64,000 nucleotides of DNA, from contig OZ020519.1 in NCBI GenBank assembly GCA_963971425.1, positions 4,232,028-4,296,027 on the forward strand, written 5' to 3'. The notes beneath the pieces are model-generated. The model was not told where the DNA came from, ran no database searches, and was given only the letters and a program-made list of their open reading frames with translations. The translations under genes and the position numbers were made by a program. Of the stretch, positions 1 to 64,000 are shown in pieces; the stretch's first letter is position 1; every line of letters starts with the position of its first letter. This stretch comes from Bryoerythrophyllum caledonicum (taxonomy: Eukaryota; Streptophyta; Bryopsida; Pottiales; Pottiaceae).

Positions 1-707
1 TGATGATATAGATTAGTGTTTAAAGTTATCGTATATTGGTGATGAAAATTGTGGACTTTGGAGGGTATATTACTTTATCCACCAATAAATTCTTGCAAGA
101 ATTTATGTACTTTGGATAAAAGAGGTTCACATGTGCACTAGGTCAATGGCTTTGCATTGACTTATCATATGTGAAGAAAACATTTACAGAAGAGAAGAAG
201 AACTCCAATCCCCGAAGGAGACCGGCATGAATGTAGTGTTTGTTCATTCTCTTCACTAAGCATAAGGCCAAAAACATTTACACATGATTAGTGATGATTT
301 TTTTACTTTTGTCTACTTGATTGTATACAAAAATGATCCAAATTATATGAAGTAAAACAAAAAATTTGTATGCGATGAGAGAGATCAATAATCACAAAAG
401 AATGAAGAATCTCTTAAAGACAAATTTCAAACAAAATTACAAACCAAAATCATTTTGCATGTGTATGAAATACAACATAGTATGCGGCATGGTATACATT
501 GTATTTTAGTGTATTTTGTCTTGTATTCCTAGCTTTTCCATGAGTTCTATAACTCCAAATCATGATGTGATTTTTGCAGAGTGTTCATGTAATGTGTGCA
601 CAAATCTGAACTTCAAATTTCACAACTAACTCCTTATGGATTTTATACAAATTAGGTTTTAACACCTCCAGAGTCCCATTTTGGGTCTCATGGGCACTGA
701 AGGGTTA
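1..707. repeat. TTAA-flanked repeat, copy 1 (left end cut by window)
   Basis: This stretch is a diverged direct copy of 5426-6206: both share the run around 20-180 (GTGGACTTTGGAGGGTAT and the following AGGTTCACATGTGCACTAGG), the AAATTTCAAACAAAATTAC run, and an end reading GGCACT-AAGGGTTAA. The second copy is bounded by TTAA on both sides with inverted ends (TTAAYCCTTTAG...), so this looks like a short non-autonomous DNA element whose left end lies outside the window. It carries an 82-bp insertion (189-270) that copy 2 lacks. No coding content was recognised. Confidence 0.75.
189..270 (-). mobile_element. 5'-truncated SINE (3' tail fragment) with target duplication
   Basis: The 82 bp match, in reverse complement, the last ~80 bp of the SINE at 50448-50801, including the GTTCATTCTCTTCACTAAGC run and the terminal hairpin. 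It is bracketed by a perfect 12-bp direct repeat AAAACATTTACA at 177-188 and 271-282. The paralogous repeat at 5426-6206 has an empty site here (GAAAACATTTATTC). This is the signature of a 5'-truncated retroposed copy. It resembles the SINE tail more closely than the LINE tail, but either parent is possible. Confidence 0.88.
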
Positions 708-795
708 ATACAACCTAGGAGAAGAAACCAAGTCAGTTGGTCTATGTTTTTGCACGAGAAGAACGCCTGAGTATTGAGGCTGCTCCACACCAAAT

Positions 796-1290
796 CCAAG
801 GTCGAGAGTCCGTCGGTTTCCACCAATGAGATTGCTTGAATGGCCAAAGTCCGGCCTCTCGGCCTTCACACCAAAGGCCAAAGTCCAAAGGTTGTCGATT
901 TCCAATGTGCTTACATGGCAGTACTTTTGGAGAGTTTGGCGCGAAGGCAACGGACTCCCGAGCATAAACTTAGGTCGCAGTTTTTAGTCGATCTAAACTT
1001 CCTTCAAGAGTCCGTCGATGATTTCAATAAAATAATCAAAATCTGACAAGATCTGGACCATTAGATGAAAGATGCCAAATTTTTTGGTTGATTTTTTTGG
1101 TTGATTTTTTTGGTTGATTTTTTTTGGCGTAATGATATGGAGTTCAGACTTCGGACTTGGGCTTTGGGCTTTCACAGTAGAGCCGCCCAAAGGCTTCAAT
1201 ATATGTATATTTTGATGTTTTTTTTAAATCCAAAAGTTAGGACTCTCGCAATAGTTTGGGCAGAAATTTTGACGGACGGACTCTCGACTT
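796..1290. repeat. Foldback element upstream of TIP41 gene
   Basis: An inverted repeat of about 18 bp bounds this interval: CCAAGGTCGAGAGTCCGTC at 796-814 and its near reverse complement GACGGACTCTCGACTTGG at about 1273-1290. Further AGTCCGTC and GGACTC copies lie inside (near 950 and 1008). It sits 170 bp upstream of the TIP41-like start codon and so overlaps the likely promoter. It may be a MITE-like element; no target duplication was resolved. Confidence 0.45.
1081..1126. repeat. Tandem T-rich 15-bp repeat
   Basis: Three to four copies of a TTGGTTGATTTTTTT unit, inside the foldback interval upstream of the TIP41-like gene. A GAGAGA/CACACA microsatellite follows at about 1399-1440, immediately upstream of the start codon, where a 5' untranslated region is expected. 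Confidence 0.8.
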
Positions 1291-1459
1291 GGCCCAGAAG
1301 CGTCCCTTAGAAGGGTATCAACCGGTGCCGGGATCCTGGTATCAGACTAGTATTGCCCGAGTATCGATTGTTCGAGCAGAAACTGAGTTGATGGATCGGA
1401 GAGAGAGCGAGAGAGACAGACACACAAACACACACACATAGACAGAGAAGTGAGTGGTG

Positions 1460-4121
1460 ATGGCGTGTGAGAAGTGCAATGTGGCGGAGCAGCTAGACCA
1501 GGTGACGACGCAGGAGGCGGACGGCCTGGAGGACGAGGAGTCGCTGCGCCGCAATGCGCTCAAGGCCACGGGCGCCGAGCTCATCCAGGGCGACAGCGAG
1601 GGCGTCAACGGGATCCGCGTCTCTGGATGGTGCATCCGCACTCGCAAGGCGCCCATTCTCAAGATGGGGCCCCGGGAGACGTGAGCCATCATCTCCATTC
1701 CATTTCATTCTAATTTGCTCTTGAAAAGGTCTAGGGTTTTTGCCTTGCTGCGAGAACGAGAGTGATGTTCATGAATTGAGATTTTTTTGATGTAGCGGGG
1801 GGTTGATGTTGATTAATGGAGATGGCCAGTGCCATCGATTGGGTTTGGATAGGTTCTTCAATACGAATTGATATTGTTTGAGATGTCGTTGATATTATCG
1901 AGGGTTTCAGGGTTCAGGGCTGCTTTCTAGCATGGGATTGAGGATTGGTGTCGATCTGGGCGTGGATTTGAGACGGCTAGTGACATTGATTGGGTTCCTA
2001 AGAGTGGTGGATGTTGTGGGAGTTGGATTCATTCATTTTATAAGAGAGGAGACACGTACTGTGATTTTTGAAGAGTATGGAGAGTTGATACGATGTTTGT
2101 GGATGTTTAGTTTGTGTTTTTAAGCCGATTTAAGCTATGAAGGAGTGTGATGACGAGAGTGGTGGGGTGTAATGAGTGCAGGTGGGAGAAAGTGCTGGGC
2201 ACCACGCACTTGCCGCAGATGGTGTTCGGCGACAATTTTCTCGAGCTTGTGCACGAGGCTACCGGGTTGAAGATCCACTTCAACGCCCTGGATGCTCTGC
2301 GGGGCTGGCGCCAGGAGAGCCTCCCTCCGGTTCAGATTCCTGCCGCTGCTAAGTGGAAGAGTCGTACGTACGATTTGTTACACCTGCAAATTGATCAGCC
2401 TATTGTTCGCATGGGGCTCTGTTTAGCAGTGACCGAGTTTTGTTTTGGCTTTGTGAAGCCATCCAGGATGTTTTTGTGGTTACTAATCTGGCTTGATATT
2501 CAGAAGCTTGATCTTAGGTTATGAGGATGACCTGCTCTTTGGTTTTTGTGGTGCAGGAAGCCAGTTGAACAAGTGATATTGGACTATGACTACACTTTCA
2601 CAACGCCATACGCCGGAAGCGAGTGTGTGAAGAACATCGAGGTAGATTTGATTATTTCGTCGATGTCTTGTGCTCATTTTTGTTCTAGCGCTCTTGGCAG
2701 TATCCGATGGTATCTATTGTGTGTGTCTGTAATATGGTAGTCCGTACATTTTCCGGAAAGGCAGCTTAGGTGTGATCTGAGAGCTTTTCTATTTGTGGCT
2801 TTGTTAGACTGAACAGGACGTTGGGAGTGGCACATTGGAGTGGGTGGAAAGTCAAGAACTGATCGATATGGCCGCGTTACAACAAAGGGATCCAATTTTG
2901 TTTTACGACGAGGTAATCATGTTCGTCTTAAACGAAAAACAAGTGTCATATCCTAATAAATGTCACAGTTTAGTTTCTTTTTACATCCTATCTGCTGTGT
3001 ATCCAAGTGTGAGTTTAGAGTCAGATCACAAATAGATTCGAGCTTTGTGCAGATTCAACCGTGATATTACAAACAGAAAAAATCTTTGAGCAGTAACCGG
3101 AACCTGGTGGATACGTGCTACATTACCTGATGCTTTGTGCTGAGAACATGCCAATCGTGTCCCTCTCTTCTGTACATGGGTCGGTAACTGGATCGGTTAT
3201 CTTCGCCTGCTTATTTCGTGGAGGTTTATACAGGTGGTGTTGTATGAAGACGAGTTGGATGATAATGGGATCTCTCTTTTGACTGCCAAAGTGGTATGTT
3301 ATCGATCCTGTTGATGTTTGGTTCGTTGTTTTGTGTTTTCATCTGTCCAAATTTAGATTCCCTTACTGAATATGCGGGTACTTGTCACAGAGAGTAATGC
3401 CTAGCTGCTGGTTTCTCTTGCTGCGCTTTTGGGTAAGCCTCATCAGATTGTTTGAATGCTTTTTTGTGACCGTTGCATAATGATAACTTCTCCTAGTCTG
3501 TTCTGATTTTGCACAAATTATTTGTATCTCATTTCCTTGTGCACCTTTAGCAATTAAGATTCGACATGCTTGTCCACCTTTGCATAGCCATATGCCGTCT
3601 TAGTCATGAACACAATGCATGATAGTTGCCGCTAATTTCTGTGGGCAGATGCGGGTTGATGGAGCTCTCATGAGACTCAGAGACACGCGGATGTTTTGTC
3701 GAATCCAAAGTGGTTCTTCGGCATTTCCCGTGGTCATCAGGGAGCGCAATATCAAAGAGGACACTTTCGAGTCCTTGGTTTCGGTACGTGGCGATGTTTT
3801 TATTTGATCCTTAATTGTGCATGTGAAAAGGTTTTGCACCAATGACATTTTTTTGGTAATATTCTTGAATCAATTTCCATTCTGTGTTTGTTGGCCGACT
3901 CCCTAGTTTTGAATATGTTCCAAGTGCAGCGTTGACCTTGTTGTTTTTTGATTGTTCAATATGAGAAGAATTTGAATGATATGGAATACTTGTGGGTGTG
4001 TTTGCAGAAAGGTTATCCTCAAGATTCCGCCATGTACAATGACCCGACTGTATCAGGCGGGAGACTGAAACAGAAAGGCCACATTTGTGAGAAATTGACA
4101 ATGAAGTCGACCTTCAAATAG
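1460..4121 (+). CDS. TIP41L: TIP41-like protein (PP2A regulator), 8 exons
   Basis: Proposed join: 1460-1680, 2182-2367, 2557-2641, 2817-2912, 3234-3293, 3391-3432, 3649-3783, 4008-4121; 312 codons plus a TAG stop. Every intron is GT-AG and every junction keeps frame. The family binds TAP42/PP2A components and tunes phosphatase activity in TOR signalling (family knowledge). Recognisable TIP41 blocks are VSGWCIRTRKAPIL, WEKVLGTTHLPQMVFGD, KPVEQVILDYDYTFTTPY, LFYDEVVLYEDELDDNGIS, VMPSCWFLLLRFWMRVDG and DTRMFCRI. The length is near that of known plant homologues (about 290 residues). The start is the first ATG of exon 1 (MACEKCNVAEQ). The least certain junction is exon 2/3, where the donor at 2368 was chosen because it restores KSRTKPVEQV. 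Exons are more GC-rich than the introns and flanks. The gene looks intact. Confidence 0.93.
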
Positions 4122-5425
4122 CTCAAGGTTATCTCTGTTGCGGTCTTTGAAATGCTGAGGTAGTTCACTCACCTGCTATGGTGCTTCTGCTAGTATGAAT
4201 CATATGGCCAATTATGTTACATCTTCACAAATATGTTCAGCCAATTCAGGGTAGAGCTAAGGCATCCTTTTGCACAGTATTAGAGATGTGGACGCATATT
4301 CTGTGAACAAGCCATCTACATATTCCCTACCTTTTTCTCATCATTTAATCTATTGTCTGTACAAATCATCGTCATCAGGAAAGCATGAAATGACCCGTTT
4401 TGATTCGGATGTTGTTGCAAAATCTTTGGTTCATTTGAGTTTTTAAAAGGTTACCCAAAGTTTCTTCAAAATACCTTCTCTTTTTTATCTTAATACAGGT
4501 ATTTTTTCACTCTTGCTAGTTATTATTTGTTCACTCTTGCTAGTTATTATTACATCATTGGAAGAGTTTGGTGGTCTCTCAACTAGAATCCTTGCTATGA
4601 TATGTTGGTCCATTACTGCCCACTTTTCCAATATTGTCTACTTCTACACCCTTCCTAGCCCTTAGGAGGAAGTCTAGGAAGGGTATAGAAGTGGATTGTA
4701 TCAAAAAAGTGAGCATGTATCTTATGTATGAAAGAGTTTGGTGGTCTCCAAACTCAAGTTAGAAGTAGTTTTTGCACATGTGAGAAGACAGGAGAGGTCA
4801 TGTTTTACCATGAATCTTAATATTAAAATAAATTATCTTAATATTTCTTGAAGACTTGTTTTCAACCTCTTTAATATGATAAGTTTTTTAAACCAAAAAA
4901 ATGTCGCAATGGCGAGGTGTTAGATAATAGTTAATATTACATTTTGAACCCAAATGTTGTATTGTTGAGGTTTTATTAAATGCACAGTAATAGATGTGTA
5001 AAGGTTGCCAAAAAGTATCTATGAGAAAATAAAGTTGCTAAGAAGTATCTACAATAAAAAAAGAAAAGGTTGCCAAAAATTATCATTGAGTAAGAAAGAT
5101 CCTAATCTATGATGCACATGTTTCCAATGCATTTATCCCCTTTATAATATGACAAAGTGTGGGTCTCAAAGTGTCACAATATCAAAGTGTCATAGTTGTA
5201 TTATAGTGGGAGTTTAAGACTACAAAGTTTAGTCGCACGAAAATGTGTCATACAATCAAGGTTGTTTTATAATGGAGTGTTGTAATAAAGAAGTTAGATT
5301 GTATTTGGGTAATAATCTTGATGCAATGAACTGACAACTTGGAAGTTAGAATCAACACATATTTGGACACTGTACTTAATTCCTCGGTCATTTTTAAAAA
5401 CTCCCTTCAATGTGACATCCAATTG
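4122..5425. other. Downstream region of TIP41-like gene, no gene seen
   Basis: The 3' untranslated region and AT-rich spacer. Apart from the foldback at 4600-4715 and the direct repeat TTCACTCTTGCTAGTTATTA near 4506 and 4530, no coding sequence, RNA gene or promoter could be supported. Confidence 0.5.
4600..4715. repeat. Imperfect foldback with 18-bp hairpin
   Basis: Arms at 4641-4658 (CTTCTACACCCTTCCTAG) and 4674-4691 are reverse complements with one mismatch and a 15-base loop. Weaker pairing extends outward (CCCACTTTTCC against the complement of AAAAAAGTGAG), giving a ~110-bp foldback. It interrupts a repeat whose halves read TTTGGTGGTCTCTCAACT (near 4566) and TTTGGTGGTCTCCAAACT (near 4737). 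The same motif recurs in the fifth intron of the DA2-like gene near 9900. Probably a nested MITE about 500 bp downstream of the TIP41-like stop. Confidence 0.6.
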
Positions 5426-6206
5426 TTAATCCTTTAGCACTCATATCATGTTTATCCAAAACCTAGATATGTGCTGATTTTTTTTCTTTGAGCTAACTTT
5501 GATGGAAATATAATGCCTAATTTTAATATCCAACCTTATGAAATTGAATTTAAACCATGACCTAAACTTTGGGGGAAATATGCACAACACCCAACAATTG
5601 ATGGAATTCAATATAGTGTTTAAAGTTACCATATATTGGTAGTGAAAATTGTGGACTTTGGAGGGTATACATAATTATCCATCAACAGATTCTTGCGAGA
5701 GTTTTTGTACCCTGAATAAAAGTGGTTCACATGTGCACTAGGTGGATAGCTCCGCATTGACATATCATATGTGAAGAAAACATTTATTCATATTTATTGA
5801 TAATTTTTTTATGTTTGTATACAAAAATGTTTCAAACTTGTATTAAGTGAAACGGAAGTTTTGTATGCCATGAGAGATATCAACAATCACAAAGAATCTC
5901 TTGAAGACAAATTTCAAACAAAATTACAGACCATAACCATTTTGCATATGTATGAAATGCAACATGGTATGCAACATGGTATTCATTGTATTTTAGTGTA
6001 TTTGATGTATTTTGTGTTCTATATCTAACTTTTCCATGAGTTCTAAAACTCCAAATCATGATGTGATTTTTGCAGAGTGTTCATGTAATGAGTGCACAAA
6101 TCTAAACTTCAAATTTCACAACCTAATCCCTCATGGATTACATGCAAATTGAGTTTTAAACACCTCAAGAGTCCCATTTTGGATCTCGTAGGCACTAAAG
6201 GGTTAA
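5426..6206. repeat. TTAA-flanked repeat, copy 2 (complete)
   Basis: A 781-bp element from TTAA at 5426-5429 to TTAA at 6203-6206. The left end reads TTAATCCTTTAGCAC and the right end GGCACTAAAGGGTTAA, forming a short inverted repeat. It is a paralogue of 1-707 and preserves the empty site for the retroposed insertion found there. No transposase was seen. The TTAA boundary resembles piggyBac-type duplication (family knowledge), but assignment needs an autonomous copy. Confidence 0.7.
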
Positions 6207-6360
6207 GTCTTATGGTAAGTTTAGCAACTTAACAATCTCAATTTGGACTTAATCCACCTACTACCATACACCATGGTCACTTTCGTACATAATTAATTCA
6301 AAATGTAATTTTGATCGAAAATATATTTTTTTTTGTCTAAGTGATTACCCGTGTGATGTA

Positions 6361-6462
6361 AGGTGCTACCCCTATAATGCATAGGTGCTACCCCTATAAT
6401 GCATAGGTGATACCCCTATAATACGTAGGTGATACCCCTGTAATACATAGGTGGTACCCATT
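6361..6462. repeat. 22-bp minisatellite, about 4.6 copies
   Basis: A tandem unit AGGTGCTACCCCTATAATGCAT drifts to AGGTGATACCCC and ends AGGTGGTACCCATTGTGTCC. A diverged version of the same series, also ending GGTGGTACCCATTGTGTCC, occurs at 42960-43050, so the array belongs to a dispersed element rather than arising locally. Confidence 0.85.
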
Positions 6463-6960
6463 GTGTCCGAAACATTGTGTCAAAGAAAAATAATTCTTTC
6501 GACATAGAGGTGTTGAAAGCAACCACTAGGTACAGTATTTCACAAAGAAGAGGCTGAGACAAGTATATCCTCTCTTGAAGAATGCGCGTCGTAGCTCAAA
6601 GAAAGAGCTAATCAAGTGCCACGTTAGCAGGCTTTAAAAAGAAGCTTCTGTGCCTACACTGCCAGCTGGCAAAAAACAGAATGGAATTCCTTGAAACGGG
6701 CCTTTGAATCTGTTTGGTGGCTATTGTGGACAAGGAATCCAATTATTTTTCTTTAAAATAATATGGAGTCAACTACTGAAATGTAGGTGCATATGTAGAA
6801 CGAATTGTAAGCAAAACATTGGTGAACATGACAGCAAGACTATGCTCCAGATTCGCCATCACCTCAGAAGGATTGCAGTGTGTCCAAACAAGCCTCCAGA
6901 GCTGCTTCATTAGTTAATCCTTCAAGGCCTACGAGGGTGACTAGGCGTGGGAGAATCTAC

Positions 6961-7142
6961 GAGGTACATTTCATCAAGAGGTACATTTCATCATGAGGTA
7001 CATTTCGTCACGAGGTACATTTCATCACAACCCCACCTCACATAAATTGCAGCAGCTCGTCGATGCTTACATCGATTTTCGTGGCACTGGTCCCATCTTC
7101 CTCCACCTCTTCATCATAGTTGAAGTCTTTCATAGAGGTGGC
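6961..7142. repeat. Fragment of a TTAA-type repeat with 17-bp tandem amplification
   Basis: Four copies of GAGGTACATTTCATCAA-like 17-mers occupy 6961-7028. The continuation to about 7140 matches the reverse complement of 40800-40930 (shared GATGCTT, GGTCCCATCTTCCTCCACCTC-like wording and the GGTACATTTCATC core). So one internal segment of that repeat family has been tandemly amplified here. Confidence 0.65.
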
Positions 7143-8301
7143 TTGTAGCATTTGCTATCAAGATTATCGTGCCAAAACGATCCAAAAAATGGTTGTTTGT
7201 CTTTAATGATAAGGCCTTGCACGCGGCCTTGAAAAATCTATGAATGTAAAAGACCAGTTGTGCAAAAAGTGAACATCATTTACATGGAGGGTACATTTCA
7301 CCGTTGACTTTTTTTCACAAAAATCATTGTAGTTCGTTAATGCCCGAACCAATTGGAGATCGGGAAGATGCGTTTGATGGAGAAAAGCAAGGTGCATTGC
7401 CGCTACAACTAGTGCAAATCAATCCAACGGTTCAATCAATGGTGGCTCCCAAAAACCGGTCCCATCAACCAAAATGGTAGTCCCTTCATCGTTAAAGGGT
7501 TAAGCATCTACAATGCCACAGCACGTGGCACGCTGTGAGTGGCCAGTAGATGCCCACTGCCAACTGCCCAAGCGCAATAGCCCCCGCCAGTCTCCCTCCG
7601 CCACGTCACTCCCCCGCCGCCACCTTGGCATGCCCAGAACCCAAAAGACTTGCCACCCGCGACGGTTGGTTACGCGCTCGGTTGCGCTCCCGGTTCAGGG
7701 GGTTCCCTTCGGACGGCGCCCGGTTCCCCGCGCGGTTGCGGTAACGTGCCCCTTCTCTCTGCGCCTGATATGCAACCAGTGTCCCGCTGAAGCAGAGGCC
7801 TTTTTCTTGAGTTGGACAGGCAAGGTCGGCGCAGAATTTCAAGGTGGGGCCTTGACAGTGATGTAAGCATTCTCCCTCATTCGCTTTTCCCAATCTGAAG
7901 CTCTCATCGTTTGGGGTGTGTGAGAATTTGATGCAGTTTAGGGAATGTCGGATTGAGCCTGAGAGCGTTGTTTTCGTGTGGCAGTTTGTGTGGTGTTTTT
8001 TTTTTTTTTATGGTACCAGTGTAACTGCTGGAAACTCGGATTTTGTTTCATGGTCTTTCGTGTGGGATTTGCAGAGAGAGGTTTGAAATCCTCACATTGT
8101 CATCACATCAATTGGTTGACGCGATAGTTGAGAGTGATATGTGTATGTTGATGGGCTTTCATTAGGAGGTGTGATTTGTGGAGAAGCTTGAGCACGAATT
8201 GTGGTGTCATGTGTTTGTGTTTGCAGGCTTTCCTTCGGAGAAGAAGGAAGTGAGTAGTAGTAGTACTCGATTTCTGCTGCTGTGTGCGTCCATCCAGGGC
8301 C
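7143..8301. other. Upstream region of DA2-like gene
   Basis: Holds a TTAA-type end (AAAGGGTTAA, TTAA at 7500-7503) and then a GC-rich stretch (7510-7870) that is probably promoter or 5' untranslated sequence of the DA2-like gene. Reading frames here lack family motifs and I do not call a gene. An intron in the 5' untranslated region ending at the CAG at 8224-8226 is possible but unproven. Confidence 0.4.
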
Positions 8302-11140
8302 ATGGGAAACAAAATGACGCGCCGGTGCTCCACCGTGGATGAGCGCTACACTCGCCCCCAAGGCTTGTATCCTCAGCGCGACGTCGACCAGAAGAAACTG
8401 CGCCGCCTCATCATCGACTCCAAACTCGCCCCGTGCTTCCCTGGCGAAGACGAAACCAGCGCCGACTCTGAAGAATGCCCCATTTGCTTTCTGGTAAAAA
8501 TAAAAAATAAATATAAAAACTCTTCTATAGTTTAGTTCTTGGATGTGGCAAAAGCTGACATGAGGACGATGGTTGTTGTGGTTGGATTTTACAGTACTAT
8601 CCGAGTCTGAATCGGTCAAAATGCTGTTCGAAAAGCGTGTGCACAGGTGAAACCTCCCCTCCTTTTGGATGTGACCTTACGCCTCATAATCTGGGTGCAC
8701 GTCAAGTTGATGTGAGTGCAATAAATTTATGGTATTCTTCCTAACTTGGGGGTATATGGTGTGTGTCCTCAGAGTGTTTTCTGCAGATGAAGTCTCCACG
8801 TGCAGCTCGATCAACACCGTAAGCAACAAACTTGTCCATTTTATGTGCATCATGTCAAGTTACCATGTCAGATCATGCATTGTTCTGCTGCTCGTTTTCA
8901 TGTGCTGATGACCACGGCATTGTAGTTGCAGGTGCCCCTTCTGCAAGTCTCACAACTACGCTGTGGATTACCGAGGAAGCAAGACGCTGGAAGAGAAGGG
9001 CATCGAGGCTGCTGTAAGTTGGATCTGTTCCTCAATAACACCATTAATACTCAAAGTTTACACTTTTGGTATGAATACTGTTGTCTTCTCTAACATTACA
9101 CTGTGAATTGTGGGCCCGGGTGGCGATCTCCAATCTCTTTTTGAGTGTACAATTTGAAGTAGCAGATGACTGTAATTGTCTGATATGTGGTGATCCTGTT
9201 TTTATAGGAGGAGCAGAAGTTCATCGAAGCGAAGATTCGGATGCGGAAGCAGGAGCTTCTGGAGGACGAAGAGAGGGAGCAGCGGAAGGAGGAATTAGAG
9301 CGCGCCGCAACTCCTCCTCCTCCTCCTGCCCCCATCGCTACCGGTTTGGTAGAGCTGTCCGAATCCAGCTCCTCGCAACAGGTGAAGCTTCCGACTACAC
9401 CTGATATGACCCAAACTCTCTCCGATGTTCAAGCTCCGAGCTTGAACCGGGCCTGCGGGGCGCACTGTGGCGCCAGTTGCGCCAAGTGCCTGATGACGTT
9501 TCGCAAGAGACGAGTGTATGATGTGTTGGACGTGATCACTCCCCAGTCCGGGGAGCTGTTTCAAGCCAAACCTTTTCTCGGAAGGTGGCGCTCGACGTGG
9601 GGAAGCCACCACTCCCCCTTGTCCCGCAGCTTCCCCTTCCCGAGCCGGATGCCGGAATATCATTGCCGGCGTCATAGTACCAGGATCCTTGACTCTCCGT
9701 CACATTCTGATGGCCTAAAAGCTAGTAACCAGGAACTTGCGCAAGTAAGATCAGCCTAATAAAGATTTCACAGTATCTAATAATGTAACGTCATCCGAAG
9801 TTTCAATCAGTTACCTCTTTTTATTCTAATACTACTCTTTTCTCACTTTGAGCGTGGTGGTGTCTCAATTAGAATACTTATTCAGTCAATGGAAGAGCTT
9901 GGTGGTCTCTAAACTCTGGTTTGAGCCGCCTTTGAAAAGGAAGGAGAGGTCATGAATCTGACATCTCTTTCATGTCACCGATTAGCATGGTGGTGGTTAT
10001 TAAACGAGAAGTCGTGGATTGAGCAGGAGGATCAGTCGGTGACGTCGGGTTCGTGTGAGGAGGATCTGGAGTCATCGTGGGTCTGTGAGGAGTACGGGAG
10101 CGATGGAAGCCCGGCTCCCGCTCCGCAACCGCCGTTGCCTTGCAGCGAACGCGTCGTGGAACCGCCGCCGCCGCCTCCGCAGCAGCAGCAGCACCAACCC
10201 GGACTGGTGGCGCCTCGTCACAGGTGTGGATTTGAGAAATGACCAGTTAGCCCGAATTCAATCCGTCGGAGTTTTCCTCAGATTGCAGATCATGACCTGT
10301 TTTGTGCCTGCAGAGACGATGAATTCGACTTCGACTTGGAAGACATCATGGTCATGGAGGCGATCTGGCAATCCATCCAGGTATGCACACCCTGTCCCAT
10401 CTACTGTTTAGGAATTTAGAAGCCGCTACTGGTCCGTAGCCAAGTTTTGTGAGAGATATCCGCAGAGTGGTTAGGAGTTTGATCAGGCGGTGTTTGTTGC
10501 TCCTCGTATGATAAGATGCCAAGGCACTGTTTGCATTGATGGTTGTAGAATAGCGAAACCCACCTCGCATCGCCCAACTCTTAAGCGCCTAAAATGATCT
10601 GTTGGATTTCAGGACCAAGGGACGCGCCACGGGTACACCATGTCGGAGCCGCCGCGCCTGCCGCAGCCGGCGATGATGAACGAGAATGTTGGTGTTGCAG
10701 TTTCAGAATCTGCGGGATCAGAAGGTGGCAGCAGGGAGCCTCACCCCTTGAGGATGGCGCCAGGGGGGTTAGCAAGTGCGATTGCGGCGCTAGCGGAGCG
10801 GCGCGCCGTGAGAGGAGACGCCACACCGCCGAAGAAGGTGCTGCAGAACGTGAGCAGCAGCACAGGCTCGCCACCGGAGCCGGTTGATGTAGAAGTAGTG
10901 GAGAGTGATCAGCACGCGAGTTGCAGCTCAGAGGATGGCGCAAGCACCTCGGCGTCGACGTTGACGTGCGTGGCGCCCGTGAACTCACCGGTGGTGACCA
11001 TCAACCGGTGCGCGACGAACGCGGACGGAAAGGTAATGCTCCCCAAAAGCTTCGAGGAGCAGATGATGTTGGCCATGGCGCTGTCGCTTGCTGATGCCCA
11101 GTCTAGAGCGCGTGTGGAGGACATGAGTGTCTGTCTTTGA
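8302..11140 (+). CDS. DA2-like: DA2/GW2-like RING E3 ubiquitin ligase, 8 exons
   Basis: Proposed join: 8302-8493, 8595-8646, 8773-8818, 8932-9013, 9208-9744, 10012-10223, 10314-10380, 10613-11140; 571 codons. The start is [20 protein letters not shown], a block typical of DA2/GW2 proteins, followed by [16 protein letters not shown] and the [48 protein letters not shown] helical charged segment ([31 protein letters not shown]) follows. Near the C-terminus [18 protein letters not shown] and [13 protein letters not shown] match conserved DA2 patches, possibly ubiquitin-interacting helices. In flowering plants these ligases restrict organ and seed size (family knowledge). It is longer than the ~400-residue angiosperm proteins, mainly through a low-complexity middle (exons 5-6: proline, serine and glutamine runs). 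The exon 6 acceptor (10011) is the weakest junction; CAG or GAG sites a few codons downstream are also in frame. Confidence 0.9.
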
Positions 11141-11754
11141 AGCTTGAGTTTGCATCGGACTGATAGATATCTCGTGTTATGACCATCTCAGGCCAACAAC
11201 ATTAGCAATCACCAATCCATCGTCACTTGCTAATCTTCGTGGCGCGAGCGCCTCCATTTTTGCAGTCAGAGAGGTCTACATCCAACCCACACTTGGCTTT
11301 GCAATTATACAAGCCTCAAGGGAAACAAAGTAGAGGATTCAAGTGTAGATATTGATGGCTTTTTGCCACCACCTGTGAATAATTTCCACTTGAGAGCAAG
11401 TTCACAGTGAGTTGTGTAGTGTACAAACCGATCAGTCTTAGATGATGAGCTTCCTCGTACATGATCCCTTTTTGTACAGAACATGTAACGTCCCTCGACA
11501 TGAATATCCAATAATTCACGATTCTTGATTTTTGCAAACAGATATTATGAGTGAAGCTCTACAAACCTACTATTATTTGTTGATATACTGTCACTACACT
11601 AAGTTGATATTTAGTGCTTGTAACACTAATTACGAACTTGAACACTCAATGTCAATAACCCTTCTAATGTAACAAACATTAAATGCAACTTGAACATTAA
11701 TTGTCAATAGCAGTAAGTTTTGGTTGTTGTTACATTTTACATGTTGAAATTTTG
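11141..11754. other. Downstream of DA2-like gene, no gene seen
   Basis: The 3' untranslated region and AT-rich spacer. Short ORFs on the minus strand show no recognisable family and share composition with the spacer. No supported RNA gene. Confidence 0.45.
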
Positions 11755-11875
11755 GGTAAAATTTCACACACATACTTAGATTACACACACACAAGCTTAT
11801 TTAGATTGCATATAGACACAAGCATTCTTAGATTACACACACACATACACATACTTAGATCTCACACACATAGGA
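11755..11875. repeat. CA-rich microsatellite at LINE target site
   Basis: Repeated TTAGATTACACACACA-like units with intervening ACATACTTAGAT. The LINE lies immediately to the right, behind its 11-bp target duplication. The bases after the right-hand duplication (25865 on) are also AC-rich (AAACACACAACCC), consistent with insertion into one AC-rich tract. Confidence 0.8.
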
Positions 11876-11886
11876 AGCAACCAAAC
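11876..11886. repeat. Left target-site duplication of LINE
   Basis: AGCAACCAAAC, identical to 25854-25864. It lies directly beside the TTCTTCTTCTA-type 3' terminus of the minus-strand LINE. Confidence 0.75.
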
Positions 11887-12010
11887 TAGAAGAAGAACGC
11901 CGGTTCCCGAAGGGAACCGGCGTGAATAAAGTGTCTGTTCGTTCCATTGCTAAGACCATGCCCACCGGACAAGGAATTAGCAAACTGGAACTACTTCCCC
12001 CTTTCGAGGG
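11887..12010 (-). promoter_or_regulatory. LINE 3' tail: SINE-shared recognition sequence with hairpin
   Basis: Read on the minus strand, this contains CGAAAGGGGGAAGTAGTTC, TTGTCC-GGTGGGCATG, CGAACAGACACTTTATTCAC, then CGCCGGTTCCC-TTC-GGGAACCGGCG (a perfect 11-bp stem; plus positions 11898-11922) and GTTCTTCTTCTA. The same order of blocks forms the last ~125 bp of the SINEs at 38985-39373 and 50448-50801. In stringent LINEs the reverse transcriptase recognises such a tail RNA to start target-primed reverse transcription (family knowledge). Confidence 0.85.
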
Positions 12011-12130
12011 TAGACACTATGTAACGAGTAGCCAGAAACCAACCAACAACGACCAACCACGATCAAACTAAACAACAAAAAGCAAAACCAAACAGGCAGC
12101 CAATCAGGGAGAGACAGAGTGGCGAAGTTC

Positions 12131-15100
12131 CTAAGGGGGGTCTTGCCTATCAGGGAGGACTTGGTTGTTTTCGATTTTGCGTTTATGCAGTAAAATAGAC
12201 ATGGCATGTTGAATAGCGATGGTGTTGATATTTTTAAAGGTAGTTTTAATTGTATCAATGGGTATCTTGAAGGTATCTTCGAGAGTTTTCATAGATGGGA
12301 TAAAGGTGGTGGCACGAGCGCCGGATGTGATAACAATAAGGGGGTCTACCTTCCATCCAATGGCAATGATGTCGTCAATGAGGGGTTGATATTTGTCAAT
12401 TTTGTTTTGTATTGTTTCCGGAGAAAATCTATCGTTGCAATATGTGAATTCAATGAATTGAATGGTGTAGTCTTGGTTGATGTTCTCGGGTGGTGGGTCG
12501 TTGTATGGTAAACCTTTGACACAAAGAATGTCCGGTTTGAGCCTAGCGTTGCAATGACATCTTTGGGTCATACATGAGCATGGAAGTAGCCATGGGGGGA
12601 CCGTGTTTTCTTGTGGATTGCTATTAAAAGTGCCGGCGTTCATAAGTATGAAACATCTCGATTTATTGTAGGAGGTGATTAGTTTTCGGACTTCCCATAC
12701 CGCTTTGTTATGTCTATTAACAATTAGAGAGTGTATGTGGTGGTTTTGGCATTTGAGTAGCACATGAAGCCATGTGTCGGGGTCCGTGGAGGGGCATATG
12801 GGGCATGTTATGGATGGGAATCTTTCTATTCCAAAGAAGAGTTGTTTGCGAGCGTTTCCCATGTACTGACCCGTACGGAATTTGATGAGGCACGTTATTT
12901 GTGAGTCTGAGATGATGGGGTTTTTCCAAAAGTTTGTAGAGAGTTCATTGTCTATGTCGTTATTGTTAGTCCATTTTTCTATGTTAGGAATATTTTCTGA
13001 GATTGTGTCCAGGTTGTTGTAGAGGTCTTGTTTTTTGAGATATTTGCCCAGAAATCTAATTGGGCCTTTGTCGGGGGTATCTTCTTTGGAAGGCCAATCT
13101 TCTTTTTGAAAGTAGTATGGGGTGGCATGAGCATGTTCGTGAGGGTCTTTGGCATTTTTGTGTGTTTTTTCTCGGCCTTCTTTTGCAAGTTTGTCTGCTT
13201 GTTCGTTGCCATCAATGTTGGCATGGGCTCTGACTTTGTGAAGGGTTGTGATTTGTGTACGTTTTTGTAACATTTGTACCATTGATGTTAGTATGGTTTG
13301 GTCGGGGTGACTGTTGTGAAGGGTTGGGTGTGTTATTTGAGTGTTTAGTAGGTAGAGTGCATTTATACAATCGGTGAATATATGTGCAGGTTCATTTTTG
13401 TATTTTGTTGTGATGATTTGTAGTGTTTTGTGAATGGCCATGAGTTCTGCTCTGAGGATATTTTGTAGTCCATGGAGTCTTTTGGCTAGTTTAATTTCTT
13501 TGGTAGAATTATATATGCCATAGCCAGCTTTTTCTCTTCGCCAAGAGCCCGGGCTAATTTGTTCCGGTGGTTTAAAGGAGCCGTCGGTGTAATAACTGTA
13601 TGCGGGGTTAAATTTTGGTGTGGTATGAGCTGGGTAGTTTGGGAGAGGGGGAGGTATGACGGAGTAGTTTAATGTGTTGTTGTCATAGTTTAATTTTGAC
13701 CATTTTTTACTTTTGTTTACGGGGGTTTGTATGGGTGTTGGTGGGGCCGGTTTTGTGTATGGTCGTTGTATGTCTAGATTGTCTGTTATGGAGGTAAGTT
13801 CCGCAAGTTGTTCTAGGGAGCCGAGGTTTTGATTTTGATGATGGACGCATAGTATTTGTAATGTAGATGGCTCTATTCGGGGTTTTTTTAGCTCGGGTGG
13901 GATATTAGGTTCTTCGTATGGTATTGTGTCTGCTTCGAATAATGCAATGATGTGGGAATCTGGGAATGGGTTTGAATGTTGGTTGTTGTTTTGGTACCAA
14001 TTGTTGTTCGGTGTGACGATGATTGTTTTTGTGTTGTTTGGATCGTGTTTGGCGGCAAGTCTAGCCCAATGTATGGCTTGTTCTATGTCTTTCTCGTTGT
14101 GGGGGTGAGCTATTCCATTTCCGATCCATTTGTGTTCAAAGGCCTTGCCTAGGGATCCAAATATTTTGTCTCTTTCGTACGGTGAGTAGAATTTATTTAG
14201 TTTGGTAGGACATGTGATTGGGGAGGAAAAGTATGAGTGTTCGATGTTAAAGGATGATATTAGTGAATCTAAAATGGGGGTGGGTATTGTGTATTGCGCA
14301 TTTTTGAGGGGGTCAGTTTTTGGTATTCGATATTTATATCTTTGGTAAAGCCATATTAGTTCGGTTTCAAAGGGTTGGGTTGTTGGTTCAATGTTTGTAG
14401 GGGATTGTAATTTTGTATGATATTGGTTCCATAACCATTGGAGCCGGGTAATGGGTATGGTGTGTAAATGTCGGCCGTTTTCTTCGTATAGATGTGCTTG
14501 ATTGTTATCTATTTGAATTGTGTTTGAGGATGTAAGGATATCATTTTCGGGGTTGCATTCTGTTGTGTAGATGTTTAAAAGTGGGATAATTATGGGTGGC
14601 GTTATGGACCTTGAGTCTGAGGATTGTTCTTGTGGATGGTGGGCAAGGATGATATCTGAGTATATTTTGTTTTGGATCTTTTGGTAGTATTGTTTTAATT
14701 TTTCAGTGTTATGTGTGGAGGTATTGGTGTCATGCCGTGGAAAAAGGTCTCTTTGGGGGAGCCATTTATTGTATGTATTATCATTGTGTTGCCATTGGCA
14801 TAGGTATTTTGTGTAGGTATTTTGTATGTTATTTGTGTCTGTGTGTTGGATATGTTTATGGTTTATGATATTATTAATGGGATATGTGGTAGGGTTTTTG
14901 GGGATGTATGTTGGGGGGCGGGGGTGGTATGTATGTGGAGGGTTAGGGGGATTGGTTGGTGTGGGAATATTTCTTGGGATGATGTTATTGTTGAGGGTGA
15001 TGAATGGATCTTTAAGTGTATGAGAGTATGGATGTGTGTTGCAAGGAGTATGACATATAGTGGGGCATGTTATGTGGCAAAATAGTTGTTTAGCAACACT

Positions 15101-18100
15101 TAGGGCACTCTTTATTAGTTTAGATGGGGTGAAGTGGTAGGTTTTGAAGTCCTCATTGTTCATGATGTGTGTACCGTTAGGTAAGGTAATTTGGTTTAGT
15201 TCAAAAATATTTTTTGAGAGGAGTTTTTGTAGAAGCTTTTGGGAGAGTTGGGCATTGAGTGTGTTATGATTTAATGTTTCTTGGCGCCATAGTATTTCTA
15301 GTGTTGTAGGATTAGTGAGGAAGTTCGGGAGCGTACTTTTAAGGTGGGCTTTAGCTATATGTTTTAATAAGAAGAATGTTCGTGTTATTGGTGATCTTAT
15401 GCAGTCACTTTTTTTAATTCTCGGTATGTTTTCAGCGCCACCATATTGGGCAAGGACATAGTGAGTTAATCCATTATATATTTTCCCAAGTCTTCCTTTA
15501 TCGTTTAAAGCATTTTGCAGTTGTTCGCCTATACATCGGAGGTATGCGTTTTTTAGGGAGAAAGCTTCAAGTCCAAATAGGTTATGTGGTAGTTGGGTTA
15601 TTGCATTTGACATACATTTTGGTAATCCACATATGGTTTTTTGTATGGCTATTATTTTTTTATCAAGTTTTTTGATAGCTGGCATAGAGTATGGTACACC
15701 GTAGAAACTGTATGCCACACCTGGACGTAGTACGGTATCAACCATTTTTATTTTTTGTTTCATGGTGGTTGGGCATGTTGTTAGTTCTTTGCATTGTTTG
15801 ATGAGTTTTGTGGTTGTAGCGTGGATTTGGATTTTCCATTTTAGTGAAGGGACAAGATTTATACCTAGGTATATATATGGCTCATTTTGATGTAGTGTGG
15901 GGATTGGTTGATTGCGGTAATTAATGTTAGAGGCTTGTATTAGGGCTTTGAAAGTGGTAGGGTTTAATTTGGATTTGTTTGGGCATCCGGTAGCGGCACA
16001 TTTTGGAACACCTACGTCCATACCAGCCCATTTACAATATCTATCAATTTTATTGAGTTGTATTTGTACATGTTTGATTTTGTTAGTTATGACGGCGAGG
16101 TCATCTGCGTATGCGGCAGAGTTTATTGTGACTTGTGATGTGCCAAACGTGTATCCGTTGTTGCCTCGTTCTAGCCATCTAAGTAGTGGTTCTAAGAATA
16201 TAATGAATAAATATGGGCTAAGGGTGTCTCCTTGTATGGTTCCTCTTTCTATAGGTATGGGTTTTGTTTTCCCAAAGTGTTCACCAATATATTGAGTGGA
16301 TGACTGGGAGTAGATGTTTCCTACAAGTGTGATGGCATCTTTTGGGTAGCCAAGGTCTATCATTATTGCTAGAAGTCGGGCATGGTCTATTGAACCAAAG
16401 GCATTTTTAAAATCAACATATAATATGTATATATCTTGGTTAGTGAATTTTGCGTCTTCTAGTGCAGCTATTATAGTTTGTATTTGTCGAGCGGTGCTTC
16501 TCTCTGCTCTAAATCCTTCTTGGCTATCATGTAGGATTTTGAATTTTTCGCCGTATGAGGATAGTATAAAGGTGAGTGTACTAGTGAAGAATTTGTATAT
16601 TGTGTTAGCTAGTGCAATTGGTCTATGGTTGGGTAGTATAGATGGGTCACCTTTTTTGTATAGTAATATTGTTGCACTTGATTTCCATGAGGTCGGTATT
16701 TGTTTTTGTTTATAACAGTGAGAGAAAAATAGGAATAATAATTTATGAAATTTTGGAGGCATGTTTTTGAGTATTGAGTTTGGTATGCGGTCTGGGCCTG
16801 GGGCTTTGTTGTTACCAAGATTTTGAAGGCATGTGTCGTATGTGGCTCTATTAAGGTATTGATGTAGTGGGATTTCTGGTTCACCTCTTTTCTCCAGGGT
16901 ATATCCATCAAGGTCATGCCATGGATATTGGCGTACTGCACATGTACATTTATTATGATGTTGTAGTTGGTAGTTGCATGTTGGTACTGTTGGTCTATTG
17001 GTTTTTGTTTGTTGGTTGAATATTTCATTCGCAATGTCTTCTGGGCTAGTTAAAATATTGTTAAATTGATCTGTGATACAATCTAGTGGTGGGGATTCTA
17101 GATTCTTAAAGACTCTTCTATTGATTTTTTTAGGACTTATTTCATATATTTGTCTATATTTTGAGATGGCTTTTTTAACGTTATCTTTGGTGTGTTTTGA
17201 AGTTATTTTTCTGGCTTGTATGTTGGCGTTTTTTGCAATTAATGCGATATCTTTTATCCATGTATCATGGGGCATATCCGGGGGCGGTGGGGTGGGAATT
17301 TGGCTATTTTGTAGAGTTAGTAGTTCATTACATATGGGGTGGTTGCGCCATTGGGAATTATTTTTTACAAGTCTTATAGTTTTTCGTATAACATGGTATA
17401 TAGTAAGATGTTGTTTCCAAGTTTTAGAGAGTTTTCGTGGTAGATATCCTCCTTGTTGAGATATTCTGTTTGTTAATTGGGGTATTGGGTGTGCTCTACA
17501 AGTTTGTTCTAGTGTGTTGGAGATTTCTTTGGTGAGTGTGTCTAGGGTTACACATGCTTCTTGCCATTGTACTCGTGATAGTTGGTTGTTATTCTCAAGA
17601 GTATTTATGAGGGAGTCTATTAGTGTGGATTGTTCTTCAAAGAATTTTGTATTGAATTTTTCTAAGTTATCTTTTGGAATGGGGTTGAGTATGCGTATAG
17701 TGTCATTGTTTAGTGTTGTGGGAGTTCTATTAATTAAAGTGTTATTTGGTATGTGTAGATGTATAGGTGAGTGGTCCGAGTTTAGAATAATATCTTTGTT
17801 TGTTGTAGAAGTGTATTGTGTATTATTGTTGGCATTTATATAGAATCCGTCTATTAGACTCCAATCACTATAATTATAGCCCCCTTGTCTAGAGAATTGT
17901 GTGTCGGTTTTGATGTAATTGAAGTTTAGGTTTTCGGTGAATTGGCGCCATTGGTGGTCTATGATTTGAGGAGGGGTGTTATGATTTCCATTGTGGCGCC
18001 CAATTAATGCTATGTCTCTATTGAAATCACCACATAGTACATATGTGTGGTTTGGGTTGTTATTTATTTGAGTTGTGATAGTGTTTTGTATGTCATTGAT

Positions 18101-20660
18101 AAATCTAGTATCTTCGGGGTGAGATGGCATATACATATGAAGGACTAGCCATGGTTGTAGTGGATAGTTAGTGATTTTGATTATTTGCAGGTAAGGAGAT
18201 ATGTGCACAGGGGTAGGGATTTTCTTGATGTTGCCCGGGAAAGCATATTTTTTATGTATTAGTGTAAGGAGACCTCCACGGCCCGGTGTGTATGGTCTCC
18301 TTTGTTGGATACATCTTGTGAGTGCATGTGTATTGTTGAAAATGAGTTTATAGTCTTGGAATATATTTTGTATGTATTTTGTGGATTTTGTGGCAGATAG
18401 TTTTGTTTCTTGTATAACTATAATGGCTGGCGGTGTGTTCATATATGTAACCAGAGTTTGTAAGCTAGGAAGGGCGGTGTTTAGAGAAGAGGCATTCCAT
18501 GTGATTATATATGTATTTTCATGATTTGGGTTATTGTTTTGGTTTTGTGGATGTAGGTAAGGGGGTGGGGGGGGTGGGTGGGTGTATTCTGGTATTTGGT
18601 CGAGACATTTTAGTGATTCAATAATTAGATTGTTGGGAAGGTATGGAAATTTTTGTTTTATAGTATCTTGTGATGGTGGTGTACGATGATTGTGTATGAA
18701 ATCATAAAGTTCTTTATGTATTGATGTTTTATGGTTTATAATGTTTTGGTTATTTTCAATGAATGATATATAAGGGTGTGGGGTGTTAATGTGTCTTTCG
18801 GGAGAGTTATGTAGGTTAGCAAGGGAGTTTAGTAGTGCATTAGTCCATTGAGTTATGTTTGGATTTTGTTGATTTAATATGAGGTTACATTCGTCTATGT
18901 GTGGGTGGATTGTAGTTACTATAGCGTATAGGATATGTGGTGAGGGATGTTCGTTTTGTTGTTGTATATGTTGGATAATGTGTGGGTGTGTGTTGGCGTA
19001 TGATAGGTGTAGTGTATGTGTGGAGTTTAGTAAAGGTGCAAATGATTGGGCAATATGTCTATATTCCGGTTGTAATTTTATTGTGTTTGGTATGAAATAT
19101 ATTTTGGCATTCTTTTTTTGTTGTATTGGGTGTCTTTTTAGTACGTTTGGCATAGGTCCTGGGTTGGTTTCTATGTCTCCTCCAAGTATTAGTAGTAGTT
19201 TATAGTGTGGTGGTTTGTTATTATGTTTAATGGTTGTATGTTTTTTTGTTTGTCTAATATATTGTTTTGTTTTGTTTTTGATTTTTCCCTTGTATTGAAG
19301 AATGTGAGTATTATGTTTTCTTTCTTTTAAGTGGGTTTCCCTTGTATTGATTTTCTTAGGTTTATTTTTTTGTTTTGGTTTATTGTTTTGTATGTTATTT
19401 TTGTTAATTAGTTTGGTGTTTGTTTTTGTACTTTGGTTTGTGTTATTCTTGATATGTATATATTGACTTGTATTTTTGCATCTTTTTTCATATGTGGTGG
19501 GTGTTGTGTTGGTGTGTGTGTGCGTATTGTAGGTAGTATTTATATTTGTGTATATATATGTATTTATATGTATTTTTTGATAGTTTTTATTTGTATGTGT
19601 TTTGGTAATTGTTTTAGTATATGTATTTGGAAATAGTCTTTGTATGTGTTTTGTGGATTTTGTGGCCGAGACTTTTGTTTCTTGTATAACTATGAGTGCC
19701 GGTGGTGTGTTAGTGTGGGTAACTATGTTTTGTAGGCTTGGGAGTGCGGTGTTAAGGGATGAAGCGTTCCCTGTTATTTTGTTTGTGTTGTTGTTGTTTG
19801 TATGTGGGTTGTGGTTTTGTGATGAAATGTGATGTGTCGTTGGGGGTGGGTGTGTATATTCTGGGAAGGGATTTAGGCATTTTAGTGATCCGTTTATCTT
19901 TGTGTCTAGAAGGTAGGGAAATTTTTGTTTTATCATGTCATTTGGTGGGGGTGTGTTTTGGTTATGTATAAAGTCATATATCTTTTTGTTTATTGATGTG
20001 TTGTGGTTTATGGTGTTTAGGTTAGCTTCCATGAATGTTGTGTAAGGGTGTGGAGTGTTAATGTTTCTTTCGGGTGGGTTTTGTAAGTTTGATAGGGTTT
20101 GTAATAGTGTGTTAGTCCATGTGGTTGTGTTTGGGTTTTGTAATTCTATCAGTCGGTTACTTTTGTCAGGTTTGGGGTGAATGGTAATTACTATGGCGTA
20201 TAGTATATGTGTTGATGGGTGCGTATTTTTTTGTTGTGTATACTGGGCAACGTTTGGGTGTGTTGAGTTATGTACTTGGTGTGGGGCGTGTGTGGTATTG
20301 AGGAGGGGTGCAATTGTTCTAGTAATATGTTTGTATTCTGGTTGTAGTTTTATGGTGTTTGGTATAAAGTAGTTTTTGGCGTTTATCTTATGTATTCTGG
20401 GGTGTCTTTTTAGTACTTTGGGCATGGGTCCTAGGTTGTTTTCTATGTCTTTGCTAAGTATTAGTAAGCCTTTATAGTGTAAGGGTTTTATATGTTGTTT
20501 TACTATTTTTGGTTTATATGTGTATTTTGGATAATCTTTTGTTTTTATGTTTTTGGTTTTGGTGTTTTTGTTCATGTTTGTTTGTAAGTTTTTGTTTATG
20601 GGTTTTTTTGGTGATTTGTTTATGTTAGTGATTTTAAGTGTTATATTTGGGTGTGTGTTA

Positions 20661-20704
<44 letters not shown>

Positions 20705-21490
20705 TTGGTTTTTTTGGACTTGTTTATATGTGTTTTTATGATATCTCTTTTTATTTGTCTTTGAGGTTGTATTTGTGTGGATTTTGTTGTTATTATTATT
20801 ATTTTTTAGTATGTGGGTGTGTGGGTATTTGTGTGTGTATGTATGTATTATGTGTGTGTTTGAGTTTATGTGTGTGTATTTGGTTGTGTAGATGTCTTTG
20901 TATGGGTGGATGTTTATGTACTTTTTGGACTTGTTGTGTATTTTTATGTAGATGTGTGGGTATGTGATTCTTTGTATGTTTGTTTTGATGTGTTTGAGTG
21001 TGTGTATGTATGTGAGTTTATATGTGGTTATATTTGTTGGTGTATGTGAGTGTTTGTTTATGGGTGGGGCGTGTGATTGTATGTGTATGCGTTTCCGTGT
21101 TTTTATATGTGTGTATGTGGGTGTGTCTACGTATGTGTGTGTATCTTTTTGTTTATTTGTATTTGTGTGGGTGTGTGTATGTGTGGTTGTTTGTATGTAT
21201 GTATGTATGTATCTTTGTATATCTATAAGTGTGTGTATGAATATATGTATGTGTGTATATGTGTATACATGTGTGTATGTGTGTATGTATATGTGTGTAT
21301 ATGTATTTATGTGTGTTTTAGTATGTGTCTTGGGCCATGTGTGTAGTATACAATGATTGTATTGAGTATAGTGAGTAGTACAGTATTGGTATAACGTATT
21401 TTTGTACTTGTATAGCTCTAGTACTTGATGTAGAGTATTGTAGCTAATGGTATGGTAAATATGTATTACCGTGTGGTCTATTGTCTTCAC
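12131..21490 (-). CDS. LINE ORF2 polyprotein: 2A, AP endonuclease, RT, RNase H, Cys/His and PD-E tail
   Basis: 3119-codon frame. Numbering from the GTG at 21490: residues 1-305 are His/Thr/Tyr/Asn-rich and come from AC and AAT microsatellite DNA. The first ATG after that GTG is residue 306, so the true start is unclear. A degenerate 2A (DIENNLGP) ends at 355 and an intact 2A (GGDIETNPGP) at 779. AP endonuclease: W998, QET with E1028, GDFN with D1155, SDH with D1239-H1240. Reverse transcriptase: YVDF with D1693, QGDTLSPYLF, YADD at 1794-1797. RNase H: TDGS with D2636, E2682, D2707, and HANIDGNEQAD. A CPIC motif starts at C2896 with a following H and C. The tail has PD at 2986-2987 and E3014 (IEFTYC). 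Catalytic residues of all three enzymes look present. The 2A at 779 would separate an N-terminal product from the enzymes during translation. Confidence 0.9.
18347..19213 (-). repeat. ORF2 internal duplication, downstream (functional-looking) copy
   Basis: Residues 760-1048 of ORF2, continuous with the full AP endonuclease domain. It retains the canonical 2A and the endonuclease N-terminal ITWNASSLNT. Between the two copies lie ~135 codons of Thr/Asn/Lys-rich low-complexity sequence that resembles the sequence upstream of the first copy, so the duplicated unit probably included that low-complexity leader (1272-bp period). Confidence 0.88.
19154..19183 (-). other. Intact 2A ribosome-skipping motif
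   Basis: Encodes GGDIETNPGP (residues 770-779) preceded by KLLLIL, matching the D-[VI]-E-x-N-P-G-P consensus. Such motifs separate two proteins at the G-P bond during translation and are known in trypanosome L1Tc and some animal LINEs (family knowledge). Confidence 0.93.
19619..20485 (-). repeat. ORF2 internal duplication, upstream (decayed) copy
   Basis: Residues 336-624 of ORF2, homologous to residues 760-1048. Both read HYK-LLIL-(2A)-MP-VLKRHP, then YFIPNTIKLQPEY, FPYL and NASSLNTALPSLQ, ending near KSTKHIQRLF. Spacing is exactly 424 codons at both ends (2A proline 355 to 779; G574 to W998), so there is no net indel between them. This copy has NLGP instead of NPGP and G574 instead of the endonuclease tryptophan, and stops before the rest of the endonuclease. 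It appears to be the degenerating duplicate. Confidence 0.9.
20426..20455 (-). other. Degenerate 2A motif
   Basis: Encodes SKDIENNLGP (residues 346-355). The essential NPGP proline is leucine, so skipping is expected to be lost (inference from 2A mutational knowledge). Confidence 0.88.
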
Positions 21491-24400
21491 ATGTTTGGCG
21501 GTGTGTCTTCAATTTGTCTTGGTTTTACTCTTCCTTTGATGGCTTTCATGGCTTCGATGGTGGCTTGCATGGAGTTTTGAATGCTCTCCATTTGTGCAAC
21601 AAGTTCTTCGTGGAGCTTATCCGTGTATTCTCTATTCTCAATCCTCATCTTCTTGTTGTTCTCTTCCAATGCATCTTCTAGGTCCTTCTTCGTGACGTTG
21701 GTGTTGGTGGAGGTGGGGGTGTCTTGTATCTTGAATGTCGCAACGGTGTTGACCATGGCGGTGTTGATGTCATTGAACCCAAAACCCTCCACTTGTTCTT
21801 GGGTTGGAGGATCTACTCCTTCTAAACTCCTTCGGTGTGGGGCAAAGTCCACGTGATTCTCACCAATTTTGATTGTCTTCTTCACAAACTTCCTATACAC
21901 GATAGGGTTAGAACATTCCACATTTGCACTCCCATTATGCCTTTCACCATTCTCTTTGTGGAACCATATGTTCTTGGTGTTGTCAATTCCTAGAACTTTG
22001 TGGATAGCATTAGTGGTATCAACAATACTCATGAGAATAGGCAATGGGGATAAGGTGAGAGTGAGGGCATCCTTTTTTGCCTTTGCTTCGGGTGTCATAC
22101 GGCCCCCGGTGAAGGTTTTCTTCGCTTGAAGGACTTCGTGTTGGGTTGTAACGTGTTGGAGTTGGATCTTCAAGGCTTGTTGCGGGGTGGTGGTGGAGAC
22201 GAAGGCGTAGGGATCACTTGTAACCTTTTGCACACCGGTGATTTCGAATTCTTGACCTCGGTTGAAACTATTGTGGAGGATGTCCACAAAAAGTTGGTGT
22301 GCCGGGATACCTGCCAAGGAGTCACTTCTAATGCGCACGGAGAGGTTAGTAGAGTTAGCCGTATGATGGTATGTTTTGCATACCTTACCAATGATCTTGT
22401 GATTATCTAACACAAGTATGAAAGGCCTAAGGCCTTTGAGCAACATGAGACCATCCGTGTCGGGGTTGAGTAGGTGTAGTTTAAACATACCCGTCCATAC
22501 TCCCTTTTGACCCCCTCGTTTTACGCTATGACATTGAATGTAGATTGGGTCAATTAAGTTCGTGCCTAGTTTGATGTCTATTTGTTCTAGTCTTCTAGTT
22601 ATTATTTTGTATACATCATCATGCAACATAAGGTTGGTGGGGGGTTCGAAAAAGATCGCAATATGAAAGTCCAAGGCCAAACCTGTGGCCTCGTTGATCT
22701 TGATGTCTTGTGGGATTTGAGTGATGTTGTAGTGTTGCTCTTGTGCTCCTCTCCTCTTGCATGGGTATAGGAGTTGGGGGATGCGCGGGAATGCCTCACT
22801 AGCCTCCATTGCTTCTTCCGCTTCGTTGGCTTTGAAACCTCTGGCCATCTTGTCTTCTGTGGTTTCATCGCTCGTAGGGGCTTCCACTCCTTCTTCTACC
22901 GCAATGCGCTCCATGACTTCAAATCCTAGCCATAGATTTAGGTCTGAAATTAGTGGTAGTGGTTTAGTGGACTTACCTTTGTCTTCTTGGGTGTTCTTAC
23001 TCTTCTTGCTGCTGCCGGTCTCTTCCATATTTTTCCTCGAACCTTTCTCTTTTGGGGCAGCTACTTTATGCAACGTCACATCGTCCACATCCATTGCCTC
23101 ATCAAATATGATGCCTCTTCTGCTACTCATGATTAGATTATGCTTTGGATTTAAAAGGATTTGAATGAGAGTGAAGGGACTTACCTGGAGTCGTGAAGGA
23201 GGGTCGATGTGTACTTGATGTGACTTGATGTGATCTACAGCACATGCATGTTGCTCGTCTTTGGCGGCCTTGTATGATGGCTTGAGCTGTCTGCACCAAT
23301 CGTGAGTTATAAAGTGGGTTGCTTGGGTTGGGGTGAGACTTACCTTTCTCCCTACGAGGGCCTCCCTTTCGCTTGCTGTCTTCAGACTCTCTTCTCGCTT
23401 CGAGGATCTTGTTCTTCTCACTGGGGAGCTCTCGCCTTTCTCCTTCTTACCCCCTGCGAGGGCTTCCTCCTTGTCTTCTGTTCGCGAGCTCGCGTTTCTC
23501 TCCCGGGGCCCTGCTGCTCTTCTCGCTGTTTTCCTTGCTCTTCTTCTCTCTGTGATCTTCGCGTCCTCTGCCTTTGCTCTTCTTGTGAGGGTCCTTCTTT
23601 CTCTTGTTGTCGTCACGTCCTCCGCCTTCGCTCTTCTTGGGAGGGTCCTTCCTACACTTGCTGCCGTCAGTCTGTGGCTTCTCCTTAGTGGCCTTGTTCT
23701 CCGTATCAATGTTCTTGTGTCGTCCTCCTTCTCTGTCCCTACGAGGGCCTCCCTTTCACCTGCCGCCTTGAAATATTCGTCTTGCTTCAGCAGCCCTTCT
23801 TTGCGCGTTGGAGTTTCCTTCGCGTCTTCCGATCCTTGACCTGCAACTTTTGTTAGTGTTTCTGACCTGTTGTTTGCCTGGTTGCGTCTCGGGTTGTTGT
23901 CCTGCTGTCCTTCTCGCGGGCGTGAATTCTTGTGTGTCGATATTGTGTGGTCGCTGCTCCTGCGTCTTCTTGCAGTTTCTTGTATTTCTGTACTTCGGCG
24001 GAATTGTTGTTTGTGCCCCTCGTCTGAGGGTGTCCAATCTCCGGTTGCCTTTGTACTTGTGTCTCTTGCTCCTGTAGATTGCTGGTTAGTAACGGTGTTA
24101 GATGTATACTTACCTTTGTATTCTTGGTTTCTTCGGTTGAGTATGTAGTCCTCTTGTGTTTCTTGTATTGGTTGATGTAAATCTTCTGTTTTCGTGCGAT
24201 GTCGATGATGAGGGGCGGTGGAGCAGTTGTCCTGTTCGCCTGTCGGGGGGGCAGTTCTCTGTGAGTTGTTGGAGGGTGCCTTCGGTTCGATTGTTGGTGT
24301 CGTGTGTCGTGTGTCGTGTGTCGTTGGTGTCGTGTGTCGAGGGGGCCTGTCTTGTTGTGTTGAGTAGGGTCTCTGTCTTCGTGCTTGAATTTTAGGTCTT

Positions 24401-24801
24401 GGGCTGGTGTAGCTCGGAAGTTGGAGTTGATGGTTCCGGGTGTGGAGTCGCTGGGTTTGGGTTACCTGGAGGAGGTTGAGGTTTTGATCTTGGGCTGTGC
24501 GCTCTTGTCTTCTGGAGGAGGTCACTTCGTGGTCTTGTGCGGCTGGGCCTCGAAGGGGGTTACTGTTGTGGTCGCGTCTGCTGTAGTCGAGTCTGTAGAA
24601 GTGGGTTTGCGTTTGTGTGGTACTCCTGGTTTTCTGGTAGTTGTCGCCTTGTCTTCCCTTCACCTGTGCATGTCTGTAGCGGCAGTTGTATGCTTCTTTG
24701 GTGCTAGGTCTGAGGCTTCGGTGTTGTTGATTCTTCAATGTCTGGTGTCTTCTATGTCGTAGAGTCTTGTTTAGTTTTCTTGAGTGCTCTGTTAGGGTCA
24801 C
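21487..24801 (-). CDS. LINE ORF1 protein (gag-like, coiled coil)
   Basis: Open frame of 1104 codons. The first ~557 codons are Arg/Thr/Ser/Glu-rich with repeated modules such as EREALVG, RRTR and RRAKAEDV; the reliable domain may begin at the ATG at 23130 (MSSRRGIIFDEAMDVDD). After it come a charged linker, a folded-looking region (about residues 700-1000, without a motif I can name), and a C-terminal coiled coil (DLEDALEENNKKMRIENREYTDKLHEEL). By position it should be the nucleic-acid-binding partner of the retrotransposition particle (inference). The stop overlaps the ORF2 frame: ATG TGA at 21492-21487, with ORF2 in the -1 frame. Several strong splice-donor-like AG/GTAAGT sites lie in the sense strand (near 22976, 23184, 23340, 24113, 25190), so the N-terminal half could be partly spliced leader. 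Confidence 0.75.
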   Translation of the reverse strand: MTLTEHSRKLNKTLRHRRHQTLKNQQHRSLRPSTKEAYNCRYRHAQVKGRQGDNYQKTRSTTQTQTHFYRLDYSRRDHNSNPLRGPAAQDHEVTSSRRQERTAQDQNLNLLQVTQTQRLHTRNHQLQLPSYTSPRPKIQARRQRPYSTQQDRPPRHTTPTTHDTRHTTPTIEPKAPSNNSQRTAPPTGEQDNCSTAPHHRHRTKTEDLHQPIQETQEDYILNRRNQEYKGKYTSNTVTNQQSTGARDTSTKATGDWTPSDEGHKQQFRRSTEIQETARRRRSSDHTISTHKNSRPREGQQDNNPRRNQANNRSETLTKVAGQGSEDAKETPTRKEGLLKQDEYFKAAGEREALVGTEKEDDTRTLIRRTRPLRRSHRLTAASVGRTLPRRAKAEDVTTTRERRTLTRRAKAEDAKITERRRARKTARRAAGPRERNASSRTEDKEEALAGGKKEKGESSPVRRTRSSKREESLKTASEREALVGRKVSLTPTQATHFITHDWCRQLKPSYKAAKDEQHACAVDHIKSHQVHIDPPSRLQVSPFTLIQILLNPKHNLIMSSRRGIIFDEAMDVDDVTLHKVAAPKEKGSRKNMEETGSSKKSKNTQEDKGKSTKPLPLISDLNLWLGFEVMERIAVEEGVEAPTSDETTEDKMARGFKANEAEEAMEASEAFPRIPQLLYPCKRRGAQEQHYNITQIPQDIKINEATGLALDFHIAIFFEPPTNLMLHDDVYKIITRRLEQIDIKLGTNLIDPIYIQCHSVKRGGQKGVWTGMFKLHLLNPDTDGLMLLKGLRPFILVLDNHKIIGKVCKTYHHTANSTNLSVRIRSDSLAGIPAHQLFVDILHNSFNRGQEFEITGVQKVTSDPYAFVSTTTPQQALKIQLQHVTTQHEVLQAKKTFTGGRMTPEAKAKKDALTLTLSPLPILMSIVDTTNAIHKVLGIDNTKNIWFHKENGERHNGSANVECSNPIVYRKFVKKTIKIGENHVDFAPHRRSLEGVDPPTQEQVEGFGFNDINTAMVNTVATFKIQDTPTSTNTNVTKKDLEDALEENNKKMRIENREYTDKLHEELVAQMESIQNSMQATIEAMKAIKGRVKPRQIEDTPPNM

Positions 24802-25853
24802 TCCTCCTATATTAAATCCGTCGCGCCTGTTAAGGGTGTCGATATATTCGTAAGTAATAATAATTACTTGTGTCTTCCTTTGGTCTTCTGCAGCAGCCCT
24901 TGTGGTTCTGACTTGAGTTTCGGCCCTTGTCTTGTGCTTGTTTTGATGTTGTGTACTCTTCCTTGTGCAGGTGCGGTTGGATCTGTGGCATGTGAACCAA
25001 GAACTACCACAGACAATATGGAGGGAACAATAGAGATTGGGGAGAGGGTGGTAGAATGTGACCTGTAATCTGGTGTAGCTTTGTATGGACTTCGTGCTAC
25101 CACTTCATACTTGTAAATCTTGAAATACTGCAAAGTTAATACTAAGTGGGGTAGGGTTTGAGCAATATTGGGCTAAGTGAGAGCTTACCTGGGTGTGTGT
25201 GCTTTGTATGCCTGGTGTCTTTGACTTGTCTTGTTTGAGTTCCTTTGCTTGGTGCAGTCCGGTCTTCTTCTTCTGTTGTGTAGTTCTGAAGGCACAATCT
25301 AAGCAAGTATTGCAGTCTCTTGTAATGATAAGAATTTCTATAGATGCTGAAATGTAAAAGCAAATGAATGAGAAGAGTTTAGGTATAGCCTGTAGAGGTG
25401 GCTGATCGTTGCTGGCCTGCGGTGTAGTGGTGTTCTTGACAGCAATCTTGAATTGTTGAGTGTGTGGATCTTGCGAGAGGAGAGTTAATGGGGGTTTTCT
25501 GCAGATCTAAGCTTCCTAGTCTAGATCCGGGTGGCTAGAGTTTGTGAGTGATGTAGTAAGTAAGATCTATGCACCAACACTAAGCAACTGCTCGCTATCA
25601 GGATGCACTTTCTACATAGATCTCGACTATACTCCCTCGTTCAGCAGCTCACACCCTCCAGATCTCGACGTTTGAGCCTATTCCAACAACTATCTGCATC
25701 TTGGGAAAACCCCCTCTCCTAGATCTAAGACATACAAGGGCTCCCACCGAGTTCAGCCACTTCTCGATGCTTGCAGTCTTCTCCCTAGGAGCTAAGTCCC
25801 ACCTCTCCCTCACCACAAATCTCGGAGCTCCTTACTCAGCCATGTTAATTTCT

Positions 25854-25864
25854 AGCAACCAAAC
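25854..25864. repeat. Right target-site duplication of LINE
   Basis: AGCAACCAAAC, identical to 11876-11886; it marks the 5' end of the minus-strand LINE at 25853. Confidence 0.75.
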
Positions 25865-27093
25865 CAAAAACAATCGCAATGCATCAAACACACAACCCTA
25901 TCACAATTAAATTCCAATCCAAATGAGAGTAAGATTGCACCAAAAAACGCTTAAATATCCAACCTCAATTTTCTACCCTCAAAAAACACCAAATCTCAGA
26001 ATTCCGAAAAGATGCGCTTCTCTTCTTAGGTTCTATTTCTCTGGTTTTATTGTTTATTAAATTGGAAGATTTCATCTTAAACATTTGGTTGATCGTGAGC
26101 AAAGAGTGTTCATTTGCTCTAAATTTCTTCTTCAAGCGTGTGTAAGAACCTTATGGTTTGTATTAGAGGAGAGTGAGTTGCCAAAGGAGGATCTCTTATG
26201 AGTTTGGCACACCTCTAATGTGTGCAAGTCGAGAGGATGTGGACTTGAGAGTGAGGTTTAATGTTGTTCGTGTCTATCTGAATGGGATCAAAAAATGTGT
26301 TTTGTTGCAAGTACATAGGTGAAACCCAACAAAACCAAAATGCAACAACTTCCACCCTCCACATCTCTGCAACAAATGTCACTTTAACATTGTATAATTG
26401 GGAAATTCTAGAACTTTTGAAGGTATACACCCCGCTACAACAAAAAATTCTCAAAGAAAATATGAAGGGGATGCATATAGAAAACTTCAAATTTAAAGCA
26501 AACAACACTTTGAAGAACCAAGGTATATCAAAGTAGAGGAAGGAAAAACAGATATTCTTATATATATAGGAAAGCAAAAAACAACCAAAGTACACAAAAT
26601 TGAAGAGGGAATAAAAGAGTGATTCTTAGATTTATAATAGTCTCACAATATCAAATTGCACACCTAAATGTGACGAATCAAATATCTAATCAAACAGAAG
26701 CAAATCCGAACTTTCACTTTTTAAATTCTTCCGGATGTTTTGCCTTGTGTGTCTCAAATCCCCTCAGAAGTTCATCTCAACGGTTAGAATGTGCAGGCGG
26801 TCCCTCGATTGCCACAAATATGTTCCCATCTCTACTTTCACAACATTTGGTGATCTCAACTCATGACAGGCTCAGGAAGCGATTGGTGACAACGGGCAAA
26901 TAGTACAAGCCATATGTTTGTACCTGGAATCATGTAGGAAACTTAAGATTTTGTGCGTGCAATCTTGCAAGAGCCTTCAAATGGTGTGAGTAAGGAAGGA
27001 CTTGAATGCTCTACCAATGGTTTGTGGTCCCCCTGTAGGACCTAATGGAAAAAATATCAAGTCCGCTTAGGAAGCAATTCAGCTCGACTAGAG
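25865..27093. other. AT-rich region, no gene seen
   Basis: Short ORFs on both strands, including an opposing pair at 26215-26595 and 26282-26536, lack recognisable motifs. I see no RNA gene, inverted repeat or promoter that I can defend. Confidence 0.4.
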
Positions 27094-29176
27094 TTAATTG
27101 TGACATCCAAATTGATAAGGAAACCCAAAAACGTTTAGAAGGCAAAATGTTGGACTAGAAACAACATCTCCGCTTGACACAAGGACCATGATTTCCACAC
27201 ACCTATCATCTGTAAGTGGCACGAAACCAGGAGCGGAAACCACATTATTATTAGGTAGAAGTTGAATGTTGAGGGCACATCTCATTGCTTCTTGACAAGC
27301 TCAAGATGCATCTCCAAAGGTGCTTGCTGCATGAGAGGAATCTCTTACCAATGTAGTGGCTTTATCGACCTCTTGGTTGGACTCGCTCTCCGAGCACACT
27401 AAGTCGTTGGTTGTTGTCATTTCTTCTTCACAAACCTCAGAGGATTGCACTGGAAAGTTGGGGTCAATGAAGACATCGGGCTCGTCGTCACTGTCCTTCA
27501 AAGCTAGTTGATTACCTTTCTGAGTTCTCTTGAATGGGTCCTTCTTAAAATCGATTGCATATCCATTTGGCACGAAGTCATTCCATTTTAGCGTCAATGC
27601 AAATCAAGTTATCCCTTTGTAGATGTTGTTGTCTGCAGAGTTGTGAAGGACAAACATTTTAAGCAAGTTCATTTGTACATAGCCAAATCATAAATTAGCT
27701 CGTGACAAGTTTAAAAACATTACAATCCATTGAAAATATTTTCTAGCATGGACTTGAACATTCAGCTTGAATCGAGTTGAATAACAAACGATTAAAAGGA
27801 TTGCGTTAAAGGCATAGAAATTATATAATTAGCTTGATTTGAACTAATTGCACATTTCTCGCAAAAGACGCGAGAAAACTACATACACTACAGGGTTATT
27901 CAACTCAAGCCGAGCTAAATCAACAAAACTTACCAGTTGTAAGAACCTTCAATCCCGCAAATGCTAAGAACACAACGTCTTCAGGCTTCATACACAGGCC
28001 TAATGCCCAAAAGTAGAACTCTAGTCGGAATTCGACTTATCGTTTTGGAATTTCAACTTTTGGTACTTCCGCGTCTTGGTGTACATTGGATCATTGGGGG
28101 CATCAAAGACCTTGAAAAATTACAAAGAACACGACACAATTTTTTTTTCTAGAAAAAATAGAGCCACTAGGTCCTTCGCCACATGACTCAGTGTTGGGTG
28201 GTCATCCAAGCATTCATTCTTGGCTGGAATATAGGATGACCAAATTAGGATGTACTCCTCGTCCATCATTGGACTCTCGGCAAATGAAAACATCTGCATA
28301 TTCGCATCCTCGTTTCCACAAATCCAAGGCCAAATGTGAGAATCAGTCATGTGAGGCGAGTTCTGGGAAGACATAATCTTCATAAACTCTTCGAAGTACG
28401 GCTTTGTGACTGATGACTTCTCCTTCTTCTTGTCCCCTAGAAGAGACACTCTAAAAGTCCATTATTCCAAGTCGCAGCGACTCGCCATCAACGGCCCAGG
28501 AATCATAGGGCCAATGACCAATCTAATTGTCCTTCACGTTGTATCGGCGGAAGAAGGCAGATCCAATTGGCCGCTCAATCTCGAGGCGCTTCTTCAATAA
28601 AATCTTGAAAAATGCTTTTGAATATGGCAAAAGCTCCTGCGTTGTCTTGTTCTTGCTTTGAAGAAGCTTCACCTCTATGAAAAAGGCTTTCCGAAGCTGC
28701 TCTAGTAGTGTCTGCATGGTGGTTGATGAGACCTTGAACTTGCACTAGAAGTCCTTCCACTTGGATGGCTGGAATTTGCCTTCCTTGTCGAAAAAGGCAA
28801 ACTCGGGTCTCAACTTCTGCAGCTCTCTTTGGACAAACTATTTGTTCTTACGCCGCTCCATCTACTCCTGCGCGGTATAGCACTTGTCGAGGACGGCATA
28901 GGGTGTCTTCATGACGACCTTTGGGTAAAGCCAAGGCTACTTCTTGTCAATCCAGTGAAGCATGTGCTTGATCATATGCATATGATCATACTCACTTAAG
29001 TTCTCCAACCACTTGAAGAAGTGCCTCGCAAATATGCCATTGTTGGCAGGCTGCCAAGGTGACATTGCCTTGTATGTTGAAAAGTCCAAAGAGTGGAGGC
29101 CGATGATACCAAGACAAGCTATACCAACTAAGGCATCTTTGGCATACTCATAGAATATACTTCCACTACCGCTCAT
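27094..29176 (-). pseudogene. Decayed protein-coding region of unknown family
   Basis: On the minus strand successive frames read like one eroded protein. 29176-28523 lies in one frame (MSGSGSIFYEYAKDALVGIACLGIIG..., FARHFFKWLENLSEYDHMHMIKHMLHWIDKK, ELQKLRPEFAFFDKEGKFQPSKWKDF, RKAFFIEVKLLQSKNKTTQELLPY) with several stops. It then shifts frame near 28480 and continues to 27094 (FEEFMKIMSSQNSPHMTDSHIWPWICGNED, MTLKWNDFVPNGYAIDFKKDP). The sequence is charged, with Trp/Phe-containing blocks and no obvious low complexity. I do not recognise the family; it could be a transposon-borne ORF or an inactivated plant gene. Confidence 0.45.
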
Positions 29177-31679
29177 GATTAGCTGCCAATCGGTTGCGCA
29201 AACGTCAATGCCTTATATAATAACAACAATTCTACCAGTGCTATGTACATGGAATTGTCTATGAACATTCAGCTTCATATGCCTTCTAAAAATTAGTGAG
29301 GTGGCAAAGGTCCAAAGTACATGTGCATTCACAAATCGTTTATCTTTTGTGCTGTGAAATTTTGGACACAACTTCTAAAACAGTAGGCGCTGCCCGCAAC
29401 AGAGTTTATAGATTGATTACACTTAAGAATGGCGTTCTTGGTTGTACTTACTTCTCAAGTGTTCCTAGATGAAGTATCGTACGAGCGAGGCCTCTCACCA
29501 AGAGGTAGGTTTCTCATCTCCATCACGGAAATGAATGTGTCAGGTTGGTGGTGATGAAAACGACTGACGCCAGTAATAAATACCTGCTGAACCGCCAGGA
29601 TTTGATACAATACCTCCATTTGTTAGGGGCTTATGATTCTACATATGTCCTCAAAACTTGAACGGCAAGGTGAGTGTCTCCAAAGTGTCTTGTGCACAAG
29701 TGGAGTCCACTAATTCTATAGAAAGTAGCCACATGATTGGAGATGTTATTCCATATGTTGCACCTGAAGTGACAACGAACCGCACTATAGCTATGACCAA
29801 TATTGGAAGAGAACTTGTTTTAAGAAGGCCAACACAAAGTTTTGGTGGTGTATTCAACAGTTTTCAGAATGTTCACTTGGACATCATGAATATCAAAGAC
29901 TTCAAAGAGTTTTGGGGCATCTTGAACAACAATGATTCTACGTGAATCATTTGTAAACTATTTTTTTTAAATACCTAAAAATGGTTTGCTAATACACATA
30001 GTTTGGAAAAAAGTGTTGTGAATACTTAAAAAATGTATGCACCAATTCATGTCCTCTATGCATCAGTTCATATGCATCAATTCATGTATATGCATACATT
30101 GTGTGCACTAGTGGTAGGTCATTGTATTATTCAGGTTGGTTGTTGTACTTAATAGGGAAGTCGTTGTATTGGTCAAGTAGGTCGTTGTATTCGTCAGTGC
30201 AATGATTGAATTTTCAGGATGGTAGTTGACGTGGCTAATACCGCAAGTTAATGACTAGCTCTAAGCCAATCGGAAGCGTCCAAGCCACCTGGCAGACCGC
30301 TACGCAGTCCGTAGTTTCCTCTAAAAAAACCTCGGATCTCTTTATTTCATGTAGACAAATGCCACAGAGGGTGGGCTAGGGGTAGGCCTCTTTTTCTGCC
30401 TTTTTTAATTTTGGGGGTTGAGAAGCTTTTTTGGAGTTTTTTTTGGTTTATGAGTGATGTTGGGCCTATTTTGAAAGTTTCAGAGGAGGTTTCTAGTCTT
30501 TTGCAGACTGGGGTTCGGGATGGCGACAGTCTCGACGGCACCTTGAGCACCATCGAGGTTGGGTGGCAGACGAATTCTCGCCTACACGCCCGCGACACAC
30601 CTTTGGCGCCGCACTTGGTCGCGACGCATACGACCGCTCAAGGTGCTCCGACCTGGAGTTCCTAGAATTCGTGCAGCGCAACCGCAGGTGAATCCTCGTG
30701 GGTGTCATGTCGTATTACCTACACTAGTTTGGAGGCAGAGGCGGAGGTGGAAGTGGAGGTTTTCTACGCATATGATGTGTGGTGGTTGTACTTAGGTACG
30801 AGTCGGCGTCTCTCTTTGGCGGGAGGTTGTGGGGGCACTTGAGCTTGGTGTAGTGGGGCGGAAAGGTCGTGTTCGTCCAACGAGAAAGATGTGCGCACAA
30901 TTTCGGGAGTAGGGTGGGCTCGTGTGCATTTGTTTTGGTCGGGTACCCTCGCGCGGCGTATCTCTCCTTTGCAAATGGGTCAGCTCGGAAGTATTACTAG
31001 GCCGAACCTCCGGTTTTGAAGAAGAAGCGGATCGTGAGCGACGCGCGGTGCTATGACATTAGTCTACAGCAGGGGCGATTTGTCAATTGAGGACTTATTT
31101 CTACTTTGGTAGCCTTGTCTGTGTAGCGGACAAGTAGTTGAAAGCCAGGGATTTTGAGGAGTTTGCTTCTCATTGGTTTCTTGTTGACATCGAAAGTTCA
31201 TGTACTATAAGTGAAGGATCAGTTTTATTAGATATCGATAAATGAAATGATGGCATTTGGAGCTATGTATTACTGTACTTGAAGGTGGTTTTCAAGTGGC
31301 TACTTATGATACATCCAATAGAACCTACTGTAGCATGGTCCATGATGACATTAGTTTTAGAACAGGGCAGCTTACAAATGACAGATTTTGGTAACCAAAC
31401 GCCTCGCTTTCTCCTTCGTTTCTCGTGCATGTGTCCAGTCCAGACATGGGAAAGTAAAATCAAAACCATATATGCCTTCAACCTAAAGCGAGCTGAAAGC
31501 ATCGTGAAGATGTAATGAACACTATTTCTCAAGAGAATTGTGGCGTACGTGCAGCTCGATTGCTGTAAGTTTGAGCTACTTGGAATATATATCGGGGGCC
31601 CTTATAACCACTGCAAAACTTTACGAAATCAAGGGTTCGAGTAGGTCAAGTTGAAGGGCGGAGTTGCAAGTTCCGTTTT
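29177..31679. other. Mixed-composition region, no gene recognised
   Basis: Includes an unassigned 95-codon frame at 29658-29945 (plus) and a GC-richer island at 30480-31080 with overlapping ORFs on both strands but no family motifs. A run of GTCGTTGTATT-like repeats occurs near 30115-30200. Nothing further can be supported. Confidence 0.35.
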
Positions 31680-31727
31680 GTTCCATATCGTTGGTACTAT
31701 GTGTGCATGTCCCGGTCTACATATACC
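31680..31727 (+). promoter_or_regulatory. Plant-type snRNA promoter (USE-like plus TATA)
   Basis: GTTCCATATCG at 31680-31690 matches 9 of 11 positions of the plant snRNA upstream sequence element RTCCCACATCG. A TATA-like ATATACC follows at 31721-31727, 30 bases downstream and about 26 bases before the U1-like 5' end. In plants a longer USE-TATA spacing (about 33-34) marks Pol II snRNA genes and a shorter one (about 24) Pol III (family knowledge); this fits Pol II better. Confidence 0.75.
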
Positions 31728-31746
31728 TTGGCGAGTGTCGGTCTCC

Positions 31747-31905
31747 ACACTTACCTGGGCGGGGTCGATCCATGACCACCAAGGTGGATGGCCTAGGGCG
31801 ACCATCTCCATTGCACTGCGGACATGGGAGCTCTAGTATCTTCCTACGTAGATCGTATCCATCGATGACGCATCCGCGGGGTCTGAAATTATGTCATGTG
31901 TGAAA
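31747..31905 (+). ncRNA. U1: U1 spliceosomal snRNA-like gene
   Basis: The 5' end ACACTTACCTG keeps the ACTTACCTG that pairs with 5' splice sites; only base 2 differs from canonical ATACTTACCTG. Stem-loop I reads CCATGACCACCAAGGTGG (canonical loop with two substitutions, in the U1-70K-binding loop). GGCCTAGGG follows, as in plant U1, then stem-loop II with the U1A-binding-type loop ATTGCACTGC closed by CATCTCC and GGACATG (6 of 7 pairs). Beyond stem II similarity fades; AAATTATGT near 31887 could be an imperfect Sm site, and no strong terminal stem is evident. The 3' end is therefore approximate (canonical length ~160-165). With a recognisable promoter it may be a working variant, but a 3'-diverged pseudogene is possible. 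Confidence 0.85.
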
Positions 31906-33046
31906 AGCGAGAAACATGGAGAAGAAGTATTCAAGCTCAAATTTAATCTCAAACGCGCTTGATACAGAATTTGATGCCCGAAAAACTACTGAGGCATACT
32001 CTAAACTGCGCTCGCTTTAGAGTATTTAAACTTCGTGTGAGCATCCTCAATCTAGCCTTCATTTGGGCCTCAACCTCAAAAATTGAGGGCCATGCCACGA
32101 TCAACCCGCCTTATTGCTCTTCATCAAAACTTCAGTAATCACATCATGCTAGCCCACTCACCAAATTTGTGGAATATAGAAAGCCCTTCAAGTGGCCCTC
32201 GAGATCATTAATTGAGGTACTTTTGGCTTAAACTTCAATGATTCTTCACAATCTTTGTGTCATCAATGAGAAGATGTTTGCACATGGCGCTGAAAAGGTT
32301 TGAGGAGTGAGGTTGAGACTAATTTAGAAGCTAAGGGTTATGGTGCAACAACCTTCAAGTGGCCAATGATTTTTTTACACTCTCTAATTAGCCCTTCCTA
32401 TTAACCCCCAAAGGCCCAAGACATCTTAGATGAATCTCTACTTTGTTGATTACAAATTGTCAAGATGGACTTTTTGAGAATGTAATTGAAGGATCTTCTT
32501 CTAAACTTACATGAGATGATGTGGTCAAAATTCTCTGAATTTTGACCGTGTGGTTAAAATTCTGTGAATTTTGACCATGTGGTTTGAAAGATAATTAGAA
32601 TCAAAGTGAAGATTTTTGTACCCGGCAAGTAGACTTGGGTTTTCACGGGTTAAGGTTGAGGGCCTATTTTCAGGGCATGGATTAAGGATGCTCTCATGGT
32701 TGATGCCAAATTGCCCGCCATGCGAATTCCTGAAATGGCTTAGCCTCTATTTTTACCAACACAAAGGTTACCCAATTCCACACATACTACCATACATTTC
32801 CGTGCGGATTACCATCATGGTCCTTGGCTCCACCATTTCTTTCTACAACCACAACTTGTCTAATTATCATCGTGCCCATTCCTCACCCTAACAGCCCCCA
32901 TTACCATATTTGTTCCTACTCAAAACCACACACCAAGTTATGATTCCATGCTACCATTTAGTATTTCTAATTACATATTCTCCAAAATTTATGTTGACTA
33001 CATTTCATGTCAATATTGACTCATTCATGTGTATGGTAGGATGTCC
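31906..33046. other. Spacer with isolated TTAA-type repeat end, no gene seen
   Basis: TTAACCCCCAAAGGCCCAAG at 32401 resembles the terminus of the TTAA-flanked family but its partner end was not found. A local duplication of TTCTGTGAATTTTGACC occurs near 32530-32580. No coding or RNA gene was recognised. Confidence 0.4.
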
Positions 33047-33986
33047 TTAACCCCTAAATTTTGTTGACAATTCCACATCAAAAACACTTCAAAACTATTA
33101 ATTCTAGTGCAATGAGTAAGGAAGGAAATAAATAATTGTATTTCTAGTTTTAATTGTAGGATCTTGGATAACACTTGATAAATAACATACTCACAAAATT
33201 TCATCAACTTTGAGCACACCAATTAAAAGTTTAGAGTATTTGCAGTAGGAAAATTGGTTCATTTTCATTAGTACATTGTGTAGATCAGCAGACTTTGACT
33301 TCACTTGCTGACAAAAAATTTCACTACACAAGGTCTAAGTTTTATATCATCATGTTGACCGTGATATCAACTCCTTGTACATTAATTTTTAGAGGTAGAG
33401 AAGGGGTGTAGCATATTCAAAAATATTGTGCAAGGAGTGGAGGTTTGGAAAGTGCCAATTCACGTTTTAATTTTTTGGGAACATGATCTACTTTAGAATG
33501 ATAATCCGAACAATCAACAAGAAGGTATACACCACATCTTGTAATAGAAAAAATAAAAAGTGAAAAATATGAAGATTTCAAAGTTTTATGTGGAAAAGAA
33601 GAAGTTTTTTTGGTTCCTTGCCCAACAATGTGTGAAAATCTTTGACTTGGGATAAAATTGCATTTTTTCACTATAGACAAGAAATGCTCCTTAACAAAAT
33701 GAAAGGAGATGATATTACTTGCTAGTATCAAAAATCTCAAGTTTACTAAAGTGTCCTAGCAAAAGTTTTTGGAGTTTTGCAACATGCCCGCACTCGACAA
33801 TTCTTTTCTAAGATGGCATAACTTTTTTCATATGTCAGTTAAAATAAAAATTATACTCCCACATACCTCTTGTCTTCTTGAATCTTTGTACAAAATTTTA
33901 AGAATTGTAAATATAAACTGCAACCATGGGAACGTGGGCAAGATTTGCAAAAGCCCACCTCATGACTTTTTTCATGTAGGGGTTAA
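33047..33986. repeat. TTAA-flanked element, family 1 (copy A)
   Basis: From TTAACCCCTAAA (33047) to TAGGGGTTAA (33986), 940 bp. Internal blocks shared with 39892-40803 and 46560-47490 include TGACTTCACTTG, AGAGGTAGAGAAGGGGTGTAGCATATTC, GCAAGGAGTGGAGGTT, GATAATCCGAACAATCAA and TTTGACTTGGGATAAAATTGC. No transposase frame; a non-autonomous element. Confidence 0.8.
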
Positions 33987-35222
33987 TCCTTAAGCTTTGG
34001 GGATACAAAAATTTGATCGATGCACAAATAGAAATGTCTCTTGCAAACAAAAAAAAAAAATCATATTTTCATCCAATATTGTGTGTAGATGCCGTTCATA
34101 AGCATCTCTAGTACATGCACTCTATTTTAAGTCATGTAGAATAATTTTGGACTTAGTTTTGGGCCACTGTAGAAGAATTTCTTGCAAACACGGATCTTAG
34201 TTTAGTGTATCGTGAAACTCTTGGCATTCTAACCAAAATTGAATTTAAACCATGATGATTGTCTTTCGTGCATTTAAGCTTTACAAGGAAAACCGAAGCT
34301 AAACTTCTGACTTGAAGTATTCCTATTTCACATTACTAAAATTGAATTTTTTTTGGAAAATGCAAGTTTAGTACCTACTATCTTGGAATACCGGTAGTAT
34401 TTTCTGCTACAGTGACATGGATAGTTCTGTTCCTCCATAAGAATTTCCATAGTAAGTTACAAATTTGTGAAAAGAATTGGTATTCACGGTGTCTGTTTCT
34501 AATTTATACGGATTTTTTTAGGTTCTCCTTTTCAAAATCAAAGTAATTATGGTTTCTTTGCCAAAAAAAATTTTAAAAAAATCCTACACTTGTATTTAGG
34601 AAAAACAAAACTTTCTTAAAAAAAAAAGAGTAATATTGGACAAACAAAAGAGTCCTTATGAACAGTACACGTACACCACCATTCGTCGGTAAAGGAAGCT
34701 TCCTGCGAGAGTGTTCTTGTTCCAGGGATGGGAAGCTAAGGCTAACGTAAGCATACTCAACACACTGATCTTTCGTTAGATTTGTATGGATTGATCATAG
34801 CAGAAACAAAGCAGCCAGAAGTTTCACAGGCTCACTCCATGATACTACTAAAGGACTACATTTATAGCACAAACGCGAGACGGAAACATGGCTCTTCACA
34901 AATACAATTGAAGATCTAGCAATGTAAACTTGTTGTTCCCACCGGAGCCAGCTAGAAAACATATTAACTTCTGTAATATTGACAACAGATGCGACAGTCG
35001 CAGAGCTATGAACACATGGAAATGCACATCTGTTTTCAAACCCTAAAGATACGCAGTCGACCAGAAAGAAATACGTTCGAGGAACTACGGGACCTCACAT
35101 ATGACTGCCCACGCCAAAACCTACCTTCACAATATCAGCTAATTCTAACTCGAATGAAATGCAAAAATCTTAGTTCCAGTAGATAATACTGACTGCTAAC
35201 CTGCAGTGGCGGAGGGGCTGAA
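33987..35222. other. AT-rich spacer and 3' flank of glycosyltransferase gene
   Basis: No coding region was recognised. The final ~100 bp are probably the 3' untranslated region of the minus-strand glycosyltransferase gene ending at 35223. Confidence 0.4.
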
Positions 35223-37119
35223 TCAAGTGACAACCTTCGGAGCCTGAGAAGGGATGTTGTATGATGCGCCGTACATTTCGAAGTAGTAAGGGTGTCTTTC
35301 GAGCACAGCCCACTCACTGGCACCATACCTCTTGAACATGCAGTACAGCTGAGAGATGGTAGTCTGGTACTTGTGCCAGATCTTGGCATTTTGCACACAT
35401 TGTGTGAGAAATCCGCACTGGCTCGCGCGCATGCAGTAGTCAACATCTTCAAACGCCGCCTTCGGGAAGCTTTCGTCAAAGCCGCCAACCTGAGAAATGA
35501 GTTTTTGGGAAACTCTGATGGAGATGTTGCACGATGGAGCGTACAAAAGGCCATCACCGTTCATCTTAATCCTGCCATTGAGCGTTCCGAAGTGGTCGTG
35601 GAACTTGTCCACGTGAGTGTTACCGTAGGCGTGTGTAAGTCCGGAGAGAATGGCTCCGTCAGATCCTTCAGCCTTTTTCTTCAGTTCGTAGTAATGCGCT
35701 GTCACCATAGCTTCTACCCAGTGGCTGTCCGCCTCGCAATCTGAGTCGATAAAATTGACAACCTGGTATAAAATTCGAGTCATTAGAAATTTCGCAACTG
35801 ACACCCTAATCGAAATCTATGTTCAATTAACAATGGAGGACAAGCTTTCGAAAAGAAAGTCAGAGCATTGAATCCCGACACATACTCTTAATGCACTGAC
35901 CTACGAGAAAATTAGGGCAACTCACCTGAGCCTGGTGTTCGGCCATGGCGAGGCCGAGTCCAAGGCTCCTAGCAGCCGCAGGGCCATGATTCTTTGGACA
36001 CCTCACGAGCCTTGTGTTCGCAGGAAGCTTGACAATATTCTCCTTACTTTGACCAGTGGCAGAGGTCAAGTACCAAGGAAACGGTGAACAATCGTCGACC
36101 AAGATTATTTGCGCAGCCTTGTAGGTTTGGTTGTCGAGGCTGGCTATCAACTCCAAAACCTCCTTCCTTTGCTGAAGTGTCCTTACGAAGATAGGAGCTA
36201 CGATGGCGACTGTGGGCTTGAAATCACTGCTTGACATATAATGATGCAACATATGTTAAAAGTCTGCACAATACATTACAGAGCCAACTTCGTATCGAAA
36301 GGATCATGGTGTTTGAGAGGGGCGAGAAGCTCATATTTAATGGGTATGACTTCTACAAATACATAGATTTCAAAAACGGTTCTCTGGGAATGTCAAACTT
36401 GTTTGACAAACACAGCATACACAAACCTTGGCACCAGTCTCTTGGCTTACAGGTTTTGAGAAGTGAGACGAGAAGCCTTCTTTGAGCAGAAGAAGATCCT
36501 GCAAGATCAAATACAAGAACAGAAACAACGGACCATGCACACCCTAAAAAAAAATTACGATGTCAGCCTCCTAGGTCGAATCATTCTAAGAAGGTGAACA
36601 AAGTTGCACCGGGCCGGCCATCTGCAATTTGATTAGAAGAAATAACCTCAAACTAAATAACGATTTGAACAGAGAAAATAACAAATCAGTAGATGTTGAC
36701 GTTGAACACATGCTAATCGGACATGTCCATCCATCATACAAGGTCATTAAGAGAGAGTTCAACCTTAATTCGACGTCTGCGCTCTCTGCAGTGAGCTCCT
36801 GAAACTCGGTTTCGGGCTCCGGAACACTCGCATCCTCGCCTGGCTTCTCGTTTTCCCCTGCAACTTCACTGGACGGGTGTGGCGACGCAGCTTCTTGTTT
36901 CTCAGTCGCCATGAATGTTGGAATTGGTGGAGGCAGTGTCGGAGACCGCGTCCGTTGCTCTGGATACTCCCGTCCTACGGCGAAACCGGTGACGCAAACG
37001 ATTTTCAAGAAGCAGAAGATCAGCTTCTGGAAAAAAGAGAGCGTGTTGTCTCGCATCACGGTCTTCACCTCATACACGATGCTGATGCAGAGGTTCTGAA
37101 ACTCAACCGTCCCCGTCAT
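35223..37119 (-). CDS. GT2-family (GT-A fold) glycosyltransferase, 4 exons
   Basis: Minus-strand join: 37119-36764, 36498-36451, 36226-35926, 35762-35223; 414 codons. All introns are GT-AG and in frame. The catalytic part starts DFKPTVAIVAPIFVRTLQQRKEVLELIASLDNQ. Then come the nucleotide-sugar block ILVDDCSPFPW, NHGPAAARSLGLGLAMAEH, the DxD motif (FIDSDCEADSHWVEAM), and the acceptor-site ED motif (GGFDESFPKAAFEDVDYCMRA) followed by WHKYQTTISQLYCMFKRYGASEW. These are hallmarks of family 2 transferases. The N-terminal exon has a hydrophobic stretch (LSFFQKLIFCFLKIVCVTGFAVG) that may be a signal anchor, then an acidic Pro/Glu-rich stem, suggesting a Golgi type II layout (inference). Donor sugar and product cannot be read from sequence. 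The start at 37119 is the longest; an ATG at 36912 (MATEKQEAASP) would drop the anchor. Confidence 0.85.
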
Positions 37120-38209
37120 CTCGACAGACTTCCTTTACAAAGTCCCTAGCTGATCCACAGAATTAATCCCGCACTCCTGTACTTTCTGCTCGCTACGAAG
37201 CAAGTTTCCTGCTCGCGTACGTCTCCACTGTCCTACAGAAGATAACTGATCGATACTCACTAACTAAAAACTCTTTTAAGGCAGTCCACAGTCAATGGCT
37301 GCTTTACTTACAGCAGGAGCTTCACAAACGCTCGAAAGTGCGCGAGAACAAGAAAGACAGAGCACAGCGCAGATCAAACAGCGCGTTGCGAATCAGACTA
37401 TCTCAGTCAGCATCGAACTCATGCGATCAAGCAACAACTCAAGAAACCAACACAAAACACCAAAAAAACACTCCTACTCACATAAAACTTCAAACGAAAA
37501 AAATTCCGCAGCTAATCCGTAGCTACAAATTCGTGCGCAGATCAACAACAGATCATTACAGTGTAATCATCAAGCAATTCAATGTACTTAGCTAATACAC
37601 TCGATCCCTTGCCTTACTGCAGCAAGAACCACAACCTCTCTATCTGCGTAGACTACAGCTAAAACCTCCTGTACTTCTTCTAACAGATCTGATCGCTCAA
37701 TAGCAAGGAAAATGCAGTAGCGCTACTAGGTAAAGATCGAAAGCAAATAACAGACTTCCTCCGCCGGCCGCGAGCGAGCTAAGGCAGGCGACGGAACTCG
37801 AGAAGGCGATGGAAGAGACGCGAGAAGGAGGAGAGGCAACATACATAAGGGGATGGCAGAGCGAGGGCCGGGTGGGAGAATATACTAGACTAACTACCAC
37901 GACCGTGGATTCAGTGGTCTTTTGCCTTTGTGCATGGGGGGCGAGCGGAAGGGCTGTGGGCCGTCCGATCGGCGGATCGTGCGGCTGTGAGCGCGCTCCG
38001 CCAGCCTGGAACGCGCGCCAGCTTCAGTCGGGCTAAGTTTAATTACCATGCACGGGACGGCTCACTAATTCCGCACTAATCACGAGTTATAGCGCACGAT
38101 TCACCGAATCAGTTCCTCTTGATAACCATGAAAAGTGAATTTCCTCGGTGTATTCCAATTGTTGGTGGTCTTTGTCTCTATCTTTCCCAATTTTAAGCCC
38201 TTTAGACTC
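37120..38209. other. 5' region of glycosyltransferase gene
   Basis: Expected promoter and 5' untranslated region on the minus strand. GC content rises around 37760-38030 (CGCCGGCCGCGAGCGAGC, GGGCGAGCGGAAGGGC), as in a TATA-less or CpG-rich promoter. Small ORFs here have no motif support. Confidence 0.4.
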
Positions 38210-38563
38210 AAGGTAAGCCCTTAAAACCGACAAGTTAGGGAATGTGCATATATGGAGAGAAGATAATTATACTATTATTTTTTTAGTGATAGCCAATAGA
38301 ATTATAATTCCAACCCAAGTGATTTCATTTTTTTAAAAATAAAAATTGGATTAGTTATGAATTTTCAAACTGAGCAGCCATGTTTAGTGGGTGGCCAGTA
38401 CTAGGTACCCCCCATAACCAACGACCAAAAATAAAGGTCTTGACTATTGGCAAACCTCCATTTTGAGCTCAATTGGTGGTAATGGGATGGATGAGGGTTG
38501 GATGTACCCCAATTTTATAGGCGTTGGCTATGGATTTTTGTTGGTTATGGGGAGGCTTACCTT
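38210..38563 (+). repeat. Inverted-repeat element, family 2 (copy a)
   Basis: 354 bp bounded by AAGGTAAGCC (38210-38219) and GGCTTACCTT (38554-38563), perfect 10-bp inverted ends. Other copies are at 46180-47520 (reverse, interrupted), 47521-47817 (partial) and 48221-48571. Shared internal blocks include GACAAGTTAGGGAATGTGCATATATGGAGAG, TAGTGATAGCCAATAGAATTATAATTCCAA and GGTAATGGGATGGA. A MITE-like non-autonomous family. Confidence 0.75.
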
Positions 38564-38984
38564 AACCCTTAAACGTCAAAAGGTGCCACTGGTGGCCACA
38601 ATATTCTACATTTTTAATGTTGTATTTGAACATGATAAGATTCAGATGTTGAAGAATCTTCAATCCAAAGGTGAAAGTCTTGCTAAACTTTGATACATTT
38701 TCTGTATTCTATAGAGAAAAATATGTGCCAATATATACCGTCCCCGATTTGACGATTAAGGGTTAAAGTCACTATAGGTTGTAGTTTATTCATTTCTATA
38801 ACTCGCATTTTGTGATGCAAGAATATATGAGCTTTGTGGGGATATGATTTTTATTTGCATTGGACCAATATTAGGAAAAAAGTTATGCCATCTTTACCTT
38901 TAAACGTCAAAAGGTGTCACTAGTGGCTATAGTATTCTACATGTATGGTGTTGTATTTAAATACAATAAGGTTTGGATATTGAA

Positions 38985-39373
38985 GAAGGCACCATGGCCT
39001 TGGTGTGGTGGTTTCTGTCATGGCACACCGGTGAGGTGGTTGTGAATTCAAGTCCTCACACCAACGTGGTGCCTAGCAGCATAGTCCACCCAAATATGGT
39101 GGGGGTTTTCAAGACCTCGTTGTATGGGTACCCAAAAAGCCATGGAGGGATGACATGTCCGTTGTCTCTAAGGCACTAGTGTAGGGAAGCATTTCCACCC
39201 AAATATGGTGGGGGATGACATGTCCCTAGTTAGTGTAGAGAAGTATTTATTCTTGAAAGGGGGAAGTGGTTCTAACCTATGTCCCATGGCCATTGGCTTA
39301 GTGAAGAGAATGAACAAACACTATATTCACGAACACTATATTCACGATAACATCCTAGGACCGGAGTTCTTAT
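38985..39373 (+). mobile_element. tRNA-derived SINE, full-length with 14-bp target duplication
   Basis: Flanked by GTTTGGATATTGAA at 38971-38984 and 39374-39387. The head has Pol III-type signals: box A-like GGTGTGGTGGTTTC and box B-like GAATTCAAGTCC about 45 bp downstream, as in tRNA-derived SINEs. The body carries an internal duplication around CACCCAAATATGGTGGGG (39088 and 39198). The tail from about 39230 matches the LINE 3' tail (GAAAGGGGGAAGTGGTTC ... GTCC ... CTTAGTGAAGAGAATGAACAAACAC). The terminal hairpin is eroded here by a duplication of CGAACACTATATTCA. No poly(A). Confidence 0.9.
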
Positions 39374-39387
39374 GTTTGGATATTGAA

Positions 39388-39891
39388 ATGACCTCCACAT
39401 GTAAGATGTTAGTTGAAGAATCACCTTCAATCCAAAGGTGTAAGTCTTGCTAAACTTTGATACAATTTATGTATTCTCCAAAGTAAAATATGTTCCTGAT
39501 TTCCAACTCCAAAAAAATTGCTATGATACTCAATTACATGTGAGATTTTCAATACACGTAATTTATTCAAGATTGTTTTTAAAAAAAAACATATAACCTT
39601 ACATAATGTATTTTTTTTGCTCTGAGAAAAGTCACCATTTTTTAGAAGGCTATAGAGAAACAATTTGATCTCTTCATAAAAAATTGGAGATCTTGATTTT
39701 TTTTCTAATCTGTCGGAGAAGAAGCATGAACCTTTGTTTTGACCGTTTATTCAGTTTTCACATAGATGAGTTTATTAAAAACTAAACCTCTCTCTAGTCT
39801 TTTGGTTCATAATATCACTATCCATTTAATACTCTAAAGCTATTAAATTTGGAGGAGCTTGGTGATTTTTGAACTGAAGTTCATGAAAGAC
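39388..39891. other. Spacer between SINE and TTAA element
   Basis: AT-rich spacer with no recognised gene. Confidence 0.35.
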
Positions 39892-40803
39892 TTAAGCCCT
39901 AAAGGACCAAGTGTCAAAATGAGTTTTTTGAAAGTTTGGTTAGGTTCTTATGGTGTCAATTTCCAACATTCCTCTTTGAAATTTTTATTATAGAAAGGCA
40001 TTACCAAGACCTCAATGGAATTTATTTTTTTTCCTAAATTTGACATTTGATGAAAAAGTTGTAGGGTTTTGAATTTCAAATGGAGAGAGCGGGCACCTCG
40101 GGCACCTCCAAAAACTTTTGCTACGACACTCTATTGAATGTGAGATTTTCAGTTTTTGCAAGTAGTATTATTTCCCTTCATATTGTCAAAAAAAAGTTCT
40201 TGTCTTCAGTGAAAAATAGCATTCCAACCCAAGTCAAACATTTTCACACATTGTCGCTCATTGTCGGGCAAGGTACCAAAAATACTTCTTCTTTTCCACA
40301 TAAAACCTAGATATCATTATAAACCTTCTTATTGACCACTCGGATTATCAATCTAAAACATATTAAGTTCACAAAAAATTAAAGTGTGAATTAACAAATT
40401 TTGAACCTCCACTCCTTGCACAATTGTTTTGAATATGCTACATCCGTCCTCTTCCTCTAAAAATTGGTGTGTAAGGAACTAACATCATGCTTGATAAGAT
40501 GGTAATGGATTTAGACCTTGTGTACTCCAAAAATTTGACACCAAGTGAAGTCAAAGTCTGTTGATCCACTAAACGCAGGGAAGAAAATGAACCATTTGGT
40601 TGACTTGAAACACTGTAATCTTTCAATCCGTGCGGTCAAAATTTATGAAGTTTTGAATATAAATTTCTTAAGAAGTCTTAATTGAGATCCTACGGTCAAA
40701 ACTAGAATTCAAAGTTTTTGTTTCCTTCTTTGTTCATTGCACTAGAATCCTACAATTTTGAAGTATTTTTGGTGTAAATCTGTCACGGCACCTTAGGGGT
40801 TAA
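39892..40803 (-). repeat. TTAA-flanked element, family 1 (copy B)
   Basis: 912 bp from TTAAGCCCTAAAGGACCAAG to CACCTTAGGGGTTAA, in the opposite orientation to copies A and C. Shared internal blocks are CACTCCTTGCAC, TTTTGAATATGCTACA, TGGATTTAGACCTTGTG and ATCCACTAAACGCAGGG-like wording. No transposase. Confidence 0.78.
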
Positions 40804-41005
40804 ATTATTACAATGAGGTGGAGGGAGATGGACATCTATTGAGACCGGCCCCACAAAAATTGGTGCAAGCATCGGCAAGCTGCAATGAATCCCATGAATT
40901 AAGGTTGCGATGAAATGTACCATGTGCATAGATGTTGTTTTGCATGATCTAGAACACTTGTGCATTCTTATAGGCTAAAAGAATTCATCGGCCTCAAAGG
41001 GTTAA
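40800..41005. repeat. TTAA-flanked element, family 3 (adjoining copy B)
   Basis: About 206 bp sharing the TTAA at 40800-40803 and ending GGCCTCAAAGGGTTAA. The GCGATGAAATGTACCATGTGCATAGATGTTGTT-type core recurs at 43430-43470 and (reverse, amplified) at 6961-7142. It either abuts copy B by insertion at its TTAA or forms one composite unit with it. Confidence 0.6.
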
Positions 41006-42102
41006 CAAATAACTCTCTCTTCTCTAATTTTTGTCTTGAAGCTATTTAGCATGGATGAAAAACGGTTAATTGCAAACTTGGCAAGTCATGGCAAAGCCTG
41101 TGGAATGTCTGAAAGACTCACCAACTTTTTGTTCTCTAAAGTAAGTTAGTACTTACAATGGATCATTATCACAAGAGACCAGTCTAGCATCAAGGACACA
41201 TATTTGCACTGCAGCTGATTCATGCTGCCCCAGCCGTCCAAGCTGTTGAATGGGTCTGAATATGCCATCCTGTTACAGTATTATGCCATTGCTTTGCGTG
41301 AGCCACCAATTCAAAGTGGCTACCACCTCCGCTCTCTTCCCCACGGTTTTAAAACCGAGCAATCTGCAATATTTCATTCCCGAACTTTTTACACCTTTCA
41401 TGAGATTCCTCTTATGAGTAATCAAGTAAATTATGGTACGGTAGGAGAATCTAAGTCCCAATATCACTCCATTCAATACCCATCCTAGATTATCGGGAGG
41501 AAATGTAACATGCCTTTACATGACTTATACATTGACCAATGAATTTATATGTGATGTGATAACCAACTACATTTTCTCCTTGGAATCTAGGAAGGGTACA
41601 CAAGGGAACGGTATTGGATCGCCGGTTGGTTATGGGTTGTCCTACCTAAGATGCAAGACTAAGGTACTTGTAATCATGTATGATGATTTGTCGTGAACAA
41701 CTTTCCATAAATTACACATTTTTTACTACGAGGGTAATAGATGATGCTCTCTAGAATCTATTACGCTTGTAGATGATGGTCGCGTCACAGCCAACCCGGT
41801 GTCAAAGGGTTCACACTGCACCAAAAAAGGATCCAATTTAGAGTGTAAAAAAATAACCTCATTTGTTCAAGTGTAAATAGGAAAACCTCATTTGCATATG
41901 GATTTTGAATAGGCATCTATCATTGTGATCTTCAACTCTAATTCTTTGGAAAAATGAAATAAACTTGAACATCACATCATTATATTACTGTGCATGAAAA
42001 TTGCATTGGTAGGGTTACAGACTTTAGTCATGTTACAACTAGTATTTAGGCATGCAACTACCCATGGTCAACTTTTTAGCACATGGTTAATTTTGTACAT
42101 AA
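41006..42102. other. AT-rich spacer, no gene seen
   Basis: Short ORFs lack support. No repeat boundary was resolved in this stretch. Confidence 0.35.
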
Positions 42103-42919
42103 TGAACCCCTAGAGGACTGCAACATTTTAGCACCCAAACTCACTAAAAACTGCCAGTTTCAAAGCATTCAACACAAAATGAAAATGAACACATCTCTTA
42201 CATATCAAACCATAGGATCTTATATCGGAATTGTACAAGTGTGTGTGGTAAATTTTTTGTTCAATTTGATAGCACGAACAGAAAGTTATTGGCCGTTGAA
42301 GTGAGACATAAATGATTCTGGAGGTCATACTAAACACCTTCAATGGCAAAGTTTTGCACTACGGGCGGTGATTTTAAACTTAAAATTTGAACTTAAAATT
42401 TGAACATAAAACTGATCATGTTAGGCACATGTGTACCAAAGTTTAGAAGTAGAAGATGGGTAGAAGATGTCATAAAAAATCTTGCAATGCAACTATGTGC
42501 TAAGAATTAACAATACACTTCAAGTTTTGCATATATCATATCCTTCTCATGTTCTTGAAATTCAAGAATCCGTACGGTAGATGCATAGATTTCCATTTCT
42601 TTTCCAAGATTTTTTATTTCATTTTTTAAACGGACAAAAACTCGAATTTTTTTATTGAATTTTAAATTACTTAAAGTTTTTCTACACTATTTGTTATATG
42701 TCACACAAAGCTAATGCACAATTTGTAAACGTTGCTGAAAAATGTTTGAAAGTTTTGAACCGTAAGTCGGAATCCTACAAAAAATTAAGTCATGGAAAAG
42801 CTAATAGAAAGTTGCCCATTGAATAAAACATCTAAAAAAATCATGCCAAAATTTGTGATTGAGGGACTGAATTGAACTCAAAGTATCTCCCAAGGGCACT
42901 TTGGCCCATTAGGGATTAA
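42103..42919. repeat. TTAA-type element, family 1b (copy 1)
   Basis: About 817 bp; the left end TGAACCCCTAGAGGACTG is a mutated TTAACCCC terminus and the right end reads GGCCCATTAGGGATTAA. Closely paralleled by 43650-44464: shared AGCATTCAACACAAAATG, GTGTGTGGTAAATTTT, AGGCACATGTGTACCAAA, ATCCGTACGGTAGATGCA and TTGAACCGTAAGT blocks. Non-autonomous. Confidence 0.75.
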
Positions 42920-42959
42920 TTCAAAGTGGAGAATGTCCAAAAGTGTTGGAAATATCAAG

Positions 42960-43050
42960 AGATTTGTATAGGTGATATTTATGTAATACCAAGGCGATAC
43001 ACATGTAATACCTAGGTGATACCCACGTCATATCTAGGTGGTACCCATTG
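42960..43050. repeat. Diverged 22-bp minisatellite
   Basis: Units AGGTGATATTTATGTAATACC, AAGGCGATACACATGTAATACC, TAGGTGATACCCACGTCAT and a final TAGGTGGTACCCATTGTGTCC repeat the series at 6361-6462, including the same ending. Part of a dispersed repeat. Confidence 0.7.
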
Positions 43051-43222
43051 TGTCCAAACCACTATCATCTAGAAAAATAACCAATTCAATACGTAGTGTC
43101 CAAGAGTGACTACTTTGTACGGTACTTTGCAAGATCTTCACATCATAAATGAACTCTCCTGTGATGATCAACGGTATGTTAATTTGGAACATAAATCTTC
43201 ATGGTTAAAACTTAACCATGGA

Positions 43223-43541
43223 TTAACCCATTAGTGCCAAGGTGGTTGTTTCTAGGTCAATTCTAGTGCTTTCTGCGGTATAGCTCCTTTTGTGTAAGTT
43301 ACATGCATTTTTTTGGTTGGGAATGTAACTGTCACTTGTTCATACGCTTGAAATGGAACAATTCCCATGCGCATTGGTCCAAGCATTCGAGAGCTATAGT
43401 GACATATGTGAAGTGGGTTCAACGTGAAATGTACCCTATGTGTAGATGTTGTTGTGCATTATCTACTAGTTGTTGTGCATGATCTAGTACACCCGTGAAT
43501 TCTCCCATGCCTTGTGAAAACCTCTGGTATTAAAGGGTTAA
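43223..43541. repeat. TTAA-flanked element, family 3-related
   Basis: 319 bp from TTAACCCATTAGTGCC to GGTATTAAAGGGTTAA. Internally related to 40800-41005 through GTGAAATGTACCCTATGTGTAGATGTTGTTGTGCAT and the GATCTAG...CACCCGTGAATTCTCC block. Ends resemble those of 5426-6206. Confidence 0.65.
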
Positions 43542-43649
43542 AGTACATCTACAACTACTACTTCAAAAGAGTCTTGCCCCTTTCTTAGCAAATTTGAGGG
43601 TGGCCACCATTGGCTCCATCTTCCTTAGAAACACAGGTGACACGTTTGG

Positions 43650-44464
43650 TTAACCCCGAAAGGACCAAGACCTTTTCCTCTCAATTCACTCCTGAACTGC
43701 CATTTTCAACGCATTCAACACGAAATGATACAAAATGTTTTTTCTGAAAATTAAACCGTAGGATCTTGTACTAGAGTTGTATGAGAGTGTGTGGTGAAAA
43801 TTTTGGTAAGTTTGACGGCACGGATGAAAAGATATAAGCCTTTGAAGTGAGACATGATCTCTTTTTGAGGTCATACTAAACACCTTCAACAAACTTCGAC
43901 CACCTTTTATGGCAACGTTTTGCACTACCGGCTGTAAATTTATTATGCTAACTTGAAAAAGATCATGTTAGGCACATGTGCACCAAATTTTAGAAGTAGA
44001 AGAGGTGTAGAAGATGTCCTAAAAAATCATGCAATGCAACTATGTGCTGAGAATCAACAATACACTTTATATTTTGCATATATCATATCCTTCTCAAAGT
44101 TTTGAAATTCACAAATCCGTACGGTAGATGCAAAGATCTCAATTTCCTTTCCAAGAAGACATTTTCTTTCTTTTAACTGGAAAAACACGCGAATTTCTAT
44201 TGGATTTAGAAGTTATTAAAGTATAGTGACAGTGTTTGTGATATGTCACACTAAACTGCTGCACTATTTGTATATGTAAGTGAAAATAAATTGTAACTTT
44301 TGAACCGTAAGTTGGAATTCTACGAAATTTGTGTCTATGCAAAGCTAATCAAAAGTTATCCGTTTAATGAAAAATCTCAGAAAATAATGCCAAGAATTGA
44401 GAACGTGGTACCTTACCCAAACTCAAAATGTCCCCCGAGGGGACTTTGGTTCTTTAGAGATTAA
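43650..44464. repeat. TTAA-flanked element, family 1b (copy 2)
   Basis: 815 bp from TTAACCCCGAAAGGACCAAG to CTTTGGTTCTTTAGAGATTAA. Parallel in content and length to 42103-42919. TTAA is exact at both ends. Confidence 0.78.
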
Positions 44465-46179
44465 TTTCAGTGCCCAATCAACTGTAGTCGGCTGTCTCTT
44501 CCATACAGGGAAATCTCTTTCTCTCAGGTACAAATATTGTCAAAACATTCACACAAAGTACTGGTTCAACCAAGTTGAGAATTGGACTTGGTTGATATAG
44601 ACAATGAACATGCAATGGGAACCTTGTCCTTTACTTTCCTTAGGCCAAGTCATACTATCAGACATGTAAATGAAAGAATGTAATTATTCTTTTCTTACGG
44701 ATAATGTAAAGCATTCTACATCAATTGCATGAAGTATCTACTTTGAATTACCCCCACCTATTAAACAAATGCACATCAAGTGAGATATGCGAGCATTCTA
44801 ATATTATGGAGTACACGTGACTCTTCACTACAAGACTCAGAGACAAAGTTGCTAAGAACGAGGAGACCAATGAAAAGATCCGAAGCCATTCCTAGACCAC
44901 ATTCTTACAAACAAGAAAAAGTCCAAAAATTTGGTTAACAGCTTGATACTGATTGACTAGTCATACATGAGAAGATACTAATTTCATTCATTTTATAGTT
45001 TTAATTACTTCCTTTGTATTTTTGGTCAATCCCATTGCCAAGCCATTTCAAAGACCAGTAGAGAATTACAATCAATTCCTATATTTTTATGACCAAAACA
45101 TTAAAATTGAAACCAGCCCCCAAGAATTTTTCTTTTTTGCAAGCACCAAATCAACAGACACTGTCGTGTTGTGGTAGTCACTGCTGATAAACTCATTAGC
45201 AAACCATCAAACAATAAAGAAGTTCCTTTGTCAGAAAGGAACAATTTTGTTTAAACTCACCATATCACCAACTGAAGACCACAACGAGCTGTGCCATAAC
45301 AGGTACGCTAACATGAAAATAAAATATGAAAAAAGAATTCAATTTCAGCACACAAACGACGAAGTGTGAAGGCGGTCACAAGTATAAGTGGGATTGTTTT
45401 TGACACTCTAAATTTCACACCTTTTGGTTAAGTGTTAGGAAAAAGTGTCAAAATTTTTGTGTATAACACAGAAGTGTCGGATAAGAATGTCATTAAAAGC
45501 CCCACTTGAAAGACACTAATAATGATAACATAGTGTAACTACTCTAACTAATTGAGAACTGCTGTAATTTTTATGGAGGTTTTTTCATTTACTAAGAGCA
45601 CAACTATCTATTCAAAGTGGGAGGTCATTGTCGGTAAAAATATTCATCAATTTTTTTTTAAAAAAACAAAACTAGTAGCATTTATAATAGCATTTAGAGA
45701 GTGATTTACACTAAATACCATTATCAGAGTAGTGGCTCTACCGAGGACATGATTCAAGCTACACAATGTAATGGCCAAACAATGTCATATTTTACATGGT
45801 CATCATTATATGTCCGAAAAGCAGGAGATGTATGGGAGTATCATCACTCTCACTGTTATTGCAATGGAGATCTGAAGTCCAGGTTGTGGTACTAGATCCG
45901 GCCGGCTGCAGCAGAGGAGGACTAGATCAAATTCTTGAGTTCTGTGTCAACAGAACAAGCCAGGCGGTGGTGATCCCCATGCATGGCAAAAGCAGGTGCA
46001 AGGCTGGAGTGTGAGGTGCTGGTGGCAGCCGTTTTGCTGGAGGGCCAGTCAGTGGGCCAGATGTTCATTGAGGACACTCACAAATGATTGTTGTTGGGAG
46101 ATGCAGTCAGCAGAAACCAAGATGGAAGATGCTCCATGTTGCCCTGAGAATTTGATGTTATGGCCCATTCCCACCAACT
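44465..46179. other. AT-rich spacer with a short GC-richer patch, no gene recognised
   Basis: 45880-46090 is GC-richer and reads in one frame through VLVAAVLLEGQSVGQMFIEDTHK, but without supporting splice context or family match. A small hairpin (GTTCCTTT and AAAGGAAC arms) lies near 45222-45242. No gene is called. Confidence 0.35.
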
Positions 46180-47520
46180 TAGGTAACCCGCCATAACCAA
46201 CCAAATCCCATAACCAACACCTATGAAATTGGGGTAAGGATAGCCCCCTATAACCAACAAAAACCCATAGCTAATGCCTGTAAAATTGGGTATATCCAAC
46301 CCTCTTCCATCCCATTACCACCAACTCAGTTGCAAATGGAGCTTTGCTATTAGTCAAGACCCTTACTTTTGGTCATTGGTTATGGGGCATACCTACTGCT
46401 AGCCACCCACTAAACATGGCTGCACATTTTGAAAATTCATAACTAACTCAATTTTCATCGAAAAAATATGAAATCACTTGGGTTGGAATTGCAATTTTAT
46501 TGGCTATCACTAAAAAAATAGTAGTATAAATACCTCCTCTCTTCATATATGCACATTCCTTAACCCCTAAAGGACCACGACCTAATTCGCTCTAAAACCA
46601 GTCCAAAACTGCCACTATAAAAAAGAGACATGAAAATCACATTTTAAAGTGAATTTCGGATTTTCAACCGTAAAATCTTAAAATAGACTTCCACATAAAC
46701 ATGGCATCAAATTTTGGTTGCGATCCACCGCACGGATTGATAGATTTTAGTGTTTAAAGTCAAAACAATGGTTCATTTTCATCCCTGCGTTGAGTAGATC
46801 AGCTGACTTTGACTTCATTTTGTATCAAAATTTTGCATTGTACAAGGTCTAAATCTTTTACCATTGTCTTAAGCATGATGTTATTTCCCAACACACCAAT
46901 TTTTAGAGGTAAAAAATAAGTGTAGCATATTCAAAACAAGTGTGCAAGGAGTGGAGGTTCAAAAATTGCCATTTCACGTTTTATTCTTTTGTGAACTACG
47001 TACGTAGTCAAATGATAATCCGAACGGTCAATTAGAAGGTTTTCACCATATATTGTTGTTGTAAAAAAAAAAAGTGAAAAATATGAAGATCTCTAGGTTT
47101 TATGTAGAAAAGATGAAGTTTTTTTCCCCCGTTGCCCGAGAATGAGTGAAAATGTTTGACTTGGAATAAAATGCCTTTTTACACTAAAGACAAGATTTTT
47201 TTTGAAAATTTCCAAATAAGGAAATATTCTTTACATGTGTGAAAAATCTCAATGTCAATAGAAACTTTTGTCAAAATTTTTGGAGGTGCCCGAAGTCCCA
47301 CTTTTGGCTTTAAGTGGTACTAACTTTCAAACCACAAATCCAAAAAAAATTAAAAAATATCTCCACGAAGCTCTTATCAGATCCTATCTTGAAAAAAAAG
47401 TTGATTAAAAAAGGATTTTTTTTCAAATTGTAGGTACATGCCCAAAATCCAAAATGACCCCGGGGGGACGTTTGGTCCTTTAGGGGTTAACTTGTCGGTT
47501 TTAGGGGGGCTTACCTTATA
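46180..47520 (-). repeat. Family 2 element (copy b), split by a TTAA element
   Basis: Reverse-orientation copy of 38210-38563: 46180-46559 and 47491-47520 are its two parts, joined around a TTAA where the 46560-47490 element sits. Its left part contains a local duplication of the CCATAACCAAC...CCTATGAAATTGG segment. The flank before the insertion (TATATGCACATTCC) and after it (CTTGTCGGTTTTAGG) are contiguous in copy a and in 48221-48571. Confidence 0.78.
46560..47490 (+). mobile_element. TTAA-flanked element, family 1 (copy C), proven insertion
   Basis: 931 bp with 18-bp perfect inverted ends TTAACCCCTAAAGGACCA and TGGTCCTTTAGGGGTTAA. Paralogous empty sites read CATTGC-TTAA-CTTGTCGG (from 48221-48571, reverse strand), so TTAA is the duplicated target. 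That plus C-run termini is the piggyBac pattern (family knowledge). No transposase frame, so it must be mobilised in trans, and the superfamily remains an inference. Confidence 0.85.
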
Positions 47521-47817
47521 TCCAACCTACTTCCATCTCATTACCACTCATTCAATTCCAAGTGGAGGTTTGCTATTCCTTAGGACCCCTTGGTTTTGGT
47601 CGTTGCTTGTCGGGGTGTCTATTGGTGGCCAACCATTAAACACGGAAGCACACATTGAAACTCACAACTAGTTCAGTTTTTATTGGAAAAATATGAAATC
47701 ATTTGAATTGAAATTGTAATTCTATTGGCTATCACTAAAAAATAATTTTTATTTTTATTTTCTCTCTCAATATATGAACTTTGCTTAACATGTCGATTAT
47801 GGGGGGAAGGTTACTTT
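47521..47817 (-). repeat. Family 2 element, left-truncated copy c
   Basis: Continues directly after copy b with ATATCCAACCTACTTCCATCTC, the GTGGCCAACCATTAAACA block and a right end CTTAACATGTCGATTATGG. It has the intact CTTAACATGTCG equivalent of the insertion site used in copy b. Confidence 0.65.
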
Positions 47818-48220
47818 AAGAGCACCCCACCCATCCGTAGACCCGACAGAGAGTGTTGGGTTGCAAGCAAGTCTGCGCTCTGCCGAGCGGTAGAGCGGGC
47901 TAGGTGGAGCTTTGGCCTGGGCTCCGGGTTGCCTTTTATCCATCGCAATCTTAGGAGGGCAACATGCCGGAGTTTGCCGCCTAGTGCAAGTCTATTGGCC
48001 ACAATTTTAGTAGTTTTTCTTTTCTATTCTCTATAAACTCAGGTCAAGGTTAAAGGGGCGGAAACTTGAATGTTTCTTTTTCTTTGTTGAATGGTGGGTA
48101 GTCGAGTGTTGGTGATGCAAGTCTCGGGGAGCCCACAACCGGGCCACAAATTTGCTCGGATTGCTAGCCACCGTCATTGGCTAGAAGTGGCAAGTAGTGG
48201 CCAACAATGGCCATGCTCTA
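47818..48220. other. GC-richer spacer, no gene recognised
   Basis: Contains CTCTGCCGAGCGGTAGAGC, which resembles a tRNA D-arm, but no matching box B or cloverleaf could be drawn. No gene called. Confidence 0.35.
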
Positions 48221-48571
48221 AAGTGACCCACCTTAACCGACAAGTTAAGCAATGTTCATGTATGGAGAGAATAAATAATAATACGTTTATTTTTAGTAAT
48301 ATTCAATAGACTTATAATATTAATCAAAATGATTTTCTATTTTTTCGATGAGATGAAAATTAGTTACAAATTTTCAAAGTGTTTTGCCTTGATTTGCCCA
48401 TGGCTACCAATATATATCCCCAAAAGTGCCGAATAAAGTAAGGGTTCTGACTAATGGCAAATTTCCATTTGGAGTAGAATAGGTAGTAATGGGATGGAAG
48501 TGGGTTGGATATACTCCAATTTTATAACATCAATTATGAATTTTGGTTGGTTACATGGGAGTTATCATACC
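48221..48571 (+). repeat. Family 2 element, copy d (empty-site paralogue)
   Basis: Same orientation as copy a: CTTAACCGACAAGTTAAGCAATG at the left, GGTAGTAATGGGATGGAAGTGG inside, TTGGTTGGTTACATGGGAG at the right. Its ACAAGTTAAGCAATG preserves the uninterrupted TTAA into which the 46560-47490 element inserted in copy b. Confidence 0.72.
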
Positions 48572-48866
48572 CAACTTCTATCAATTGCAGTGAAGGATGA
48601 GTTATAGCTAAATATGGCAGTGGTGATGGGAGTGGTAAGAACTTAGTAGGAGTCAAAAGTTCAAAAATGTCACATGTCAGCAATTATATGTTAGAAAATC
48701 TTACACATCACAATCAAAGAATTAAGATAATCACAATTAACTTAGCTGATTACAAATTATCTAAGGAATGAGTGTCGATAGGAAGGTGTTTACATGAAAG
48801 TGAGTAGGGTGGATTGTGTATGTTACTCCCTTCTTTGTGATATTGTGTTAGTAATTGAGACCATGG

Positions 48867-49196
48867 TTAACCCCTGTACAACTTCAACAAACATCAAAAA
48901 CACTTCAAAGCTATTCATCTAGAGCCATGAGTAAGGAAGGTATTATTCTACTAAACTTTTGTTTCTAGTTTTAATCATAAGATCTCAATCAAGACTTGTC
49001 AAGTACCACACTTACAAAATTTCAAGAACTTTGACTGCACTAATTGAAATATTGAAGTGTTTGAGGTAGAAAAAATAGTTCATTTTTTCCCCTTTGTTCA
49101 AACGGATCAATAGACTTTGACTTCACTTGGTGACAAATTTTTGCACTAGGCAAGGCCTAATCTCATTACCATAATGTTAAACATCATATTAATTAC
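48867..49196 (+). repeat. TTAA-type element, family 1, truncated copy
   Basis: Begins TTAACCCCTG and follows copy A closely (AAACATCAAAAACACTTCAAA, AGAGCCATGAGTAAGGAAGG, TCTAGTTTTAATCATAAGATC). It breaks off where the GAA-rich satellite starts; no right terminus. Confidence 0.7.
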
Positions 49197-50279
49197 TTGA
49201 AGAAGAAAAAGAAGAAGAAGAACACTAGTAGAAATCTAGAGATAAATAACTAGGGGTTTGCCTCTTTGTTCAGTTATAGATTGGCAATCAATAACTAAAA
49301 AAAGAGGCAGAACCAAAGAATAACTGCAATTTTTTTTGAAACGAGCATAGTTATTGTTGTGAGTTATTGATTTCTGTAGTTATTCCTTTTTGCCACGTGG
49401 ATTTCTCATCCATCTGCCAATATGAAACATCATCATGGGGGAATGATGAGGTGGCTGATGATGTGGATTCAAGTGTAACGTGGAATTTGAGGTGGTTGTT
49501 GACGTGCATTTGACGATGATGTGGATATTGAGGTGGCAGTTGACGTGGATGACGACATGTTTTCCTTGATGACATGTAATCATATGTGGCAGCTTACGTG
49601 TCACTTCTTTTAGGACCCACTTGCTCTTACGTGGAGGCGTTTGATTGGATGAAATCTACGTATGCACAAGATAATTATTTATTAGTTATTTTGTAGTTTT
49701 TCTCTAGTTATTTATTGTTATTCTTTAGTTACTTATAGTTATCAATTAGTTATTGTATAGTTGTTCTAGAGTTTGTTTATATTCATTTCAATCATTTTCT
49801 AATAACTGTTCATGTATCTTCACAGTTATTGAAGAGTTATTCGGATCAATTCATTACAGTTATTACATAGTGATTAGAGAGTTATTCTGAAGTGACTTGA
49901 TTAGTTATTAGATATATTACTACGGATTGCGTCGACAATATGTGCTCAAAAACCCATACAAACTTAGTGATTTGTTTACAAGTACTAGAGTAATAAATAG
50001 TGAAGTATAGTCCCATTCAACAAAATGCTCCAAAGCTTGAGCCAAAACGTAGTACCATAATCTCTACAAATGCCAAAAAATACATGTCTAAGCAAAAACC
50101 AACCCTTAGTCATGGCTGAGCTTCAAAAGTTGGATATTCTAAAATATTACTAAATCTCTAAATCTTCCACATGGTATTACTAAATCTCCCACATGCTACT
50201 ACCAGGCCACCAAACACAATTGTAATTAAACAATCCATTCAGATGCATTACTACACAATAAGTATGTACTTACTCAAAA

Positions 50280-51125
50280 TAATTGTAGAATGATTGTGAT
50301 ATAACTACAAAACAACTCTAATATAACTACAGAATGACTCTGATATAACTACAGAATGATTGTCATATAACTATAGAATGACTATGATAAAATTACAGAT
50401 TAACTCTGATATAACTACAAAATGACTCTAATATAACTATAGAATGTTTGTGGAGGCACCACGGCCTTCGTGTAGTGGTTTGGGTCATGGCACACCGTGA
50501 GGTGGTTGTGAGTTCAAGTCCTATTGCCGGCGTGGTGCTTACCACCATAGTCCACCCAATTATGGTGGGGGGTCCCAAGGCCTCGTTGTATGGGGACCCA
50601 CAAAGCCCTTGGAGGAGATGACATGTCGGTTGTCTCTAAGGCAATTAGTGTAGGGAAGCACTTAGTGTAGAAAAGTGTTTATCCTCAAGAGGGGGGAATA
50701 GTTCTATTACACTAGCCTATGTCCAGTGGCCATATGCTTAGTGAAGAGAATGAACAAACACTATATTCACGCCAGTCTCCTTTGAGGACTGGAGTTCTTC
50801 TTAGAATGTCTATGATGTAACTATAGAATGACTTTGATATAACTACAGAATAACTATGATATAACTATAGAATGACTCTGATATAACTATTGAATAACTT
50901 TGATATAACTACAGAATGATTGTCATATAACTATAGAATGACTTTGATATAACTACAGAATAACTCTGATATAGCTATAGAATGACTTTGATATAACTAC
51001 AAAATGATTGTCATATAACTATAGAATGACTTTGATATAACTACAGAATAACTCTAATATAGCTATAGAATGACTTTGATATAACTACAGAATGACTTTG
51101 ATATAACTACAGAATGACTGAACAA
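50280..51125. repeat. 22-bp subterminal tandem array
   Basis: Units like ATAACTACAGAATGACTCTGAT are repeated about two dozen times, with ACTATAG, ATTGTC and ACTTTG variants. The array is interrupted by the SINE at 50448-50801. It lies inside the CACTA element, where such arrays are usually transposase-binding regions (family knowledge). Confidence 0.9.
50448..50801 (+). mobile_element. tRNA-derived SINE nested in CACTA array
   Basis: Second full-length copy of the 38985-39373 SINE. Box A-like CGTGTAGTGGTTTGGG and box B-like GAGTTCAAGTCC mark the tRNA head. The tail contains AAGAGGGGGGAATAGTTC, GTCCAGTGGCCATATGCTTAG and the terminal hairpin GCCAGTCTCC-TTTGA-GGACTGG, then AGTTCTTCT. The direct repeat TAGAATGT (50440-50447 and 50802-50809) flanks it; the flanking array unit confirms the insertion point. 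No poly(A). Confidence 0.88.
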
Positions 51126-51699
51126 AGTAGAATTGTATTTTTTGAAATGACAAAATAATCACTACACAATAATCACTCAAACATAGCTACAAAATGACAA
51201 TTGATATAACATATAGAGTTTTATGGAAGTAGCGCTCACTAGACCAAAATTTGAGTTGTCCCTAGTAATCTTCTTCTTCAAAATGGGGGCTTCAAAAATG
51301 CTCCAAAAAAAATCGGAGGTGGGTAGATTAAGAAGATATGAAATGAGACCCGATCTACTCAATCCAAAAGGTCTCCTACACAAAACCACTCTTCAAGAAC
51401 AAGATCTCATGTCCACACACTCCGCCTTGCCTCCAAACACACATGAGGGGTTGAAAAGAGTATCATTACTTCACAAAGTAATTGGTGTGCACTTTCCTAA
51501 CCCTAACAACGAGATTGACCACTCTAACAACTCTACACTACCACCTTCTAGCTCTCTCTCTACACATAGAGACCCCACAACAAGAGAGAGTGAGAGAATG
51601 ACGGCGTTTGCCTTCATCCCCTCCAAACCCTAGCCGCCATAATTCTAGCTGCCAGTATTCCACGAGTTATTTCTCAGTTATTAATTAGTTATTCTTGGA

Positions 51700-52145
51700 T
51701 GTATTATTACAAAATTACCAAGGCACAATCCACGTCACCAACGTACTTGCCACATCAGTACTACTAGACATAAATAGGCAACCATCCACGTCATCAATTA
51801 TGTAAAAATATCCATGAGTTGGTTTTTAGTCATAGATCATATTACTGCACGAGTTATTTTACAGTTATTGATTAGTTATTTTCAACTGTATTACTAGAAA
51901 CTTACTAAGGCACATTCCACATCACCCACATACTTAATACATCAACACTACTAGACGTAAATAGGCATCAATCCATGTTAGCAGTTATGTAAAAATATCC
52001 ATGAGTTTGTTTTTAGTCATAAATGATATTACTGCGTCAATTATTGTACGGTTATTGAATAGTTATTTTCAAATGTATTACTACAAAATTACTAAGGCCC
52101 AATCAACGCCATCAACATACTTGCCACATCAACACTACCAGACAA
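51700..52145. repeat. ~186-bp tandem repeat, about 2.4 copies
   Basis: Units start at TATTACTACAAAATTACCAAGG (51703), TATTACTAGAAACTTACTAAGG (~51889) and TATTACTACAAAATTACTAAGG (~52077). Each contains CACATCA-CACTACTAGAC, AAATATCCATGAGTT and GTTATTGATTAGTTATTTTC. Part of the right subterminal region of the CACTA element. Confidence 0.85.
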
Positions 52146-53107
52146 TACTTAGATGAAAACCTATGGATGACAACACAAATGATACTGGAAGTCACGTGCC
52201 TTTTATCCCTCCGCTGCCCACAAAAATTCAATAATTACAGAATTACTCGGGCAATTATTTATCCGGAAACGGGCAGCTCGGCAGTTCCAGAGTAATTGTT
52301 GAGTTATTATTTCTTAGCTAGTTACTTGTGCTGTAGTTATTTATTCCTGGATTTCTAGGAGTGAAAGAAGAAGTAGAAGTAGAACCAAAAGAAGAAGAAG
52401 AAGAACCAAAAGAAAAAGAAAAAGAAGAAGAAGAATAAGAATAAGAAGAAGAAGAAGAAGAAGAAGAAGAATTTGAAGGACCAGAAGAAGAAGCAGAAGA
52501 AGAAGAACTAGAAGCAAAAGAAGAAGAATAAGAAGAAGAAGCAAAAGAAGAAGCAAAAGAAGAAGGAGAAGAAGAAGTAGAAGAAGAAGCAGAAGTAGAA
52601 GAAGAAGCAGATGAAGAAGCAGCGGAAGAAGTAGAAGAAGAAGGAGAAGAAGAAGAAGAAGGAGAAGAAGAAGTAGAAGAAGAAGAAGAAGCAAAAGAAG
52701 AAGAACTAAAAGCAGATGAAGAAGAAACAGAAGAAGAAGAAGCAAAAGAAGAAGAATTAGAAGGAGAAGAAGAAGAATAAGAAGAAGTAGAAGAAAAAAC
52801 AAAAGAAGAAGGAGAAGAAGAAGTAGAAGAAGAAGCAAAAGTAGAAGAAGAAGGAGAAGAAGAAGAAGGAGAAGAAGAAGTAGAAGAAGAAAAAGCAAAA
52901 GAAGAAGAACTAGAAGCAGATGAAGAAGAAGCAGAAGAAGAAGAAGCAAAAACAGAAGCAGAAGCAGAAACAAAAATAGTAGAAGAAGAAGCAGAAGAAG
53001 AAGAACGTGAAGAAGAATCTGATCCAGAAGACCCAGAAGAAGAAGAACCTGAAGAACCAAAAGAACCAAAAGAACTAGAAGAAGAAGAAGAACTAGAAGA
53101 ACCAGAA

Positions 53108-56100
53108 TGTTGCAGTTCGTAGAGTCAGTATTCCTCCGGAATGCACATAATTGTCACTAAATGCTTCCAAAGCAACCGCTCCGGTTTCGTTCCCATAGAG
53201 ATCTAATGTTCTTCTCAGAATATTCTCCAAAATTAAACTATCACATCAGTCGTTCATGGGTTAGCTATTCTCTTCACTCATGTATTATGGATCCGGATCC
53301 TTCCGGAGTCCAGAATTTGTATAATGGTTGCCGGAACTAGGTTCCGGACAACCAGTAGGTAGTTTGATTATTCTCTGGTTTCCCTCAGAGAGTCTTCCGG
53401 AAGATTTAAGCGAGTGACTGGAAGGCCACTGATCATGTTTTGTGTAAGTGGCCGGATTCCCCATTGCCTTGTGACTTTAAGCGGCTAGACACCCACTGCC
53501 CCGGAAGTTGGAACTTATAGTGACCGGACATCACTCTCCCTACTCTGCTAACCGGTGATTTGATTGCTGCCGCTAGACTAAGACTCTCACAACATCCGGA
53601 TGGCCTTCCGGACGCGGTCACAGAGAGACAAGTCCGGACTACAACAACATTCCGGTAAGTACTGTTGTGATTCTCTGGAATAGATATTACCATTTACTAG
53701 GAGTACTTCGTCTAGACCTACACATCAGGCTTTTTTCTAACTTGGGGGAAAACTCCGGCTTTGATCGGAATCCAAGTTAACACGGATTCTTCCGTATCCT
53801 GGAGATTACCAGGAACACCTTTGCAGTTCATCTCTTCCCCTCCTGGCTACTTCCGGACCCTGGAGACTACCTGGAACACCTCTGCAATAGTCCTCCAGCT
53901 CTCCCAGGCGATCTCCCGATACCGATCCTGACCGATTTATCTCTTAGCAAACGACTTATTACTCCACTCAGGAAGAATGCTTACACAACAGCACATACAA
54001 AAATGGATCCGTTACTCACAAAGACGACACTTCACACCAATGGTACAAGGAAGCAAATCTACTAAGAAGGCATGGAGTATATTCAACGTGAGAAAACAAG
54101 ATGAAGAGTTTTTCCCAAAACTCCACCACTAAGTACTAACTAAGTTCCTCCTAAACTTAGCCTTCTATCGCATCTGTTGGAAATCCGCAAGATCTTATCC
54201 AAAAGATCCGAGAAATCCGGAAAAGTTCCAGATTGGATCTCAGATCCTATAATCTCGGAAAAGTTTCCGGACTCCAGATTTCCTACCCTAACTACAAAAA
54301 TTGGCAGTTGATTCCGCCAGTAGCCGGGTGCACTGGAGCCCCATCGTTAATCGCTGCTGGTCTGGAATTTAAGCCCAAAGATACTATAGCAAAACACTAA
54401 CCTAAGTCGGGGCACCCAGTGCCTGATTTCTCCCACTTCTGTGCGAGGGGGAGATTTCCACCAGAACTCGCTGCTTGCCCTTGGCCTTCGAGGTCAATGG
54501 TTCAGCCGTTGGAGAATCCCTTGCTGCTGAAGCCCTAGAATCCGGAGGAGGAGGTTGCTTCTCCGGTGCAGCTTCCGGAGCTAGAGGTGTCGGTTGTTCC
54601 CGCTCGGAAGGGGTTTGGCCTCTTGGACGAAGTCCCTGTAACTTCCGGAGGGACTCCCTTGTCCGGGTGCCAGTCTCCGAGATACGGACTTGGGTGGTGC
54701 CTGGGGGTCGGCTTCTGTAGGAGGATCCGGCAGGTGCATGGTCGGTGGCGTTAGTAGATTCGGAAGAGTCTTCAGTATCTCACCCGTGCTGGGGTTGGGA
54801 GATACGATGCCTCCCGCAAGTGTTCGAGGTGACGGAGTATCGAGGTCCTCCGGATTAGCTGAGGTACCCGGAGCTGGAACCGGATCGGACTGTGGCGGTC
54901 TCGGAGGAGCCATGGTCCGGTCTGGAGTCATGAAATCTTCCGGTACTTGGGCCGCCTGGTCTTCTGGTTCCGCCAGAGTGATGTTGCTCACGAGCAGCTT
55001 CATTCGGCCTTCTTCTTCGCTTGATCAAGAAGGAACCGAAAGATATTGGCCCTAGTCACCTTCTTCTCCTTCTCAACCAGTTCGGTAAAGAACTGGCTCC
55101 GGTTGACCATATCCACCAGAAAGTTCAGGGCCTCTTGGACTCCCGTCAAGGCAGCTGCTGATGTGTTGGCTCTTGCCTCCGCCTGCTTCCGACCCACCAC
55201 TGCCAGGGCTATCTCCTATCGTAAGTGCATTACCTTCTTCTCCAACTCTGTGTTGGATTTGTACATGGTAGAGACCTGTAGGTGCACTGCCTTCAGGGAC
55301 AACTCCTTGCTTCGGAGATCCTCCACCCGGCGGATCGCGTCTTCTAGCCGGTCGCAACCTAGACTCCGGAAGACCTGTTCCACGCCGGTTGTCACGATGA
55401 AGTTGAGTTCCTTGAGAGTTGCCACCCTCCAACTTACCCCGCGTAGGAGGTCATCGATATCTTTCAACTAGCCCTTGGAGTCTTCCGGGTCGAGCTTCCA
55501 CCTCTTCCGGCGGACTTCATCGGACGGCCCGGACTCGTCTTTGCTGGAAGATTCAGACGAGCTATTGTTGTCCGGACTCTCTGGTACCGGCTCCTTCCCT
55601 CGAGCCCTCTTCTGGCCCCTCCGGTCTTCTTCCGAAGTGTCCGTTGTTGCTGGTTTCGGCCCTGGTTCGGCTGCCTCTCCGGACTCTTCTTCCGTCTCTT
55701 CACATCCATACTTCTGGAGACTGAGGACTTTGTCATATACCCTCAGCTCCGCTTGAATGAGTTGTTGGTGGTGGCAGTAGAGATGCACCACATAGGAGGC
55801 TAGCGGGGTTGCCGATTTCTTCACCTTTTGGAAGTTGGCCACCAGCCGGTTGATCATCTCGCTCATGAGGGTTTCTCAATCGACCAGTATCTTTCCCCGG
55901 AGTGCTCCGAGGAAAGTGCACGTCCGCTTCGACACCAACCGCTTCGGCTCTTCCGGATGGAAGATAGGATTTGGAAACCCTAGCACCAGCTTGGCGTTCT
56001 GATGCTTCAAATCCCGGAAGCTGTACCCTTCCTTTGGGTCGGCCTTCTCTTCGAACTTCTCCACCATGAACTCGTCTCGTCGTTCCACCACCTTGGTGCA

Positions 56101-56927
56101 GCCGGACTGGAACTCGTACGCCTGTATCCATTCCGGAACTCCCTAGAGTTTCGGATGGGCCCGCAACAACCCTTCGTACTTGGGATCCGGGGTGCCTATC
56201 AGCTCCCGGACGTATGCCTCCTCACGGATGCCCCAAGCAACTTTGAGGAATCCGTCACAACCCATGGTTTTCAAACTCTCCTTCATGAAGTTGTATTCAT
56301 TCGGGTCTGTGGGGATTTCCGGCAACACCCTCGTCAAGGATGGGAGCGTAGTTGCCGGCTCTTTGTCTCGCTTCCCTCGCCTATCTTTTTCGGTTCTCTT
56401 CTTCTTGGCCATGGGGACCGTCTTCATCGGGTCTGCCTTCTTCCTCACTTTCTCTCGATGTTGTCCCTACACGCACCGTCCTCACAAAACCCCTCCCTAA
56501 CAGACACACGTGCGTTCTAACCGTCTAAACTAACAAACCCTAACGGCCAGCGGTTAGGAGAATGGGAGAGAGAGAGAGAGAGAGAGCGCTAGAGCAAAAG
56601 TGCAACATGCAAAGAAGACAGAAAAAGAAAAAGGTTTCCCTCGCGCCATGGCCTTTTGTAGCTGGCCATTCGTACGGCTGATGATGACAGCTGATGGTGA
56701 CAGCTCCGGATGACAGACTTTTCCGGAGTTCCGCCAACTACTCCGGCTGTCTATTTAGCAGCTTTAGGATCAATTAGGGATTTCAACCGGGTTCATCCGT
56801 CTTTAATTTTACAAACGAACTATAAGTTTTATTCTAGCATAGACTATCGTAACCATTTAACTAATTTTTTTGTCTTTGCCGGATTTTCAGGTTAACTTCC
56901 GGCACCTTGTGGGAACGGTTTCCCACA
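53108..56927 (-). mobile_element. 3.8-kb TG...CA element with 5-bp target duplication (retroelement-like)
   Basis: Begins TGTTGCAG and ends TTTCCCACA, flanked by CAGAA at 53103-53107 and 56928-56932. Joining the flanks restores the GAA-rich satellite. TG...CA ends and 5-bp duplication are LTR-retrotransposon features, and the minus strand holds gag-like frames, but I could not find a terminal LTR pair or any pol domain. It may be a gag-only or LARD-like derivative. The element is strikingly rich in TCCGGA. The GTGCACTGGAGCCCCATCG run at 54330-54350 recurs near 60651. Confidence 0.6.
54581..56448 (-). pseudogene. Decayed gag-like coiled-coil protein
   Basis: One minus-strand frame runs from 56448 to 55000, broken by in-frame stops at 56143 (TAG), 55876 (TGA), 55468 (TAG) and 55216 (TAG) and ending in TGA at 55000. 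It continues in another frame as 55003-54581 (ATGA overlap). Order: a basic start (MAKKKRTEKDRRGKRDKE), a globular part (LKTMGCDGFLKVAWGIREEAYVRELIG; FRDLKHQNAKLVLGFPNPIF), an acidic Ser/Glu segment, coiled coil (SLKAVHLQVSTMYKSNTELEKKVMHL; QAEARANTSAAALTGVQEALNFL) and a Pro-rich tail. This resembles plant transposon gag-like proteins in layout only; no zinc knuckle was seen. Confidence 0.55.
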
Positions 56928-56932
56928 CAGAA

Positions 56933-57499
56933 GAACCAACAAAACCTGAGGAACCATAAGAAGTGAATCTAGTGTCATATGTAGAGTAAATTGTTTGTGC
57001 CATGGATTGCAATGTAGTCTATGGCATGGATTTCGAAAAAATCATGAGTTTGTGGCATGGATTTCAGAAACTTCTAGCCTTTGTTCCAAATCTGAATTCA
57101 AGCCATTAAATTATATTTTCTAAATTTGAGTTCAACAAATGAATTGAAGCTTATGAAGTCTATTTTTCATCCAATTAGAATATTCAAATGATTTATCAAA
57201 TTGGATAAATTAATGCATACTGATCTTTTGGCCTATAACCACGGTTGATTGATATTTTGATTTTCTCTAAACATGAAAGTGTTGGTAAACTATATGTGTT
57301 GGCACTATAGGGTGCACCTTTGATGATATTTTCAAATAAAAATTAAGCTTACTTTCAATTTGAAATGAATTTTTATTGTTTATTTTTTTAAAAATCTGAA
57401 TGATCTCAAACTTTCTCAAAAAAATCTATGGTTTTTGTGACATAGTAAAGGCATGTGATCTCATCCTTAAAAAAATGAGGAGGAAAAATTCCACGTTTA
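56933..57499. other. AT-rich spacer, no gene seen
   Basis: Remaining end of the GAA-rich satellite then AT-rich sequence. TGTGGCATGGATTTC occurs twice near 57000-57070. No coding region was supported. Confidence 0.35.
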
Positions 57500-58120
57500 T
57501 TTTAGGAAGAGTTAAAGCACATAGGAGAATAGAAATTCTAGGGGGTCTTGGCGTGCAGCAGGCCAAGGTAGATGCGTTGCAGAAGATTCCTGCCCCAACC
57601 GACGTGTCACGACTTTGAGCTTTTCTTAGTTAGGCAAATTACTATCGCCGATTTGTTAAGAACTTTATCTTGATTGCTAAGCCGTTGACTATTCTGACAA
57701 CGAAGGATCACTTATGGACTTGGAGACGGGAACAACAGCAGACATTTGTTGCTTTGAAGTTGAAGCTCAGTTTAGAGCCTGTGCTGCGGCGTCCGGATCC
57801 TATACGACCCTGTCAATTGCACAGAGAATAGAGTGTTGTAGAATTGAGGGCAACGTTGACTCAAAAAAATGATGATAGACAAGAGTACGTTGAAGCGTTT
57901 GCTTCTACAAGCAACAACAACGCGGAGTCCAACTATTCATCCTATGTGAAGGAGGTCTTGTTCGCAGTTTGGGCCCTATTTGTATGCGCGACGTTTTACG
58001 TTGGTGACCGACCATTAGCCTTTGAAGTGGCTCCTGGAGTCTGACAAGCTTACTAGCAAGCTCGCTAGGTGGGCTTTGTTGCTTCAAGAGTTTGATTTTG
58101 AGATTGTACATTGAGCCGAC
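57500..58120 (+). pseudogene. Ty3/gypsy retrotransposon remnant (RT C-terminus to RNase H)
   Basis: Conceptual reading across several stops and shifts gives VQQAKVDALQKIPAPTDVSRL, then ANYYRRFVKNFILIAKPLT, WTWRREQQQTFVALKLKL and VLRRPDP, then RATLTQKNDDRQEYV, NNAESNYSSYVKEVLFAVWAL and FYVGDRPLAFEVA. This is the standard order of the reverse transcriptase thumb/connection and RNase H region of Ty3/gypsy Pol. Stops after DVSRL and elsewhere make it non-functional. No integrase, gag or LTR was found beside it. Confidence 0.85.
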
Positions 58121-59366
58121 ATCACCAACTTAGATGCGGATGGTCTATTTTGCAATCCAAGGCCTTTGGAGGAGGACCTGACTAGTGCTAGGTGGCACGG
58201 GGACTATGATAGGGAGTCAGCCCCGAGGTGGCATGTAGCGACATACCTCACATTGATATCTGTCTCCACATCAAAGTTGCCTTATTTGGCATCGGATGAG
58301 GAACCGGATAGGACCCAAGTTGTTAGGAATGTAAAGAAAGACGGTCCAGTCTTGCATAAGCTACAACATGGGACACTTCCTCTCGTAGTCTAGTAGTTCA
58401 TAGTTCTCAAAGTTAACCAAAATTATCCTTAAGCGAGCCCACCTAACCAGATCGTGTCTAGGAATTTTTATAGTGAGTCAAACTTTCTAAATCTAAGGAC
58501 AATTCACACTTATTACCCAAGCACATCTCGGAGGATGGCTTCCCTGATACCTCAGTGACCGATAACAAGTAACTACAAGTGTTTAGTTTAAACTCTGTTG
58601 TGCGTCAGAGTAGTTTTCTGGTAAGCTTTTACAATGCCCAGAGAATCACTGCCCTTCGTTCTCACAGTCCAAAGGCCACAATATCCACAATCTAACTCTA
58701 CACCTTAAAAGAGTTGAAAGATTGCAGCTAGTTCACCGGCCTTCACAATCTACCAAAAAATAGTCTCGGTAAATCGATCACGCAAAATCGGGTTCCAAGT
58801 GCAACCTCACCCAATGAATCAATCAAAGAAGATAGAAGAATCACAACAGTCTAATGCTAAACAAATCACATAAGCAAGACAACATTCCACGGGGATCGTC
58901 GGACCTCATCCACTATAAGGGTAGAAATCCCAGAATACTCCGGACTCAGGCTTAGCCGGGATCTCTCTCGGTGTACCAAGAGGGGGGATATCACCCCTCC
59001 TCCCCACCAATCCAAAAACTTTCTACTTAAAAGAGGCTATCATAAATAGCCATGGGCTTCCCGGAGTCCATCCGATAAGCAACTCTTGCTCGTCCAACCG
59101 GTTAAGGGTTTGGAGTAGATCCTGGATCTTACTCCACCATCAAACTTGGATATCCCACTCCCTCCGGAAGCCTCAACTCACATTCAACCACATAACATTC
59201 AACAAGCCACAACCTTGCACATCCTAGCAAAGACTCACTAGGAGAACTCAACCCTCTCCCTCTCTACTCACACAAGCTCAACAAAGACTCTAGACACAAG
59301 TAATGAAGGCAAGACATAAGCAAAAAAACAAAGAGAAGAGTTATTAAACCAATAGCCCAAGGCTCC
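58121..59366. other. Region with TCCGGA-rich and low-complexity segments, no gene seen
   Basis: 58900-59170 shares the TCCGG-rich wording of 53108-56927 (CTCCGGACTCAGGCTTAGCC, CCCTCCGGAAGCC). A 75-codon open frame at 58166-58393 may be further decayed gypsy sequence. No gene called. Confidence 0.4.
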
Positions 59367-60460
59367 TTAACCTCTAAGAGCCTAAGTGTACGTGGGGCGT
59401 ACGTTTTGGATTTTGGGCATGTACCTTTGAGTGGAATAAATACTCCGATTCTTATGAAAATTTTATACTGTATTGTCCTTCATGGAATCTATATGGGGAA
59501 TTTTTCAAATATGATTTTGGACTTTTGGTTCAAAAGTTATTATCCTTTGAAGGTCAAAATGGGGAGTCTTGACAATTAGGGCAGCCATGTCAACCAATGC
59601 AATTTGAAGAGAAAAATGGGGCAGAATTTTGGGACAGAAAGGGCGAGGAAAGGAGTCCAAACTTCTATGCACAAAGTCCAAGTGGAAAAAGCTTTGAAAT
59701 TTATTAAAAGAGTTATTAAAATATTAAAAAAAAAATAGCAAACAACTAGCCGTCAGCTAGTTTTCCAACGTCCCACACCGGAAGCGGGCCCGCCGAGATT
59801 TCTTTTTTAAAAAAGTTTAAATTTTTTCATTTTTTTTTTTCATTTTTTTTTTCTTTAAGTCCAGCTACAAGGGCTATCAAGAGCAGGACGAATCGGCCAC
59901 CCAATTTCCAGCACTGCCCTTTCTCATAATGCTTTATTTATTCCATATATTCATGAAAATTATTCATTTTACTAACTTTAGTCCTTTTTTCTAAAATTAG
60001 TGAAAAAATAAATTGAAAGTTTCCACCATCGGGATTCTCAAATGCAACAACTTGTATGAAACAAACAATTTCATATCACTTATGTAGTAATTGTCATCAT
60101 TTTGTACCCCGTTTCACTAAAGTATATATTTCTATATCTATTACCCCTCGAATTGACCTCAAATTTTGCACACACATAGCTAATACCATATAAGTCATAT
60201 TGGTAAAAGATTTGATTACATTTCAATGTAAAAACTAGAAGATATGCCTAGTCAAAGTAGGCTGACCTCGTCGGGCATGGGGGGAAAAATACTTTTCTTT
60301 GCACTTCAAACGCTATAATCTTCACATTCGTGCGGTGGATTGCAACCAAATTTTTATTGTTAGCTCATATACATGTCTATTTTAAGATTGTAAGGTTAAA
60401 AGTCTAAAATTAGACTTTAATGTTAGATTTTGTTGCCACTTGTTGATGATGGCAGTTTTG
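59367..60460 (-). repeat. TTAA-type element, family 1, diverged reverse copy
   Basis: Starts TTAACCTCTAAGAGCC and, like the reverse complement of 46560-47490, continues with TTTTGGATTTTGGGCATGTACC. Near 60300-60450 it again matches (GTGCGGTGGATTGCAACCAAA, TTAAGATTGTAAGGTTAAAAG, ATGGCAGTTTTGAAATG). The middle is diverged and the far terminus is missing. Confidence 0.55.
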
Positions 60461-61654
60461 AAATGTTTCATGAGTGTACTAGCTATGCATAGTCACTGGC
60501 GGACAAAACGGCATCTAGCTCCTAGGATTGCATAGTCACTGGCGGATTACCAATTAGGCCGGTAAACCGCAAGACTCCCGGTCTGAGACTGGTAAACATA
60601 CTTAACAATGCTTGGTAAGCGGAAAATTCACTCAAGTGATAGTGACCAAGTGCACAATGGAGCCCCATCGACATCACTACTTTCACTCTAGCGTTAATCT
60701 ACCGCACCTAGCAACATCCTATTGGTTGATACGATACATCCACAATAGCACATAACATAGGCACATCTGGAGGATCTCTCCGGAGGAGTAGAATTAGCTT
60801 CCGTTAGATCCATGGAAGAATTGACCGGAAGATTGAGTTTAAAAACTCAACCACCTTCCTCAAATTGTTCCCTCCCACTTGTTTAGGTCAATCTTGAAAG
60901 CGTCAGTGTTACCAATAGAGCTATGTCGTCCGGAATGGACTAGCTCCGTGATGTGCTTGTATTTACACCAATCACTCTACTAAACCTATTACAAATTCCG
61001 GTCCGGCCCGCAAAAACACACAAGTATACCGGGCAACCCGTGCACTACTCCAGAACACTTTTCTAGATTAATGTGGATGTAGGCATCTCACATATTTTGA
61101 ACACACTAAACAAAATAAAATAACAATTTACTGCTCAAGCGAGGAGATGACTCTATGCTAGGAGAACAAGGGTTTTTTTTTGCAGATAATTTTCCGGGAG
61201 ACTGGCTCGAGACCGGGAAAATGACAGAAAATTTAGGCAAGAATAGGGAGAGGGAAGGAATTTGGAGAACAAAAGATGACTTGCCACAAGGCCGGGACAA
61301 TGGAAAGGAAGAAAACAGACAAAGAACATACGCACTAGTAACAAGAATTCACAATTCTAGGACACACAAGGTCTAAATAGAGTCTGTCGGGAGACTTTCT
61401 CTAGACCAAAAAGAAAAGATAACCATGAATCATCCTAGGGAAAGAAAATGAGAGCAACAAGTGAAAGAAGAGGATTTACAAACAAGGAAAATCCAACAAT
61501 TGGCAAGAAGCACCTGGTTTCACAATTTTTGCTACCTCCTTGTTGCACCCGCAACTTCCTTCAATCGTAGTTTGGTCTTTGATTCTTCTCACCGCGATCA
61601 TGAACCTTCTCACACCGCCTCCATATCTTGTAATCCCTACTTCCTTGTTGCACC
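60461..61654. other. TCCGG-rich and spacer sequence, no gene seen
   Basis: 60640-60960 is related to 54300 onward through GTGCACAATGGAGCCCCATCG and TCCGGAGGA-type wording, so it may be a solo fragment of the 53108-56927 element family. The rest has no supported features. Confidence 0.4.
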
Positions 61655-61915
61655 CGCAACGTCCTTGCAACTCTTCACTTCAAACCCTAGTTTGAAACCC
61701 TCGAGGCTTCACAACCTTCCTTCACTTGTTCAACTCCTCTCCTCGCAACGGCCTCTTCATCCGCAACCTCCTTGCAAATCTTCACTCCAAACCCTAGTTT
61801 GAAACTCTAGTTTGAAACTTTTCAAACCCTCACGGCTTCACGACCGTCTTTCACTTGTACAACTCTTTTCCTCGCGGTAGCCTCTTCACCCGCAACCTCC
61901 ACTAAATCTTTCTCT
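61655..61915. repeat. ~135-bp tandem duplication
   Basis: Two copies of GGCTTCAC-ACC-T-CTTTCACTTGTTCAACTC-TCCTCGC and CCTCTTCA-CCGCAACCTCC, each near AACCCTAGTTTGAAA. A shorter CCTTGTTGCACCCGCAAC repeat precedes at 61541 and 61642. Confidence 0.8.
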
Positions 61916-64000
61916 CTCAACCCTAGGCTTCTTCTTCTTCACTACATAGATGCAACTTCTTCAAAACCCTCTTTGTGATGGCCGCATGTCGTCAACGTCT
62001 TGGGCTCATGCTACCCGATTGATATCCGATACCCAATTGATATCCAATACCCGGTTGGTACCAGGTACCGACCGATTATCAACCGAGATATATATTTATT
62101 ATTATTATTTTTTCTTTTTCCTTTCATACAAAATAAAATTCCTATTCTTTCAAATAAGAATTTAAGTTTTCGACAACAATTAACCTAGAAAGGAAACCTA
62201 AACAATTAAACTAGAAAGAAAAACTAGTAACTAGTTGTAGTATAGAAATTCGATCTTTCATTGAACTCTTCAAATTCACTCCGTGCAATTCAATTCTAGG
62301 AACTTCCATGGGGAATGGATCTTTTCGTTTAATGTATAAGTAGCTTAAGGTCACATGAAGGTTGTAATTGTATTTGTTATTGAATTAACCAAAGTATACT
62401 TCTTTAAGGAATTAATTATTATTCCGGGAACACTCTTAGTCCAATCAAATTGATAGTAACTTTAGTATCCAGTAGATGTATCCATGATCAATTTGATAGT
62501 CACAACATTGTAAATTCCTTTACCTTAGTCCATATTACGAATGGTATTATGCCATTTTGCGTAATTGAAATTAGGGTTTTGATACTTAACTCATGCAATT
62601 CTCCCGTTCCTCTTTACTCCATCTTTACTTCTTGTAATTCGATCTTAATCCTCCCTTGAGATCACCTTATGTAGGTCAAATGCCTTGATCACAATTCATG
62701 GATTCTCACACATCAATTTACCGTCCTCATCTTCTTTAATTACAAAGACTCAATTAATTCTAATTATAATTATAATATTCTCTTGGATGGAGGTTGCGCA
62801 TACCTCCTATCCAGTAGATTATCTTTAATTGAATTAATGGTTTTGTATGTCCAATCATTCAGTAATTCATCTAGTGGATATGGTTGGCCAAACACATTAT
62901 CCAATAGAACATAATTCAATCAAACATTCACATTTCCATATGACTTTGTATTTCTATATTATAATTTGAAGCATGTATCTTACTCTCAGACTTAGTAATC
63001 TACACTTAAATCAAATTGATAGAATAACTCAAGTCTTAGCTATTGTAGGATCATCATCTCTACAATTAACTGATTTAATTCCAATAGATAGCCACGGCTG
63101 TAGCTCCCAAATAACCCTGGACTTCTTGTGGACTTGCTTATAAAAAAAAAGCCCCAAAGTCCAAGAAGGTGGCTCTCTACCCCCTCCAAACCCTAATCCT
63201 CAACAATGGATGAGAGATGTCCGGACAGATGACATCCATAGCTTGATAGTTTCATCCAAATTCCAGACAATTTTCATCCAAAGTCAGTTCGGACAGTCTC
63301 ATCCACTGTACAGATTCATCCACAGTTCTATTTTTTACCCATAACTACTTTAGTAACTTCAAAAAATTACTACATGGACCTTACGATAAGCTCAAATCTT
63401 CGGTTAACAGTGAATGGCCTTAGCAAGGCCATCCGGTAATCACAAAGTCCACGTGACCTTACCGGCACAATTCATCTTCACTGATCAACGTTACATGACA
63501 TCGCAACTTGCCAATGCACCATCCAATTGCAGAAGGTGGTAATTGCTCCGATTACAATGCCAAAAGATGTTGAATGTGGTGGTGAGCGGCACGGTTGGCT
63601 GCAAAGCCAGTACCCACGTAAATGTATCGCTGTACCTGAAGCCCGGCCTCTAACACAATCGCAAGCCCCGTACCGATACCGGCAAATAGCTCCACGAGGG
63701 TAATATCTCATTTGGTGGTCACCACTCAATAGCGCAAGCCAACAACGGAGTGGAAGAGTTTAGTGAGAGATGTGGAGCATCTAGAGCGTCCACGATCTCC
63801 TGGCTTTGACGTATGAGCTCTAACTGGGTCCCTCAAGGAGCAAGTGGATCTTTGCAATAACACGTAGGAATCTCCACTGATAAGTGATCACATGATTCCG
63901 ATACCCCCGACATAAAAGCATTTATCTTCTCCAAAAGCGTGGAACCACATGGCAAATTGGATGCCAAGGCACTGCACCCAAATATAGCATCCGCCAAAAA
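61916..64000. other. AT-rich region to window end, no gene recognised
   Basis: Contains repeated GATATCC-ATACCC wording near 62018-62065 and a T-rich run at 62095-62125. ORFs at 62450-62659 and 63478-63729 have no motif support. Confidence 0.35.

Follow-up and report, generated by a model that had tools for sequence, protein, structure and literature searches.

Structure of the element

The window, as the whole 64,000-nucleotide stretch of Bryoerythrophyllum caledonicum DNA is called here, harbors a LINE on its minus strand. The conserved part of the element comprises 13,956 bp (11888..25843), with the 5′ end at 25843 and the 3′ end at 11888, and its termini are common to other copies. The initial annotation had proposed an apparently intact plant LINE of about 14 kb, and the element proved to be full-length and recently inserted, with other copies ending at the same places. 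The 11-bp direct repeat said to bracket the unit, AGCAACCAAAC, is indeed found exactly twice in the window (11876-11886 and 25854-25864), where 0.06 occurrences are expected, and two were reached in none of 100 shuffles. The repeats form the target-site duplication, which reads GTTTGGTTGCT in element orientation at the 3′ side (11876..11886) and likewise takes up 11 bp at the 5′ side (25854..25864). Comparison with other copies refined the borders of the unit: the conserved part is limited to 11888-25843, and the 10 nt between the 5′ duplication and the conserved start (25844..25853, minus strand) are a copy-specific leader, at which the 27 other copies read differ.

The element is characterized as a LINE by its LINE-type reverse transcriptase (RT), the lack of a long terminal repeat (LTR), and target-site duplications of differing sequence. 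An LTR element was rejected, as direct repeats of at least 80 nt in 11800-25900 are confined to a low-complexity stretch (20867-21344) and an internal duplication. The assignment to the Dualen type is made by anatomy, and the element is new as a variant; it is probably a young Dualen/RandI-type LINE, full-length and with a single additional domain acquired by capture. Its novel parts are this PCIF1-like domain and the leaders.

Both reading frames are unbroken, as had been claimed, and lie on the minus strand. ORF1 (21487..24801) has 1104 codons and ORF2 (12131..21490) has 3119 codons, each listed from a GTG (table 11); these GTG starts are mechanical. The ORF1 frame is open from 25104, and its first ATG lies at 23130, from where 547 codons follow; no Pfam domain over the cut-off was found in ORF1. 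The ORF1 stop overlaps the ORF2 frame at ATGTGA, and the first ATG of ORF2 is codon 306, at 20575. Base composition as the source of the long frames was rejected: in a first-order Markov simulation, 0 of 500 sequences were open in each of five stretches, and the other two sense frames of the five open stretches contain 14-161 stops.

Some features of the 5′ region were noted in passing. The ORF1 frame runs through 658 open codons (25104-23131, minus strand) free of any ATG before it reaches its first one. Within 25843-25105 (minus strand), the element start ATGGCTGAGTAAGG bears a donor-like GTAAGG, read by eye, and an intron-like stretch, CCAG/GTAAGC ... TATTAACTTTGCAG, was likewise seen by eye near 25190-25131, so that splicing of the element RNA is possible.

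Domains of ORF2

The ORF2 frame takes on the order 2A peptide, AP endonuclease, RT, PCIF1-like domain, RNase H, CCHC knuckle, and restriction-like endonuclease (RLE) motifs, all on the minus strand. The core motif of 2A/StopGo peptides is given as (D/G/C/N)(V/I)ExNPGP in the available text of PMC12846837, and DIETNPGP at 19154..19177 (codons 772-779) conforms to it. A degenerate version, DIENNLGP, is found at 20426..20449 (codons 348-355) in a duplicated block. This internal duplication of about 920 bp is present in the young subfamily; its upstream copy (19639..20560) covers the 2A and the N-terminal part of the AP endonuclease, and its downstream copy (18367..19285) is about 73% identical to it (72% over 300 nt within the window). 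In the 10 kb retrieved for each of the copies L032, L033, and L035 there is a single block, which has a canonical 2A, and a canonical 2A is also present in the fragments L030 and L046.

The AP endonuclease (Exo_endo_phos, 17987..18505, codons 996-1168) was recognized over the cut-off with E 2.6e-6, and with E 1.5e-7 when the domain was scanned alone; Exo_endo_phos_2 stayed below the cut-off (1.4e-5). The domain lies N-terminal to the RT, as in Dualen/RandI elements. The RT (RVT_1, 15857..16648, codons 1615-1878, E 5.6e-28) is accompanied by PGPD at 16801 and YADD at 16111. Its best match in the PDB is R2 (E 6.7e-31), and no L1 chain appears among the 11 sequences at E ≤ 1, for which reason an ordinary plant L1 is not favored. 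The RNase H (13172..13600, PF00075), another feature of the Dualen/RandI group, exceeded the cut-off with E 1.8e-14 when the piece was scanned alone and was not listed in the scan of the whole protein (E ≤ 0.1). It is followed by a CCHC knuckle with the pattern C-x2-C-x9-H-x4-C (12749..12805, codons 2896-2914), whose x9 spacing is one residue longer than the x7-8 of RLE LINEs.

The PCIF1-like domain (14003..14407, codons 2362-2496) is located between the RT and the RNase H. It was identified by the Pfam family PF12237 with E 5.1e-10 in the whole protein; the window's domain scores 43.5 bits (cut-off 31.1), and the same profile matches 10 of 10 family members at E ≤ 1 (best 8.5e-15). The only PDB profile matches at E ≤ 1 are the PCIF1 chains 6irx (E 0.0014) and 6irv (E 0.21), which we take to be zebrafish and human PCIF1, respectively. 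The domain shares the SPxxC and FGSxG blocks with PCIF1 (CAPAM, the cap m6Am methyltransferase) and differs from it in sitting inside a LINE frame and in lacking NPPF, the catalytic motif of PCIF1. NPPF was found in none of the 10 members; opposite the NPPF of 6irv, the moss domain aligns AHPH (at 14110), a motif kept in eight members and replaced by APPH in L016 and ADPH in L015. The most likely role of the PCIF1-like domain is to bind capped RNA rather than to methylate it.

Copies, termini, and age

The genome searched was the 437-Mb assembly of 894 contigs. With an 801-bp DNA probe from the 3′ part of the element, the 40 matches scored out of 3939 candidates, the window's own included, were all 99-100% identical, which bears out the recent activity implied by the initial annotation. 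Among the best 96 of 5655 candidates for the RT, 16 matched at 99-100% and 80 at 94-97% identity; frames of at least 3000 codons surround the RT in 5 of the 16 (3118-3125 codons, the window included) and in 16 of the 80. Of 20 copies fetched, 12 align along almost the entire 9.5 kb examined with 99.4-99.7% identity, and the rest are truncated, mosaic, or older. Six of the 12 near-full copies are free of in-frame stops in the ORF2 codons compared, frameshifts not being counted. Over the 9.5 kb, 13 copies (window included) differ by 221 minority changes, and eight changes create stops.

The termini of the other copies match those of the window. At the 3′ end lies the hairpin CGCCGGTTCC-CTTCG-GGAACCGGCG with a cUUCGg loop (11898..11922, minus strand), and the terminal hairpin key is present within four mismatches in 19 of 20 three-prime fetches, L032 being the exception. 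It is followed by a (TTC)n tail (11888..11897, minus strand) that varies in length between copies: short in 18 of the 19 copies and very long in L036. The 131-nt RNA 3′ end folds at −59.8 kcal/mol, compared to a shuffle mean of −37.0 (z −6.0), and none of 200 shuffles folds as low. The 5′ start was located within two mismatches at 28 genome places, the window included, and at none for the reversed control.

At other insertions the duplications are 10-14 bp long and differ from copy to copy. Both ends are in hand for 12 copies, namely ten (window included) and two of 18 further ones tried. By script, duplications of 11-14 bp were detected in 9 of the 12, that of L19 being AT-rich and weaker, and no convincing one was detected in L20, L34, and L67. 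Additionally, L55 pairs with L18 through a 10-bp duplication, TATACTTGAG, read by eye; their ends are about 27.5 kb apart, as if this copy held an insertion. Copies with a duplication thus number ten in total. The shared ends combined with differing duplications establish the LINE unit as real and young.

Further relatives are present in the genome. Among the 150 candidates scored out of 2614 for PF12237, 33 share a 3087-codon frame and the same score, which suggests a related, very uniform family. This sister family (e.g., G000 C8:15561129) is perhaps a still more uniform burst. L023 and L034 are insertions of the family into related LINE copies, with flanks that match the element at 84-87%. 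In L032, L033, and L035, dS relative to the window is 0.02-0.09 over codons 1981-3119 and 0.4-1.1 over codons 764-1980. The nearly identical 3′ half and the strongly diverged 5′ half of these copies indicate recombination between LINE families, with a break at about codon 1980 (about window position 15550).

Selection on ORF2

In comparison with three copies of 91-92% DNA identity, dN/dS is 0.06-0.22 over codons 764-2560 and 2641-3119. Five further copies yielded 0.08-0.17 over those parts of codons 1541-2560 and 2641-3119 that they cover, and three distant copies 0.12-0.17 where computable. The linker at codons 2561-2640 is looser (0.27-0.58). The values of 0.06-0.22 show that the ORF2 domains are maintained by selection, including the PCIF1-like domain, which with 0.17-0.22 is under purifying selection itself. 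In young copies, the changes in codons 32-1540 fit neutrality; the comparison with older copies began at codon 764.

The putative second endonuclease and the origin of the leaders

LINE RLEs are described, in the available text of PMC5678591, as a CCHC with x7-8 spacing followed by KPD, E, and KX2KY, with the catalytic lysine in a second helix. Downstream of the CCHC in the moss element (12281..12658, minus strand) follow RH, KPD (codon 2985), E3014, and KIDKY (codon 3030), the last of which fits KX2KY exactly. KPD, E, and KX2KY stand in the same sequence as in that description; elsewhere in ORF2, KX2KY occurs twice more and KPD once more. These motifs suggest a restriction-like endonuclease. 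The element could instead be an APE-type LINE, such as an I-group or plant-L1-like one, both of which are reported with RNase H in the accessible part of PMC4640811, and its C terminus would then consist of the CCHC and unrelated sequence, with no second endonuclease. This reading fits the finding that the region has neither a profile match among solved structures at E ≤ 10, R2 entries among them, nor a Pfam family over the cut-off, as well as the poor confidence of two structure predictions (mean pLDDT 36.0 and 36.7). In both of these low-confidence models, KIDKY falls in a helix, whereas KPD and E lie within or at strands, and the second has the order helix-strand-strand-strand-helix-strand. 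The motif order, a dN/dS of 0.06-0.13 across the region, and the preference of the RT for R2 over any L1 chain speak against a lone AP endonuclease, which is considered unlikely. Far less probable still is a composite or assembly artefact, in which two elements or a nested insertion would have been taken for one. Some other copies are indeed nested or mosaic, but among the 12 copies with a match along almost the entire 9.5 kb fetched, nine have their 5′ start at the full-length position, and the script-detected duplications flank 9 of the 12 with both ends in hand, window included; such independent copies count against an artefact of assembly.

The leaders can likewise be read in two ways. In the ten copies with a duplication, a private leader of 10-53 nt, different in each, separates the duplication from the conserved start. 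Across the 28 five-prime ends, G occupies position −1 in 20, A position −2 in 18, and G position −9 in 19; relative to flank composition, and with copies taken as independent, P is about 1e-8, 1e-4, and 1e-7, respectively. A reverse-transcribed cap that leaves a G is a habit known from L1, and the −1 G of the leaders may have arisen in this way, the remainder probably being untemplated or patchwork synthesis. Cap copying does not account for the G at −9 in leaders that are otherwise copy-specific. Copying of the leaders from the element was rejected (longest shared word unremarkable against 200 shuffles in 10 of 10 leaders), as was copying from nearby DNA (shared word with the own flanks unremarkable in seven of eight, with L24 standing out). 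Host RNA captured by cap-snatching, trans-splicing, or 5′ transduction, either ahead of reverse transcription or in its course, would explain why leaders differ between copies and why they end in AG in 14 and in G in 20 of the 28 copies, resembling exon ends, and the element does carry a cap-enzyme-like domain. Against this, each of the three leaders probed (L17, L19, and L21; 27-39 nt, ≤2 mismatches) was found at its own copy and nowhere else in the 437-Mb assembly, and capture is judged improbable, slightly more so than a lone AP endonuclease. An element RNA with one fixed start at ATGGCTGAG would indicate leaders made during insertion, and leaders in the RNA would indicate capture.

Proposed insertion cycle

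The features of the element can be arranged into a tentative cycle. ORF1 would yield an RNA-binding-like protein, and ORF2 would be translated through the ATGTGA overlap by reinitiation or frameshift. The 2A peptide, judged by its motif, may free the N-terminal low-complexity part from an enzyme of about 2340 residues. The AP endonuclease would nick one strand, and the enzyme, as the termini suggest, would recognize the 3′ hairpin and prime on the (UUC)n tail. The RT would then copy to the RNA 5′ end and the RNase H would strip the RNA. A putative cut of the second strand by the restriction-like endonuclease would lead to the duplications of 10-14 bp seen in the copies. At the RNA 5′ end, the RT may add the complement of the cap (G at −1) followed by untemplated or patchwork bases, and joining of the upper strand after these extra bases would produce the private leaders.

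A more speculative role, held with low confidence, can be assigned to the PCIF1-like domain: as a captured cap-binding module, it would let the ORF2 protein hold its own RNA by the capped 5′ end, so that the RT reaches the cap, copies it as C, and extends or jumps. If true, this would explain the many full-length 14-kb copies, the G at −1, and the private leaders, and the element would be a LINE that performs a cap-recognition step of its own. In any case the domain ties LINE biology to the mRNA cap. A search of titles and abstract starts, mostly of open papers, found no PCIF1-like domain in a LINE, though one may be in print.

Relation to known LINEs

Dualen/RandI elements are defined by an AP endonuclease and a restriction-like endonuclease in one ORF2 and additionally carry RNase H, according to the accessible parts of PMC4640811 and PMC3636483. 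The moss LINE shares the AP endonuclease and the RNase H with them, has a putative RLE recognized by motif, and differs from the group descriptions in the PCIF1-like domain between RT and RNase H, the 2A, the length of 14 kb, and the moss host. The hosts named in the literature, as far as its text was available, are green algae and cryptophytes, and no paper title on Dualen/RandI in a moss was returned by the literature search. With R2-type RLE LINEs the element shares the nearest solved RT, PGPD, and the CCHC followed by KPD/E/KX2KY; in contrast to them it also has an AP endonuclease, ORF1, and RNase H and inserts at scattered sites. 2A/StopGo sequences were reportedly described in APE-type LINEs by Odon et al. 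in 2013, and the core DIETNPGP is shared with these. In the moss LINE the 2A lies about 770 codons into the frame and is duplicated with one degenerate copy. One scan each of viral_contigs and genome_contigs returned no relatives outside the host genome, which means little because these are viral and prokaryote collections.

Dualen has been invoked in support of an origin of AP-endonuclease LINEs through replacement of the restriction-like enzyme (PMC4640811, in the part available). A recently active family with many copies in a land plant that seemingly keeps both enzymes offers a living system for the role of each. Completion of the 5′ end of an insertion is described as poorly understood in the accessible text of PMC6895275, and this step is directly recorded in the leaders. 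The apparent combination of two nucleases with a cap-enzyme-like domain could show how LINEs gain parts and finish insertions.

Neighboring and plastid sequences

Two frames were noted elsewhere in the window. The one at 8254-10000 (plus strand; short frame 8254-8532) resembles what is presumably a plant DA2-like RING protein, and the one at 35226-36255 (minus strand) resembles a family-2 glycosyltransferase, with PF10111 below the cut-off. The first of these agrees with the moss host, and so does the plastid gene psaB: a 441-residue piece of it, taken from a 115-kb contig, has its best matches in 7ksq, 6l35, and 8htu, which are Physcomitrella structures, and differs from 7ksq at 4 residues. 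In the assembly, contigs G000 C894 and C821 carry two psaA/psaB sets with different scores, which represent the plastid contig and either a nuclear plastid copy or the second plastid of a contaminant.
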